DNA of 64,000 nt from Topomyia yanbarensis (Eukaryota; Arthropoda; Insecta; Diptera; Culicidae): assembly GCF_030247195.1 (NCBI RefSeq), contig NC_080671.1, positions 34,322,343 through 34,386,342 on the forward strand, written 5' to 3'. The notes under the pieces were generated by a model. That model ran no database searches and was not told where the DNA came from. It saw nothing but the letters and a program-made list of their open reading frames with translations. Below, in pieces: positions 1 to 64,000 of this stretch. The stretch's first letter is position 1. Each line of letters begins with the position of its first letter. The position numbers and the translations under genes were made by a program.

Positions 1-1417
1 CTTTGCAATTATTGCAATTGCTCTGAAAACCGACTTTTTAACGGAGGCCCGGAGGGCCGAGTGACATATACCATTCGATTCAGTTCGTCGAGTTCGGCAA
101 ATGTCTGTGTGTGTATGTATGTGTGTGTATGTATGTATGTGTGTGTGTGTATGTGCGTCTGTGTGTGTACGCACACAATCTCACTCACTTTTCTCAGAGA
201 TGGATGAACCGATTTTTACAAACTTAGTCCCAAATGAAAGGTGCAACGTTCCCATAGGCTGCTATTGAATTTCTAATGGATCCGACTTCCGGTTCCGGAA
301 TTACAGGGTGATGAGTACGATCACGCAGAAAATGTCGATTTTAAGAAATTCTGCAATGAATGTATAATGGTGAAAATTTTTCCAAAATGTGACCACAACT
401 GCTTCGATTTGTAGTACTAGGTCATTAACAGCCATTCAAAGTCTCTTTGGTCACATTGGCCACCATCATCGGTTCCGGAAGCCCCGGCGGAAGTATCCAA
501 ATTCAGACTAACAGTCACATCGGTTTCTCGGAGGTGGCTAGACCGAGTCAACCAAACTTAGTCTCAAATGAAAGATGTTGCGTCCCCGTAAATGGCTATT
601 AAATTTTATCCCCAACCGACTTCCGGTTCCGGAGTTACGGGTTGTGGCGTGCGATCACATAGCAAATTGTGATTCAAACCGATACCCCGATGGAAGCAAA
701 AAAGGTAAAAATTTCGCTAAAATGTCTCTCAAATAACTTAACTTTGCAGTTCTAGGTCACCGACGGCCAAACAAACTTTCGTTGACTACATTGACCACCA
801 TAGACGGTTCCGGAAGTGCCCGGGAAAAGCGGCCATCTTTCATAACTAGCAAACTCATATCAGTTTATCGGAAATGGTTGGGCCGATTTTCACAAACTTA
901 GTCCCAAATGATAGCTATATTATCCCCACAGATGTCTGTAAAATTTCGCACGGACCGCTTGTATGGTTCCGGAAATATAGACTGAACGGTCCGGTCACAC
1001 ATGAAATTCCCATATAAGCCGGAACTCAAATTTTTTTTCAAAGGGGGGACCCCATGAAATTTCAGAAATCGAATTCGTATTTTTGATGCCAAACATCTTT
1101 AAAATGCATGAAACGTCGAGATTTTATGTTATCTCAAAATTTTTTTTTTTTTATAAAAATCGACTTTTTGGGACTTTGCCGATTTCGCACCTTTTTTCAG
1201 TTCAATATTACCGTGGCTGTTTTTTTCTTTTTCAAAATTTTAGAACTCGAATAATGATTTATTTTCCTGTATATAGTTGTCATGTGATGTACAATAATAA
1301 AATGTAATATATGCATTTAAAAGCTTTTAATGAATATAAACAACGCACACATTCTCGTGATTCATGATTGAGAAAGGCACAATTGCACCGCTAGGTGGAT
1401 TAAAATAGGTTTTTTCA
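1..1417 (+). repeat. Aedes-type dispersed noncoding repeat, copy A
   Basis: The core CGGAGGGCCGAGTG lies near position 50, followed by a TG/TATG microsatellite at about 103-172. After that come blocks typical of this family (lines such as CTCAGAGATGGATGAACCGA and repeated GGTTCCGGAA). The copy closes with TGAGAAAGGCACAATTGCAC and AGGTGGATTAAAATAGG near 1370-1417. The same start and end signals recur at 27.06-29.6 kb and 28.6-29.05 kb. No protein is encoded; short frames inside are noise. The left end may lie outside the window. From memory this is one of the most abundant unclassified repeats in Aedes genomes. Its class (MITE-like or other) is not settled by the sequence. Confidence 0.7.
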
Positions 1418-1938
1418 TGGTTCGAACACTAATCGATTCAGAAAATTGCCAGTAAAAATTGTTATCAAATTTATCTATGTATTTTATTCGCACAAATTTG
1501 CGCAACTTTCTCTAACACAGGCCTCATCTCGACACTCATAAGCGTTCTAAACATTTCATCGCTTGATATAAAAAGAATGTTTCTGGCCGAATTCCTTCAT
1601 TGGCATGCCAACTCTGCTGGCAGAACAAGTTAGAATATCGCTATTGCTGCTGGTAGGATACTTGTCACATCTTTCAATTGACACGAGCTATGGAAGGGGA
1701 GCGTTTGTTTGTGTGTACTGGAAGGATTTTGTTCGCAGTTCCAAGCAACGATAACGGAACGGAAGAGAGATGGAAAATTGCTGGTTTATACCGTGCGTAT
1801 GAGTCGTGCAAGCAAGGCTCAAATCATTTCATAGGATTCTTGTTCCGTGTCACAAGACATAGTTATCAGCAAACCGTACTTTTTAGGATGACTACATAAT
1901 GAAAAAAATTGAATTAGAAAATATCTTTTATTTCATAG
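1418..1938. other. no supported feature
   Basis: AT-rich unique-looking DNA. A 73-codon frame at 1678-1899 has no recognisable motif and I do not call it. Confidence 0.5.
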
Positions 1939-2200
1939 TTTTTTGGTGGTATCCAACAGGGAAAACTGATCGAAAATGGTGAGTGAAGCGAAAGCAATTA
2001 TGTGAAAAAAATTCATCCAGGGGCGAGATTCGAACCCGCAACCTTCGAGACTCCGGTTCAATGCATATCCCTGGGAAATGATGATGTCCCAGAAAGAACC
2101 TATGATTATCGCACTTGCCACGGTGATCGTATCCTGCCACAACCGAGATGACACACAACCGCAGCTAGTACTCAACACGTTTCATCTATTTAATTTCTCC
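1939..2200 (-). repeat. tRNA-related dispersed repeat, copy 1
   Basis: The block begins TTTTTGGTGGTATCCAACA and contains GAGATTCGAACCCGCAACC at about 2027-2045. On the minus strand that reads as a tRNA-like B box (GGTTCGAATC). A diverged copy with the same order of blocks (GGTGGTATCCAACA, GATTCGAACC, ACTCCGG..CAATGCA, GTGATCGTA, GAGATCACACA, GCAGC) lies at 19746-19994. The family is SINE-like by its B box, but no clear A box or poly(A) tail was seen, so it may instead be a nonautonomous element that took up a tRNA piece. Confidence 0.6.
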
Positions 2201-3185
2201 GCTGGATACCATTCTTTCTGTTAACTTGTATGGCAAGGACCTAATTTTGGTCCCATCAGAGAGTGTGTTGTACTATTCTAATAATTACGTAGCCTACAAT
2301 CGATGAAATGGGCATAAATTGGCATCAGTGTCCTTGCTTCGTTCCCAAGAACCCATATAATAACAAACATGTCTTGAGACTCTAAAACTCACTACCATTT
2401 GAGCCAACGCGTTGAAAAAAGATGGCAGACGATGCTTTAGCTAACCACTTCAAATGGGGCGAAAATAGGCTCCACACTCTATTAAGTTTGCGCTTGTTAA
2501 CTCTGTACCTCTACCAGAGGATCATAATATAAGCAAAACATTCAAGAAAATAAGTGAATATGGGAACCCAGCCACTAAGCGAAGGCCATGCCGAAAAGAA
2601 TGGTGAAAATATTTTCATTTATTGTTCAACAGGATGGTCTTCCATCTGTACCGAAAAGTTGATAAAAGAGATCGCTTTGTTTCAAAAACTGCTCATTTGA
2701 AATGAGCAGCGAAAGGGGAATGCTCGTCTGTGTGTAAGAAGCAGAAGCGAACTCCACGTATTCTTAAAAAAAAAAAACATTTTCAGCAAATTGAAATTTA
2801 TGCAATTTCATAGGCATCCAAACTATTCTAGCTTTGCTTTCCATTCGGCAAAATGTCACTTGTCTATATTTCGGTACATCCTTTCAAAAGTGAGCTCAAC
2901 GAGGTTGAAATCTTACGATTATGATTGGTTTCAGAACGCCGGAATGAGTATCATTTGACAACTATGGGATCCCGACTACGAGATCAGTTTCAGGTACCCA
3001 TTCTCACAATTTTTCAAAAGTCTACGTGATACTTAAAAGAATCAATTCATTGAGAATTGATCAGATAATTATTATCGGAAAATTTAATTGAGATTATTCA
3101 GCATCAATAAGTTTTTTCTTCCATCCCATTAAATTTGGTTTGCAGGGAGTTTTCACGTCATTTTTAATAACCCATTCAAATTAAG
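2201..3185. other. no supported gene
   Basis: Noncoding by eye. The only structure noted is a perfect 10-bp-arm palindrome, CTGCTCATTT-g-AAATGAGCAG, at about 2688-2708. Confidence 0.5.
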
Positions 3186-3358
3186 GGGATGGGCATAGCG
3201 TAGTTGGTAAATCGATTGCCTTCTACGCGGTTCACCTGGGTTCAATTCCCAACCCCGCACATAGGGTTAGTAATTTTTCCAAAGAGATTTCACTAACCCG
3301 AAAAGACGCGAATGACCCTTAAAACCTCTATAATCAAAAAAAAAAAAATAAATAAATA
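3186..3358 (+). mobile_element. Feilai-like tRNA-derived SINE, copy 1
   Basis: A tRNA-like head holds an A box (TAGCGTAGTTGG, about 3198-3209) and a B box (GGTTCAATTCC, about 3239-3249). The body reads ACCCCGCACATAGGGTTAG then AGAGATTTCACTAACCCGAA, followed by AAAACCTCTATAATC and an A-rich tail. The 8-bp sequence AAATTAAG occurs immediately before (3178-3185) and after (3359-3366) and fits a target-site duplication. The layout matches Feilai, a pol III SINE of Aedes. Minus-strand relatives lie at 23331-23495, 24270-24420 and 38440-38592. Confidence 0.85.
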
Positions 3359-3366
3359 AAATTAAG

Positions 3367-5100
3367 ACGAAATGCTTTTTCCAAAATCTCAACGAACTTT
3401 ACGCTAGTTTTTGTACGTTCCGATGCAATTTTTTTCTGATTGAGTTATAATAACCAATAAAATATTTTATACTCGTCTCTTATCATTGATCGTATCTATA
3501 ACATATTCTACAATGTGTATGCTAAGTAGATTAATTTGCTTTTCTAAACTATTTTAGCTCGAGAACAAATCTGATTTTAAGCTTACAATTTTTCATATTT
3601 CAATGCAGTGGCGAAGAGAAAAGCGGCTACTTTATTAAATATTACTACGAGTCATCTCCCACAAGACCCAAAAATTTAATCTTATTTATGAAATCCACAC
3701 CACTCAACTTGATGGTTTATTTTTGCCTGGAATTTCTCAACGCAAAAAGAAAATGAAATGAAAGTGAGATAGCTTCTAACACCACTGAAGTACAGACAGA
3801 CATCCGCGAACCGACAAACCGAGTGTAATAAAAACGCAATGAACCCGCCCAAAAGTCTTCATTGCGGCATACGCCGAAACGCAAATACATAATAGACCAA
3901 ACAAGCGGTTATCGTACTAGGTTCAAAGACCTTTTCAGCAACGGGGAGATCGGATGGCTAGCAAAGCGACGCAACGTTTCCGGAATTCCGGGTACCATGG
4001 CAACCTTGTTTCCATCAGGGAGGGAAGGTTACCCTTTATATCATCACCTTTCGCTCGAACCCACGGGAATGGAGCTTTCACCAGGATGGACTTTGGGTGG
4101 TAGCGAAAAACTGTGTACCAAAGAAAATAACTTTTCCGTTAACCCGTGACAAATAACAGGAGAGAAATAAAAAAAATAATATTGGGTCACCCTTCCCTTA
4201 TTTGTTGAGGCCAAAAAGTCAACTGGAGAATGATGATGGCGATCATTGTACGGAACAGATTGGCAGGACGTGAGTGATGGGCAGATGGAGAAAAATACAG
4301 CATTTATATTTGATGGTAAACCTATGAAGTAATGCGGATTGATTGATATCGATAACCTATCCGATTACTTTTGGAATAATTTTGAAAAAAAAGATCACTT
4401 GGACATTGAGGGATATTTATTGATGGGCATATCATTTGGCTTATCGAGAAGCTCTGCATTGAATATTGATATGTATTCTTGGAATTGTATTCTCTGACAA
4501 GGATATCATTTCATATATTAGTGGAACAACAAAAAAGTTTGGAAACCATCTTTCTAACCACAAAATAAGAGAAAATGATTCCAAACAAATTTCATCTTAC
4601 TGAATTTGAGAACAAGTTCAGATTTATTTCCGATAATTTATGCATTTAGAATGTAATTCAATTGAATCACTATATTTTGCGAAACATCGCAACGAATCGC
4701 AAATTCAATCAACACTGAGCTTACATTCCGTCGTTCGGAAATAAATAAGACTCCAGCTGATTGCAATCTATTTCGGTTCGTGTCTGACTATATCCGAATG
4801 ATTTATACACATAGTCAGTCAGTATTTACACTATCTCACCCGGGCAAATCTATCGTTGCTTCTTATTTTCAGCTCACCCCAAAAGCAGACTTACTATGTG
4901 TCTTCAACTTCGATGAATTTATGGCATTTTGATCATCTTTAGCCGCACTCGGCATGGTTTATTTTTTCTCTCGGCTGTAACAATGCGGTAATGCACGGTT
5001 CTTTGTTTATGCTTTATGTATTGATGGATTATTATTGTGACTCTTTCATGTGGAAACCTTTTAACCAATTTAATATACACTTATGCACTGATTAACGAGG
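3367..5100. other. no supported gene
   Basis: A 95-codon frame at 3862-4149 shows no domain, repeat or signal peptide that I recognise. The rest is AT-rich and noncoding by eye. Confidence 0.45.
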
Positions 5101-5103
5101 TGT

Positions 5104-5150
5104 TTAGTGGCGTAGCCAGAAATCTGGCTTAACGGGGGTTTTGGAATTAA
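5104..5150 (+). repeat. short dispersed repeat with GTGGCGTAGCCAGAAAT
   Basis: The motif GTGGCGTAGCCAGAAAT followed by a G-run recurs in looser form at about 28108-28180 (GGCGTAGCCAAGAGAAGG) and inverted at about 12400-12462 (AAATTTCTGACTGTGCCACT). The pattern suggests remnants of one old repeat family of unknown class. Confidence 0.35.
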
Positions 5151-5743
5151 TTTTTAGAAAAAGCACAGTAGATATTTTTCACAAAATGAAACCATATATT
5201 CCAACAGTCATAATGTCACAATTCCTGCAAATCTTGATAATTACTTACTTATTACACGTTGTTTTATGCAAACCAGTGGTTAAATAATTCTGTTTCACTT
5301 TATGTGATTTTTCCCAGAGGAATTATTTATTTGTAAAGTCCAAATATTGTTAAAAGAAACTTTCTAGAACCTATATCACACTCTAGCTTCCAAACAATAT
5401 CCAGTCCATCTGTACCATTACAGTGAAGACCCGTTTTTATCAGCCCCTTGGAGAATCTCAGGCTGATAAAACCAGGACATTGATCAAATCGGGACATACA
5501 TTTTTCTTTCTTTATAAGAAACCGAAGCTTATATTCTTCTTTAGTCTCTAGATATAACCTCACAACCTTTCCTGATTATTTAGCTTAAACTTCCCTTAAG
5601 AGGGTCTGACAGAGCAAATAAATTTTTTTTGTGTATTTCGGATCTCTAAGATAAGAAAAATATGCTCAAGAAAGGATTTATTCGAATTCAATTTGGTTCG
5701 TCTGCTAGAGCACGTCAAACTATCAACAATCAATTTTCATATG
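5151..5743. other. no supported gene
   Basis: Noncoding by eye. Two GCTGATAAAAC-like stretches near 5437-5480 resemble the minisatellite just downstream. Confidence 0.4.
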
Positions 5744-5830
5744 AAGCTGATAAAATCGGGTCAAAAAGCTGATGAAACCGGGGGTAGATAAAATCGGGGG
5801 CTGATAAAATCGGGTGCTGATAAACTGAAG
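5744..5830 (+). repeat. minisatellite, unit GCTGATAAAATCGGG(n)
   Basis: Four or five consecutive units of about 15-19 bp (GCTGATAAAATCGGG, GCTGATGAAACCGGG, GATAAAATCGGGG, GCTGATAAAATCGGG) are visible. Looser copies occur near 5437-5480. Confidence 0.6.
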
Positions 5831-6109
5831 GATGAAGGAGTACACAGTGTATGTACCAGCTAATCGGGTTGAACCTTGTGGTGTCGTCTCCGATTCGAGT
5901 TTGAATTGCGCGGATCTGTTGACATATGAGGTTGGGTGTTTTGAAGACCCCATGCTTCAGCTAGTGAAAATACTGCAGTGCAACCGATTCAGTCGTAGCT
6001 GACGGGAAGAGGACATACGTCAACTCAGACTGTTATCAAGGGACCTTCGCCGGGTCTGCTCTACCCAATAACGTTCTCTTTGCACAGTGGTTATTTTCAC
6101 CAAAATCGT

Positions 6110-6398
6110 GCGATCATTTAACTTCGACCAAATTGTTAAATTTGGATCAATGACGTCTTCGGAGGATTTTGTTGACGCTATAAGCGCTTTTATATGGTGT
6201 TACTATTTTAATGATTAATCTCCCTAAAAGTGAGATATGTTTACCAACTTTCTTGTAAGCGCATATATCAAAAATATGTCTTCGACAAAGTTGTAGATCA
6301 AGACTTTGCCAATAACTTTGCTGAAGACAGCAAGTATTTATCTTTAATACCTTCGACATTATGGCTGGTTGCTTCTGTATGATCTCTTTAAAGCCTTC
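6110..6398 (+). repeat. old dispersed repeat, left part
   Basis: Carries TCTTCGGAGGATTTTG, GATTAATCTCCCTAAAAGTG and TTTGCTGAAGACAGCAAG. The same order of blocks appears at about 27600-27830 and, more diverged, at 59190-59420. The copy is cut at 6398 by an I-clade retrotransposon and resumes at 7539. Confidence 0.55.
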
Positions 6399-6410
6399 AT
6401 TAATATAACT

Positions 6411-7522
6411 TTTTTTTTATTGAAATCGTTTATTTGATAAGGCACGTTGCGTTAGCTTAAAGGTGCCAATTTTGTTTTGTTTTACATTTTAAATTGCTTA
6501 AAACTAGGGGATTACATATTGATTTTTTTAAAATGAAACTAATGCGATTTTATAGCTATCTTATATATCTACACAAGGGGATAATATTATTTTCGTAAGA
6601 TTAGGGGGGTCATTTAGTTTTTGTGGCAATATGGTTTGACATTTTTATCAGTGAGATTATTGGAGCAAATAATGTTTAACTAAGGGGGACAATTTTTTAC
6701 GACTATCTTAAAAGTAGGAATAACTAGAGGGCATGATTGAATTTTGTTAAGATTCGTAATTATAGATATTTTTGTGGTAGTAGAGTTGGGCATTTTCAAC
6801 GAAATTATATAATATAATAGTTAAAACTAGAAGAGACAAGAAGAGCTAAATGCTTCGTGAAGATATTGGGTGGGGGGGGGGGGGGGGGTAGAGGTGTTAC
6901 TTCTGGGTATAAGAGTCAGAGGAGGGAGGGTAGACAAAGATGGCAGGGAGAGAAAATTATTTCAGTTTCAGGCATCGTGAGATCAACGGATGGATTACAA
7001 GCTCGGGTGGCCTTCATCAGGGGAATCATGTACTGGGACGCCGGGTGGTCCTCCTCAAGATGGCAGGGGTTTTTCCAGACGATTTCGTAGTACGGCTCAG
7101 ATGTGGATCGGCTACATTTCGAGTTAAGCGTGTTATTTTCGTGCCGTAGGTCCAGTGTTGGTTGGCTCATTCGATACAGATGCTTTGATACAGGTGGAAG
7201 AGGGTTCTGAGAATGATAAGGAAAATAAGAAGGGGCAGTTAGACTTGTATATTGATGGTTTTCACAAAGGTGTATATAAGGGACATATAGAGGACATCGC
7301 GGCTTGCCAGCACATCTCGAATCGGGACGTTGGTTGGTCTTCCTCAGGCCCGCAGGGTATCCATTAGCCGAGACCTGGCGGAACTGTACTCGGTGCACGC
7401 CCAGACAATGGGCTCGATGTCGTGATAACCGTCGCCACAAGCGCAGATACCACTATCCACGAGCCCAATACGCCGGAGATGTGCATCCAGCGTGTAATGG
7501 TTTGCCATGAGTCGGGACATCA
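6411..7522 (-). mobile_element. 5'-truncated I-clade non-LTR retrotransposon
   Basis: On the minus strand the 5' part (about 7510-7270) encodes the end of an ORF2 protein containing ANHYTLDAHLRRIGLVDSG, then CACGDGYHDIEPIVWAC and DVLASRDVLYMSLI. This is typical of the region after RNase H in I-like (Loner/I) elements. A long 3' UTR follows and ends in ATCAAATAAACG then CAATAAAAAAAAA at about 6411-6435. The 16-bp sequence CATTAATATAACTTTT is present on both sides (6398-6413 and 7523-7538), a target-site duplication from LINE retrotransposition. The reading frame is interrupted by a stop, so the copy is dead. It sits inside an older repeat. A 58-bp relative with the same 3' tail is at 46569-46626. 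Confidence 0.8.
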
Positions 7523-7538
7523 CATTAATATAACTTTT

Positions 7539-8690
7539 GAAATATCATTCTGACAAGTTCAAGATGTTCAGTAAAAAGCTTTAAATTATCAAAATCAAAA
7601 ACTTTCTATGTTACAACAATGGCTTATCGCGTGTATTTTCAAAGTAATTTGACATTTTTTGAAAAATAAAGTGTTTCAAATGGTGACTGGTTATTAACGG
7701 GAAAACGGCTGAGTTTACGTCAATGGTGTTTTCGGACTACTCCTATGAGTGATATTTTTCAGCTAATTTTTTTAGTAAAAGATCTATTGTCTTTGGAAAA
7801 GTTAGGTAGATTTCTTTTACGAAGATCTTTGCTGAATACAGCAAGTCTCCATTTACCTCTTTGCCGGACTAACTATGGAGTAAACGGTGCCATTATTGGT
7901 TTGCAGCGGACCTTCAACAGAGTGTCATACGAGTTCGATCTTCACATTCCACGTAGCAGATTACAATTTGACTATATAAATATATTAAGAAATTATCATT
8001 AGGACCACACTGTGTCTGTTGATATCAATTATAAATAAATAAATAAATAAAAGTCTTTCATTTAAATGCTTATGAAGTTATAGCTCGTTACATTTGGATG
8101 ACCCCCAGAAATATTTTTAAAAATATTTTTTTCTATTATCATTCCTACGGGGTTCATTTATTCTACGAAGTTATTTCTATCGTCGAAATACACAATGTAT
8201 ACAATCGCATTATTTTTCTTATCTCGAGTATTTTCGGAGATATTTGACATTTTTTGAAAAACAATAGTTTTCTCAAATCTTCTATAACTCTACTGGAGAC
8301 AATGGGAGACAAGTGAACTCTATTTCATTTAGTGTTGAAGTAGCATCTCTAATTGCATTTAACGGGCCGGCTGCCCGTTCAAAAGTGATTGCTTTTAAAA
8401 CTTTTGCGATTTTTACCAAAAATTACCCAATAACTTCTAAGTCGTAAGAGATTGACCGATGATCACGTCTGTAAAGATATGTATCTTAATAAGTTGAAGA
8501 ACTTTCTTGAATATGCTGAAGCTCTATCTTCGATATTTAAGAAGTTATGTTGAATAAAAGCTTTTGAAGGGTCGTTCACAAACAACGGTTAATAACTTCG
8601 AGTTTACTATAAATAGAGATTTTTGATCTTCAGTAAAAATGTTCTCAAAAAACGATTTAATCCACCTATCAGTGAGATGAGACAATTCTT
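7539..8690 (+). repeat. old dispersed repeat, right part
   Basis: Continues the repeat interrupted at 6398. It contains CTATGAGTGATATTTTTCAG and TTTGCTGAATACAGCAAG, and ends at about 8647-8690 with ACGATTTAATCCACCTATCA. That is the inverted form of the GGTGGATTAAA terminus seen at 1395-1417, 29019-29040 and 29577-29594. No protein is encoded. Confidence 0.5.
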
Positions 8691-9150
8691 ACACATATCA
8701 CTGTTGTATTATTCATTAGTTTGCCGATCACACGCTAAGATTACAAGCAACTAGATGCGAGATGTGCACGAATAACGCTACGAATAAACTGAATAAATTA
8801 AATAATAATAATAATAAAACAAAGTGAAATTTAAAATAAAAAAAGTTATTCATAAAATGGATAGAATGATTACAATAAATCAAATTGATAAAATAAATAA
8901 ATCAAATTAGCTCAAATTAAAATTAGACAATATTAAAAAGGTTATGAAATTAAGAGAGTAAATTAAATTGTTTCAAGATAACAAGCTGTCATACAATAAC
9001 AAAAAGGACTGGCTAAACCGAATTGATTAAATGAAGAAACTGAGTAAAATATGTGAACTGGGAAAAACTAACCATTTAATAAAATTGTTAAAATAAATAA
9101 TATAAATAATATGAATAAAACCATAAAAAATTGGACTAATAAAATAAATA
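8691..9150. other. AT-rich stretch with AATAAATA simple repeats
   Basis: Low-complexity DNA with many short AATAAT and AAATAAAT runs and no coding potential. Confidence 0.6.
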
Positions 9151-9153
9151 ATA

Positions 9154-9390
9154 TCTCGACAAACATATGATTACGGCCTAAAAGCCAACTGTCAAAATCC
9201 ACTTTGAATGGAAATTCCGGACAAACCGTTACACGCTAATCACAGATGTTGGTAGTAAATGAAAGAGAAAAGTTTTCTCTTTCATAAACTGTTGTGAACT
9301 GTGTTCGACTAGTAACGGTTTGTCTGGAATTTCCATTCAAAGTGGATTTTGACAGTTGGCTTTTAGGCCGTAATCATATGTTTATCGAGA
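9154..9390. mobile_element. foldback MITE, TA-flanked (Tc1/mariner-type target)
   Basis: Two arms of about 80 bp are inverted copies of each other (9151-9232 and 9312-9393) with two mismatches. Each begins TCTCGAYAAACATATGATTA and contains CAAAGTGGATTTTGACAG or its complement. TA lies on both sides (9152-9153 and 9391-9392). The 79-bp loop holds another perfect 12-bp-arm palindrome centred at about 9272. There is no reading frame. The high arm identity suggests a fairly recent, nonautonomous element moved by a transposase that inserts at TA. Confidence 0.85.
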
Positions 9391-9649
9391 TATGGATAAA
9401 ATTAACGCTTTCATACCTAATTATTTTCTAGCACATATAGGGTTCCAAAACCGTTTTTCTTAAAAGTGTTAGAGTAAAGAAACACGAAAAACCTGTTTTG
9501 ATCAAGATAGGTGCTTCTCTAGCAGTGTTAGAAGCTGCTGAATTTTTACATACCAATCCTTAATACACATCTCCTGCAAAGTTTTCAATAGTTCGTATGG
9601 GCAGAAAAGGTAGCCGAAAGCAGTCCAAATTAATAAGATTGATCAGTTT
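9391..9649. other. no supported feature
   Basis: AT-rich and noncoding by eye. Confidence 0.5.
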
Positions 9650-9960
9650 TTGAAAATAAGAAAACGAAGATATATGCATTATATGGGGGAGGGGGAGTTT
9701 TGTATTTTGTGATGATGTGTGACGACAGGGGGGTAGGGGGTCATGTCATTCTACGTAGCTTTTTTAAAGGGGAATAACTAACATCGTTTTTCATTTTTTT
9801 TAAATTTTACGGGACAAGGGGGAGGGGGAGAATTATCGTCAAGCTACATAATTATCAGGGGGGGGGGGGGGGGTATTTAGAGGTTTGTGTCGAAATGCTA
9901 CGATGGGGGAGGGGGTGTTAAAAATCACTCAAAAGATGCTACGTCATTTATGGATCGTCC
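9650..9960 (+). repeat. G-rich dispersed repeat remnant
   Basis: Contains several runs of G, including 16 consecutive G at 9858-9873, and ends with GCTACGTCATTTATGGATCG. From memory this type of block is scattered through mosquito genomes. A similar G-run of 17 lies at 6872-6888 inside the I-clade element's 3' UTR. The G-runs could form quadruplexes. Confidence 0.45.
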
Positions 9961-10137
9961 CAAATATAATTTTTCAAGTTATACTGCCCATAAACGCATA
10001 GGATCTGATGATTAAACTATATAGTTGAATTATATTTTGGTTGTTTTCATGTAGCTTTCAAATGGTTTACAATATCGCCTTGATGTTAGTGGGAAAGTTA
10101 TAGGAAATGTTATGGGCCTTACGAAAAACTAATTGTT

Positions 10138-10770
10138 GATGGAGAAATGCGAATAACTTCTGAAAAGGTCGTAATGAAACAAAATAATTGTGTTGTTAAA
10201 ACAAAATTTAAAATATCTCGAGAACTAATACATTTCAGAAAACTTTTGTTATAAGCATTTTGATTTGAAATGGCGTTTAGAATCATATTCAAAAATTAAA
10301 TTCTACTTTTGACTGCAAATAGTATGAATTATAAAAATTAGTCAAAAGTTGTTGTTAGGAAAACTTTTTTTATTAAAAGCTTCTCCATGATCTAAATACA
10401 CCGAAAACAGCTTATTTTATGTCTTTGAAACGATAAACATTAGACTTTTGACAATTTATGATGGGGTAACGCGAACAACTTTTAAAAAGGACATAATTAC
10501 ATGATTCAATTGTTTTTGTTGGAGTAAAATTCCAAATATCTCGAAAACTATCGCATTTTGAAAGACATTTGTTAAGTGCATTTTGATATAAAATGATACT
10601 TAGAATTATATTCTGTAATAAAATTACAGTTGTGTATGTCAATCAGTATGAAATTTAAAAACATGTATAAAGTTATTGTTAGAAAAACTTTTTTGCTGAT
10701 AATTTCTGCATCATGAAATTACATTAAAATTGTTTCATTTCTCTTTAGGTTTTTGTTGACATAGTATAAA
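10138..10770 (+). repeat. two diverged tandem copies of a ~320-bp unit
   Basis: The blocks GATGGAGAAATGCGAATAAC, AAATATCTCGAGAACTA, GCATTTTGATTTGAAATG, GAATCATATTC, AGTATGAATTATAAAAA and GTTGTTAGGAAAACTTTTTT (10138-10370) recur in the same order with point changes at about 10459-10690. No protein is encoded in either copy. Confidence 0.65.
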
Positions 10771-10779
10771 AAATAGAAG

Positions 10780-12560
10780 AAATGTTTTTTTTGCAATTTG
10801 AATTTGCATCATAAATTTTTATTTTTGTGAAAGATGACAAAAATTTTTTCAGTGTATATTTTTTCGTGCAGAAGTATTCATCACCTGTAACTCGTTCTCA
10901 GATTTACTGTATATAATAGTGTAATCTACAAAAAAAAATTCAAATTATTGCAAGTAGAAACGTCTACGCCCTGTTAAAAAATTGCGCTTGAGTCAAAATA
11001 ATCTTATTTACTGTGGAAAATGTTTAGTCTTCCATGCCGGTTAAACCTGTAAAGTTTCATCGGAATCTAAGATGGTCGATCACGATTTTCGAGACTTTCG
11101 GACGGATCTTCGTGGAATTCCTACCGCATCTATTTCGACAGATCTATTGAGACGCTAAGACTTTTCATAATATTGAATTCTTTTTTAAATATCGTGTTTC
11201 GCCGGAATAAAAAAAAAGAAGGAATAAGAAAATTGCTCTCATACCGTCTGATTCTATTAAACATAAGCAACATTCCGGAGTTGAAGTTGCTTTTTACAAA
11301 TCAGGCAGTTCCAAATTAATTCCACAACAGATAAATCAATCAAATTCTCGGCAGCCGGCTGCTCAGAGCAATAAACACATGATAACACTTATGAGAGTGG
11401 CATAGATCGTATCACTTATCAAGGTGAATCCAGGTTTACGTAACTCTTTACCCCATCCTACTAACAAAAACTCCTTCCCGTGGCAAACGTGGAGATAACA
11501 TAACAACGTTTGCTACACTAACATCCCTTTCCTTCCCCGAAGACTGTAGGGACGTGACCAGCGCCGTTATTGACATTTGAACGTATAGAACTCTCGAAAC
11601 GTGTACGTTGAGGATGGACAGCTACTCCCAGGCCCCATTCGTTGATTCACTGTGCAATTTTGCTTGTTCTGGTCAATCACGGAGTAGCAACTACGAATTG
11701 TACGGTCATCATTCTCATACTCATTTACAATGTAGAAAAATGGAAGTTTGTACCGTCAAGCTAACGCACCTAAGCCTATCAAATAAACGAACTGATTAAA
11801 AAAAGTGTATGCAGATACATGCTACCTAGGCATTTTATTAATTCAATTACAAATTGATATCTGTGCTGTGACAGCACAGACTACAGAACTGTTACGGCAT
11901 TGCACAATCTTGAACAAAAAGGTGCAAAATAAAGAATGTGCAATATCGATCTTCACACTGAGGAAGCCTTCGACAATATGGTTCTTTAAGGGTACGCGGG
12001 TATTGCCTTTTCTGGTATAGATTATTACTGTAAGTTAAAATATCAGTCCTTTTTTATATTCAAGTTGTGAACTATCGAAAAAAGAACGTTGTTGAATACT
12101 CCGTGTGTTCAGAGTATCGAAATATATTCTATATGTGAAAGGAAACCATTAAAACAAGTTATTCTCATATTTGATAAATCTCTTCTGCTGCTTATAAACA
12201 ATAAAATTCACATTCTAAATAGGGCAGGAGTTTCTAAAGCTTACAATAAAAAGTTATATTGCAGAGAACTGACTTGGCTTCTGGCTATATTGAAGAAAAA
12301 TTGAAATGACATCTGTTATACTACCTTTGTCTCGGAACATTCAATGATTTATCAAACATACATTAAATTTAGACATTTTCGTAAAATCAACGATTTTCAT
12401 CAAACCCCCACCCTCGTCGCCAAACCAAATTTCTGACTGTGCCACTGATTATAGAATACTCGTAACGACACCCACTATACATGCTATACCTATTCTGCCT
12501 TCGAATCGAGTACGCGTGCTGCTGAATCAAAGGGGCTAGAGCGTTCTACCGTCGAATAAA
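10780..12560. other. no supported gene
   Basis: Several frames of 60-70 codons (such as 11608-11799 and 11805-12020) lack recognisable motifs. I see no repeat with a second copy here apart from the GGCGTAGCC-type remnant near 12400-12462. Confidence 0.4.
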
Positions 12561-12569
12561 TTACTGAAA

Positions 12570-13920
12570 TTCAGTGTTACCGGTATGTCACAGCGTCGCT
12601 AGGAGGCGCGACTATAACCATGAGGACCACTAGAGGCTGCCCTCAAGGAGGAGTGCTGTCACCTCTTCTGTGATCCCTGGTACGGGAAGTACTTCTGAAT
12701 GAACTGAGAGGTCTGGGATTGGAAGTAACGGGTTACAAAGACGACTTTGCTATCTCTGTTAGTGGCAAGAATGAATCTACGATCTAGGACCGTGCATAAG
12801 CTGCTCTAAACGTGACGGTGTACAAGAATCTTAGCATAAATCCATTTAAAAGGAAAGTCAAACTGGAACCACTTATTCTTAATGGAGCTACTCACTAATT
12901 CGCTACGGAAGTGTGAACTTCTTAGAGTAATAATGGATAGTAAATTGCTGTGAAATCTGCATATAAGAAAACTATGAGAAAAACCTTAAAATTCATAATA
13001 ATTTGCCGAAACCTCTTTGGGAAAAAATTGGACAAGAAACCAAAAATGACACACTGCCTTTACACTTCAGTTTCAATGATGTGGTGGCCCGGAGTGCAAA
13101 GCAAAAAGGCTTGTCTGAAACATAAAACGTTCAATGAGTGGTTTATCTACCCATCACAGTGGCAATTAAATTGGCCCCAACGATTACCTTGGCAGCAATG
13201 GTAAACCTAGCACCATTACATCTCCGTATTTAAAGAGAGGCAGCACGTGGTGACTTAGGGATACGGAATCTCTATCGGTACTCACCGGTGGGATTTATAA
13301 AGCACTTTAAAATTCTGAACATTGTTTCGGAACTGTTGCACGTAAATACATTTACAGACAGCATGCCGATTCGAGGTTGTAATTCCTAGCTGAACTGAAT
13401 GGACGAACAAGGGACACCCGGTTCGGGAAGGTGCACTAGAATATCATACTGATGGCTAAAAAGAGACGGGTGTGGGAGCAAGCGGCTGTGATCTTTACTA
13501 TAGGTTCTTCAAGGCTATAGGTTCTGTGTCGTCAGTCTTTCCAAGTGAAGGTATATGCAATTGAGACTTTAGCCAGAAAATGGCTGCTTAGAAGCAACCT
13601 AAGGGGCAAGGTGTTGGTCATTTGGTTAGATAACCAGGTTGAGTTCAGAGTTGTGTGTTTATGTAACTTCGAGCCCAAACTCGTCTAAGACTGTCGGTAA
13701 ATTCTGATGGATTCAGCAAGCAAATGAAGGAAAGTAGGAGGAAACTAGTTGACTGATGAACTGGCCAATAGGTGAGCTGCGTTTTCTTTTATAGGCTCTG
13801 AGCCTTGTTTTGAATTTGAACCAGAATGAGTTCTATGACCTTTGGAAAAGAACTGCTAGATTTTGAAGAGATTGGAGAAACTTTTCATATTAACATATTA
13901 AGGTTTTTAGCCACCTTAAC
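12570..13920 (+). pseudogene. decayed non-LTR retrotransposon RT and RNase H fragment
   Basis: Reading plus-strand frames, the motif RGCPQGGVLSPLL appears at about 12630-12675, followed by GYKDDFAISVSGKNES at about 12732-12777, where the RT active site would be YxDD. SINPF follows near 12840, then a thumb/connection-like region with ICRNLFGKK and KPKMTHCLYTSV inside 12950-13204, and an RNase H-like stretch near 13540-13780 (YAIETLARKWLLRSN, DELANR). Stops and frameshifts are frequent, so it is an old dead copy, probably of a Jockey/R1-related family with an RNase H domain. No 3' tail or target duplication was identified. A normal ORF2 of this kind is near 1,000-1,200 residues; only the second half is visible. 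Confidence 0.75.
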
Positions 13921-15245
13921 GTGACGGACGCTTAAGCAATTTCCATCGTTTCATCCGTCCTGTACCGTATGCTTAACGGTAACAGTAACAGTGTGATAAC
14001 ACAAGTAGCACGAGTTGTATAGTCAGATATAAGACATGCGTCAATAGCATTATTCGTTGGTATAAATGCACGAGGCATTCCACGTGGATTTGCCTGTTTG
14101 GATGTTTTGGATTAGTAAGAAGGACAGGTTTAGTAATTGTTTAACTTTGAGGTTATGTGATTGCCTGAGTAATCTTTGAAGTACTACACGTTATTTTGTT
14201 CTCAACCTACGTTTCGGTCCGCTTGAGATCATTTTCAAGGTCTCGCTAGTTTGTGTTGTTTAGTATCTTGTTGTGCAAAAAGAAAGCGATTGTCATTTGT
14301 TTGTTCCGATTTAGCTGATTTGATCATGCCAATATCAGTTTCCGAATAGAAACGTTCGTCTGATTCAATCTCTGAAATCTCTGGATAAACAAATCGCAAC
14401 CCAGCTGATGAAGTTGTACACTGTTCACGGGTGATCTATTCTGGTCTCACATCTTGATTTGGTACGAGTTTTATTGCATTAATAATCGTTTGAACCCTTA
14501 TCGATGTCAAATATTTTGCCTTTTAGCACCCACAAATTCTTGCCTGGACGCTTTTGATGATACGTTATACCATATTTGAAAAAAATTCTAGAAAGATGTG
14601 CGGTTATTTTCATAATTGGGTTTGATGAGATCGATAAAGGTCATTTCCATCAATGAAATTGCTTAACAACTGTCATAAAAATAAAACAATTTAATTTCTT
14701 TCGCTCTGCATAACTACTCACGGCATCGTTGAAGAATCTTCCAATCCCGCCGGAGAAAAGATGACCCGCCACCAACACAATGTTTTGAACAATTATGTGC
14801 CAAGCTGTTAAAAGCTTTTAATGTGAATGATTGTGCTTTCCACCGAAACGAGCTGTATTGTATAGCAAGGGTATTCGCCGATGGAAAATCATACTGCTTG
14901 TGCCATGCCATTCCTGATGGCAAGAGAAACGAGACTTAATTACCGAGTAATAGTCGAATACCTTCCATTATCGAGCGCTATCATCATTCTAATTAAGAGA
15001 AGGGATAATGATTTCAGCTCACAGAATTCATTTTGCGTTGCTGTGATTGTTACTTTAATTTGCAGAATAGAATGGGTCTTTAATTCATAGCTGCTTAACT
15101 TATTTTTTATGCGTAGCATAAATTGAGTAAAGCGGTTGGAAAAAATAGAAATAGAAATAGTCAACCATAACTTTACACCGACACACCCACTCCAGTGTGA
15201 TTAATCGTATTCACCAAAAATACATGCACAAGATTCATTAATTGA
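13921..15245. other. no supported gene
   Basis: AT-rich. Frames of up to 75 codons near 14714-15164 overlap on both strands and show no domain. Confidence 0.45.
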
Positions 15246-15249
15246 TCAA

Positions 15250-15504
15250 TAAAGTTGGATTTTATGTTTCGAATTAATTTCATCAGTAACTGGCACTGTC
15301 TTGACAATTATGCACAAAAGCTTTGATTAGCTAGTGACGAAGCGAGCATCTGTGCTTACTTTCCAAGACGTCACTCCGAACCAGTCAGTTGTTTAAGCAT
15401 TCACACAAGACGTATGAGTTTTTTTTTAACTCAGTGTCTAACTGGTTGTCAAGACAGTACCAGTTACTGATGAAATGAATTCGATACGCAAAATTCAACT
15501 TTGC
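15250..15504. mobile_element. MITE-like inverted-repeat element
   Basis: Arms at about 15251-15307 and 15446-15503 are inverted copies with several mismatches, sharing CATCAGTAACTGG, ACTGTCTTGACAA and AAAGTTGRATTTT. The spacer is about 140 bp. No target duplication could be fixed by eye. An old nonautonomous DNA element is the simplest reading. Confidence 0.6.
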
Positions 15505-17129
15505 TTATTTTTGTATAGTACTATGCCCTACATGTACAAGTAAGGAGAGTCAGTACAAAAGAGATGATTTCTTGTTTCGGTAACTAATAGAGTATTAGGT
15601 TTTATACATTAAGTTGGGTAGACACGGAATAATTACTGTTATTGCAAAAATTGGAAAAAATAAAAATCAATATAAATAATATGAGAACGATTGCCACACA
15701 AACGGAGTCTCTTGTAAGTTCACAGGTTTGGATCTCCTGATACGATATCTATCGTCTAACGAAATTTGTGCTCTTATTTGTTTTATTAAATGATAAACCA
15801 CTTGGAGCTGCAGGCAAGGACATTCCGCGCGGCCGGATACAAAGATAAACGGTAATAATGTGGCCATTATTGTAGTTTATTGCAACCGCTTCTTCCGGAT
15901 TCTTCCTGACAAAATGGGCAATTTGAAACACATAAGCAAAATTAATTTCCTATTTAATACCCCAACCTCTAAAAAACACACATTCGTTTCTCACGTAAGA
16001 GTTGAAGAGTAAGGAAATTAACGACACAAATTAAAGTTGTCAAATTAAATTACTATTTCGCCATAATTTAAAGAATTTAAAAATCACGCTCTATAACCAA
16101 CCAGGTAGGATGGAGATGTGCCTTTGATATCCTCGAATGTGTGTTTTCGGTTTATCTCCGGGTGCAACAAGGGGTTATTAAAAATTGAACAAAGGATCCT
16201 TTTTCAGCTGCAACCGGAACCAGGAAAAGGAGAAACAGTCTCGTAGGATAGAAAAAGCACTCGTTCAGCTAGTGGTTCCTGAGGGGAGCATGTACTCGGT
16301 TGAAGACACTTCAAAGCTTCGGTAAATAAAGATGGAGTTCAGTTGCACAGCGAGTAGAAGATAACGTTCGTTTTTAGTTAGAACCTGTCAATTGAATTAA
16401 ATTTTAGGGATAAGTCAAGTATTTTAAATCGAATCGTTTTGAATAATTTCGAAACTTAATTTTTCAATTTTAATTGGATTTAAACAGATCTAGTATTATT
16501 CCCATTAGGCAAACCCATACTAGATTAGAAAGTTACAACCAACCTCTCGAAAGCCGGTTGCAAAGATCGATAATGACGTTCCTGAGTTCGCTCGAACGAG
16601 TACCAACTATATTTTTGCTCCACCGAGAGTGTATTACAAATTCATATGTAGCACAAGAAGCTGAGACACTTTCTGTCACATCTGTCCCCGGCTACACGAA
16701 ATCACTTTTCAGTAAGGAAAGGACAGACAGCTAGGAGCGTGACTACACACATGCATACATACACACACTCACACGTCACTACTCGGTGAAAAGTGGAAAG
16801 CTCTCCAGTTCTATTCTGGACCGCACTCTAGGTAAAATTCAAAGCTAGTCAACGGTTGTCCTAGTTGTCGGATGGGTTGGCAGGTGCTGGGCCGAGGGTG
16901 GGAATAATAGATTTAGATTCAGGAGACAAAATTTTAAGTTGTATTCCGTGTTGTGAATTATAGAGCTATACTAGTTTGATTGCAACCTTTCAACTGTTTC
17001 TTGCTAACGACAAGGGAAGTAGCTAGGGATTCATCGTATATGAGGAAAAATGATGACGAACGGTTGTAGGAATGTAGCTACTATTTTGATGTACGAGCTG
17101 TATATTTTTAATGCGGCGATATATCCTGC
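15505..17129. other. no supported gene
   Basis: A frame of 86 codons at 16474-16734 has no recognisable motif. A short CA-rich run (ACACATGCATACATACACAC) lies near 16742-16775. Confidence 0.45.
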
Positions 17130-19300
17130 AATTTTCTGATAGTTCTAAAATATGTAAATTATTCTAAAATCTGAAATCTTCTAAAAATTTCTAAAAACTT
17201 CCAAAATCTTCCAAAAACTTAAGGACTCTTCTAAGTTCTTCTTATATTCTCTGGAACTCTGAAATCTTCTAAAATTTTCAGATATTTTCTATAGTGTTGT
17301 TCTGAAATATTCTTAATGATACCTAAAGCTTCCGATGTTTTTCTAAATCTTTTGAAATATGTAAAATTTTCTGATATTTGTTGAGGACTGAAGCCTTCGA
17401 AAGTTTTTTGAAACTTTTTGCAATCTCCTGAAATCTGAAATCTTTTGAAATCTTCCAAATTCTTTCGAAATTATGTGACGTGTCCTGGATTTTGCTGGAA
17501 TCTTCTGAAATTATCTAAACCCTGCTGAAACTTTCTGAAATTTCAGATATCTTATAAAATTTTCGATACCATTCTTAACTAATCTGAATTTTTGAATCAC
17601 CTGATATCTTTTAAAGGCACTGATACTCTTTTGATATCTTCTGACATTTTTTCTGAAATCTACTGAAAACCTCTAAGAATTTCTGACATCTTCCTAAATC
17701 TTCTGAATTTTGACGATATTCTCTAAAACCTTTTACATTCTTTTTAATTATTCTGAAATCTTCTCGATTTTTATGAACTCTATTGAAATCTTCCTCTAAA
17801 TTCTTCTGAAATCTTCTGATATAAAAAAGCCATGGGTGCGTTTTGACTTCGTCTCATCTGAAACCGACACTAACCTTGCGCCGGTTTGGCGCTAAATCCC
17901 TAAATAGGAAACACACTGACTTTACTAAGTTAGGATCTGTGCCCTTCACGTACAAAGAGTGGTTTCACAAAAAATTTTCGCCCTAGGGAGAAATTTTGGT
18001 GCTCACTAAATTTTTTTTCTTAGAGGGAAATATTGCATAGTTCTGATGTTAAATGAATATTTTTAAACTCCTCTGAAATCCTTTAAATTTTTCCAAAACT
18101 TTCAGAAATGTCCTGAAAACATCAAAAATTTTGTGAATTCCTCTGAAATTTTCTGAAATTTCTGATATCTCTTGATATCGTTGATACTATTCTGAAATAA
18201 TCTGAAATCTTCTCAATTCATTTGGAGTCTTCTGATATCTTCTGAATTTTTTTCTCTGGAATCTATTGAAAATTTCTAATAATTTCTGAAATCTTCCTAA
18301 ATTTTTTGAAATTTTCTTTTCTCAATTCTTCTAAGCTAATCTGAAATCAGGCGAAATCTTCTGAGTTTTTCTGAATCTTCTGAAATGTTTTGCAACGCTC
18401 TGAAATTTTCTAATATTAGCTAAGAACTGAAATCTTTTTAAAGCTTCCTCAATACTGCACAATTTTCTGAAGTCTTCTGGAATCTCCTAGAAATTTTCAG
18501 AAATGTTTTAAGATCTTCTGAAATTTTTGTATCTTCTGTAATCGTATGAAATCTTTTCAATTCTTCTGAAATTATCTGGAATAAACTAAAAAACTGAAAA
18601 GTTTTTTTGAAATCTTTCGAAGTTTTCTGAAATTTTGTGATAAAAACTGAAATCTTCTAAAATCATTTGACGTCTTCTGGAATCTATTCAGATTTTGCAG
18701 AATCTGGTGCAATCTTCTGATTTTTTTCTGATATCTTCTGAAATCTGAAATCGTTTGAAATCTTCTAAATTCTTCTGAAATTATCTAGCATGTTCTAATT
18801 TTTTCTGGAATCTTATAAAAACATCAGGAATACTATGAAATTTCCTGAAACATTCTAAAATTGCAGAAAATCCTTAGTTTTCTATATTTTTCTGAATTAA
18901 TTTGATATCTTCAAAATTCATCTGATGTTTCTTGATATCACCTGAAATCTTCCGAAATCTCTTCTGATTTTGTTATCCGAAATATTCTTTATTCTTTGAA
19001 ATTTTTTGATATCCTCTGAAATTTTCTAGACTTACTTGAACTATTCAAAAATCTTCTCGTCTGTTCTGAAGTCATCCTGAAAACTTTGGAACAATTCTGA
19101 GCGCTATTGGTTTTTTTCTGCCATTTTCGTTTATCTTCCAAAGGCTTCCATAATATTTTGAAACCTTCCGTTATCTGAAATTGTCTGATATCCCCTGAAA
19201 TCTTTTACACTTTTTTAAAATAATCTTAAATCTTCCTGATTCTTCTAAACTCTTTTGAAGTCATCTGAAATCTTCTAAAATCTTCCGAAATTTTCTGAAT
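17130..19300 (+). repeat. degenerate satellite block, TCTGAAATCTTC-type
   Basis: For about 2.2 kb the sequence is made of irregular variants of TCTTCTGAAATCTTCTAAAA. Spacing between TCTGAAAT or TTCTGAAA words is roughly 10-25 bp, with no fixed larger period obvious by eye. It is interrupted at about 17825-18045 by unrelated DNA. A 75-codon minus-strand frame at 17231-17458 is a by-product of the repeat and carries the same KxFQ/FxxF periodic look. Confidence 0.85.
17825..18045. mobile_element. unrelated insertion in the satellite block
   Basis: This block (GCCATGGGTGCGTTTTGACT, CTCATCTGAAACCGACACTA, GCGCCGGTTTGGCGCTAAAT) has ordinary complexity and a higher GC content than the repeat on both sides. 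TTCTGAAAT repeat resumes right after it. The short palindrome GCGCCGGTTTGGCGC lies near 17878-17892. I suspect a small transposed element, but no terminal repeats or duplication were fixed. Confidence 0.4.
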
Positions 19301-19745
19301 CACGGGGCCACTGGTAGGTTGACGGGACTAACATCATCCTCCGGATGAAGAGGTGCGACATCCGGCGGCAGAACTCAAGTATGAATCTATTGAGCTTCGG
19401 CTTCCTTGGCATAAGCGGCCACAAAAACAGGTGTCTCTTCTTGATTTCTTGTATCGTCTACATTTTTTTGGTTGTTGCTATGTCCTATTCTAGAACCATT
19501 GAATGAAAATACGATATGCTGATCTTATTTCTGTGATGTACGGCTTCATCATATTCATCGAAATAATCTATTTAACTATAGGAATACATGATATGGTGAA
19601 ACTGGATGAAGATGACTTCCGTAAGCTGTAGCTACATTTTCACCGCCAGTGAATGTTCCACCTCGCAAATAGTTGGTTTTACACGAACATAAGCAATTCA
19701 TTATTTTTTTGGTTTTTGACGTAAGTGCCAATACCATATTTAAGA
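19301..19745. other. no supported gene
   Basis: Unique-looking, mixed composition. No motif recognised. Confidence 0.45.
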
Positions 19746-19994
19746 GTTTTTGGTGGTATCCAACAAGGAAAACAGATCAAAATTATAAGTTAAGCGAAAG
19801 CGAACGATTCGAACCTGCAACCTTTGGGACTCCGGCCCAATGCACAAACCCTTTTGCTATACCTGGAGTATGATAATGTCCAAGAAAGAATACATGAATA
19901 TCGCATTGGCGATAGTGATCGTACCCTCCCTCAAAAGCGAGATCACACATAACAGCAGCTGCTAGCCAACGCATTTGATCTATTTAATGTCCCC
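19746..19994 (-). repeat. tRNA-related dispersed repeat, copy 2
   Basis: Begins TTTTTGGTGGTATCCAACA and shares the ordered blocks of 1939-2200. The GATTCGAACCTGCAACC box lies at about 19806-19822, here missing about 20 bp just before it relative to copy 1. Orientation is the same as copy 1. Confidence 0.6.
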
Positions 19995-20920
19995 GTCAAT
20001 ACTAAGATCCGGGTTTTTATTGTCGTCTGGTATCCCTGCTGGATTGGAAATAAACCGAGGTTACAACTGAAAAGGTATCAATTGTATTCACGACAAGATA
20101 TAATTTTGATAGTTTTAGCGGCATTCAATTAGCAAGGGACCGGAAAACATGAAGTATTTTAATATTTAGAGCCAGAAAAAGGCGAAGAAAAAAAGTTCAG
20201 CGAAACGTGGAATAAGGTCATATGAGCAAGCGTATAGTTTCCCGATGACTTATCACTTTGTCTTCTACCACAGGATTCAGGATGTTTTTCATTTTTTCAA
20301 ATGCAGATCATCTGTGTTTGCGGCTTGTTTAGACATGCGAAAAGTGACTTAGTATCTTATCCTGCCGGAACCGACTAAGTTCATGTTGCAGCTTCGGCGT
20401 CAGGTGTGATCACTCCGCCAGGTTGCTAATAAGTCAACAGAATGCTTCACAGGTGAAGAAAGTTTTCATGTAAATGGCGAACAAAATGCGATTTTTCCCA
20501 TGCTTGCAAGCAATGAAATTGTTCCGTCCATTCTCGAGTGCGCATAAAGAGAATCTACTGAATTATTCCAATAGTGATGAGAAACAAGTGATTAACAAGG
20601 AAATGAAAACTTTCATAACTGCCCGCAAAGTGCAATTAAAGTGTTGGAGTGTAACCGTTTATCACCAACTGCACTTTCCGAACAACCCAAGTTTATTCGG
20701 AAAATTAAGACTGATCCTGAAATCTTTAATAACTGAATACCAACCGCTATATTGTTGAAGTATACGTCTCCGAAAATGTTACCGAAAAAAACCCCAACCG
20801 AAGCCCCAAACAACAAACAGCGGTCAAAGTCCGACCCCACCTGCTCTACGACCAGGTACCGAGGAAGTTCAATTGACTTGTCTTGATCAACGATGGATCA
20901 GATGCGAAGGCTCATCCTGG
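19995..20920. other. no supported gene
   Basis: A 94-codon frame at 20474-20758 and its antisense shadow show no domain that I recognise. Confidence 0.4.
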
Positions 20921-20926
20921 AGCTCA

Positions 20927-21083
20927 AAGTTTCCTGGTCGATTCGCCGCAGGAACAGATTCCTTGGCAAACCACAATTTTTTATCATGAAAACAAACTTG
21001 AATCGACCAGGAAACTTGCCGCAATTCATGTTTGTTTTCACGATAAAAAATTGTGGTTTGGCAAGGAATCTGTTCCTGTGGCG
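20927..21083. repeat. two interleaved inverted repeats (A-B-A'-B')
   Basis: Arm A (20927-20944, AAGTTTCCTGGTCGATTC) is exactly inverted at 21000-21017. Arm B (20944-20998, starting CGCCGCAGGAACAG) is inverted at 21029-21083 with about four mismatches. The order is A, B, A', B', so the two stems cannot both form as simple hairpins in one strand. Frames of 110-123 codons run through on the plus strand but only reflect the arms. This may be two MITE fragments or a rearranged foldback element. Confidence 0.7.
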
Positions 21084-21439
21084 AGAAAATCATCCTGTTC
21101 TCTTGCTTCTCAAATTGATTTGGTGGAAAAGGTGTTATTTAATGATTTACATGCCTGTCAAATTAAATCTTCTTACCGTTCTTTTCAACACCATATGGAA
21201 GTACATATGGTTTGAAATTTGTTGCCAATTTGTTTCGTTGGTGGTATTTTCAATAACTACATGATTACCCAGTATTTGAATATTTAGCTTTCCTTTTGAT
21301 ATCTCCCAACGCCTTTGGTTTTCTTTGTTCGTCAGGTATTCGGATAGATTTATATATCTTTGAAGATAATCTAAATTTTTGAAAATATCCTATTCTAAGC
21401 ATGTGCGGGAAAAAGTGGCACCCCACAACTTTAAATTCG

Positions 21440-21790
21440 AATAATATTTCAACTATAAAACTCGATCAATTTGTTGTTCAGTTGCACCTGTGTCTACGAA
21501 GAACTTTATCTTGACTCCACCTACGTCAACCGCACTTGATTGTTTTCCTTCTAGGTAGAACAAATCATGAATTTCGATCTTCTCGATTATTTTCTTGTTT
21601 CCTGGTTGTGTGTCGGTTTTGGCTCAACTCCAAGTATGTCTTTATCGAGTTGTTTTGATGATCTGTTCCGATCAGTCTTACAACATCTTATGAAATACCC
21701 GAGTTTTCATATAACCGGCATGACACAGAGTGTGAGTAATTCCCCAAATGGTTTCCCGAACACCCTTCTGTAGGATTATGAGGATCTGTT
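21440..21790 (-). pseudogene. LTR-retrotransposon gag/protease remnant
   Basis: On the minus strand, a stretch ending near 21475 reads VDVGGVKIKFFVDTGAT. The DTG triplet within hydrophobic FFVDTGAT is the active-site motif of a retroviral-type aspartic protease. Upstream (about 21700-21780) a CHAGYMKT-like segment may be a worn zinc knuckle. Stops break the frame. The neighbouring minus-strand block at 23200-23300 carries a primer-binding-site-like TGGCGACGAGGATGGG, so both pieces may come from one Ty3/gypsy-like element into which the ORF1-only LINE at 21961-23204 inserted. No RT was found here. Confidence 0.6.
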
Positions 21791-21960
21791 CTGCATATCG
21801 CTTGTATCTAGAAATTACTTGAGAGTCCTCCCAGGATTTTTTGTGCTTTGGTCAACAAAAATCGAAAAAAAAAATCATTTTGAAGGCCCTCTTAGGTCAC
21901 TCCATATATAAATGGCCTTGACTAACTACATCAATATTCGTTGCCAAGATCATAAGGATC

Positions 21961-23204
21961 AGTCTACTTTCTACTTCTGCCCAAGTCAGAAGTAAAATCG
22001 AACCAAATGAACAACAACTACCAACCTCTCGATCTAGTGTGCATTGTCTCGAGAACAAAGGAAACTTTTAATTTATTCTTACCATCATCAGTAAAGTTGA
22101 CGAAAAATCTCTGCTTCGACCCAACACAGCGGACGTTGACTTTAAATTCTGTTCAATAAGATTGAATTTTCGTGAAGTGGAATACCTGCTGAAGGTGAAG
22201 ATGCAACTAAAGTTCAAGGAGGTTATGTATCTACAGTATCATCATCTTCGCAATGTAGTGCTCATATCATTCAACACGTTAGCACAGCCGAACGTTTCGT
22301 TTTGCAGAACAACTTGAAGCACATGGCTGAAAGTGATAAAGTTGGAATTAAGATTCCCGTGTATATAGAAAAAGACTATGTAGATGTAAAATTACATGAC
22401 CTATCATCACGTACCCCTCCTGATCTAATCGCAAAATACATGTCGCAATACGGAGAAGTAGAATCCGTTACACGTGATACGTGGAGAAATTTCTTCCCGG
22501 GTACACCTATCGGAGTTCTTGTGGTGAGGATGCGGATCGAAAGACCTATCCCCTCCCACTTGACTATAAAACTTAAAACCCACGAAGCTACTATTTATCA
22601 AACTACGTTATGCACCCATGAGAGGCAAACTCCTACGTGCAAGTATTGTAATCAGACAGCACACCACGGACAACCTTGCGCGGAAGATACAGAGGAGAAT
22701 GTATCGCTACCGATTGCCAACGAGTCCACGGAAAACCAACCCAAAAAAGAATTTTCAATACCAATACCTGAACCATAAACGGTTGGCAAATTTGTAGCAG
22801 CTGTTCATTCCATATTGACAACTTCCAAAGCAGCATCCAGCACCCCTGAAACAACTGTAAGTAACATCGGTGATGAAGATAATAAGAATGACGACGGATT
22901 TACATTGGTCACCCGTAAGTGCAAGAAGCAGGAAAGAACATCTGGCCGCGAGCACCAAGGCACTTTTAACGATGATAACCTTGATGTGGAGGACAGGAGA
23001 GAATTAAACGGTCTCCATGACGCAGTAGGCGAACCGCGAAAGAGGGTCTCCGCTCGCAATAAAAAGTTGCGCGCACGAGATCCAACGGACAAACAATAAT
23101 ATTTGTTTTTATTTTTATTTTTTACATATTGTAAACACATAAAAGATCCACGGCTCCGTTAAGCTACTGCTATGAGCCGTGTCAAATAAACGAAATAAAA
23201 AAAG
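21961..23204 (+). mobile_element. full-length ORF1-only (half-LINE) retrotransposon
   Basis: The 13-bp sequence GATCATAAGGATC lies immediately before (21948-21960) and immediately after (23205-23217), a LINE-type target-site duplication. The insert has a 5' leader starting AGTCTACTTTCTACTTCTGC, one zinc-knuckle ORF1 (22323-23099), and a short 3' end. The 3' end reads AAGATCCACGGCTCCGTTAA then ATGAGCCGTGTCAAATAAAC and a poly(A). No RT sequence is present between ORF1 and the tail. A second, 5'-truncated copy with the same 3' end lies at about 23560-24003, so this ORF1-plus-tail arrangement is a family, not a one-off deletion. It must borrow reverse transcriptase in trans. Confidence 0.75.
22323..23099 (+). 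pseudogene. non-LTR retrotransposon ORF1 protein (nucleic-acid-binding, zinc knuckle)
   Basis: The frame starts at the ATG at 22323 and encodes an RRM-like region followed by a zinc knuckle C-x2-C-x4-H-x4-C in the stretch PTCKYCNQTAHHGQPC (about 22633-22680). It continues into a charged C-terminal tail ending DPTDKQ at 23099. A TAA at 22776-22778 interrupts it. The second copy at about 23735 has CAA at the same place, which shows the stop is a C-to-T change in this copy. ORF1 proteins of LINEs bind element RNA to form the transposition particle. I do not know the exact clade; the layout PxxI..YxxxYG..V then CxxC..H..C resembles ORF1 of Loa/Jockey-type insect elements. Confidence 0.65.
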
Positions 23205-23217
23205 GATCATAAGGATC

Positions 23218-23318
23218 TGTTCTGCACATTGCTTGTGTCTAGAAATTACGCGAGTATCCCATCCTCGTCGCCAATGTTATATTCCAGACCCAAGACGCCA
23301 GATAGGACCGAAAGTGAC
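23218..23318 (-). promoter_or_regulatory. possible LTR end and primer-binding site remnant
   Basis: The minus strand reads GGAATATAACAT then TGGCGACGAGGATGGG at about 23255-23285. The gypsy element at 25970-34504 has the very similar TGGCGACGAGGAAAAAG directly inside its 5' LTR. A related block at 21774-21835 shares GAGGATCTGTTCTGCA and TCTAGAAATTAC with 23211-23250. This suggests remnants of a second Ty3/gypsy element. Confidence 0.35.
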
Positions 23319-23330
23319 TCACTGAATGAT

Positions 23331-23495
23331 TTTTTTATTTCGATTATAGAGGTTTTAACCTTAAGGTCATTCGCATCTTCGGGGTCGAAAAATCTCTTAT
23401 TTCTTATTTCTTACCCTATGTGCAGAGTAGGGACTCGAACCCAGGTGCGCTGCGTACAAGTCAATCGATTTACCAACTTCGCTACGCCCACCCCT
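23331..23495 (-). mobile_element. Feilai-like SINE, copy 2
   Basis: Reads in reverse as the copy at 3186: poly(T), TTATAGAGGTTTTAACCTTA, then the complement of the B box (CTCGAACCC) at about 23432-23440 and of the A box (ACTTCGCTACGCC) near 23476-23488. The 12-bp TCACTGAATGAT flanks it on both sides (23319-23330 and 23496-23507). It interrupts old retrotransposon sequence. Confidence 0.85.
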
Positions 23496-23507
23496 TCACT
23501 GAATGAT

Positions 23508-24003
23508 GATTTATTAGCAATCCATTTCTTAGCCTACTTGATCATATCTGTAGACACTACAAAAACAAACTACTCTACGCACCCATGAGGGACAAACTCC
23601 TACGTGTAAGTATTGTAATCCGACTGCACATCATGGACAACCGCGGAAGATGCATAGAGAAATGCATCTCAACCGATCGTTAGCTCATCTACGGCAAACC
23701 AATCCAAAACAGAAATTTCAATACCAATACCTGAACCACAAACAGTGGCCAAATTTTGGGGCAGCTGTTCAGACCATAACGACAACCGTAAAAATAGCGT
23801 CCAGTACCCGACAATCAAATGTAAGCAACATCGGCAATAAAGGTAATAACTATTACGACAGATTTACGCTGGTCAACAATAAGTGCAAGCGGGGAAGAAC
23901 ATCTGATCGCGAAACAATATGTAAACATATTGTAAACAAATAAAAGATCCACGGGTCCGTTAAGCTACCGCTATGAGCCGTGTCAAACAAAAGGAATTAA
24001 AAA
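23508..24003 (+). pseudogene. second copy of the ORF1-only LINE, 5'-truncated
   Basis: From about 23567 the sequence matches the first copy: ACGCACCCATGAGGGACAAA, CAATACCAATACCTGAACCA, GTAAGCAACATCGGCAATAA, and the 3' end AAGATCCACGGGTCCGTTAA then ATGAGCCGTGTCAAACAAAA and poly(A) at about 23995-24002. Deletions and frameshifts remove much of the C-terminal half. It retains CAA where copy 1 has the stop TAA. The exact 5' break is not fixed. Confidence 0.7.
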
Positions 24004-24269
24004 AACTTATTCAAAACAATTTACCTTGAGAATCGAAAATTTCGATTCAACGGAAATTTACTAAATAAAAGTCTTGAAATATAAAATTTTCTCGAGCACA
24101 TTTCTTGAAAACAAAAATCTTTCTTGGGAACGAACTGAACTGCTTTACATAATACCAAACATTGCCAGTGGTTTAGGGCTTTCTACTAAATCGTCGTGAA
24201 GAAAAAGGTCCACACAAACGTTGCTTTTAAACTATGAAGCCACTTTTCGATGTTTTTAAATATTTTCTT
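24004..24269. other. no supported feature
   Basis: AT-rich and noncoding by eye. Confidence 0.45.
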
Positions 24270-24420
24270 TTAGTTTTTGTTTATAAAGGTTTTAACCTTA
24301 GGGTTATTCACTACTTTTCGGATTGGAAAAATCTCTAATCCTATGTAAGGGGTCGGGAATCGAAACCAAGTGAGCAGCGTCCATGGCAATCGATTTACCA
24401 ACTACGCTCTGCCCGGTCCA
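24270..24420 (-). mobile_element. Feilai-like SINE, copy 3
   Basis: The reverse of the SINE body is visible (AAAGGTTTTAACCTTAGGGT, AAAAATCTCTAATCCTA, GGTCGGGAATCGAAACC, ATTTACCAACTACGCTCTGC). It is more diverged than copy 2. The target duplication is uncertain. Confidence 0.75.
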
Positions 24421-24935
24421 TTTTTTAAAAAAATAACCATCTCGGGTTATTAAGAACTCCAAGCTTTGGGTAGTTCCCATTTGTATTCGGCTTCCAACAG
24501 TTTTTTTGGGTAACCGGGCCCTTTGGGTCCTATTGAAGACTACGTCCTTGCACCTAAAATCCGTCGGGTATGTTTCTATTACTTTTGGGTAAGATTCTAT
24601 TGTCTTTTTGGTAACAGACCAGGTAATTGCGCATTGCAGTATTAAACTCATATTACCGTAAAGGTAGTAAATGGTGGAATGACGTATTTCGATAGCTGTA
24701 CATTTATGTGCATCACACAACCACACTTTTTCAGTATGTGTCAACCTCGGCTCTGTTTGTATGTAGGATAATTCGGTCGATTTCTATGATAGTATCAGTA
24801 TCGAGTCAAGTCAACTGGTATTCTGGCGGATTTTAGCCCGAATTCAGGCTGGTATCTGATCAAGTATTGGCAGAAAACATCCGGAATTACGGTTTTTTTT
24901 TACTGGGCAGGTTGGATAGAGAAGTAAAAATTTTA
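24421..24935. other. no supported gene
   Basis: A 146-codon minus-strand frame at 24304-24744 begins in unrelated DNA and ends inside the SINE; I see no domain in it. The word ATTACCGTAAAGGTA here (about 24651) recurs at about 34584. Confidence 0.4.
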
Positions 24936-24939
24936 GATA

Positions 24940-25640
24940 ATTTACGGATCCGGCCTAGTCTTCGGATCTGGACCAGTTTCCTCCAAATCCGAAAATCCCG
25001 GATCCGGATTAGTTCCAGGAATCGGACCAGTTTCCAGATCCGGGCAAGTTCCCGGTTCAAAACCAGTTCCCCGAGCAAATACTCATGGGTTCAAATACCA
25101 CATAGCCCCTTGAAAAGACCTTAAACATCCGTGCCAAAATTCACAACCATCAAGACACCATAAAATGGTCTCGATAACCCATAAATACACCAACAAATGG
25201 TGATGATGTTTTCATGGGTTGAACCCATTTAAAACACCCATGTCAAACCCCATGAGCATGGGGGTATTATGGGCTTTTCGTTTGCTCGGGTCCCGGATGT
25301 GAACCAGTATCCGCATCTAGACCAGCACCCGGATCCGGACCAGTCCCTAGATCTAGCCCATCCCCTTCCCGAGCTACACCGTTTGTTGACTAGCAGGTTC
25401 TGCAACACAATTCGTTGAAATGAAATGTACATCAACCATTATTCAACTGATTTAGTAACCAAAAAAGCGCACCAGCAAAAGTTAATGGTTATGCAACAAA
25501 CCGCGGCCATTGCATGTTGCAAGTGTTGCTTGGGTTACCAGGTCCGGACCTGAACCAGGCCCAGACTTGGCGCTTAGATCCAGACAAGTGTCTGAATCCG
25601 GACCCTCGGTTCGGATACATGGATCTAAACCATAGGTCTT
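24940..25640 (+). repeat. degenerate minisatellite, unit about GATCCGGACCAGTTCCCG
   Basis: Units of roughly 18 bp (ATCCGGATTAGTTCCAGG, ATCGGACCAGTTTCCAGA, ATCCGGACCAGTCCCTAG) run from about 24945 to 25075, resume at about 25290-25375, and again at about 25538-25630. The three blocks are separated by a MITE (25071-25289) and by about 150 bp of unrelated DNA (about 25385-25535). The array predates both interruptions. Confidence 0.7.
25071..25289. mobile_element. MITE inside the minisatellite
   Basis: The segment begins CCGAGCAAATACTCATGGG and ends with TTTGCTCGG, giving 9-bp terminal inverted repeats CCGAGCAAA/TTTGCTCGG. Subterminal CCCATG and CATGGG words are repeated in both orientations. 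It splits an array of 18-bp units that continue on both sides, which fixes it as an insertion. The superfamily is not clear because the duplication is lost in the repeat. Confidence 0.6.
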
Positions 25641-25964
25641 GCTTCCGTACATGTTCATGTTTCGAGCAATTGCTACCTTGCTGTTAACGTCCGTGATAGA
25701 AAAGAAATTTAAATTTAACAGCGACCGAACCCACCACTATCCCGCGTCGGTTTTTTCTGACTATGCTCTGAAGCTAGCCGATAGTGAGCCCATTTTCAAA
25801 TACAGAATATGTCGTGTAGAGAAAATCGAAACTCGTCTTTATCCACATTGTGTTCGCTTTGCTTGACGTGCAAAACAATGATACTACACACTCCCAAACA
25901 ATCTGACGCGTTAATATTTATTGTATAAGAATTGATGAAACATGAGTGCGACGCAGAGAGGATT
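25641..25964. other. no supported gene
   Basis: A 75-codon frame (25639-25866) has no motif. The 5-bp TGAAT at 25965-25969 is the left target duplication of the following gypsy element. Confidence 0.4.
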
Positions 25965-25969
25965 TGAAT

Positions 25970-26195
25970 TAAACTATATATCACAAGGCGGAATTGATAA
26001 AGCGGACTTAGCGCGGAGCGAACACTTTAAAGGTTTTCGGTATGTTTTAACCACAACTTTACTCGTAGGCAGTTCGTTTGTAAAAGAGACCTGCTCTCGT
26101 CTATTTGGTTGTTTTATGATAGGCTACACCGTTATCGGTGTTATGATTTTTGACAGCGCAGAAACGCTGGTATAAAAACTTATCTAGATCTAACA
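25970..26195 (-). repeat. gypsy 3' LTR (226 bp)
   Basis: Base-for-base identical by eye to 34279-34504 (offset 8309). In element orientation it starts TGTTAGATCTAGATAAG and ends TATATAGTTTA. The word TTTTTATACCAG near its start may hold a TATA-like signal. Confidence 0.93.
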
Positions 26196-26210
26196 GCTCT
26201 TCCCCTTCCG
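26196..26210 (-). promoter_or_regulatory. polypurine tract
   Basis: In element orientation GGAAGGGGAAGAGC lies directly against the start of the 3' LTR, the position where plus-strand DNA synthesis is primed in LTR retrotransposons. Confidence 0.7.
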
Positions 26211-26332
26211 ATTGAGCTTGAGCTCATTCCATTTAAAAATCGACAGTAATCAATTTTTTACAATTATTACATTTATATAATTTCAAATTCATTATTTAAT
26301 ACTATCTGAAAGAACAGTAATTCTTTATATAA

Positions 26333-27040
26333 CTATTTTTTTAAATAAACATTATCACTTTTCAAATTATTTGAACGGATTCTTTTTGATCGCCGCAAAT
26401 CTGGTGGAGTAGAGTTCCCCTCTGCGACATGTTTCCTTTTCCAATTCATCCTTTGATCCTCCGGTGGAAATCCGTAAAATTCATCTTCGCTTTCTTCAGT
26501 ACGAAGTCCCGTGTTCCGATTCGTTACCTCCGTAGAAATAACCACGTTAGGCCGAACAAACTCCCTCTCCTTCCTAGAAGTTCGAAGTTGGCTTCGATGT
26601 GCCATGACCTCTACGCTTCCAACATGTATCTGAAATGTATTGTGAGAGTACTTTTTAGTGAATGTCGCTTTTAACCATCTAGCCTGATTGTGGGGGTTGT
26701 GATTTTTATACCACACTTCCTCACCCTCGATCAGACTATCCAAAGGGTCAACCGACACCTTCGGAAGACAACCAACATTAATTGGCTGCCCAGTGTCCTC
26801 ATTTGAAGTAGGTGTAGTATGAGTGTTAGTGGAAGGAATCATTAGTTGTTTTTTATATTGCTTTTTTGGATTAATCAAATCTATCAATGTTTTTGGTTTA
26901 TATGCAAATATTCTCTCAGACGGAAAATGTCCATCTGTTGTCGCACAATAATTTCTATAATTAATTAAAAATAAGCTTATTTGGTCTTCTAAATCCAACT
27001 CTTTAATTTCTTGGTCCAGTAAATATTTTTTACATTTCTT
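26333..27040 (-). pseudogene. gypsy pol C-terminal part (integrase end)
   Basis: This is the continuation of gag-pol after the insertion. The frame picks up at KKCKKYLLDQEIKELDLED (about 27040-26985), runs through NYRNYCATTDGHFPSE, the usual integrase region after the DDE core, and ends YLKK at 26333. The segment GEEVWYKNHNPHNQARWLKA resembles the GPY/F-type module found near the end of gypsy integrases. The first in-frame ATG is at about 26998 but is internal to the original protein. Without the insertion, the last residues before it (AKDILK) would join directly to KCKKY. The fragment cannot be translated as part of pol in its present state. Confidence 0.85.
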
Positions 27041-29594
27041 ATAAAAGAAATGTATAGAATTCGCTCAAACTTACAAGATTTTTTCCGAGGCCCGGAGGGC
27101 CGAGTCTTATATACCAATCGACTCAGCTCGACGATTTGGGACAATGTCTGTGTGTGTGTGTGTGTGTGTGTGTCTGTGTGTGTGTGTGTATGTAACGGAC
27201 AAATTCTCATTCGTGTTTCTCAGCAATGGCTAAACCGATCTTATCCAAACCAATTTTAAATGAAAGAACTAAAAAACAGTATGAACGCTATTAATTTGTT
27301 TTTGATTCTGATGTTTAGTTTCCAAGATATGAATGTTTGAATGCGTAAAAATGGCGTTTTTTGCAGTTTTTTTAAATTATCTGCCGAAATTGACATTATA
27401 GATTAACAATTTATATGTTTTTAGACAACTTTAACAAATACCTTTCGAACAAGCTATAGATTGTTGAAATCGGACTATTATCAAAAGAGATATTTAACAT
27501 TAAAGGCGGACGAAAGATTTTTATCATTTCCCATTGCCAGAAATATGACCAAAAACATGTAATCTATTATTAACGCCAAAACGGCTTATTTTAGGTCAAT
27601 AGTATCTTCGGAGAATTTAATGGCGGCAATATGCCCTTTCTTTTGGTATTGTGCTTTTGCTGATTAATCTCCCTATGAGTGAGATATTTTCACAAATTTT
27701 CTTGGAAGTGATTATATCGAAATGATGTCTTCAGCAAATTTGTAGCTCTTACTTTTGCGAATAACTTTACTAAAGACTTTAAATATCTATTTTGAATACT
27801 TTAAAAGTTATGGCTTGTTGGTTGTTGATTACTCTTTCTCGCCTATTTATTGTTCAATATAGTAATAATCCATTGAAATAAGCTAAACATTATTTCGATA
27901 AAACGAATTTTGTATTTCATTTTACTATCTACAACCGCTAGAAATAATCACCGAACACTTCCAAGTTATCTGGAAGGAACTTGATAATTTATCAGTGCAA
28001 AAATGTTCATTTTTGCGAACCTTCTGACTGCAATTTTTCTAACTTATAACCATCGGATCGATCTGAAACATATCGGAAAATGGAAAGCGAAATAAATAAC
28101 TCCAAGCAACGGCGTAGCCAAGAGAAGGTTTTGGGGTTTAACACCATACAACCCCCCCCACCAAACCAAAAAAATAAATTGGATTGAAGTTGAAAATTTA
28201 TTGATGCAGACTGATTTAATTCAATATTACAATAACAATTATCTGATCCGTAGATTGATAACCTGTTGTTGTAAACATCATGAGGACTTTTGATAAATTG
28301 TCGGAATGGGGTCCTTCCTGATATGTAACTGATCTATTGGTCTTGATTTCACAGTTGTCTAATAGCATCAATATCAAATTCCTGCCTGAAAACATTCCAA
28401 TAGAAAATTCAGAGTTGATTACAATAATAATCCTCAGATTTCTTTTCAAATTGAGCTCGCTTTTGTAGAGATGTACTGTAATAAGGGTCTTTATTTAATA
28501 GGAAGTGAAGTTGAAATTGATTTAATGTCTATGAAACATAGACAAAAAAATGCATAACTTTCAAAATTTGCTAAAAATGTTTTTGCCTTTCTCATTCACT
28601 CTAAAATTCGTCAATCCAATCGCGACCGGGAGGGCCGAGTGTCATATGCCAATCGACTCAGTTCGTCGAGTTCGGAAAATGTCTGTGTGTGTATGTATGT
28701 GTGTGTATGTGGAAAAAATGTGAACATACCGGCCCGGAGCGAGTATGCAGTGAGGGGTTGCTACTTTAAAATTAAAACTAGTTTAAAATTTCTTAACAAG
28801 TTGAAAGTTTTATGCAGGACCCGGATCTTTCTAAATGATCCGCCGCTGGTTTCAAGCGATGTTTCAGTATCACATAGTATCTCAAGATCGTGGCTGTCGA
28901 TCCATTGTTCGTATGTGAAAATTGTACTGAACATGTAATATTCATTTCCACCATTGTATTGAACATAACCAGCCATGGAATCGTAGTCTGGATAAATGAG
29001 AAAAGCACAATTGCACCATTAGGTGGATTAAAACGGGTTTTTATTTTGGAAATGCGCCAAGTTGAGACGAAAACGTAATATGATTAATAACGAGGATAAC
29101 ACTTTCCGAATGTAGAGAGAAATTTATGAAAAATGACGATTTACATTCGACTCTAGCAGGTCCTGATCGATTTTGATGAGAATTTTATTTTTGTTGTATG
29201 ACCAATTATATGTATAGGCTAAATGTTTTTTTTTTTGACTCAGTACAATATACATAACCCCTTTAGGAAAATTCAGTTTTCCCACCACAATGCATTGATT
29301 GAGGAATTTAGATGTTTTATTAACAGAGCATTAGCAATAATTCGTTTGTATGTCTATATAATGGGTCATTTTTTCGCTTTCCCATTGATTTGGTTTGAGA
29401 TTTCTAGCACTGATGTTGTCCTATGCTGATTTAAGCGATTCTCTGAGTCTTGCCACTATCCCATGTAGTATGTGTTATCAAAAACATCGCGAAGCATCAA
29501 GTTCTAAATGTTCTCAAACGATATAATATCCGAAGAGAGTGATAAGAGTTATAAGAAATGTCTCATCACACTGTTAGGTGGATTAAAAGCGTTT
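27041..29594. mobile_element. composite noncoding repeat inserted in gypsy pol
   Basis: This 2.55-kb block breaks the integrase frame. It contains at least two units of the Aedes-type repeat seen at 1-1417. One begins CGAGGCCCGGAGGGCCGAG near 27088 with a TG microsatellite at 27146-27190 and the GATTAATCTCCCTATGAGTG module at about 27672. A second begins TTTGCCTTTCTCATTCAC near 28583 with GGGAGGGCCGAGTGTCATAT at 28630 and ends CAATTGCACCATTAGGTGG near 29010. A third terminus, CTGTTAGGTGGATTAAAAGC, adjoins pol at 29574-29594. Frames inside, including one of 99 codons, are not genes. The target duplication is ambiguous because both junctions are A/T runs. Confidence 0.75.
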
Positions 29595-32500
29595 TTAGTA
29601 TATCCTTTGCTGTTCTTACCAATCTTTCAGCCTGACCATTACTAGCAGGATTATATGGTGGGCTTTTCATAACTTTTATTCCTTGTCTTTCAAGAAAATT
29701 TACAAAAGCATAAGAGTTGAATGGTGGACCTCCATCAGATACTAATACATCTGGTAACCCGAATCGTGCAAAAAATGCTACCAGTTTCTTTAAGACTTTA
29801 TTGCAATCAGTACCTCTTTTCATCCATTCAACTTCTAGCCATTTAGAATAACTGTCAACCATTAGCAGAAAGGTATGATGAGAAAAATGAAAGAAATCAA
29901 TATGTATTCTACTAAATGGTCTAGTAGTAGGTATCCATTTGGAAGTTATGTTCTGTTTAGGAACTACAGCCATGCCATTACAAGCATCACAGTTAGCTGC
30001 ATATTGTTCAATATTCTTATTTATTCCAAACCAATATACTGTCCGTCTGGCTAATTGTTTCATTTTGATTATACCTGCATGGTTGGCATGTAAAAGTTTC
30101 AAAATTCCTCCTTGCAATTTTTGCGGTATTATTACTCTGTCTTTATACAACAAACATTCGTCGACAATCTCTAAATCCTGTTGATTTGAAAAAACATCAA
30201 CAAGACGCTTGTCAATTCTTTTAGGCCAACCATTGCGCATGAATACAATTATATTCTGTAGAAATTGATCATTCTTTGTCTCATTAGCTATCTTGACGAA
30301 ATCCATTGGAAATTCTTGGCTGTAATTGATACTTTTAATCAAATCAGCGTCCAGCTCATTTGGTACCGCCTGCTCCAAAGGGAATCGCGAACAAAAATCA
30401 GCGTTACCCATTTTTGCAGAAGGCCTATACTGTATATCAAATTCATAAATAGATAACTCCAAAATATAGCGTTGAAGTCTTGTTACAAAAATTGCATTTT
30501 TCCCTTCCTTTCCGAAAATCCCTACTAGTGGTTTGTGATCAGTAAATACACTAAATTTTTGTCCATATAGATATTTGTGAAACTTTTTGATTGTGCACAC
30601 TAAAGCTAAAGCTTCTAAATGAAGAATAGGGTATGATTTTTGAGCATTGTTTAAAGAAAAAGATGTAAAGCAAATGGATTTTTCCACACCTTCCACTGTA
30701 TGAGCAATTACGCCACCTAAACCGTAACCAGAAGCATCAGACACAACAATCAAGGGTTTTCTTGGGTCATAGAACTCCAAGAAATCTGTCGCCAAAAGAG
30801 CCTTTTTACTTTCTATGAAGGCTTTGTCACAGTTATCATCCCACATAAATTGTACTCCATCTTTCAAAAGATTGTACAAGTAATACAACTTAGAAGACAA
30901 ATGTGGAATGAATTTGTTATAATAATTTATCAACCCTAAAAATGATTTAAGTTCTGTAACATTTGTAGGTATTTTAGCATTCTGAATTGTCAAAACTTTG
31001 TCCGGGCATGGCGAAAGACCCTTTTCACTGATTAAGTGTCCAAGATAATTTAGTTCTGTTACAAAAAATTTGCATTTGTCTATGTTTACTTTAATGTTTG
31101 CTTTTTCTAATCTTTCCAAAACCAAATGAAGTTTCCTGATACAGTCATTCATATCAGTTCCAGCAATCAAAACATCATCCAAATAGCAAAACACATTATC
31201 TATTCCTTCTAAAACTTGATCCATTACCTGCTGAAATATAGCTGCACTAGAAGAAGCTCCTTGGGGTAATCTATTGTAAGTATATAACCCTTTAATGGTG
31301 TTAATGACCATAAACTTTCTAGACCTTGTTGACAACGATAATTGTGTATAAGCTCCTTCTAGATCTAAAGCGCAAAATATTTTGCAACCTGATAAACTAG
31401 CGAATAAATCTTGTGCGACCGGTAATGGATAAGTATTCGGAATGATACATTTATTGATTGAGACTTTGCAATCAATAACTAGCCTTATATCATTATTTTT
31501 TTTTATTACAATTACTATAGGAGAGGCCCATTCACTTGTTTTCACTGGAGTAATAACCTTTTCTTTCTCCAATTTGTCAAGATAATTTAAAACTTTTTCC
31601 CTTAATCTATAAGGAACGTCATAAGTCTTTTTAAAAATAGGAATACCCTCTTTCAAAATCAAATCGGCTTCATAACCGATAATCGGAGTAGTAAAATCTT
31701 TCTTAAAAACATTGGCGAACTTCTTTTTGACCTCTTGAACTATCATTCCTTTGCGTTCGTCATCAGAAAAAACATTATTAATTGAAAATTTACTCGAGAA
31801 AAACTGCCTCCAGTCTGGGAAAAACACATCCAACCATGGGCGTCCGAGCAAAGGAATGAACGCATTAGTACAATTTAGTACTAACAGCTTTAAAATTGCT
31901 TCTTTTTCCCTCAATTTAACTTTAACATTTGCTTCACCCTCAATCTTCAGCTTGGCCCCATTGACAACAATCAACTGTTTGGAAGAATTTAATAAGGGAA
32001 TACTAAAAGACGACAAATATTGTTCTTTCCCTATAACTGTAACGGAAGACCCACAATCTACTTCCATTGTCAGTGGTTTACCTTCCACTTCCATTTCAAT
32101 TAAACAAGGATTGCTAATATTGTTAATAGAAGAAACATGCATGCATTGAAGTTCACCTGAAAAGTCCTTCTCGTCGTCGCTGTCTGTCTCCGTCCTCATC
32201 CTGTGAAAAAGATCACCCAGGCTGTTCACTTCTGGCCCCGCTGAAATCACAGAGTTTACTGCATCTTTCCTAAGACTTTTTAATTTAAAACATTTGCGCT
32301 TAAGATGTCCTCTTTTTCCACAAAAATCGCAAGAACGGGTTTCATACCGCTGCTCATCTCGACTTCTTCTATAGTCAGCTGGTTGGAATCGCACATGCTT
32401 TTCCCAATATCTGCCTTCTCTCGGCCCAGCATGACTATGGGTATTATAGGGCTTGTACCCTAAACGGCTTTTTATGGAACCTCTGCTTCCCCCTGCTTGA

Positions 32501-33144
32501 GGGCTCTGGTTCAGATTTCTAGCTCTGTCATATGTAACAGCAAGTTTTTCTAAAGCAGACCCACATTTCCTGCTTTCCGATTGCTTTAGTGCAGCAATTT
32601 GTTCATCACCAGCACCAATACCCAGAGTTTTCGCATTATTCCCAGCTAATTCCCAAGTCGCTATTATTTTTTCAGCGGAATCTAATGTCAATTTTGACTC
32701 ATTTAGTAATGTTTTTTGCAATTGTACATCCCGTAACCCAGCTACAATACGCTCTCGGGATGCTGCCTCTTTAAAGGTCCCAAAATTACAGAATTCTGCC
32801 TGGAGCTTTACTGCCAGAACAAAATCTTCAGCAGATTCTCCCGGGTTTTGCTTTCTATTATTAAACTTGTACCTTTGAATCAGTTCAGATTCCGTCTTAT
32901 CAAAGCGAGATTTAAGTTTATCAATCATTGTCTCATAGGATACATCCGACAAATTAGTCGTGGGAAACAGCAGCTTCAATTCGGAAAATACAATTGGCCC
33001 ACTCAAGGTAATAAAATGAGCTTTTTTTGCTTGCTCTTTCACATTGTTCATGTCAAAAAAGTATCCCAATCGTTCAACCCAGTTAGCGAAAGAAGAACCC
33101 CTGCGATATGGTTCAATCATGGCTGCCATATTCATCTGCGCCAT
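29595..33144 (-). pseudogene. Ty3/gypsy gag-pol polyprotein, broken in integrase
   Basis: The frame is open from 33144 (first ATG, MAQMNMAAM; a TTG 15 bases upstream also extends it) to the insertion. A few insert-coded residues (to 29566) follow. Counted from that upstream TTG: gag about 1-270; zinc knuckle C277-x2-C280-x4-H285-x4-C290; protease motif VDCGSSVTV with D368; RT with LPQGASSSAA at 632-641 and YLDD at 659-662; RNase H with VVSDAS (D808), E849 and FTDHKPL (D874); integrase HHCC (H1024, H1027, C1057, C1060) and core D1088, D1142, E1178 with 35 residues between the last two. Gag and pol are fused in one frame with no stop or frameshift between them. The protease triplet is DCG where DTG or DSG is usual. 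The proteins would form cytoplasmic particles and copy and integrate element RNA. Confidence 0.92.
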
Positions 33145-33397
33145 TTTGAATTTGCACAAAAATTATCACAAAGAAAATTCTAAAAAAACGTGAACAATGC
33201 AAACAATAGTAAAAATAGGAATAATGTAACTCACCAATAAAACTTTTCAACGGCGCCAACAATAGCGACCCAGCTTACTTTCAGCACCAGCAATCAGCAG
33301 TACCACGTTTTCCTCGTCAGCCAATCAGCCACGAAAATCCTGTTAATTAAACAAAAGAACACTCTTAGTACAATTGTCAAAAAAAATATTTCTACTA

Positions 33398-33850
33398 GAA
33401 ATGGGTCCAGTACCCTACAATTTTGTAACCATAAATGAATATCACACTATTGAAATATTTCATGAAGGGGAAAAAAACACTTGGTCCGAAATATGTGCAC
33501 CACCCTAGAAAAAATTCAACCAACAATTCGTTAATCAGAATCAATATCACTCTTGAAAAAATTGGTTGTTTTTTTTTAAAAAATTTCAATGAAAAACACA
33601 TGGTCCGAAATACGTGTACTACCCTAGAAATAATCAACCAACAATTTGTTACCACTCTTGAAACAATTTGGTTTTGCTTTAAAAATTTTCCCAAAAAAAA
33701 CACTTGATCCGAAATATGCGCACTACCCTAGAAAATTTAATCCAACATCCTAAAGTAACACAAAATGAATCAATATCACATTGTTGGAATAACTTATTTT
33801 CTTAAATTTTTTGCATAAAAACACTTAGTTCAAAATATGTGCATTACCGT
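33398..33850 (-). repeat. tandem array in the gypsy leader, unit about 105-120 bp
   Basis: The plus-strand word CACTTGGTCCGAAATATG followed by a CACC/CACTACCCTAGAAA core recurs at about 33481, 33600, 33704 and 33825 (spacings 119, 104 and 121), with a partial unit at about 33398. Each is followed by AACCAACAAT- and ATCACTCTTGAA-like words. Leader arrays of this kind are known in some insect LTR elements. Confidence 0.75.
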
Positions 33851-34261
33851 AGAAAAAAAAACCGACGCTACGAACCAAAATGGTTAGCGAAATAATTTAA
33901 CTTTTTTTTCCAAACTTGATTTTTATTTAATTTGCACTTTTTCTCGTTCAGTGTACTTACGTTTGCTGCAAGGAATTTTGCAAATCCGAACAGAAATTCG
34001 AGTAAACAAAATTCCTCAAATAAACCTCCGTTTCCGAAAAATACCTGCCGCTCCAGCGAATCCACTGGCAAAAAGCAATTCCTTTGCCGGCAGTTGCGTA
34101 CCGACGGTCCAATCTGCGATGAATCCTGGGGTGATTTTCCCTCGTCTGGGAGCGTCGAAGATGGCGTCCAGCCAAGCGTCCTGTGAATGCCTGCAGCAAC
34201 TTTCTATTGCTTTTATTCTCACTACACTCGCGGAACGTTTTTTTTTCTTCACACGCGCACC

Positions 34262-34278
34262 TTTTTCCTCGTCGCCAC
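34262..34278 (-). promoter_or_regulatory. gypsy primer-binding site
   Basis: The bases directly inside the 5' LTR read GTGGCGACGAGGAAAAA in element orientation. The position and the TGGCG start are typical of a site pairing with a tRNA 3' end. The tRNA was not identified. The same TGGCGACGAGGA occurs at about 23260-23285. Confidence 0.6.
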
Positions 34279-34504
34279 TAAACTATATATCACAAGGCGG
34301 AATTGATAAAGCGGACTTAGCGCGGAGCGAACACTTTAAAGGTTTTCGGTATGTTTTAACCACAACTTTACTCGTAGGCAGTTCGTTTGTAAAAGAGACC
34401 TGCTCTCGTCTATTTGGTTGTTTTATGATAGGCTACACCGTTATCGGTGTTATGATTTTTGACAGCGCAGAAACGCTGGTATAAAAACTTATCTAGATCT
34501 AACA
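34279..34504 (-). repeat. gypsy 5' LTR (226 bp)
   Basis: Identical by eye to 25970-26195. Followed by TGAAT at 34505-34509, the right copy of the target duplication. Confidence 0.93.
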
Positions 34505-34509
34505 TGAAT

Positions 34510-37390
34510 GTGTTGCCGTTTGGGGAATTTTTTGTTGGGACCGTTTAAGTATTAAACGCCTTGCTATTAGAGTATTTTTTCGTATTACCGTAAAGGTATT
34601 ACGGCCGAATTTTAGACGTGCTTCTATGGTTATAAGTAATATAATAATGAACGTGGTTCTGTTCACTTTGCGTTGTTGTACCGTTGCTCCTACAACCTTA
34701 GTTTTCTTTCCCATTAAAGAAACGGTGAGAAGTTATTGTACAGCAAAGCGCAAATCTCATAAAAACACGCGAAACGCGCCAATCAGAGTTAAAAATATTC
34801 AAATTCATTGAATGAAAATTGATCATATTCAACCGCATTCATTTTCAATATTCAGTGACGCAGCTGAAAATGTCAAACGAACAAACCGTTCATTCATCCA
34901 TGCAGATTTTCATTCGGCTCCGATTATTATACGAAGCGACCGTGCAGCAACGAATCAAACGCATCAAAGTAGGCCCTGGCACAATGTAAGAGATGATGAT
35001 TGTTGTTTTATATGCTTTATCGACATTTGAAAACATTTTCCTAGATAATTAGTGTAATGAATATATTGTACGATATTCAACTGAATGAATAAGATGGATA
35101 GTTGAATGAATATTTTTTCTATTCACCGCGAGTCGCAACAGGTTCATTTTCAGCCGTCAACAAAGAGCTTCGATTATTTTTAACTCTGGCGCCAATTGAA
35201 CCATTATACTCTTATTGTTGTTGCTTTATGTGAAGGAAGACTTCCGTTGACTTCTTAGGGAGAAATATTCCCTCGCTAAGCCGAATTTCGCTGTTCCAAA
35301 GTATTTTCGAAATAATACTCTAAATCTTCAAAAAAATCTTATTTGGGAGGCGATTAGCGGATGTGATGATTCAGCATCCTGTCACTATGCTCAAAAAGTA
35401 TTGGAGTGAAATTGTGAATTTTATGTGCAAAGAGATGAATGCACGAAATTCGTCAGAGCTTCGTTTATTTAAATGAAGACAACACTTCATAAGAAGGACA
35501 ATCTGATTGAACTAAAGGGACGAAGAAAGGGTGCGCACTTTCGGTATGTGAGAAGGAAAAAATATGCAAATCAAAACTATTATTCATCATTCACTGAAAA
35601 TTTCAAATAATTCCAATTAAAGGCTATATTTTGGCAAGTTTCACTTCTCTACAACTCATACTCAAATTCACACTATGTAGCTCTGTTTATTGACACTCTT
35701 CATCACTTATGTACATAATCCACATTAGCGATGTACACCATATCGAATATTATCTTTCATCTCGATAAATCGCCTATAATTCTTCTTTTTACGAGCGCCG
35801 ACAAGGTGGAGTGGGAGAATTTAATGTATGTGCCACAATAAGTACAGCATTATGCACGTCGCGTCAATCTGCCGAAGCAAATTTACGACCTTTCAACACA
35901 CTCTCCAAGTAAGTACAAACATATTGAATCAGTGTGCGAAACTTATCTAGTGACTATGTTAAGTTAGATGATGTGACTAATGAATGAATGGCAAAGTTCC
36001 AACCGAACTATCCTGACTTGAAGCAACAATTTAATTCCATTCGTAGCAGCACAGTGGATTAACCCTGAAATTCAACACCAAAATGCAAAACAAAATCTAT
36101 TTGTAAATACCGAGGGCAGCAAATTGCCCCATTCGATAATAACATAAATGGATCTCCAACGAGCCATTATAGCACGTGTAGCATATGCAATCGGAATCAC
36201 CATCAGTGTCCCATGGTACGAACAAACGTACCAGTCCGGAGGAACATTACCACGCGGTGGTCATTTAATCCAACAATAATCCATTACAGCACGATTTTCG
36301 ACATGTTCTGTTGTCGTTTCTCTCTTGGGTTTTTTTTTGTCGTGGTTGGATATTGATATCTTGAACAGGGATGCTTGATTTTATTTCTTTGGCAGCAGCT
36401 TCCGCAGTACAGTCGACATCCCTGCTGCAAGCGCAATTTTTATCGTACCTACGTATACCATTGATAAACATGTGCGGCTGATGTTTGTAAAACCCAAACA
36501 GCAAGCATTATTCATACCACCACCAGCACCACCGGTTACCGACAGCTGATGATGCTATTTTACGGTTATTTCGAGTTGAATGTTGAAGAAGATTTATCAA
36601 TGTAAACAGTTTTTACATTTTTATATTGCCATGACCATCAATCAAGCAGTCCGGGAACTGGTCGTTTGTGGGTGTGGATGATGAACTGAAAAATCTGTAG
36701 TAAATAAATTGAAATTCGCTCTCACTTGGGCGGTTTGAGTGATAAGTGCCTATTTTATTTTTTGTTGCATCATTTTTATAAGAAAGGTTAGCGCAGATGC
36801 GAACATTCAACCTCTTACTTTCAGATGGGAATTTGGGGATTGAATTCTGCATTTGAAAAGTTCTCAATATGGTAATTTGCTCAGACTCGAACTCTAAGTG
36901 ATGGTCTTCATTCTGTATATATTAGATTCGCTTGTATGACGCGGTTCGTTGAATGAACTTACCACAGCTAGGGGGATTTAAGAAATTTACAATAAATTAT
37001 TTATTAAGCTAATGTATATCCGATGGATTCATTGCACACAAGTTTCAACTGTTTACTAGGAGCTTTCTTCAGTGCTGTTTGATAGCGGCAAGGTAATCAT
37101 TGTGGTCTGCCGGAATAAATTCCGAGTTTTTTTAACGTGTACTTAACTAAAACTGATCAGACATATGCCCGACAATTTCATGTCTTATTGCATAAAATAT
37201 ACCTTAACTACCGAAGAAATAGATTTTGTGGAAGTAGCCGTTTTCTGTGCTTTCGTTTGTCGTTTATGGTTCGACCGGCGAGCGAACATATTATTGTGTT
37301 GTTAGCACCGTCCCATTGGATACCTATGAACTGCGTGAGGTATGAAAGAAATTATCTCCGATGGAGCATGGCGTCCGGTTACGACCAGAC
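34510..37390. other. no supported gene
   Basis: A long AT-rich stretch. The largest frames (84-91 codons at 36613-36867 and 37137-37412) lack motifs, and the latter overlaps a gag pseudogene on the other strand. A 43-codon ATG frame at 36149-36280 (MDLQRAIIARVAYAIG...) is noted but unsupported. No second copies of its sequence are visible in the window. Confidence 0.4.
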
Positions 37391-37399
37391 GACCGAAAG

Positions 37400-38290
37400 T
37401 TGGTACAACTAGTCTCCGGCGATGGCCCTTTCCTCCCCATTTCTTACATAGTGCTGACCTTTCAGGGCCTTTGTAGTTCCTAGCTTAATGCCCGAAATCC
37501 GAGTACCTGAAAAATCGGCGAATACACCGACCATCCGACTTTTATCTTGCCTGTCTCCACCAGTTTTTTGGTCACATCCACTGGTACTCGAATCGCCGTC
37601 ATTTGAGTGCCTCCATATGACTTCCTAATCCGGATCGTCGCCAGTAGATCTAGGTTACACTACTTGAGCAGTGCACCTCTCAGTTCTTTTTCGAGAACGA
37701 ACTCGTCCATATCCTTGCACTTGACCACGGTTTTCTGTAACACAGCTCTCACGTTCGTCCCGTTGCTTAAACATTCAACAACGAGCTCGAGCTCTTGACG
37801 GAAGGATCCTTCTTTAGCTCGAAGATCATCTTGCCTTTCTGAGTGCGCATCGTTTCAACGACATACTTTCCCAACTCTTTCAGCTCCGAGTCCTCACTCA
37901 CTCTCTCGAGAAGAGCCTCGCTCGCTTTGCCGGTCAGTACATGACCCTTGTATCTCTCCCGATACGGCTTGCGTTTTTCTTCCTTTTTCTGTTTCTTCTC
38001 CATTTCTTCTTTCAGCCACCGTTTTTTTCCGCTTCGCCTGCTGGCTTTCCACGATGCGCAGGCCACATTTCTTTCCAACCTTTCTTTGATCGTTGGTGGA
38101 CTCCAGCTAGCTCTTCTGATTCTTTGGATCTTCTGGCTCCCCCGGCGTGTCCCAAACTCTTTTGTTCGAGCGAGTATTACGGTGACTATTCGGTGTCTCC
38201 AAAATTTCGGTCGTTTCGTGTTCCAAGACTTCGTACAGAGCTTTTGCGACTAATTCAACTCTCATTAAGGGGAGCACGTTGTTTGGCATA
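37400..38290 (-). pseudogene. R1-clade retrotransposon gag (ORF1) remnant
   Basis: Minus-strand frames in order give LEHETTEILETPNSHRN near 38220, a basic coiled region with KKRWLKEEMEKKQKKEEKRK near 38010, KASEALLERVSEDSELKELG near 37900, then GTQMTAIRVPVDVTKKLVE and GKIKVGWSVY near 37600-37540. The last pair is the segment that precedes the zinc knuckles in ORF1 of R1-type elements. A worn knuckle (LGFRAL then LQRPERSALC-like) follows at about 37500-37440. Stops and frameshifts are frequent. It may belong to the same family as the ORF2 fragment at 39725-41848, but it lies downstream of that fragment on the same strand, so they are separate insertions or a rearrangement. Confidence 0.7.
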
Positions 38291-38420
38291 AGTTTGTTTG
38301 GCATAAGTTTATCTGGAATGGGTTCATTTGGCATAATGTTCATTTGGCATAACTGTAGGTGACACTGCTTACCTTTGGCATAATGTTCATTTGGCATAAT
38401 GGTCATTTGCCATAATTTGA
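38279..38420 (+). repeat. minisatellite, unit about GTTCATTTGGCATAAT
   Basis: TTTGGCATAA recurs every 15-25 bp, about seven times. On the other strand the unit reads ATTATGCCAAATGAAC and is clearly related to the ATTATGCCTAACGTCC array at 47952-48122. Confidence 0.75.
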
Positions 38421-38439
38421 AATGCACATTGAAGTGTCT

Positions 38440-38592
38440 TTTTTATTATAGAGGTTATAACCTTAGAGTCATTTGCCTTAAATCGGGTTAAAAAAATCTC
38501 TTGTTGGAAAAATCTCTGCGGGGTTGGGAATCGCACCCAGGTAAGCTGCGTGCAAGGCAATCGATTTACCAATTACGCTATTCCCGTCCCCA
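38440..38592 (-). mobile_element. Feilai-like SINE, copy 4
   Basis: Poly(T), TTATAGAGGTTATAACCTTA, AAAAATCTC, GGGGTTGGGAATCGCACCC and ATTTACCAATTACGCTATTC in that order give the reverse of the SINE at 3186. No clear target duplication was seen. Confidence 0.8.
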
Positions 38593-38697
38593 ATTGTATT
38601 CTCTGTTATTAGGAGTTGACTCCTAATGTGGCTACACCACATCGCTTTAAATTTGGTGCTTAAACTAGTTGAAAGTCCCTATGTTTGAGTAATCCTG

Positions 38698-38799
38698 GCA
38701 AACGAGTGGATCACAGGTTTGCTTGCGAGGGGTCACCGCTTCCGACGGCGGGTTGGCGCCCACCAAACCTGGCGGATTCCGCTTCGGATCGTTGGTCTT
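38698..38799 (+). repeat. inverted flank of the R1 element, left copy
   Basis: GCAAACGAGTGGATCACAGG then TTTGCTTGCGAGGGGTC and CCGCTTC..GGATCGTTGG are present inverted at about 41897-41963. The right copy lacks about 41 bp that lie here between two CCGCTTC words. Confidence 0.7.
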
Positions 38800-39039
38800 T
38801 TTTTTTTTTTACAATGGAGAAGACCTTTATGTCCTAGCCCAGTACACGTGCTATTGGGTCCAATCTACCGCACGGGGTGCACTGGGGGCGTGTCGGACTC
38901 AAATGGTGACCAGCCATTAATACCGACTAAACTCCATTGGGCTCCGCCATCATTCCTCCCAGGAACTACCTCTCGGTATTACTTCTGGGGGATGGCTGTA
39001 CTAAATGTACTCATTCACTCTCACTCACGCGTTCATACA

Positions 39040-39480
39040 TCCTGTATGAGGCTTACTTGGGTGCTCTCTCAATCGCACTTTGATTCACTCTCAAACACTC
39101 CCACATGAGGCTGACTTTTGTGCTCACCTTTTACGTTCCATGCGAGGCTGACTTGTGTGCTCACCTTACTCATTCCTTGCTAGGCTTACTTTTGTGCTCG
39201 CCCTACCCATCCATGTGAGGCTGACATGGGTGCTCACCCTATCACCTGATTCACTCTCAATCGTGCCACTCTATTGTACCTTTGTCACTCCCTCTGGCAT
39301 CCCATGTGGGACATTTGTCTTAGGCCCCACTTCTGACATACCATGCGAGGCTGACTTGTGTGCTCACCTTTTTCACTCCTTGCTAGGCTGACTTTTGTGC
39401 TAGCCTCTACCAACCTGTGAGGCTGACTTTTATGTTCACCCTTAACATGCAGTGTGAGACTGACTTGGATGCTCACCCTT
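39040..39480 (-). repeat. tandem repeats in the R1 3' UTR, GAGGCTGACTTGTGTGCTCAC unit
   Basis: On the plus strand GAGGCTGACTT(G/T)TGTGCTCACC recurs about ten times at 35-50-bp spacing (for example near 39109, 39145, 39219, 39349 and 39418), joined by CACTC..CATGC words. Confidence 0.75.
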
Positions 39481-39724
39481 TCACTCCTCTGCCACGCCAT
39501 GAGGCATCGATAGCTTAGTTCCAACATACTACGCTACGACCCTCCCGTCTTGGCATGAGGCAGTCCACTTATACGCCTATACACTCACTCTTCTGTCTTG
39601 CTTCGGGGTGGCTGGGTTTACCCCTTACGCGGTTGCCATTCGCTGCGCCAACCTGCCTCGGCATGAACAGACCATTCACTCTTTTATTTTGCGCTTGGCC
39701 TTTTTCGCTCCAGCTAACCAATCA

Positions 39725-41848
39725 CTAGTTAGCCGTGTCAGTCGTCTGTTGCTCGGTTCGCCAGATTACCTGTAGCCTACTGGCAATCTGGATGGTAGCA
39801 GCCGAGACTGCGTTCCACTTCTCCACCGATTGACACATCCGCTGAATAAGGGTATCAGGGGTTGTGTCCCAGCCACAGACGTCAAGCATTGCTCTTCTTT
39901 CGACGTCGAACCGATGACATACGAACAGTATGTGTTCGGCAGTTTCATCTACACCTGGGCAGTCCGGGCAGACTGGGACCTCCGCGTGCCCGAACCTGTG
40001 GAGGTACTGTCGGAAACAGCCATGGCCTGACAGGAATTGTGTCAGGTGGAAGTGAACTTCCCCATGGGGTCTTCACACCCAGCTCGATATGCTAGGTATC
40101 AGCCGGTGAGTCCACCTACCTTTCGAGGAGTTGTCCCACTCACGCTGCCATCTGGCGACCGAGGTCACCCTGGTGCGCTCGCGGGCTCCCCTATTTCCAC
40201 GTAGCTCAAAGCACTCCTCATCTTCCCGAATGACCAGCCCGACTGGCATCATGCTCGCTATCACGCAGGATGCATCGTGTGATACCGTGCGGTAGGCAGA
40301 TATCACTCTGAGGCACATCACGCGGTAGGTGCTCTCCAGTTTCTGTAGGTAACTGGTTACCCTCAGTGCTCTTGACCATGACGGGCCGCCGTACCTGAGG
40401 ATAGATACGGCAACGCCTGCCAGTAACCTACGTCTACTGGCGCACACCTTTGAGCTGTTGGACATCATTCTCGATAGTGCCGCAACAGCAGTCGACGCTC
40501 TCTTGCACGTATAGTCGACATGGCTGCCGAAGGTCAGCTTGTCGTCTATAATGACTCCGAGAGACTTCAGACTTCGCTGTGAAGTGATCGCGACTTCTCC
40601 CACATGGATAACTGCATGTTGTGCCGACTTGCGGTTGTTGACGATAACTACCTCCGTCTTATGATGAGCGAGCTCCAGGCCTCTCGCGCTCATCCATTCC
40701 TCCACCGTGCTAATCGCGTGTTCTGCGGTTAGTTCTACCTCAGGAATTGACTCCCCGTAGACCTCCAAGGTTACGTCGTCGGCAAAGCCGACGATCTTGA
40801 CCCCAGGAGGGAACTTCAGTCTCAGAACCCCGTCATACATGAGGTTCCATAGCACCGGGCCTAGGATCGAGCCCTGCGGGACTCCGGCGGTAATCGGAAC
40901 CCTTTTCTGACCGGCATCGGTCTCGTATAGCAGTACGCGGTTTTGGAAGTAACTTTCCAGGATCCGGTACAGACCCACCGGTAGGCTAAGCCGGTGTAAC
41001 GAGAGCGCGATGGCATCCCAGCTTGCGCTGTTGAATGCGTTCTTCACGTCAAGTGTCACTAACGCACAGTATCGAATACCTCGCCTTTTTCGTTGGATCG
41101 CTATCTCGGCAGTATTTATCACTGAGTTGAGAGCGTCCACTGTGGACTTACCCTTCCGAAAGCCAAACTGGTTGCTTGACAGACCGTCCGTATCTTCCGC
41201 GTACGGGGTGAGCCTGTTGAGGATGATCCTCTCAAGCAGTTTGCCAGTCGTGTCTATCAGACAGATTGGTCTGTACGCCGATGGGTCGCCTGGCGGCTTC
41301 CCGGGCTTCGGCAACAGCACCAGTTTCTGCCTTTTCCATCTATCGGGGAAACGGCACTCGTCAAGGCATCTCTGCATAGCTAGCCTGAACATGTTCGGGT
41401 TCGCTATGATCGCTGCCTTGAGAGCGTTGTTTGGAACTCCATCCGGCCCTGGAGCTTTGTTCATTGCTAGGGATTTAGCCACTGCGAGTAGTTCTTCATT
41501 CGTCACTGGAGCCACCATTTCGACCGTGCCCGCACTGTCTCGTAGTGCAGGTGGCCAGGGGCTTGTGGCTCGAGACGGGAAGAGTACTTCGATAATCGTT
41601 GCCAACCGGTCCGGAGACTGTTCTGGGGGTGAGGACCCCCCTTTGGTCTTGGCCATCACAATCCGGTAGGCGTCACCCCACGGATTCGCGTTGGCACTCT
41701 CACACAGGTTGTCGAAACACGCTCTCTTGCTGCTTTTAATAGCCTTGTTAAGGGCTAATTTCGCAGCTCGAAACACTTCACGGCGGTTCTCTCTTGCATC
41801 CTTAAACTCCTGTTTACTTAAACTTGGAGGGTTGATTCCTTCTTTCAA
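39725..41848 (-). pseudogene. R1-clade ORF2 fragment: reverse transcriptase and C-terminal zinc finger, one in-frame stop
   Basis: The frame runs from about 41848 (no real ATG; an in-frame TAG lies just upstream near 41867) to TAG at 39725-39727, 708 codons, with one in-frame TGA at 40073-40075. RT motifs are present: APGPDGVPN at 132-140, KPPGDPSAYRPICLID at 184-199, GFRKGKSTVDA at 229-239, GVPQGSILGP at 322-331 and GFADDVTLEVYG at 354-365 (FADD active site at 355-358). After the stop the frame continues with HLTQFLSGHGCFRQYLHRFG and the zinc-binding CPDCPGVDETAEHILFVC, the C-terminal motif of R1-like proteins. The N-terminal APE-type endonuclease is missing. Apart from the stop the RT domain looks intact, so the copy is fairly young. 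Confidence 0.88.
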
Positions 41849-41896
41849 ACATGAGCAGTTCTTTGTCTATATACCAAATAGCCCTTGGCTTTGTCG

Positions 41897-41963
41897 CATA
41901 ACCGGAACCAAGGATCCGAAGCGGCGACCCATCACAAGCAAACCTATGATCCACTCGTTTGCC
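41897..41963 (-). repeat. inverted flank of the R1 element, right copy
   Basis: The reverse complement matches 38698-38790 over GCAAACGAGTGGATCA, AGGTTTGCTTG and CCGCTTCGGATC.TTGG, with a 41-bp gap. See the R1 element entry. Confidence 0.7.
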
Positions 41964-41979
41964 CGTTGTCGTTGATAAG

Positions 41980-42404
41980 ACAGAAAGAAGGGGAGTTCTA
42001 TTCCAAGAAACTTTCTCGAAGACACGACATTGCTAAAGCTAATAGTTTTGACGCAATCTAAAAAACCCTCTTTTTACTCTTTGGGATCACTGTGCTCAGC
42101 CGAGTTCAAGTTTTTTTTTCAACTTAGATGTGTCGTTTAAAATTTAGGATGAGTTTGAGTGAAATGCTCGATATTTGCGATTGACACCCTCAATAAGAGC
42201 CAGTACAGTCGTTTTTGGTACGTTTTCCTAAGTTTTTCCTCTTTTACATAATTTCCAAAGTTTATTACTTCATAATGATTCAACAGGTTTCAATCGGATG
42301 GAGTTCAGGACAGTTTCGTGGGTCATAGCTTTCGGCATAAAGTTTACTGAATTAGCCGCATTCCATTTCCACTGTCTCAATAAAGACAAACGATGTTTTT
42401 GGTG
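41980..42404. other. no supported feature
   Basis: AT-rich DNA of ordinary appearance. Confidence 0.45.
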
Positions 42405-42435
42405 GCACTCTGTTTGGTAAACTGTTTATGAACGG

Positions 42436-42602
42436 TGCCGGTGGTTGAGTGGTTAGCGTACGCTCATATGAGCGTCACTTATTCCAGTTGGCCTGGGTTC
42501 AATTTCAGCCGAGGTCGTTGGGATTTTTCTGAGGTGGTAGCGTCTTCCTTCGGAAGGGAAGTAAAGTCGTTGGTCCTCGGTGCATGAGTTGATGGATCGA
42601 TA
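42436..42602 (+). mobile_element. tRNA-derived SINE head and body (not Feilai)
   Basis: An A-box match TGGTTGAGTGG lies at about 42442-42452 and a B-box-like GGTTCAATTTC at about 42496-42506 (one mismatch to consensus). The body contains TTCCTTCGGAAGGGAAGTAA and GTCGTTGGTCCTCGGTGCAT, then GATGGATCGATATCTAGT before 28S sequence begins. The body words resemble a second tRNA-SINE family of Aedes, from memory. It has no poly(A) here because it runs directly into 28S. Confidence 0.65.
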
Positions 42603-43850
<1,248 letters not shown>

Positions 43851-44141
43851 AAGTAGAATTCAATTTCTATACTTACTAACAAATGTCCTCCTCCCGTGAT
43901 ATTTGTTGAATGCGCAGTAGTATATACGACCTCTAGCAAAAGCAAGTATCGGACTAACCATTCCTTCCGCGATCTACGTTCGGGCCTGACCGGCGCTGAT
44001 ATTGATCAATAAACACTTTAGGATTACCAGGAGTAAGGTGTTTCGCTACTGCCATGCATAATTATCTACTGATTCCCTGTGCAATTTCAGTAGTCCAGAT
44101 CGATAACGCAACCAGGGATGGTCGCACAAGCTCAAGCTCAA
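43851..44141. other. unidentified end of the chimeric block
   Basis: Contains GATATTTGTTGAATGCGCAG, GATATTGATCAATAAACAC, CAGGGATGGTCGCACAAGCT and ends with a short (CAAGCT)n-like tail next to the right direct repeat. I could not place it in 28S or in a SINE. Confidence 0.4.
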
Positions 44142-44324
44142 GCACTCTGTTTGGTAAACTGTTTATAGTGCTTTTGTTCACTGCGTTTACCAAAATTTTA
44201 TATGGCCTGCCAAATCGGGTACTGCTAGGCGACTTTCGACAGCTGTAAAATATGCTAGTCCCTGCAACTGCGTGAATAAAGGGCCATGAATTCTGGAATA
44301 ACCACGTTTTTATGACGTTATACC

Positions 44325-44386
44325 GAAGGCAAACAGAACATAATTATAAAATCATGGCTTTTATAATTATGTTCTGTTTCCCTTCA
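44325..44386. repeat. strong hairpin (28-bp arms, 7-base loop)
   Basis: Arms CGAAGGCAAACAGAAC.. (44325-44351) and its inverse (44359-44385) pair over about 27 bases with one or two mismatches around loop TCATGGC. It could be a tiny foldback element or a small-RNA precursor. Confidence 0.7.
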
Positions 44387-44545
44387 GTAAAGCCCGCGTA
44401 ACGCTTTTATTGGTGGAAAACATTGTTTTTGTTTTGTGATCTTAAGTCATGTTTTCCGCCATGTCATTACCACATCGATTTTTTGTATGTAAACTAGGAC
44501 ACAACTTTAAGAACATTCCCAGCAAGCCAGCAATCTATCTATCTA

Positions 44546-44769
44546 TCTATATATATATAAAAGTCAAAGTTTGTATGTATATGATTTATGGACTCCCAAA
44601 CGGCTTAACCGATCGTCATCAAAATTTATACGTAGTAGGCATTTGTTATGGAGCGTGTTTGTGTGCTATTGGTTGGGGAATTTCTGTCCGACAGATGGCG
44701 CGTCGAACAAATTGTGTTTTTCTCCTATTTTGTTGAAAGTCGCAGCAACGCGCGATGGGTATCAGCTAG
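44546..44769 (+). mobile_element. short nonautonomous Helitron
   Basis: Begins TCTATATATATATAAAAGTC and ends GGGTATCAGCTAG, the TC..CTAG ends of Helitrons. It lies between an A (44545) and a T (44770), the usual AT target with no duplication. Internal words (AAACGGCTTAACCGAT, GTAGGCATTTGTTATGGAG, ACAGATGGCG) are those of a common insect Helitron family as I recall it. No Rep/helicase is coded, and the 95-codon frame over it is not a gene. Confidence 0.75.
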
Positions 44770-45789
44770 TCGTATATAAAAGTTTACAATAAGTTACAAA
44801 TAATGACAGACTAAATCAAAATTACAAATAGTGCAAGCAAAAATTATGTTTTGTTGTAAGAAGTTCACATAAAATGCAAATCTGTGATCGAAATACAATG
44901 TTGACTTGAAGTTATTTATTAGTCCACTACAACTTAAAACAAAATTGTACCTGCGGAATAATAAAGACAGTTTTGAAACATTGTATAGAAATTAATTTGC
45001 AATTGGATTAAACTGCAAAATCGTTAAAAAAATAGTCACCTCCTTATAGCACTTCGCAAATTCTCTGCCAGACTACTTCAATATTTGAGCAATAAAAATG
45101 GCTTGAGTACAGAATGTAGGTAGTGATTTGTCAGGTATAGAAGGTATCATTGGAGTGCCATATTTAGGATGGATTGTGGTATTTTTAGATCGTAATCACA
45201 AAGCGATAAAAATGATCAAATTTAATCGTTGCTTGATAGTGTAGAAATAGATGAGTACATAGCGGCTATGCTGGGAATACGAAGATCTCAGGTTCGAAAC
45301 TGGAAGTTAAATCCGTAGCAGGTAATTTTAATAATTGATGTTCCAGTAACTCCAACCTCACCCATGAAAAACATATCTGCCAGTGTGGGCGTAACTGTGT
45401 CTTATAACAGAATTATGAAAATTTCATCCTGATTTTTTATTTTCATATTATTTTTAAAAAAATACTTCTTGTTACCACATTGGGGACCTTAAGCTGTATA
45501 AACCTTCATGTGTGATTGTAAAGTTGACCATATATAAACTCAAAATGTTAAGCTAAATGATTTATAATGCTTCTGATGAGATCAAAATTCGTCGTAAATC
45601 ACATAGTTCTACTATACCGATTTGTTGTACGTATATGGCCTCCACTTTTGTTCACATAGAAGAGATCTGTGCATTTTATACAATCAGTTCATATCGTTGA
45701 AGAGTACAGTTAATCAAATTGCAACTTATTAAAGTGAATCAAAATGTTAGCTGGGTTATTCATAACTCATGATGTTATTCATAGATTTA
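44770..45789. other. no supported gene
   Basis: AT-rich. An isolated B-box-like GGTTCGAAAC near 45293 has no accompanying tRNA fold. Confidence 0.45.
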
Positions 45790-46550
45790 GGAATATTTGT
45801 TCACAAAACCAAAAAAATCTGGATACTTTCTCGTAAACTAATTCACGAAACTCGGAATTTTATTCATGCATCCATACGATCCTCGTTAACTACTTCATGA
45901 TTCTTAATATATTTGTCACGGTCTAAAATCCGTGCTCGGGAAATAGTTTGCAAAATCATCAAATATTATTCATGTATTCATGAGTATACTAGTCAACATT
46001 TTCCATTAGCGTTCGTGAAATATTTCACGAAATTGTACCATAATATTCAAGTATTCGTGATCTGGTTCATGATTTGTATAATAGCCACGATTTACAATTC
46101 GTTACCGTGAAAAAGTTGACGATATCATATATGAGCTTACCATTCGTACTTGTGAAATAGTTCACAAAATCATGAAATATTTTTCATGTATTCGTGAACT
46201 GGTTCATGATTCCTTGTTTAATAGATCCGACTTACCATTCGTGCTCGTGAAATAGTTCACGAAATCATGAATTATTCATGAATTAGTGAACTGATGCATG
46301 GTCCCTAATATACTAGCCACGATTTATCATTTGCATTTGTGAAATATTTCACGAAATTATGCAATAATATTTATGAATTCGTTAACTGGTCCATGATTCC
46401 TACTACAATAGCCACGATTGACCATTCGTTGTTGTGAAATAGTACATGAAATCATAGAATATTGTTCATGTATTCGAGAACTGGTTAATGATTCCCAGTA
46501 CTTGACCTAGGCTCTATCTTGCGTGCTTGTAATATTTAGAAGACATTCCT
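45790..46550 (+). repeat. satellite-like array around CGTGAAATAGTTCACG
   Basis: A unit of roughly 55-98 bp recurs at about 45937, 46013, 46106, 46160, 46246, 46335 and 46433. Each has (C/T)GTGAAATA(G/T)TTCAC(G/A)AAATCATG, then an ATTCATG(A/T)ATTCGTGAACTGG-type part and a TAGCCACGATT-type part. The central word is itself palindromic. Copies are 70-85% alike by eye. Confidence 0.7.
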
Positions 46551-46568
46551 AATCATTTTCAATTTCAT

Positions 46569-46626
46569 TTTTTTTTATTCATTTCGTTTATTTGATAGGC
46601 ACAAATGCGTTAGCTTGGCGGTGCCA
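46569..46626 (-). mobile_element. 58-bp I-clade LINE 3'-end insertion
   Basis: On the minus strand it reads TGGCACCGCCAAGCTAACGC then CCTATCAAATAAACGAAATG and AATAAAAAAAA. This is the same 3' end as the truncated element at 6411-7522. An 18-bp duplication AATCATTTTCAATTTCAT sits on both sides (46551-46568 and 46627-46644). It is an extreme 5' truncation that keeps only the last ~50 bases and the tail. Confidence 0.88.
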
Positions 46627-46860
46627 AATCATTTTCAATTTCATGCAACATGGTCAAGAAATTTTCACGGGAACTCTTTCACAAAATCTAGAGTATTATT
46701 CGAAGAATCGCTTTTGTTCCATGCACTATTCCATGAAATGTCAGATATGTCCAGCTGCTAGCGACCAGTAAGAGGCACGAGCAGTAAATATAAGAAAACT
46801 ATTAGGACCTAGAACATCCTTATTCATTTGATAGGCATAATTCACAAAAATATAAAATCC

Positions 46861-46911
46861 TTTCTTTATTGTAGATATTTCAACCTTACCCCCGTTTTCG
46901 GGTTAGAAAAA
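46861..46911 (-). mobile_element. Feilai-like SINE 3' remnant
   Basis: TTTATTGTAGATATTTCAAC then TTTTCGGGTTAGAAAAAAC match the reversed 3' part of the SINE; the tRNA head is missing. Confidence 0.5.
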
Positions 46912-47951
46912 ACTACGCCTTGCTATACCATACCTTCGTATGACTTTAATGAGAGACCATGATATAAAAAATACATTGCGAGATATTTATCCCTTACAAG
47001 TGCAGATTTTTTTCTATTTCTTTCCTCATTTAACAGTTTTGGTTCAAACATATTTGAAGTCTATTGGATGTATTACCAATATAACTGTAATCAAGTATTG
47101 AAAAATAAGTCAAAATAATCAAAAATTAAGTTTTGGAGCTATGTAAACTTGCAGTATTATGGATAGCATCCGCATTAGGCTAAGGTTGTTACATTAGTGA
47201 CGATAACTCTTTTTCGGTAACTCGTCACAATATACGAAAAAACTCTCTCGTATCAGACAGTTTCCGTAGTTGTACCTTTGATGACCTCAAGAATATAATC
47301 TTTGAAATGTATCCCAGGATTGAATATGGCTGCTTCTATATTGTCTCCCGTAATAAATAATATTAAAACAGCAACATTAATATATTCGTTGAATGAATAA
47401 TAAAATGCATCATTCTTTCTTTCATGAGCTGTTCTTAAAGACATACATTTTCTTCTTCGAAAATTGCACTATGCATGAATTTAAGAACTAATCTAAGTTA
47501 ATGTGCGTTATTTATGCTTTAATACAAATGAGATTGTTTTTAAACAAGCTGTTTGAACCTATTTTAGTCATATGCAATTTATCGGCTGTATGTCGAGAAA
47601 TTAACGCGATCTGAGTTAGTTCCAACTTTTAGTACAATACCGCTTTTGCCGCAACGCACTCATTGTGGTATGCCAAATGTATTCCCATACAGTGGAAATT
47701 TTCGCATGCCGCTGTCATTGTATTCTATTCTATATATTCTATTTTACTTTCCGCATGCCAAGCATTCGATCTGCTGCCTTTTTTTGAGCAAAGATTTCTT
47801 CAAGTATATACAGCAGAATAAAATATTAATAAAGTTGGATCAGCTTCCAGAGTATCTCTACAACATCAAAAAAGTTCAAACATTCATGCAACCACCCGAG
47901 GCCATCACCTTAAAAAATAAGTTTCTTGGAATGATTCTTCGACAAGATAAT
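46912..47951. other. no supported gene
   Basis: A 115-codon frame at 47646-47993 runs into a minisatellite and has no domain that I recognise. Confidence 0.4.
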
Positions 47952-48122
47952 TTATGCCTAACGTCCATTATGCCAATCGTCCATTATGCCTAACGTCCAT
48001 TATACCTAACGTATATTATGCCTAACGTTCATTATGCTTAACGTCTTTATGCCTAACGTCCATTATGCCTAACGTACGTATGCCAAACGTCCGTATGCCT
48101 AACGTATTTATGCCTAATGGGG
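47952..48122 (+). repeat. minisatellite, unit ATTATGCCTAACGTCC
   Basis: About ten units of 14-17 bp (TATGCCTAACGTCCAT, TATGCCAATCGTCCAT, TATGCTTAACGTCTT). The family is the same as the inverted TTTGGCATAA array at 38279-38420. Confidence 0.85.
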
Positions 48123-48159
48123 TACACCCGTTCGTGATAGAGTTCATGGAACCTGCTTA

Positions 48160-49160
48160 TTAGTCACGCATATTCCTGTTTATATGTACAAAAACCGATA
48201 ATAACCAAAGATGACAGATCGCGATAAGGCGAAGAGAAATTACGAATATCATAATAAAACGGATGATGTTAAGAACATCAGTTACATCACTCCACGTGTC
48301 AAATTCGAAAGTAATTAATTAAGCAAAGAAATTACGAGAAACATGATTAAGATCCTAAAATCAAGAACATAAAACCATACCATTTGTGACAAAAATGTGA
48401 AAAATCGTGACTAAGATCTTGAAATTATGAAAATAAATCACTCTAATCGTGACTAAAATCTCGAAGCAACGTGAATAAAAATTACAAAAATCGACACTAA
48501 GATCCTGAAATCATGAATATAAAACACAATACTTGTGATTAAAATATCAAAAATCGTGACTAAGATCCTGAATTTATGAACATAAATCACTTTACTCGTG
48601 ACTAAAATATCACGAAAACGTGAATAGAAACTATGAAAATTGTGACAAAAATCCTGAAAACATTAATATAAATCACATAACTTACTCAAAAATCGTGACT
48701 AGTATCCTGGAATCATGAGCATGAATCACTCAACTCATGACTAAAATACCACGAAATAGAAATCCCGAAAATTGTGACTAATATCCTGCAATCATCAACA
48801 TAAATCACGCTACTCTGTCAGAAAAATCTGATAGCAAACTCATGAAAAATATAACGATAACTTGATGAGAAATCACAAAAATCGCCAATAAACTCCTGCA
48901 ATCATGAACATCGTTTAACTGCCGTTTGTGTATTCCCAAATTATGAACAAGGATCACAACAAAAACTAAACATCTCTAGAGAACAACCACAGTAACCCTA
49001 CCAAACTTTCGAATGTAACGCCATGTATATACTCGACGAGAACTAGTTTTTTGGAAACAAAAATAGTTTCATGAATACGAGATTTATTATTCATAATTTC
49101 AAGAACTTGGTCACGGATTTCGTAAATTTTGTTTTCATGAATTCATGAACGGATTTTTTA
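48160..49160 (+). repeat. satellite-like array around AATCGTGACTAAGATCCTG
   Basis: Repeating parts AATCGTGACTAAGATCCTGA, AATCATGAACATAAATCAC and CTCGTGACTAAAATATCACG recur about eight times at 110-125-bp per full unit (for example 48409, 48478, 48555, 48635, 48691 and 48770). It shares short words such as TCATGA and CACGAA with the 45790-46550 array. Confidence 0.7.
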
Positions 49161-50330
49161 CGTGCGACAACTGCAAATCTTAGTGGATGTAAACAATATA
49201 CTCTAAAGAGAAACTGGGCAGATTTGGTTCATTCCGGTCAAATATGAAACATGTACCACTAGTTTGAAAGTGTCGCAATATATAGCGACTCACTTTTTAC
49301 TGTATTCAAGTTACCGTACTATTTGTATTTTTGTGTTTCAAACTCACCTCGTCAGTAAATAGCACCAATATGGAGCTAAGTTAAACGATGTAACAAATTT
49401 CGCATAAAAAGCCGCAAAACTTTCGATATTCGCATAAAAAAGTCGTATGTTCTATTAAACCGTCCGAGAGATTTTTAAAAGTTTAACATTAGAACACCAA
49501 CGAAATGGCTCATGTTCAAAAGAAGGAAAGTTTTTAAAGTAGTTATTACTGAAGTAGTAGTTGAATTACAGATGAAGTATCATTTATGTCAACTGGTAAT
49601 TCAAAATCATTATGATCTGTTATGTCATGCGCTAATATTCCCTGTGGATTATTTTCATGTATTCATAAATTAACAACATTTGGGGTTGGAAAGCGAAGCA
49701 CTACAATGTTTTTTGGTAAATCGCGCTCTTTGTTGCGACCAATTACTGGCGTACAGGATAAATGCAGATATAGTGCCACGATTTCGACTTTTAATGCCGG
49801 TCGGGGCTCGATTAGAGTGGTGGCCTTTCAAATTTTTGTGACCATGATCGTGAACCGAACTAAAATTGCATTGAAGTAATGGAATACGGCCAAGTAGCTC
49901 CCTAGTGATTCTAACGTGCTTAGATCGATTACTACAGCGAAAGGCAATATCATGGACGAGCGAATCAACATGATACTTTCAATACGATCTCCTAAAGATT
50001 CGTTATTATTATTGAGAACATGTGACCTGTTCAACATTTGTTTTAAACAATCATTAACATACAGAAGTCATTAATTATAAATCTAAACCATTAGCCAAAC
50101 AATTTATTACCGCCAACCAATTACATTTCGTTTTGTTTCCATGCATCCTTCCAGCTTCATGTATGAAATATCCTAAATGTATCTGCTGAATCATTCGTCG
50201 ACTCTCCAAGTCGTACAGAAGAGCTGTTAAATTTCATCTCATCGTTCGCAAAACTTTTCCAACCTACACATAGGAAAGAGAAGTGAAGCTAACTGCTCGC
50301 TAGAGAAACGAACGAATTACCCAACAATAA
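49161..50330. other. no supported gene
   Basis: Frames of up to 85 codons (49622-49879) show no motif. Confidence 0.4.
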
Positions 50331-50925
50331 AGGTTCCCCCACACTGACGCGATTTTGTCGCAGCGATTGCAAAAATTTCGCGAAGCGACTTGTCGCTAGC
50401 AACTCTGCTCATGGCGACAGATGTGCGCTCCCATACTGACGCGAACTTTTCGCGTCGGCTGTTGCGAAATTGCAGCGATTTTTGAACAATCGCTGCGTGC
50501 GAGCATTGTGTCACAGTCGCTGGGTGTTCGCCAGATATTCAAGATGGCGCAGACTAATCAACTATTGTCATTTGGCGCATCTCAACTTTACATAAGTTGA
50601 CCAGAATTCCGAAAAAAATGAAAATAGTTATACGAAAAAAATCGCCTAAATTTCAAAACCAAACTGATGGACGCTTCTATACCACTACCAAGTCCAACAA
50701 AACTATTTGAAAACGAAGATTACATACCGTATGAAAGCCAGGTAAATCGAATAAATACTGGAGCGGTAAAATTGAATTGAAAGTAGGGTGGTTGGAGCTA
50801 TTTACTATAATCCAGTGCTTCAAGTCCTTCGAGAATAAAAAAATATTCCAAAGCGGACTCATCTTTCCAAAGAGCTGATCGAAAAATAGTTCGACGAACC
50901 CAACGATTCCGCCGTAGAAGAATTA

Positions 50926-51306
50926 GTGAAAGCATTGGAAAAACGAAACGTCGGTAATAATACGGATCATGAGAAAGGCCTCCCGGAAAAGGACGATCAT
51001 TTCTTGTTCAACGAAGATGTTTTAGCATTTTGTTTGAGGGAAGAAATTAACGCCAATGAACGGTTGAACATGTTATGCCAAAGATTCCATAACAATCTGA
51101 AATATAAGAATATAAAGTTCATACCGCAAATCGAGCGGGAGATTGAAGTTCCCCACAACATAAAGATAATCGATGAAATCTTGGGTACGGACTCGATCGG
51201 AATTCCCATGCGATCAGATGATAATCATGTTTCTTCAGCTGGACGAATAAATAGCAACCTCTCGTCGAGCAAGTTCTGTATGTTGGTTAACGGTATAACC
51301 CAATAG
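50926..51306 (+). pseudogene. host-gene fragment, possibly the N-terminal part of CC2D2A
   Basis: A 126-codon frame with protein-like composition, extending upstream in frame to FDEPNDSAVEELVKALEKRN near 50892. It contains LPEKDDHFLFNEDVLAFC, ANERLNMLCQRFHNNLKYK and FIPQIEREIEVPHNIKI. These read like conserved metazoan protein rather than transposon sequence. Its orientation and position upstream of a clearer CC2D2A match suggest it belongs to the same captured gene, from the region before the C2 domain. I cannot align it from memory with confidence. The frame ends in TAG at 51304. A 5' splice site is not obvious. Confidence 0.4.
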
Positions 51307-51848
51307 AGCAAGTGCACATCAAATCAAAATATACTCACACTAGCTTTGTTCCAGTACAAGGAAATCACTCCGGAGTAAACAGGAGCAAAAAATTCTTGCT
51401 CCTTTTTACTCCGGTTTGCTACCAGAAGAAGAGAGTAAAGGAACGATTTTCTCCGGAGTACTTCCAGTTTCTCCTGGAACAGACCTACTGATAGCTGCTC
51501 AATTTCTCACGAGTATATGTACATGTATCTGTCCGCCTAGATTAAGAGAACATTCGAAATCAAAACCCCACTGCTTCTGGTCGGATATACGCGCAGCATC
51601 GACGAATCATCTGAATACACCTCTATCGAAGACTGCATATCAAGAAGACTGCTAACTGTCCAGAATCTGGAGACAGTAACAGCAACGCCACTTGCGGGTA
51701 CTTCCCATAGTGATGCACACACACATATACACTTTTACATTAAGCTTCCTACCTTCAGACAATAGAGGTGCTGTAACCTCTGTCGCTTCTCGTTTGTATG
51801 GGGGAAGGAAAGAGATATCAGTCTTCTTAATATGTAGTCTTCGCCTCT

Positions 51849-52680
51849 TTGCTAACCGGATCTAATCTGCCGTATAAGCGAGAGTTAACTTACATCTCCT
51901 TGTTTATAATCCTGGTACCGAATGTGGAGACTCCCAAGTTCGGCACCAACGGGCTGGAGTGTGTGGTGTTGCAGCAGACTGGTGCGTATTTATCTGTGAG
52001 GAGAGGAGTACCGCAGCGAGTTTCCCAGGAGGGGATGCTACCGCTAGCAATGTTGATCAGTGGCGAAAGGGTCTGCGTTACAAGGCTGCTTGGTCCGATC
52101 AACGTTCCCTTTGTGATCGATGAAAACGTGGAGCTAATGATATATAGGCGATATGTTTCGCCAATTCCTATTCACTACAACATGGACGCATGTTCACAAA
52201 TTGGCGGAATTCGGTCCAATAACCGAGTAATTTTTAATCGGTTCCAAAGATAGACAATATTTATGAAGCCAAGCTTCGCCGAAGGATTAAGGTGTTTTAT
52301 TACCTTGTTTTACATCTTATTGGAGTACGATGTGTATCTTATCTGAGGACAAAGTCTCCTAACAGGCGATAGTACTTTTGTCATTATACGAGAGAACAAC
52401 GATTTCTACTTTGTAGATCCAACCAGCGGTAAAAAATACTCCAGCTCCGATACGTACTGTCCTTTAAGTAGAATTTACTACTTTGTCAATCAGGACAACG
52501 TCTAGGGAAATATTCAAAAAGAGAACCGGGTGTTCCTGACGCAGCTAGATGTGAACAAATCAGCCTACTGAAGACCGCTATTCAAGCGATCTCATGAAGC
52601 TCCCACCGGTTGTATTCACGATGGAATTTACTTGTACAAAAATGCACTGAATGTACGAGATTTGTAAAAAACTATTGAAA
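51849..52680 (+). pseudogene. CC2D2A-like gene fragment (ciliary transition zone protein)
   Basis: The frame 51849-52253 reads ELTYISLFIILVPN, then MLISGERVCVTRLLGPIN and YRRYVSPIPI. These line up with the CC2D2A region after its C2 domain (YITLFI.., SGK.VFITR.L.P.NPP, ARYVSLIPF). A second piece at about 52368-52600 reads TFVIIRENNDFYFVDPTSG, SSSDTYCPLSRIYYFVN and QDNV-stop-GNIQKENR, which fits the family's ..CPL..V..L....NVWFNIQ.. stretch. Two of its stops, TAG at 52503-52505 and TGA at 52569-52571, fall where the family has Trp. Between the pieces the reading frame changes. CC2D2A is a transition-zone protein needed for cilium assembly. This copy cannot be functional and covers only part of the gene. 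Confidence 0.65.
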
Positions 52681-52699
52681 AAAAGATTGTTAAGAAGAT

Positions 52700-53267
52700 T
52701 GCAATTTGGAGAACGCACCGTAAAATTACATGGAACCGGTTAGTTTATGAAGCTATCAATTGTGTATTCTCGGATGGTATGCTATAGCAAAAAACGCAAT
52801 AACTGTATTCTAGTTTCAGCCATATAAGTAACCAACTTGCATACGCCCTTCCCAACTTTCAGTCGGACACTAGTCTGGAAACTAATACGAATGGCAATCT
52901 GGAACTGTTCAGTCAACTGTTATCCTTTCTTCAATAGTATATACAATATAAAGTATGCTACAATTTAAACTTTAAACTTGCTTTTCTCGAAATCAATATA
53001 TTGTCACTTAGCCCGGTCTGACGTAACTCCGACCAGTTCGCTCTCAGCAAGACTTATTCATTACCAGCCATCGAAGTTTAGTCTTTGGTCGTGGTTGCCG
53101 AACGAACCATCGCAGATCCGGATCGCAAGAATCTGGGGGATTTGTGTAATCCTCTATTTTCTCCACAGTTATTTCCACCAAACCTTATGACACTGTTGCT
53201 ATAATTTGTATTTTTCGTAATTTTGCAGTTTTATTACGTACGAAAATCTGTTAGTTTACACTGTACA
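52700..53267. other. junction between the two captured gene fragments
   Basis: No clear coding match. A 70-codon plus frame at 52978-53190 is unsupported. It may contain 3' UTR or intergenic DNA carried along between the CC2D2A-like and FNIP-like pieces. Confidence 0.35.
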
Positions 53268-55215
53268 TCAGGTCAAGGAAAAGCATTTTTGGTTAAAGTT
53301 AACAATTAACATAAGGAGCGAATAATTATTTATAATCTTTTGCGCAGCGAATGCCTGCTCAGCTTTATACTCGTCGAAAGCCTCTACGAAGACAATCCGC
53401 TTGATCTCGCTACATCTTACGAAGTAAGATAGCTCATTTAGAATTTTATCCATGGTATTGCTCAATTGGGGGCTTCTGCAGATCATTGTTCTCGACAGTT
53501 TCACCGGGTGTCCGACGGTTCCATACAAATAGCTACATTGGACCCACAGTACGATGTACGGGTGATTGGTAGTTAGTTTGCACCGCTTCTCCTTCTATCG
53601 CTGTATTGTAGCACAATCTGTATCTGCTTCGTAAGCGGAACTACTCACAGGGGCAATGGTACTCACCCAGCCCAGGTAGTACTTTAATATCGCCGTTAGT
53701 AGTGCGCTGATGAAAAAATGTGTATCCTTAATGTCGGCCAGCAATAGCAGGTAACAAAGATCGTTCATAAAATTATTATCAATTTTAAGCGCAGCCCGAT
53801 TAGAACATGTACTGCTTTGAGTTCCAAGAGTGCACGCAATACTGCTTAGCGTTAGCCACATGGAATTTACCAGTTTGGGTACAGTAAAAAAATCCACTGG
53901 GCACTGCTGCGTCATGCCGGCAACCAGCATTATCTGTAGCAATAAATTAACACAACTGTTTGAACAGGTAAGTGAAGGGTTTCTATCAAGCCTACCTGGA
54001 GTAACTGCGGCTACCTGTAGCTTGCGTTTTCTTAATCGCTTAATCGTTCGCCATTCTTAAACCACACAGCATTGATTCAAATATACTCATGTGTTCCGAG
54101 CTGAATGCTTCAATTTCCTGCAGCATGTCATCGTTTAGTTGAACGCACAGCACAATTCCTAGACGTGCCTTTTTGTGCAAAGGTCTCCCGTGATAATTGG
54201 TTGCAGTGGAAAGAACTTCCCCGCTAAACGCTTTTTGTCTAGTCAGTACTATGGTTTCACTATTCCGTCGATTTTTACCACCGGCGCAACCATCGCTCGC
54301 TGTCACTTGACTGCTAATGTTCACCGAACCGGTCGTATTGACCTCGATGAAAGCTGCCATACTGACTATAGTCGTCTAAACTTGTGCAATTCAGAGGCTG
54401 TGGAATATCAATACTGGTATCTAAACTAAGTCTTCGAAAACACTCGAAATCACTAGAAATTGATGCTAGACTGTTTCGGTGCGATGGCGTGGTTGACTTG
54501 ATGAAAACGCCCAAGGTTCCGTTCCACCATACCCTGAGTCAAGGCCACTTTTGGTTGAAAGTCTCGGATCTGCCAGATGCTCCAAATGCGCAAACTCGAT
54601 TGGCGGTGGTGGCCTTTGTCTGTGGTTGTACGAAGTATCATATTACGTCAAAGTGGACGAAGTAACAGTAAACGACCGTAGTGACGTTGTACCTATGGAG
54701 CTACGATCACTTTCCGACGTATGTCGGCCGTTGTATAGTGCATTCTGACCGATACTTGGCAGTTCATAGCCCAAGTAGGTGGAAGTGGATACTTTTTTAC
54801 TGCTGTTGCTGCTACTGTTGGCTACTGAAACACGTAAGCATACTTAATGGTTTTTCGAGTTTTTAATCAATGTACCTTCAAACTGCTGTCCTGGAAGACT
54901 ATAGGTGCAGAACCAAAAATCATTTCGGCCATCGACGTGGTATCGCTTTTGGTATAGCTGTTGTGCTGATATAAAATTTTGCGATGATAAAATTTTCCAC
55001 GCTGTTGGATCGCTTTGTGGCTTTGTATTGCGGTACTGCAAGTGGACGTTGTTGCTGCATTGGATTCGCCGGAAATTTTCTCGACCGCACTGGAATCAAA
55101 CAGTAGTTTACGACCTCGAATGTCACATTCGCAGACAAGAACACGAACCTGGTCAGCGGTGAAAATTGATTCATCTGAGGAATATTTCTGTGTTGCTGAA
55201 CTAGCACTGCGCTTC
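53268..55215 (-). pseudogene. FNIP-like gene fragment (folliculin-interacting protein)
   Basis: On the minus strand: about 55210-54870 reads TADQVRVLVCECDIRGRKLL then FDSS, with MAEMIFGSAPIVFQDSSLKV further on, matching the FNIP N-terminal domain (..QIRL.VY..C..RGR..LFDSS, GEMMFGS..). At 54300-54060 come LHKKARLGIVLCVQL and EHMSIFESMLCGLR. At 53933-53660 come VPKLVNSMWLTLSS and FISALLTAILKYYLGWVSTI. At 53570-53400 come LYGTVGHPVKLSRTM and ILNELSYFVRCSEI. A likely 62-bp intron (GTAGGC..CTACAG, 53995-53934) is kept, so capture was of DNA, not mRNA. At least four stops or frameshifts occur (near 54870, 54823, 54653, 54500 and 53590). FNIP binds folliculin and AMPK and acts in Rag GTPase/TOR signalling at lysosomes. 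The C-terminal domain is missing. Confidence 0.8.
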
Positions 55216-55327
55216 TTGGTATACTATAGTTGAAAACAGATTGTTGAATAATGCAATATTTATAGTCAACTGATTTACTATCCTCTCTTCTTGTTTGTTT
55301 TCTTACTGTGTCTAGACTGTGTCGAGC

Positions 55328-55754
55328 CAAAGAGAATAGGGAAAGAGACGAAGAGTGAAAATCAGTCAAAACGGCAACACGCCCTTTATGATGATTTCAA
55401 CACTAGAATTTTGGCAACCGCTTCTATAGGCAGCACTTTAAATGACTCCTATTATATTTTGAAAACAAACCGTATGTCGATCGATGGATTTGTTTATCAA
55501 ACGATGTGCATTTCGAAACAAAGAGATGAAATAATTCTAAAGCTTATTTTTACTCATACATATACTCTAGAATGCACCTTACAATCACGATTGAACTAAA
55601 TTCTGACGAAAATTCAAATTTCTTTTTTGATAGAAGTACAATACTTATCTCCTCCAACTCAGGCATGAGTAATGTTTATTTACATTGCACGATTGGTCTG
55701 CTCAATAAAGTATTTTTGGTTTCACACTATTCGTCTCTTTCCCTATTCTCTTTG
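55328..55754. mobile_element. hAT-type MITE nested in the captured FNIP-like region
   Basis: Terminal inverted repeats of 30 bp (CAAAGAGAATAGGGAAAGAG.. at 55328-55357 and the inverse at 55725-55754) differ at one base. The 8-bp TGTCGAGC lies directly outside both ends (55320-55327 and 55755-55762), the target size of hAT elements. No transposase is coded; the internal 102-codon and 73-codon frames have no motif. It is younger than the capture event. Confidence 0.88.
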
Positions 55755-56087
55755 TGTCGAGCAAACGACCTGCTTCACGCAAAGATGTTTTAAATATAAA
55801 GACACGCGGACAAATACACTATTCTCACTGAATGGCTGATAAAACAATCGAAAAATATTTTTTTTTTAATTTTAGGACAACATACGTCGTATTACCATGA
55901 GATTAAAATTGAGGTTGTCCCATCTAGCTACTATAGTTTGCAAATGTCACTTTGTGTCGCTTGTAATGCGAAATTCGCGCCGGTGTGGGCGCACATGCGA
56001 ATCGCACTGTCGCAGGAAGCGCGACGAAATCGCTAAGCGAAATTTTCGCAGTCGCTGCGACATAATCGCGTCAGTGTGGGGGAACCT

Positions 56088-57479
56088 TAAAACAGCAAAC
56101 ATTTTTGGCACAGCATCATTCTCCTCCAGCCTTCAGCGGATGAAAAATGTGTACTATTAGGCGATAATTCCGGCCCCGTTGGTTCCGGGTGGATGGGTAC
56201 ATATAAGCCTAAACACAAACCAATGACTTGGGCGCCGAAACCGGCGTTACAGAGAAGATGCAGAAAATGATGGCATTGTATATGTGCGCTATTAAATCGA
56301 AGCCAATAAAAATTTCATGAGAAACTATACCTTCTGATAGCATTCTAGCTAGCTTGGCATCACAAACTTTGCCGTTGTGGGTCTTCCGGCCACTAAAAAA
56401 ACAGATCGCCGGTGTTTGCATAGTGTAAAGGACAACTTTCGTACAATAGCTTAACTTTTCTCGATGGCGGGCTGACTTGAAACAAAAAGTTTCATCCCTA
56501 GGCGAACGCTTAAATACTGACAGAACTGATGGCCAAGCTGTAGGTACGTATTAATGTGCTACAACTTTCCAGACGATAAGACTGCGAGGAAGCGGGGGTT
56601 AGTTGATTTAGGGGAAACTGGATTAGAATTGCCCAACTTTATAGGTTGATTTTATTGGTTTCTACATCGGCAATTGATGGCCGTAAACATATTCTAGTTC
56701 TGGTGTCGTGTGAGCTGCAGAGTTTGTCATAATAGACATCTTTATATAGCTGCTGAAAAAAAAATATAAATTCAATGTGAAGATATTTTATATACATTTG
56801 ATTCCAGTCATACCCCCTATTACGGTATCATTTTCAATATTAGAAAAAGAAATTCTCAATTAAGCTAGCGAGACACTATAAAGCATCCTTTTCAATCTAC
56901 TTAATCATCGTTGTTGTAAAGCTAACCGAGTCTCTACAACCAACAAGCACCATCATGCCGGAGAGCTTTTGTACGCCGACGTTGCACTTATTCACAGACT
57001 TCGTACGCCACCATCGCGTTAAGAATCCCAACGCTTTCAATATAAATTGCGGGATTTACGCTTGGGACCGACCATTCACGGTCCCTGTCTCGCCAGAGTT
57101 TTGTTTTACCGGATTATGTATTTGATGCTGACTGCTGCAGAAGATGTATGGGTGTCTTGTGTTTGCTAACTTTATTTTCAACCTTTTCCAATTTGAGAGT
57201 TTCGGGGATGAATACCATTCGCTTTTCAGGTGAAAATTGTGTTTAGTATACACGACTCGGCTACGTAGGATGTTTCTTCTTTTGGAGAAAATGCGCAGTA
57301 TTGGAAGCTGGGTAGACTTATACAAAAATCATTGAAGTGTAAGGGGCTAAATTTTTGCAAAGCATTTCTCTAAAATATTGTAGTATACGTTGTAAGCCAT
57401 TCTAAATCTTACTAAATGAATGTCTAATTAATGTGTTGTTTATTCTTTTGTTATTTCTTTCTCGGCGACAAGCAAGAAA
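56088..57479. other. no supported gene
   Basis: Frames of 70-89 codons (56209-56421 and 57056-57325) lack motifs. Confidence 0.4.
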
Positions 57480-58340
57480 ACACGAGAATATGTAAGCGAA
57501 ATGCAATACAAATGTCCACGCGATTGAAAAAACGTGCATAACATAAAAACGCTCGAGCTTTTCGCGATAATACAATTTCGATCGCACATGCGATCATACA
57601 CGCATTCCTATACCGTCAACGTGGTAGCATACTGGTTCTGAGCTCCCACTCTGAAATGCAGAATTTAAACACACTAGACAACAAGTCTCAGGGCGCCATA
57701 GTTGTAGACCACAGTGGAATGGGTAAACTTCATTTTAACCGTACGCTCAAATTTAATCACCAGAATGACGTCTCGCGCGAACATTCAAAAGACCACACAA
57801 ATATGCAAACGGCTACACGGTTTTATAAACGAGTTATAAACACGCTAGCATACGAGACATAAAAACGCCCACGCGATTAAACACGTAAACGTGGAAACGC
57901 TCGTGTCTTTCGCGATAATACAAATCTGTTCAAGCGTGCGATCATGTAATCGTGATCATCTGCGCACAACTACATCCACATTTTCACATACATGGAAACA
58001 CCACGGTGATATATTATCATTTACGTATTTATAAACACTTGAAACCTCTTGTGGGTAAACTAGAACTATCGGAAAAAGCTTATATTTTGCATATGATTAC
58101 CATTACCAAATACCATTCGAATTAGCGGTGTTCCGAAAAAAATCAAAATTGTTGCCGGTCTAATGGTTATACAATCGAATTTATACACACAAAGTTTCAT
58201 ACACACTAGCATACACAACTCACAAATGCTCACACGTTAACATACAATCGCTCGAACCCTTCGCGATCATCCTTGCACAACGAGGCCCGCAATCTTGCCA
58301 TCATGAAAACGGACCGGTGATTAAGTGAAAGTGTTTGTAC
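57480..58340 (+). repeat. degenerate ~350-bp tandem repeat
   Basis: The ordered words ACGCGATT..ACGT, AAACGCTCG(A/T)G.., TTCGCGATAATACAA and GCGATCAT recur at about 57518, 57870 and 58225 (spacings of 352 and 355). Between them ATACGAGACATAAAAACGC and GCATACACAACTCACAAATG-like parts also repeat. The third copy is the most diverged. Confidence 0.6.
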
Positions 58341-59189
58341 TTATAAGCTTACCCAAGTAACATTTATTTGAGGGTGCGTTGAAAGTATAAACGTAAAAAG
58401 GAAAAATTCATTAAGTATAGAAAAACTAAAAATTAGATATTTTTGTGTGAAAAAATTACAGAATGTTATTGAAGTGATACATTATAATGTACAAAAGTTT
58501 TGATCAATTCGCTTCATCCAAATTTCTAAAAAAATCGCAAAAAAGTGTCGTTAACGCTGAAACCCTTACCACCCCTACTCTTAAGCAGTGTTTTAGTGGG
58601 TGGCATTTCAATTTTTTTTCCAAAGTTCGAAACAAAACTGCTTGAAATTATAAATTAACACGCTCTGCTGATGATGTGATCTTTTCCGTTTTAATTTCAC
58701 CTTGAAACTCCTATATAAAATCCTGTATAAACTCCTATGCCCCAAGAAATTGAGTTGATATAAAATACAAATTCTTGCGGATTTCTGATTGAAATAAAAA
58801 GCAAGAAAACCAAGCATCGCTATTAATTGCTTCACAACTTTTTGAAACAAACTGAATACGCTCTAACACAACTCAATCTCCTCGTCCACCTAAATCTCCA
58901 ACTATCATATTTTTTTCAGTAGACACAAATCCAGTTCAGTCCGCCTGTGTTTTAGAAATACCTCCAGAAGCATGTTGTCAGATGCCTTAGTGATAAAAAC
59001 GCATCTCGTATATTCGAAGTATGAAAACTTTATATTTCACTAGGCTCATTACCTCACGCACCTACATACCGAAAACATGAAGCAGGAAAGTAAGTTAATT
59101 TATGCCAACGCAACTTACACACGTCGCACCCTACAGTGCACAGTGTTTCAAAAGATCGTTTTCACGATCAAAATTCAATAACTCCTGAA
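58341..59189. other. no supported gene
   Basis: AT-rich. An 80-codon minus frame at 58608-58850 is without motif. Confidence 0.4.
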
Positions 59190-59420
59190 CCGTTGGATTT
59201 GGAGATTAGATTTCTTCGAAGAAGTTTCTGGAAATAAATAGACGCATCTTTTGATATAATGAGTTAAGTGATTAATTTACCTAAAAGTGAGAGAGAAAAC
59301 TTATTTCCCCAAATAACTCAGCTAGAAGCTTGCTGTCTTTAGCAAAGTTCTACAAAATGTTGTTGTGAAGAACTTTGCTGAAGATACTAAAGCTGATGCT
59401 AGGGGTTATTTCTTATCATC
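59190..59420 (+). repeat. old dispersed repeat, diverged copy
   Basis: TTCTTCGAAGAAGTTTCTGG, GTGATTAATTTACCTAAAAG and ACTTTGCTGAAGATACTAAA follow the same order as at 6145-6350 and 27600-27790. Confidence 0.5.
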
Positions 59421-59933
59421 CTACTCTACAGCAGTTAATGCCTGTTCAATTATGAGGGCCCTTCAGCCCCGTAGTGTCCAGGGGCCCCGAATGGTCTTAA
59501 GACGGCCCTTAGTCAAATGAGAGGAATTTTACCACCAGTGACCGGAGTTGCGGTCTTTCAAGGTGTCAAGGTATCCTTTTCAAACGGAGCCAGAGAACAT
59601 CCAGTACCTTGTTTTCGGTGACTCGTCGGAGGTCGGCTACGGAGCTTGTATCCACACACGTTCGACAGACTATTCTGCACCCCCGGAGCGATGCTGAACG
59701 ATCTTCAGGTGCTACAATAGCAGGAATAAAACTTCCAACTTTAGGAGGGATTTAGAATTTTTATTTAAGCAGTGAGAGGATATATCAACACTCCCGAGGG
59801 GATATTGAGATAACAAAACGATAACACCCTCGAAGAGATATTGTCAATCAAATACGGCTAAAACTATAGCTCTTTACCACACTGGGCTAGGATCAATAGC
59901 ATATTCTTCAGTTTCAGCTCTCTGTACATAGGT
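59421..59933. other. noncoding, unclassified
   Basis: Contains the GC-rich patch GAGGGCCCTTCAGCCCCGTA and GTCTTAAGACGGCCCTT near 59450-59510. No feature called. Confidence 0.4.
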
Positions 59934-60740
59934 TCATCCATGTATGCAGAACCAAAAATCCGGATACGTAATTGCGTTACTACAGGGTAGTTGCATATCA
60001 AATGATGTGATGTAATCGGTTTCACAAAGATCACCACATGAATAATACTCAGCGCGCTGAATAGTAGCCATGTAATAATTGAGTTTGCAATGTTCAGTCA
60101 GTGCCCTGACTAGAATACTGCAGTTGTGTTTGGAAAAATGCAATAAATTCCTTGACATTTTCGGACTCACATCCGGCAGAAAAGTCTTTGTTTGAACGCA
60201 ACTTTGCAAGCTACGCCAATAGTTGGCATGTTCGGATGCAGCCCATAAGCGACTCTTGTGCTTTATCCAACTTATCGGCAGTGGTAGAACTGGTTCTGGA
60301 CCAACGAAGTCAGTCGCAGCACCAGCTCTAGCCAATTCGTCCGCCCATTCATTTCCAGTAATACCGGAATAGAAGTTCTTCAATTTGAGTTCAACATGTG
60401 ATTACTAATTTCGATCTCGAATCTGCCAAACTAAGTGCTTTCAGGGCTGTCAGAGCAAAATTACATTCTTTCACCGAAAATTGTGTTCACCGAAAAACCC
60501 GTTGACGTGCTGATTGTACGCCACACAGAATTGCAAAAATTTCTGCTTGGAATACGATACAGTATCTACCAAGCGAATGAGATTGGTTTGATCTCATTTC
60601 ATGACAATAGACACCAGAATCGGCTCAGCCTTCCAACAAAGAACCGTCAGTATAACAAACTACGTATTTTTCAAGTTGTCGCTCCATCTAGCCAGACAGC
60701 CATTTTTCACAAAGAGGAATTGTTTACGATTGATGGATAG
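59934..60740 (-). pseudogene. non-LTR retrotransposon RNase H domain and C-terminal remnant
   Basis: On the minus strand an upstream decayed part (about 60680-60500) reads VVCYTDGSLLE and, in another frame, CIVFQAEIFAI, carrying the Asp and Glu of an RNase H active site. The open frame 60383-59934 continues with SGITGNEWADELARAGAAT, which contains the final Asp (NEWAD), then LRP-like WIKHKSRLWAASEHANYWR and NCSILVRALTEHCKLNYYMA, ending in a worn CxxC..C region. This is the end of ORF2 of a LINE with RNase H (Jockey/Loa/I-type). The frame is broken upstream and no RT is present. It differs in sequence from the RNase H remnants at 12570-13920 and 6411-7522. Confidence 0.75.
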
Positions 60741-60758
60741 ATAGGTGCAAAAGATAAC

Positions 60759-61235
60759 TGTTATACGTACTGTTATACAGCAATCCTCGGCAATCTGCTG
60801 GGTTGGCGAAAGATAAAGTTAGAACTATAGGTAAAGGAGCCGCAAAGTACATTTACAGGTGAAACGTTTTGTATACGTGCAAAAACACTACCGTAACATC
60901 ATTTTTGTTGATTCTCGTCATTCTCTTACCTTCATTGCACTAGTTCGGTCACTATAGAAATTGCAAAAGTTGTTAGAAATAGTTAGTGTAAGCGAAATAG
61001 ATTAAAGTGAATAAAAGTAAAGTAAATTAAGGTTCTTTAGGAATAATAAAAGTGTTTGTTATAGTAAAAGAGTGATTATTTACTTGGTGGAACCACTGAT
61101 CATCGTTGTTTGTACCTGCAAGAAAACTTGGACGAAAGGAAATCAACACTAATCAGCTGATAGCTACAAGGGAAACCCCTCGGCTCAGACCACGGATCAA
61201 ATTTAATGGAACGCGTTTTCGGTAAGGTCACAACA
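60759..61235 (+). repeat. probable BEL/Pao 5' LTR
   Basis: The right edge is set by the primer-binding site starting at 61236; the LTR ends CACAACA. The left edge is uncertain; candidates TGTTATACG (60759) and TGTTATACAG (60771) both start with TG. The AT-rich middle with several AATAAA-type words (about 61011-61060) fits an LTR R/U5 region. The matching 3' LTR would be outside the window. Confidence 0.5.
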
Positions 61236-61253
61236 TTGGTGCCTTGACCAGGG
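61236..61253 (+). promoter_or_regulatory. BEL/Pao primer-binding site
   Basis: TTGGTGCCTTGACCAGGG resembles the TTTGGTGCCGTGACCAGGA-type site that follows the 5' LTR in many insect BEL elements. Confidence 0.6.
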
Positions 61254-62079
61254 TAGCGTTCCAAGAAACACGCGGTTGTCGGTTGGAACCATTTTGTAGA
61301 AGCGACAATAGCGTAGTCGCCATTGTCAGTAGATCAGCGGTAATTCAGATAGTCGCTATCGCTATCGGATGAGCGAGCCGGATTGTGCTTCGCCATTGGT
61401 TTTTTGGGAGTTTGGATTGGACAAACAAATCGGATTGTGAATTCAAGGCCTTTTTATCAGGCTCACAAGGTGAGTACCTGTCCAACAAACTTACTATTGC
61501 TTTCACCCCTACCGCATCATTTTTTCACTTTTATTTCGCAACCATCATCGGAGAATTGGTGGCGACATATTTTGGAAAGGGAAAGTAAATCGGAGTTTAC
61601 TTGATCGATAATCATACGGACCGGAAATCGATCTTTTGGAAGGATTACCAGTTTTCTTCGCCGATGGTGATCACGGACGTCCCCTGCTGCTTTTTGAAAC
61701 CGGTTGTTGTTATTGTTGTGTACCCGATAATCTTGTTCAAGGCAATTTTAGACAGTCCATACTATGTAAGCTTGGTTGGAAGGTGCTCCCCTTGCGTCGT
61801 TTTTGCAGCTATTTTGCTGGATTGAGAGGTTTGACGCCGGTGATCAACGTTAATTTTACGAACCATCGTGGTGAAGGAAGTTACATAGTCCAACGTGTAT
61901 ATTCTATTAGAGTACAGGGCGGAGATCGATTCTCTAACGCGTAATTCATAATACAAGGCCTTGCTGACAGGCTCACCAGGTGAGTACCTGTCCATTCAAC
62001 TTAAATTTCCCACGACAGGTGCTCTCTTTGGTGTATATTTGCAGCCAGTTACCACACTGCTATAGGAAAGAAGCTGAAG
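61254..62079 (+). other. BEL/Pao leader with a repeated splice-donor block
   Basis: A block of about 38 bp ending AGGTGAGTACCTGTCCA occurs at about 61447-61485 and again at about 61951-61994, roughly 505 bp apart. AGGTGAGTA is a consensus-like 5' splice site in both. Frames of 60-100 codons here overlap and have no clear domain. Confidence 0.5.
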
Positions 62080-64000
62080 ATGAAGATCCACACATGAGAT
62101 GCCATTGTCGACTTCCTTCATCGGACGGAGAAATTTCTGAAAAGCAGCGAGGAGTTAGACGTGGACCAAATCAAATTTCGTTTAGAAAAACTGGAAGCCA
62201 AATGGGATGAATTCGAGGAAATACAATCAGAAATCGAAGGTTGCGTGAAATATAAGAGCAATGTGGATGATCATCGGCAAGTAAGGGCAAACTTTGAAGA
62301 AAATACTTCGAGGTAAGGGCTGGGTTGGTCAAAAAGCTGCCTCGACAAACGGGGGAAGCCGGCGAACATAACGGTACCGGCTTTACTAATGCGACCAGCG
62401 CCGCAAATAAATTTACCGGAATTTGACGGCTATTATGAAAAATGGCTTCCATTTCACGATACGTTCAGAGCCCTGATAGACTCTTCTCCACAGTTAAGTA
62501 ACATCCAAAAATTTCTTCTCTCAAGGGTGATGCACTTAGACTAGTCGATTCCTTTCCGATGAGTGATGCGAACTATAGGGTTGCTTGGGACGGCTTGGTG
62601 TCAAGATTCTCCAATCGATATCTACTAAAAAAGCGTCATTTGATGCGTTGTTCGAGTTTCCAAAGATAAAGAAGGCATCAGCGGTTGGAATACACGATTT
62701 GGTTGATTGTTTTGAGCGCAATACGCAGATCTTGGACCAGTTAGGTGAAGTGACGAGCGGTTGGGGTGCCATGTTAACGCACTTGATGGTTTCGAAGCTA
62801 TGCGACAGTATTCAGGTACAGTGGGAGGAGCACGTTTCCCAGAACGATGAACCGTCTTTCAAAATGTTGGCGGACTTTCTGAAGACGCAGACTCGGGTGT
62901 TGGATGCAGTGTTAGTGGATCAACGAGCTACAGGTTCGAGCTACGCGCCATCGTCGAGCGGTAGTAGAGATCATCTGACAAAGCTTTCGGTCAACGCGGC
63001 AGCCCAAGCGTCTGGTCCAAACTGCATGGCTTGCAGTGAGCAACATTTTCTGTCAAGATGTCCTTCATTCAACAATTTACCGGTCGATGACCGGCTACAG
63101 TTATCTAATTCAAAGCGACTTTGCAGCAATTGCCTGGGACGAAATCATCTAGCGCGGGATTGCCCTTCAAAATACCGTTGTCGCACATGTTCCAAGAAGC
63201 ACCACACTTTTCTTCATCCGGGATTTCCTGGAGCTGGCTTGGCTGTAACATCAACAGCGAATCAAGACGATAACGCACCGGCCCCGTCAACTTCTGCCAT
63301 ATCGAACACTGGTGAATCGGTTTCTGGTTCGGCGACAACAATTTCTTCAAACATGGCGGCGAGGTATTCAAGGTCTCACGTATTTTTGCTCACGTTGGTG
63401 GTGAAGGTTCAGGACAATTTGGGTAGGGCTCATTACGCGAGGGCCTTGCTGGAATCTGGATCTCAGGCCAACTTGATGTCGGACCGGCTTTGCCAACTTC
63501 TAAAACTACAAAGACGTGATAAAAACATGGAGATCGTTGGGATTGGGCAATCTCAACAACAAACAACCTACGAAGTTTCGGCAAATATTGCTTCAAGAAT
63601 CTTTGATTTTTCTCTGTCGATGGATTTTTTGGTTTTGGGGCAGGTTACGGACAACCAGCCAACTACGTCTCTTCCATAGGCAACCTGGAAACCACCGCAG
63701 GACATGGTTCTCGCTGATCCCGAATTCTATGTGTCTGATGCCATCGATTTAGTGCTAGGTTCGTAGTTCTTTTATGATTACCACCTACTCGATGGTGGCC
63801 GGCCACAAATTCGCAAGATCGATAAGGAATTACCGGTTTTTATCAATACAGTGTTTGGTTGGGCGGCTGCAGGCGAAACAAATCTTGATGAGGAAGTTGG
63901 GAAGGTTAGCTGTCATTTGGCGTTGGTAGATTCGCTAGACAAGGCCATCGAGAAATTCTGGACTATCGAAGAGCTTCCAGAAAAACCACTGCGCTCACAA
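62080..64000 (+). pseudogene. BEL/Pao retrotransposon gag-protease-pol (5' part, broken, runs off the window)
   Basis: Frames in order: 62100-62310 reads IVDFLHRTEKFLKSSEEL (gag N-terminus); about 62400-62525 reads PQINLPEFDGYYEKWLPFHD; a 364-codon frame at 62585-63679 has three zinc-knuckle-like motifs (CMACSEQHFLSRC at 147-159, CSNCLGRNHLARDC at 180-193, CRTCSKKHH at 199) and a protease motif ALLESGSQANLM. The family usually has LLDSGSQ there, so the catalytic Asp is Glu at residue 290. After TAG at 63677-63679 the frame continues with DMVLADPEFYVSDAIDLVLG, FYDYHLLDGGRPQIRKIDKE and VFGWAAAGETNLDEEVG, typical of the BEL segment before RT. A further TAG follows near 63763. At least two frameshifts and two stops make it inactive. 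RT and integrase would lie beyond the window. Confidence 0.85.

Follow-up and report, generated by a model that had tools for sequence, protein, structure and literature searches.

The window analysed here, a stretch of DNA of 64,000 nucleotides, harbours a unit of 5.76 kb (50331-56087) in which fragments of two host genes, CC2D2A and FNIP, are enclosed in opposite orientation by a pair of inverted termini. The features along this unit, with the evidence for each, are the following:

50328..50330, left target-site duplication TAA (sequence; matches 56088-56090)
50331..50453, plus strand, left terminal inverted repeat (TIR) with a repeated internal motif at 50430-50453 (inverted-repeat search, end alignment)
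50454..50599, left subterminal sequence, probably TE-derived, with the CC2D2A boundary within it or at its end
50600..52935, plus strand, CC2D2A gene fragment with stops and frameshifts (tblastn, protein search)
51347..51486, probable nested palindromic MITE with GTTCCAG...CTGGAAC ends made out by eye (inverted repeat 51370-51414)
51627..51843, nested MITE of 217 nt with 31-nt TIRs at 87% (inverted-repeat search)
52739..52819, plus strand, retained CC2D2A intron, 81 nt, GT-AG (spliced frame against parent)
52936..52984, junction of about 50 nt between the CC2D2A and FNIP pieces, assigned to neither parent
52985..55257, minus strand, FNIP gene fragment with the start codon mutated to ATT (Pfam, tblastn)
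53934..53995, minus strand, retained FNIP intron, 62 nt, GT-AG (spliced frame against parent)
55320..55762, nested MITE-like insert with 36-nt TIRs (92%) (inverted-repeat search)
55966..56087, minus strand, right TIR (inverted-repeat search, end alignment)
56088..56090, right target-site duplication TAA (sequence)

The inverted arms of the unit (50330-50391 and 56027-56088) span 62 nt and are 90% complementary, and when the two 300-nt ends were aligned locally with gaps, the match covered about 120 nt with a score of 109, compared with at most 26 in 200 simple shuffles. Allowing up to 3 mismatches, the window contains the 18-nt terminus at two places and at no third, and it was absent from 100 dinucleotide shuffles. 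Each terminus is therefore found only once, which disposes of the idea, raised in an earlier note on this DNA, that the ends belong to two separate full MITEs. A second copy of the terminal motif sits 92 nt inside the left end and is mirrored by a counterpart at the right, an arrangement reminiscent of the layout common for transposase-binding repeats. TAA stands directly outside both ends of the unit, at 50328-50330 and 56088-56090. Matching inverted termini, subterminal repeats and the outer TAA had all been described in the earlier note, and all of them were found, with end coordinates that proved exact.

PIF/Harbinger elements generate a 3-bp TWA duplication upon insertion, and rely on a PIF-type transposase with a Myb-like partner protein. 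The TAA of the unit fits such a TWA duplication, and the duplication together with the TIRs would place the unit, provisionally, in the PIF/Harbinger superfamily. A match of only 3 bp could also occur by chance in AT-rich DNA, a point that counts against the explanation favoured below. An origin as a Pack-MULE was rejected, as the flanks directly outside the ends share only TAA and not 8-10 bp, the length of duplication typical of MULEs according to the available text of PMC5225508. As the earlier note had anticipated from the letters, no transposase family match was detected in the 39 frames, out of 77 of at least 40 aa, that were scanned against Pfam; these comprised 38 of the 39 frames of at least 60 aa plus one of 52 aa, and the omitted frame of at least 60 aa shares a single base with the unit. 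Searches with the TIR in viral and genome contig collections that hold no mosquitoes gave 0 matches and are little informative, and a full-text literature search found no mention of a 13-nt piece of the terminus. The paired TIRs, the 3-bp target-site duplication, the host-gene sequence copied at the DNA level and the absence of transposase from the scanned frames are among the features by which Pack-TIR or Pack-TYPE elements are recognised.

The identity of the CC2D2A piece on the plus strand, already proposed in the earlier note, is settled by comparison with CC2D2A of mosquitoes, where the match was decisive (E 9e-220 in the protein search, with Topomyia; E 6.6e-137 by tblastn); Pfam offered a sub-threshold CEPT76_peptidase only, with 23.2 bits against a cut-off of 27.8. 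The fragment corresponds to residues ~537-1311 of the 1376 of the Topomyia protein (P0012), from which two internal coding stretches (~745-835 and 863-959) are missing, a correction to the earlier description, and the CC2D2A-derived stretch amounts to ~1.9 kb once nested inserts are discounted. Its left edge is not sharp: by tblastn, the Topomyia protein aligns from 50600 onward, and in one match an Armigeres protein already from 50550. When the parental residues ahead of the fragment were compared with 50400-50605, residues 490-536 scored 18, where the 95% shuffle line stood at 28, and residues 440-500 scored 27 against a line of 26 and a shuffle maximum of 31.

The FNIP piece, on the minus strand as the earlier note had read it, was confirmed by Pfam, which recognised FNIP_N at E 6.6e-11 and, split into three successive parts, FNIP_M at E 3.2e-7, 1.2e-19 and 1.3e-15, all above the Pfam cut-off; no FNIP_C half was found in the unit by the same scan. 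Excluding nested inserts, it comprises ~2.3 kb and runs from the mutated start codon at 55257 to about residue 731 of 1268 (Malaya numbering), ending at 52985. A second amendment to the earlier description is that the piece starts with the gene's own start codon, now mutated; a start within intron 1 was dropped, MALFNKLFST being found directly ahead of the piece. Two matches to the parent that overlap each other are separated in the FNIP copy by an extra 113 nt (53206-53319, minus strand), which may be an intron, a duplication or an insert.

Each piece keeps one exact intron. With 52739-52819 removed, the CC2D2A copy reads HRKITWNRHISNQLAYAL, where the parent has HRKTIWNRYISDQLAYAL; with 53995-53934 (minus) removed, the FNIP copy reads ENASYR*PQLLQIMLVAG, where the parent has ENACYRWPQLLQIMLAAW. 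These introns of 81 and 62 nt indicate that both pieces were copied as DNA, and a processed (retro)copy is thereby ruled out.

Inside the unit we also recognised two MITE-like inserts and a probable third one, a further correction to the earlier description. The MITE at 51627-51843 splits the CC2D2A codons EYTS/LLTGS and is flanked by a likely 7-bp target-site duplication, CCTCTWT (by eye). Because it divides captured codons and carries this probable duplication, it must be younger than the capture.

With ~8000 candidates sharing most words scored in each search, the best named protein matches for both pieces came from mosquitoes. Over selected in-frame blocks, clean alignment segments that set the identities on the high side, the CC2D2A copy was 83.5% identical to Topomyia yanbarensis across 462 sites (72.5% to Malaya), and the FNIP copy was 82.1% identical to Topomyia across 475 sites (69.7% to Malaya), most of the N-terminal block being absent from the FNIP count for the reason that the Topomyia record is a shorter isoform. 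In maximum-likelihood trees of 12 and 13 chosen rows, each copy was sister to Topomyia yanbarensis, with support values of 100/99 and 100/100, and the host genome of the window is thus probably that of Topomyia or of a near relation. Changes restricted to the copy or to Topomyia were counted at 55:8 for CC2D2A and 70:9 for FNIP (Fisher p = 1.0). The share of changed sites was somewhat higher in FNIP (70/392) than in CC2D2A (55/382; p = 0.20), which speaks somewhat against the favoured explanation. A simple simulation with random synonymous codons and a transition bias of 2 gave a neutral divergence per site of 0.067 (0.050-0.086) for CC2D2A and of 0.084 for FNIP (from 0.067, the upper bound falling beyond the simulated range), and each TIR arm has diverged by an estimated 0.057, although the interval is wide (0.027-0.118). 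Within error, the two gene copies and the ends of the unit are thus of similar age. Stop codons occupy 8/504 and 4/581 block codons of the CC2D2A and FNIP copies, and 7 of them (5 and 2) fall at mapped sites beside 125 copy-only changes, where ~5% of changes would be expected to create stops without selection. In this light, the unit looks like a neutral relic, decayed and non-coding.

The convergent order of the two pieces had raised, in the earlier note, the question of whether their donors were neighbours. Among the matches listed, 9 of 13 mosquito species, including Topomyia, have the parental CC2D2A and FNIP on separate contigs, contigs being told apart by size alone, a proxy for the position of a gene. 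In six of these (Topomyia, Malaya, Sabethes, Wyeomyia, Toxorhynchites and Uranotaenia) the parents were found, among the same listed matches, on different chromosome-size contigs, which in Topomyia measure 470 Mb for CC2D2A and 429 Mb for FNIP; another of the nine, Ochlerotatus camptorhynchus, has a fragmented assembly and is little informative. The count took in species with a contig size in both record lists, the records being 90%-identity clusters with one contig each and one of the lists holding the best 120 of 183 matches; Culex was left out, its two records coming from different taxa. Same-size contigs were seen in the other 4 of 13 (Armigeres and three Anopheles), about what unlinked genes on three chromosomes would give, namely one-third. 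The parents are probably not neighbours, and in the closest available relative they appear to sit on different chromosomes. Capture of one contiguous segment from a locus with convergent genes, as the earlier note suggested, would agree with the order of the pieces and with those four species, a proportion near that expected if unlinked, but it is at odds with the chromosome-size contigs of Topomyia and five other culicines and would require that, at the joint, CC2D2A had lost its final ~65 codons and FNIP its final ~535. We consider it highly improbable. What stands of the earlier interpretation is the DNA-level, intron-bearing capture of two genes followed by decay; an origin from neighbouring segments is not supported, the parents lying on different chromosome-size contigs in Topomyia and those five other culicines.

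No continuation of either parent was recognised in the junction between the pieces, where their next residues scored 30 against a 95% shuffle line of 36 and 26 against a line of 29. Outside the unit, a tblastn of 15 FNIP and CC2D2A proteins against the whole window, run at E ≤0.01 and at E ≤1, returned a single match with E 0.28, which is at chance level. Intact CC2D2A and FNIP genes exist elsewhere, both of them in Topomyia (protein searches), and we thus discarded the possibility, contemplated in the earlier note, that the unit is the native locus of both genes. These data also bear on whether the chimera came first, in the form of a duplicated pseudogene patch of both genes that was later enclosed by transposon ends or copied whole. 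The donors may have been arranged otherwise at the time of capture, and a 3-bp duplication by itself is weak evidence, which leaves some room for such a patch. Against it, no parental sequence lying past the captured parts turned up outside the termini: the tblastn gave nothing more than the match mentioned above, and in three of four direct comparisons with the flanks the score stayed under the 95% shuffle line. The remaining comparison, of the C-terminal part of FNIP with 40000-50330, scored 54 with a line at 53 and a shuffle maximum of 60, and is read as chance, though it counts slightly against the favoured explanation. We therefore regard a pre-existing chimera as improbable.

The main rival is a fusion of neighbouring elements, where two members of one family, with one gene piece each, would have inserted close together and been mobilised as one, or where a single element would have captured twice, the inner termini being lost in either case. 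In plants, Pack-TYPE elements that inserted side by side are described as having fused, a maize Pack-PIF cluster among them (PMC8903248), and the opposite orientation of the pieces (CC2D2A plus, FNIP minus), with their abrupt junction, would suit such a history. No inner terminus was found, however, either within 3 mismatches of the 18-nt end or by blastn of the ends against the window, and the ages of the pieces agree within error, although serial captures close in time would match too. We judge this origin unlikely, while giving it more weight than the two alternatives above.

The remainder of the window holds several other repeats. A 28S rRNA fragment (42603-43676, minus strand) ends close to what we take to be the R1 insertion site, about 17 nt beyond it. 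After the fragment comes a reverse-transcriptase frame (40073-41866), also on the minus strand, and the two probably represent an R1-like element, truncated, together with the rDNA it targeted. A gypsy-type pol frame, open for 1198 codons (29566-33162, minus strand) with RT, RNase H and integrase domains, may be recent. An open frame at 62579-63679 (plus strand) matches DUF1759, a domain presumably as in BEL/Pao gag, and tandem arrays occupy 46137-46495 (period 95 nt) and 48348-48677 (period 149 nt).

Our preferred explanation is that the unit is probably a non-autonomous, PIF/Harbinger-like Pack-TIR whose interior was filled in when repair switched template between two chromosomes, and which decayed afterwards. 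A break or an excision gap inside a TIR element would have started the process. Repair synthesis would have copied from one of the host genes, jumped to the second on a different chromosome and finally returned to the element, so that its transposable ends came to enclose ~1.9 kb of CC2D2A together with ~2.3 kb of FNIP. As the duplication would suggest, the unit may then have moved with a transposase supplied in trans, and it would since have drifted without coding constraint. The gap-filling model published for animals (PMC8277862), as far as its available text goes, explains this anatomy with one extra switch. More tentatively, and with some doubt on our side, a mosquito PIF/Harbinger-like family might build multi-kb chimeras from two chromosomes in one repair episode. 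If so, interchromosomal template switching at DNA transposons would assemble two-gene combinations in insects, much as plant Pack elements do.

Gene capture by TIR transposons is well documented in plants, and for animals there is a broad survey (Tan et al. 2021, PMC8277862), whose accessible text reports 370 Pack-TIRs in 100 genomes with a median capture of 224 bp, 323 of the 370 being hAT or TcMariner. None is given there for the insect reference genomes surveyed, with Ssk-FB4 (FB4 family) recorded in fly populations. The model advanced in that text combines gap filling and template switching, with fork stalling followed by transposition for multicopy cases, and 59.8% of the unique cases are intrachromosomal, so that a capture from two chromosomes is not the commonest pattern there. 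In the literature searched, and to the extent of its available text, we found no animal element with long pieces of two genes, nor any published report of this CC2D2A/FNIP element, and an arthropod MULE survey (PMC13359780) deals with gene capture only in general terms in its available part. An element with about 2 kb from each of two genes that seem to sit on separate chromosomes would preserve interchromosomal template switching in readable form, and since both parents are intact in Topomyia, a search of that genome would allow breakpoints and microhomology to be read directly.

Compared with animal Pack-TIRs, as the available text of PMC8277862 presents them, the unit is likewise a TIR DNA transposon with duplicated host DNA, for which gap filling with template switching has been proposed, but it has two donors of ~2 kb each and a TAA duplication, against their median of 224 bp. 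Plant Pack-PIF and Pack-TYPE elements (Gisby and Catoni 2022, PMC8903248, in the text available) share with it a PIF-type host, putative in our unit, and the captured coding DNA from multiple chromosomal loci, although Pack-PIF elements form many-copy families, whereas here we find one decayed element in an insect. The earlier note held that such a capture would be unusual in a mosquito, which is only partly so: Pack-type elements are already known in animals, including derivatives of Muta1, a TIR family of Aedes aegypti of which ~20% of derivatives align with host genes in the accessible text of PMC5225508. Muta1 is, however, Mutator-like, and the example shown in that text is a 276-bp fragment of one gene. 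What is unusual here is the combination of two donors of ~2 kb each with a putative PIF-type host in an insect.
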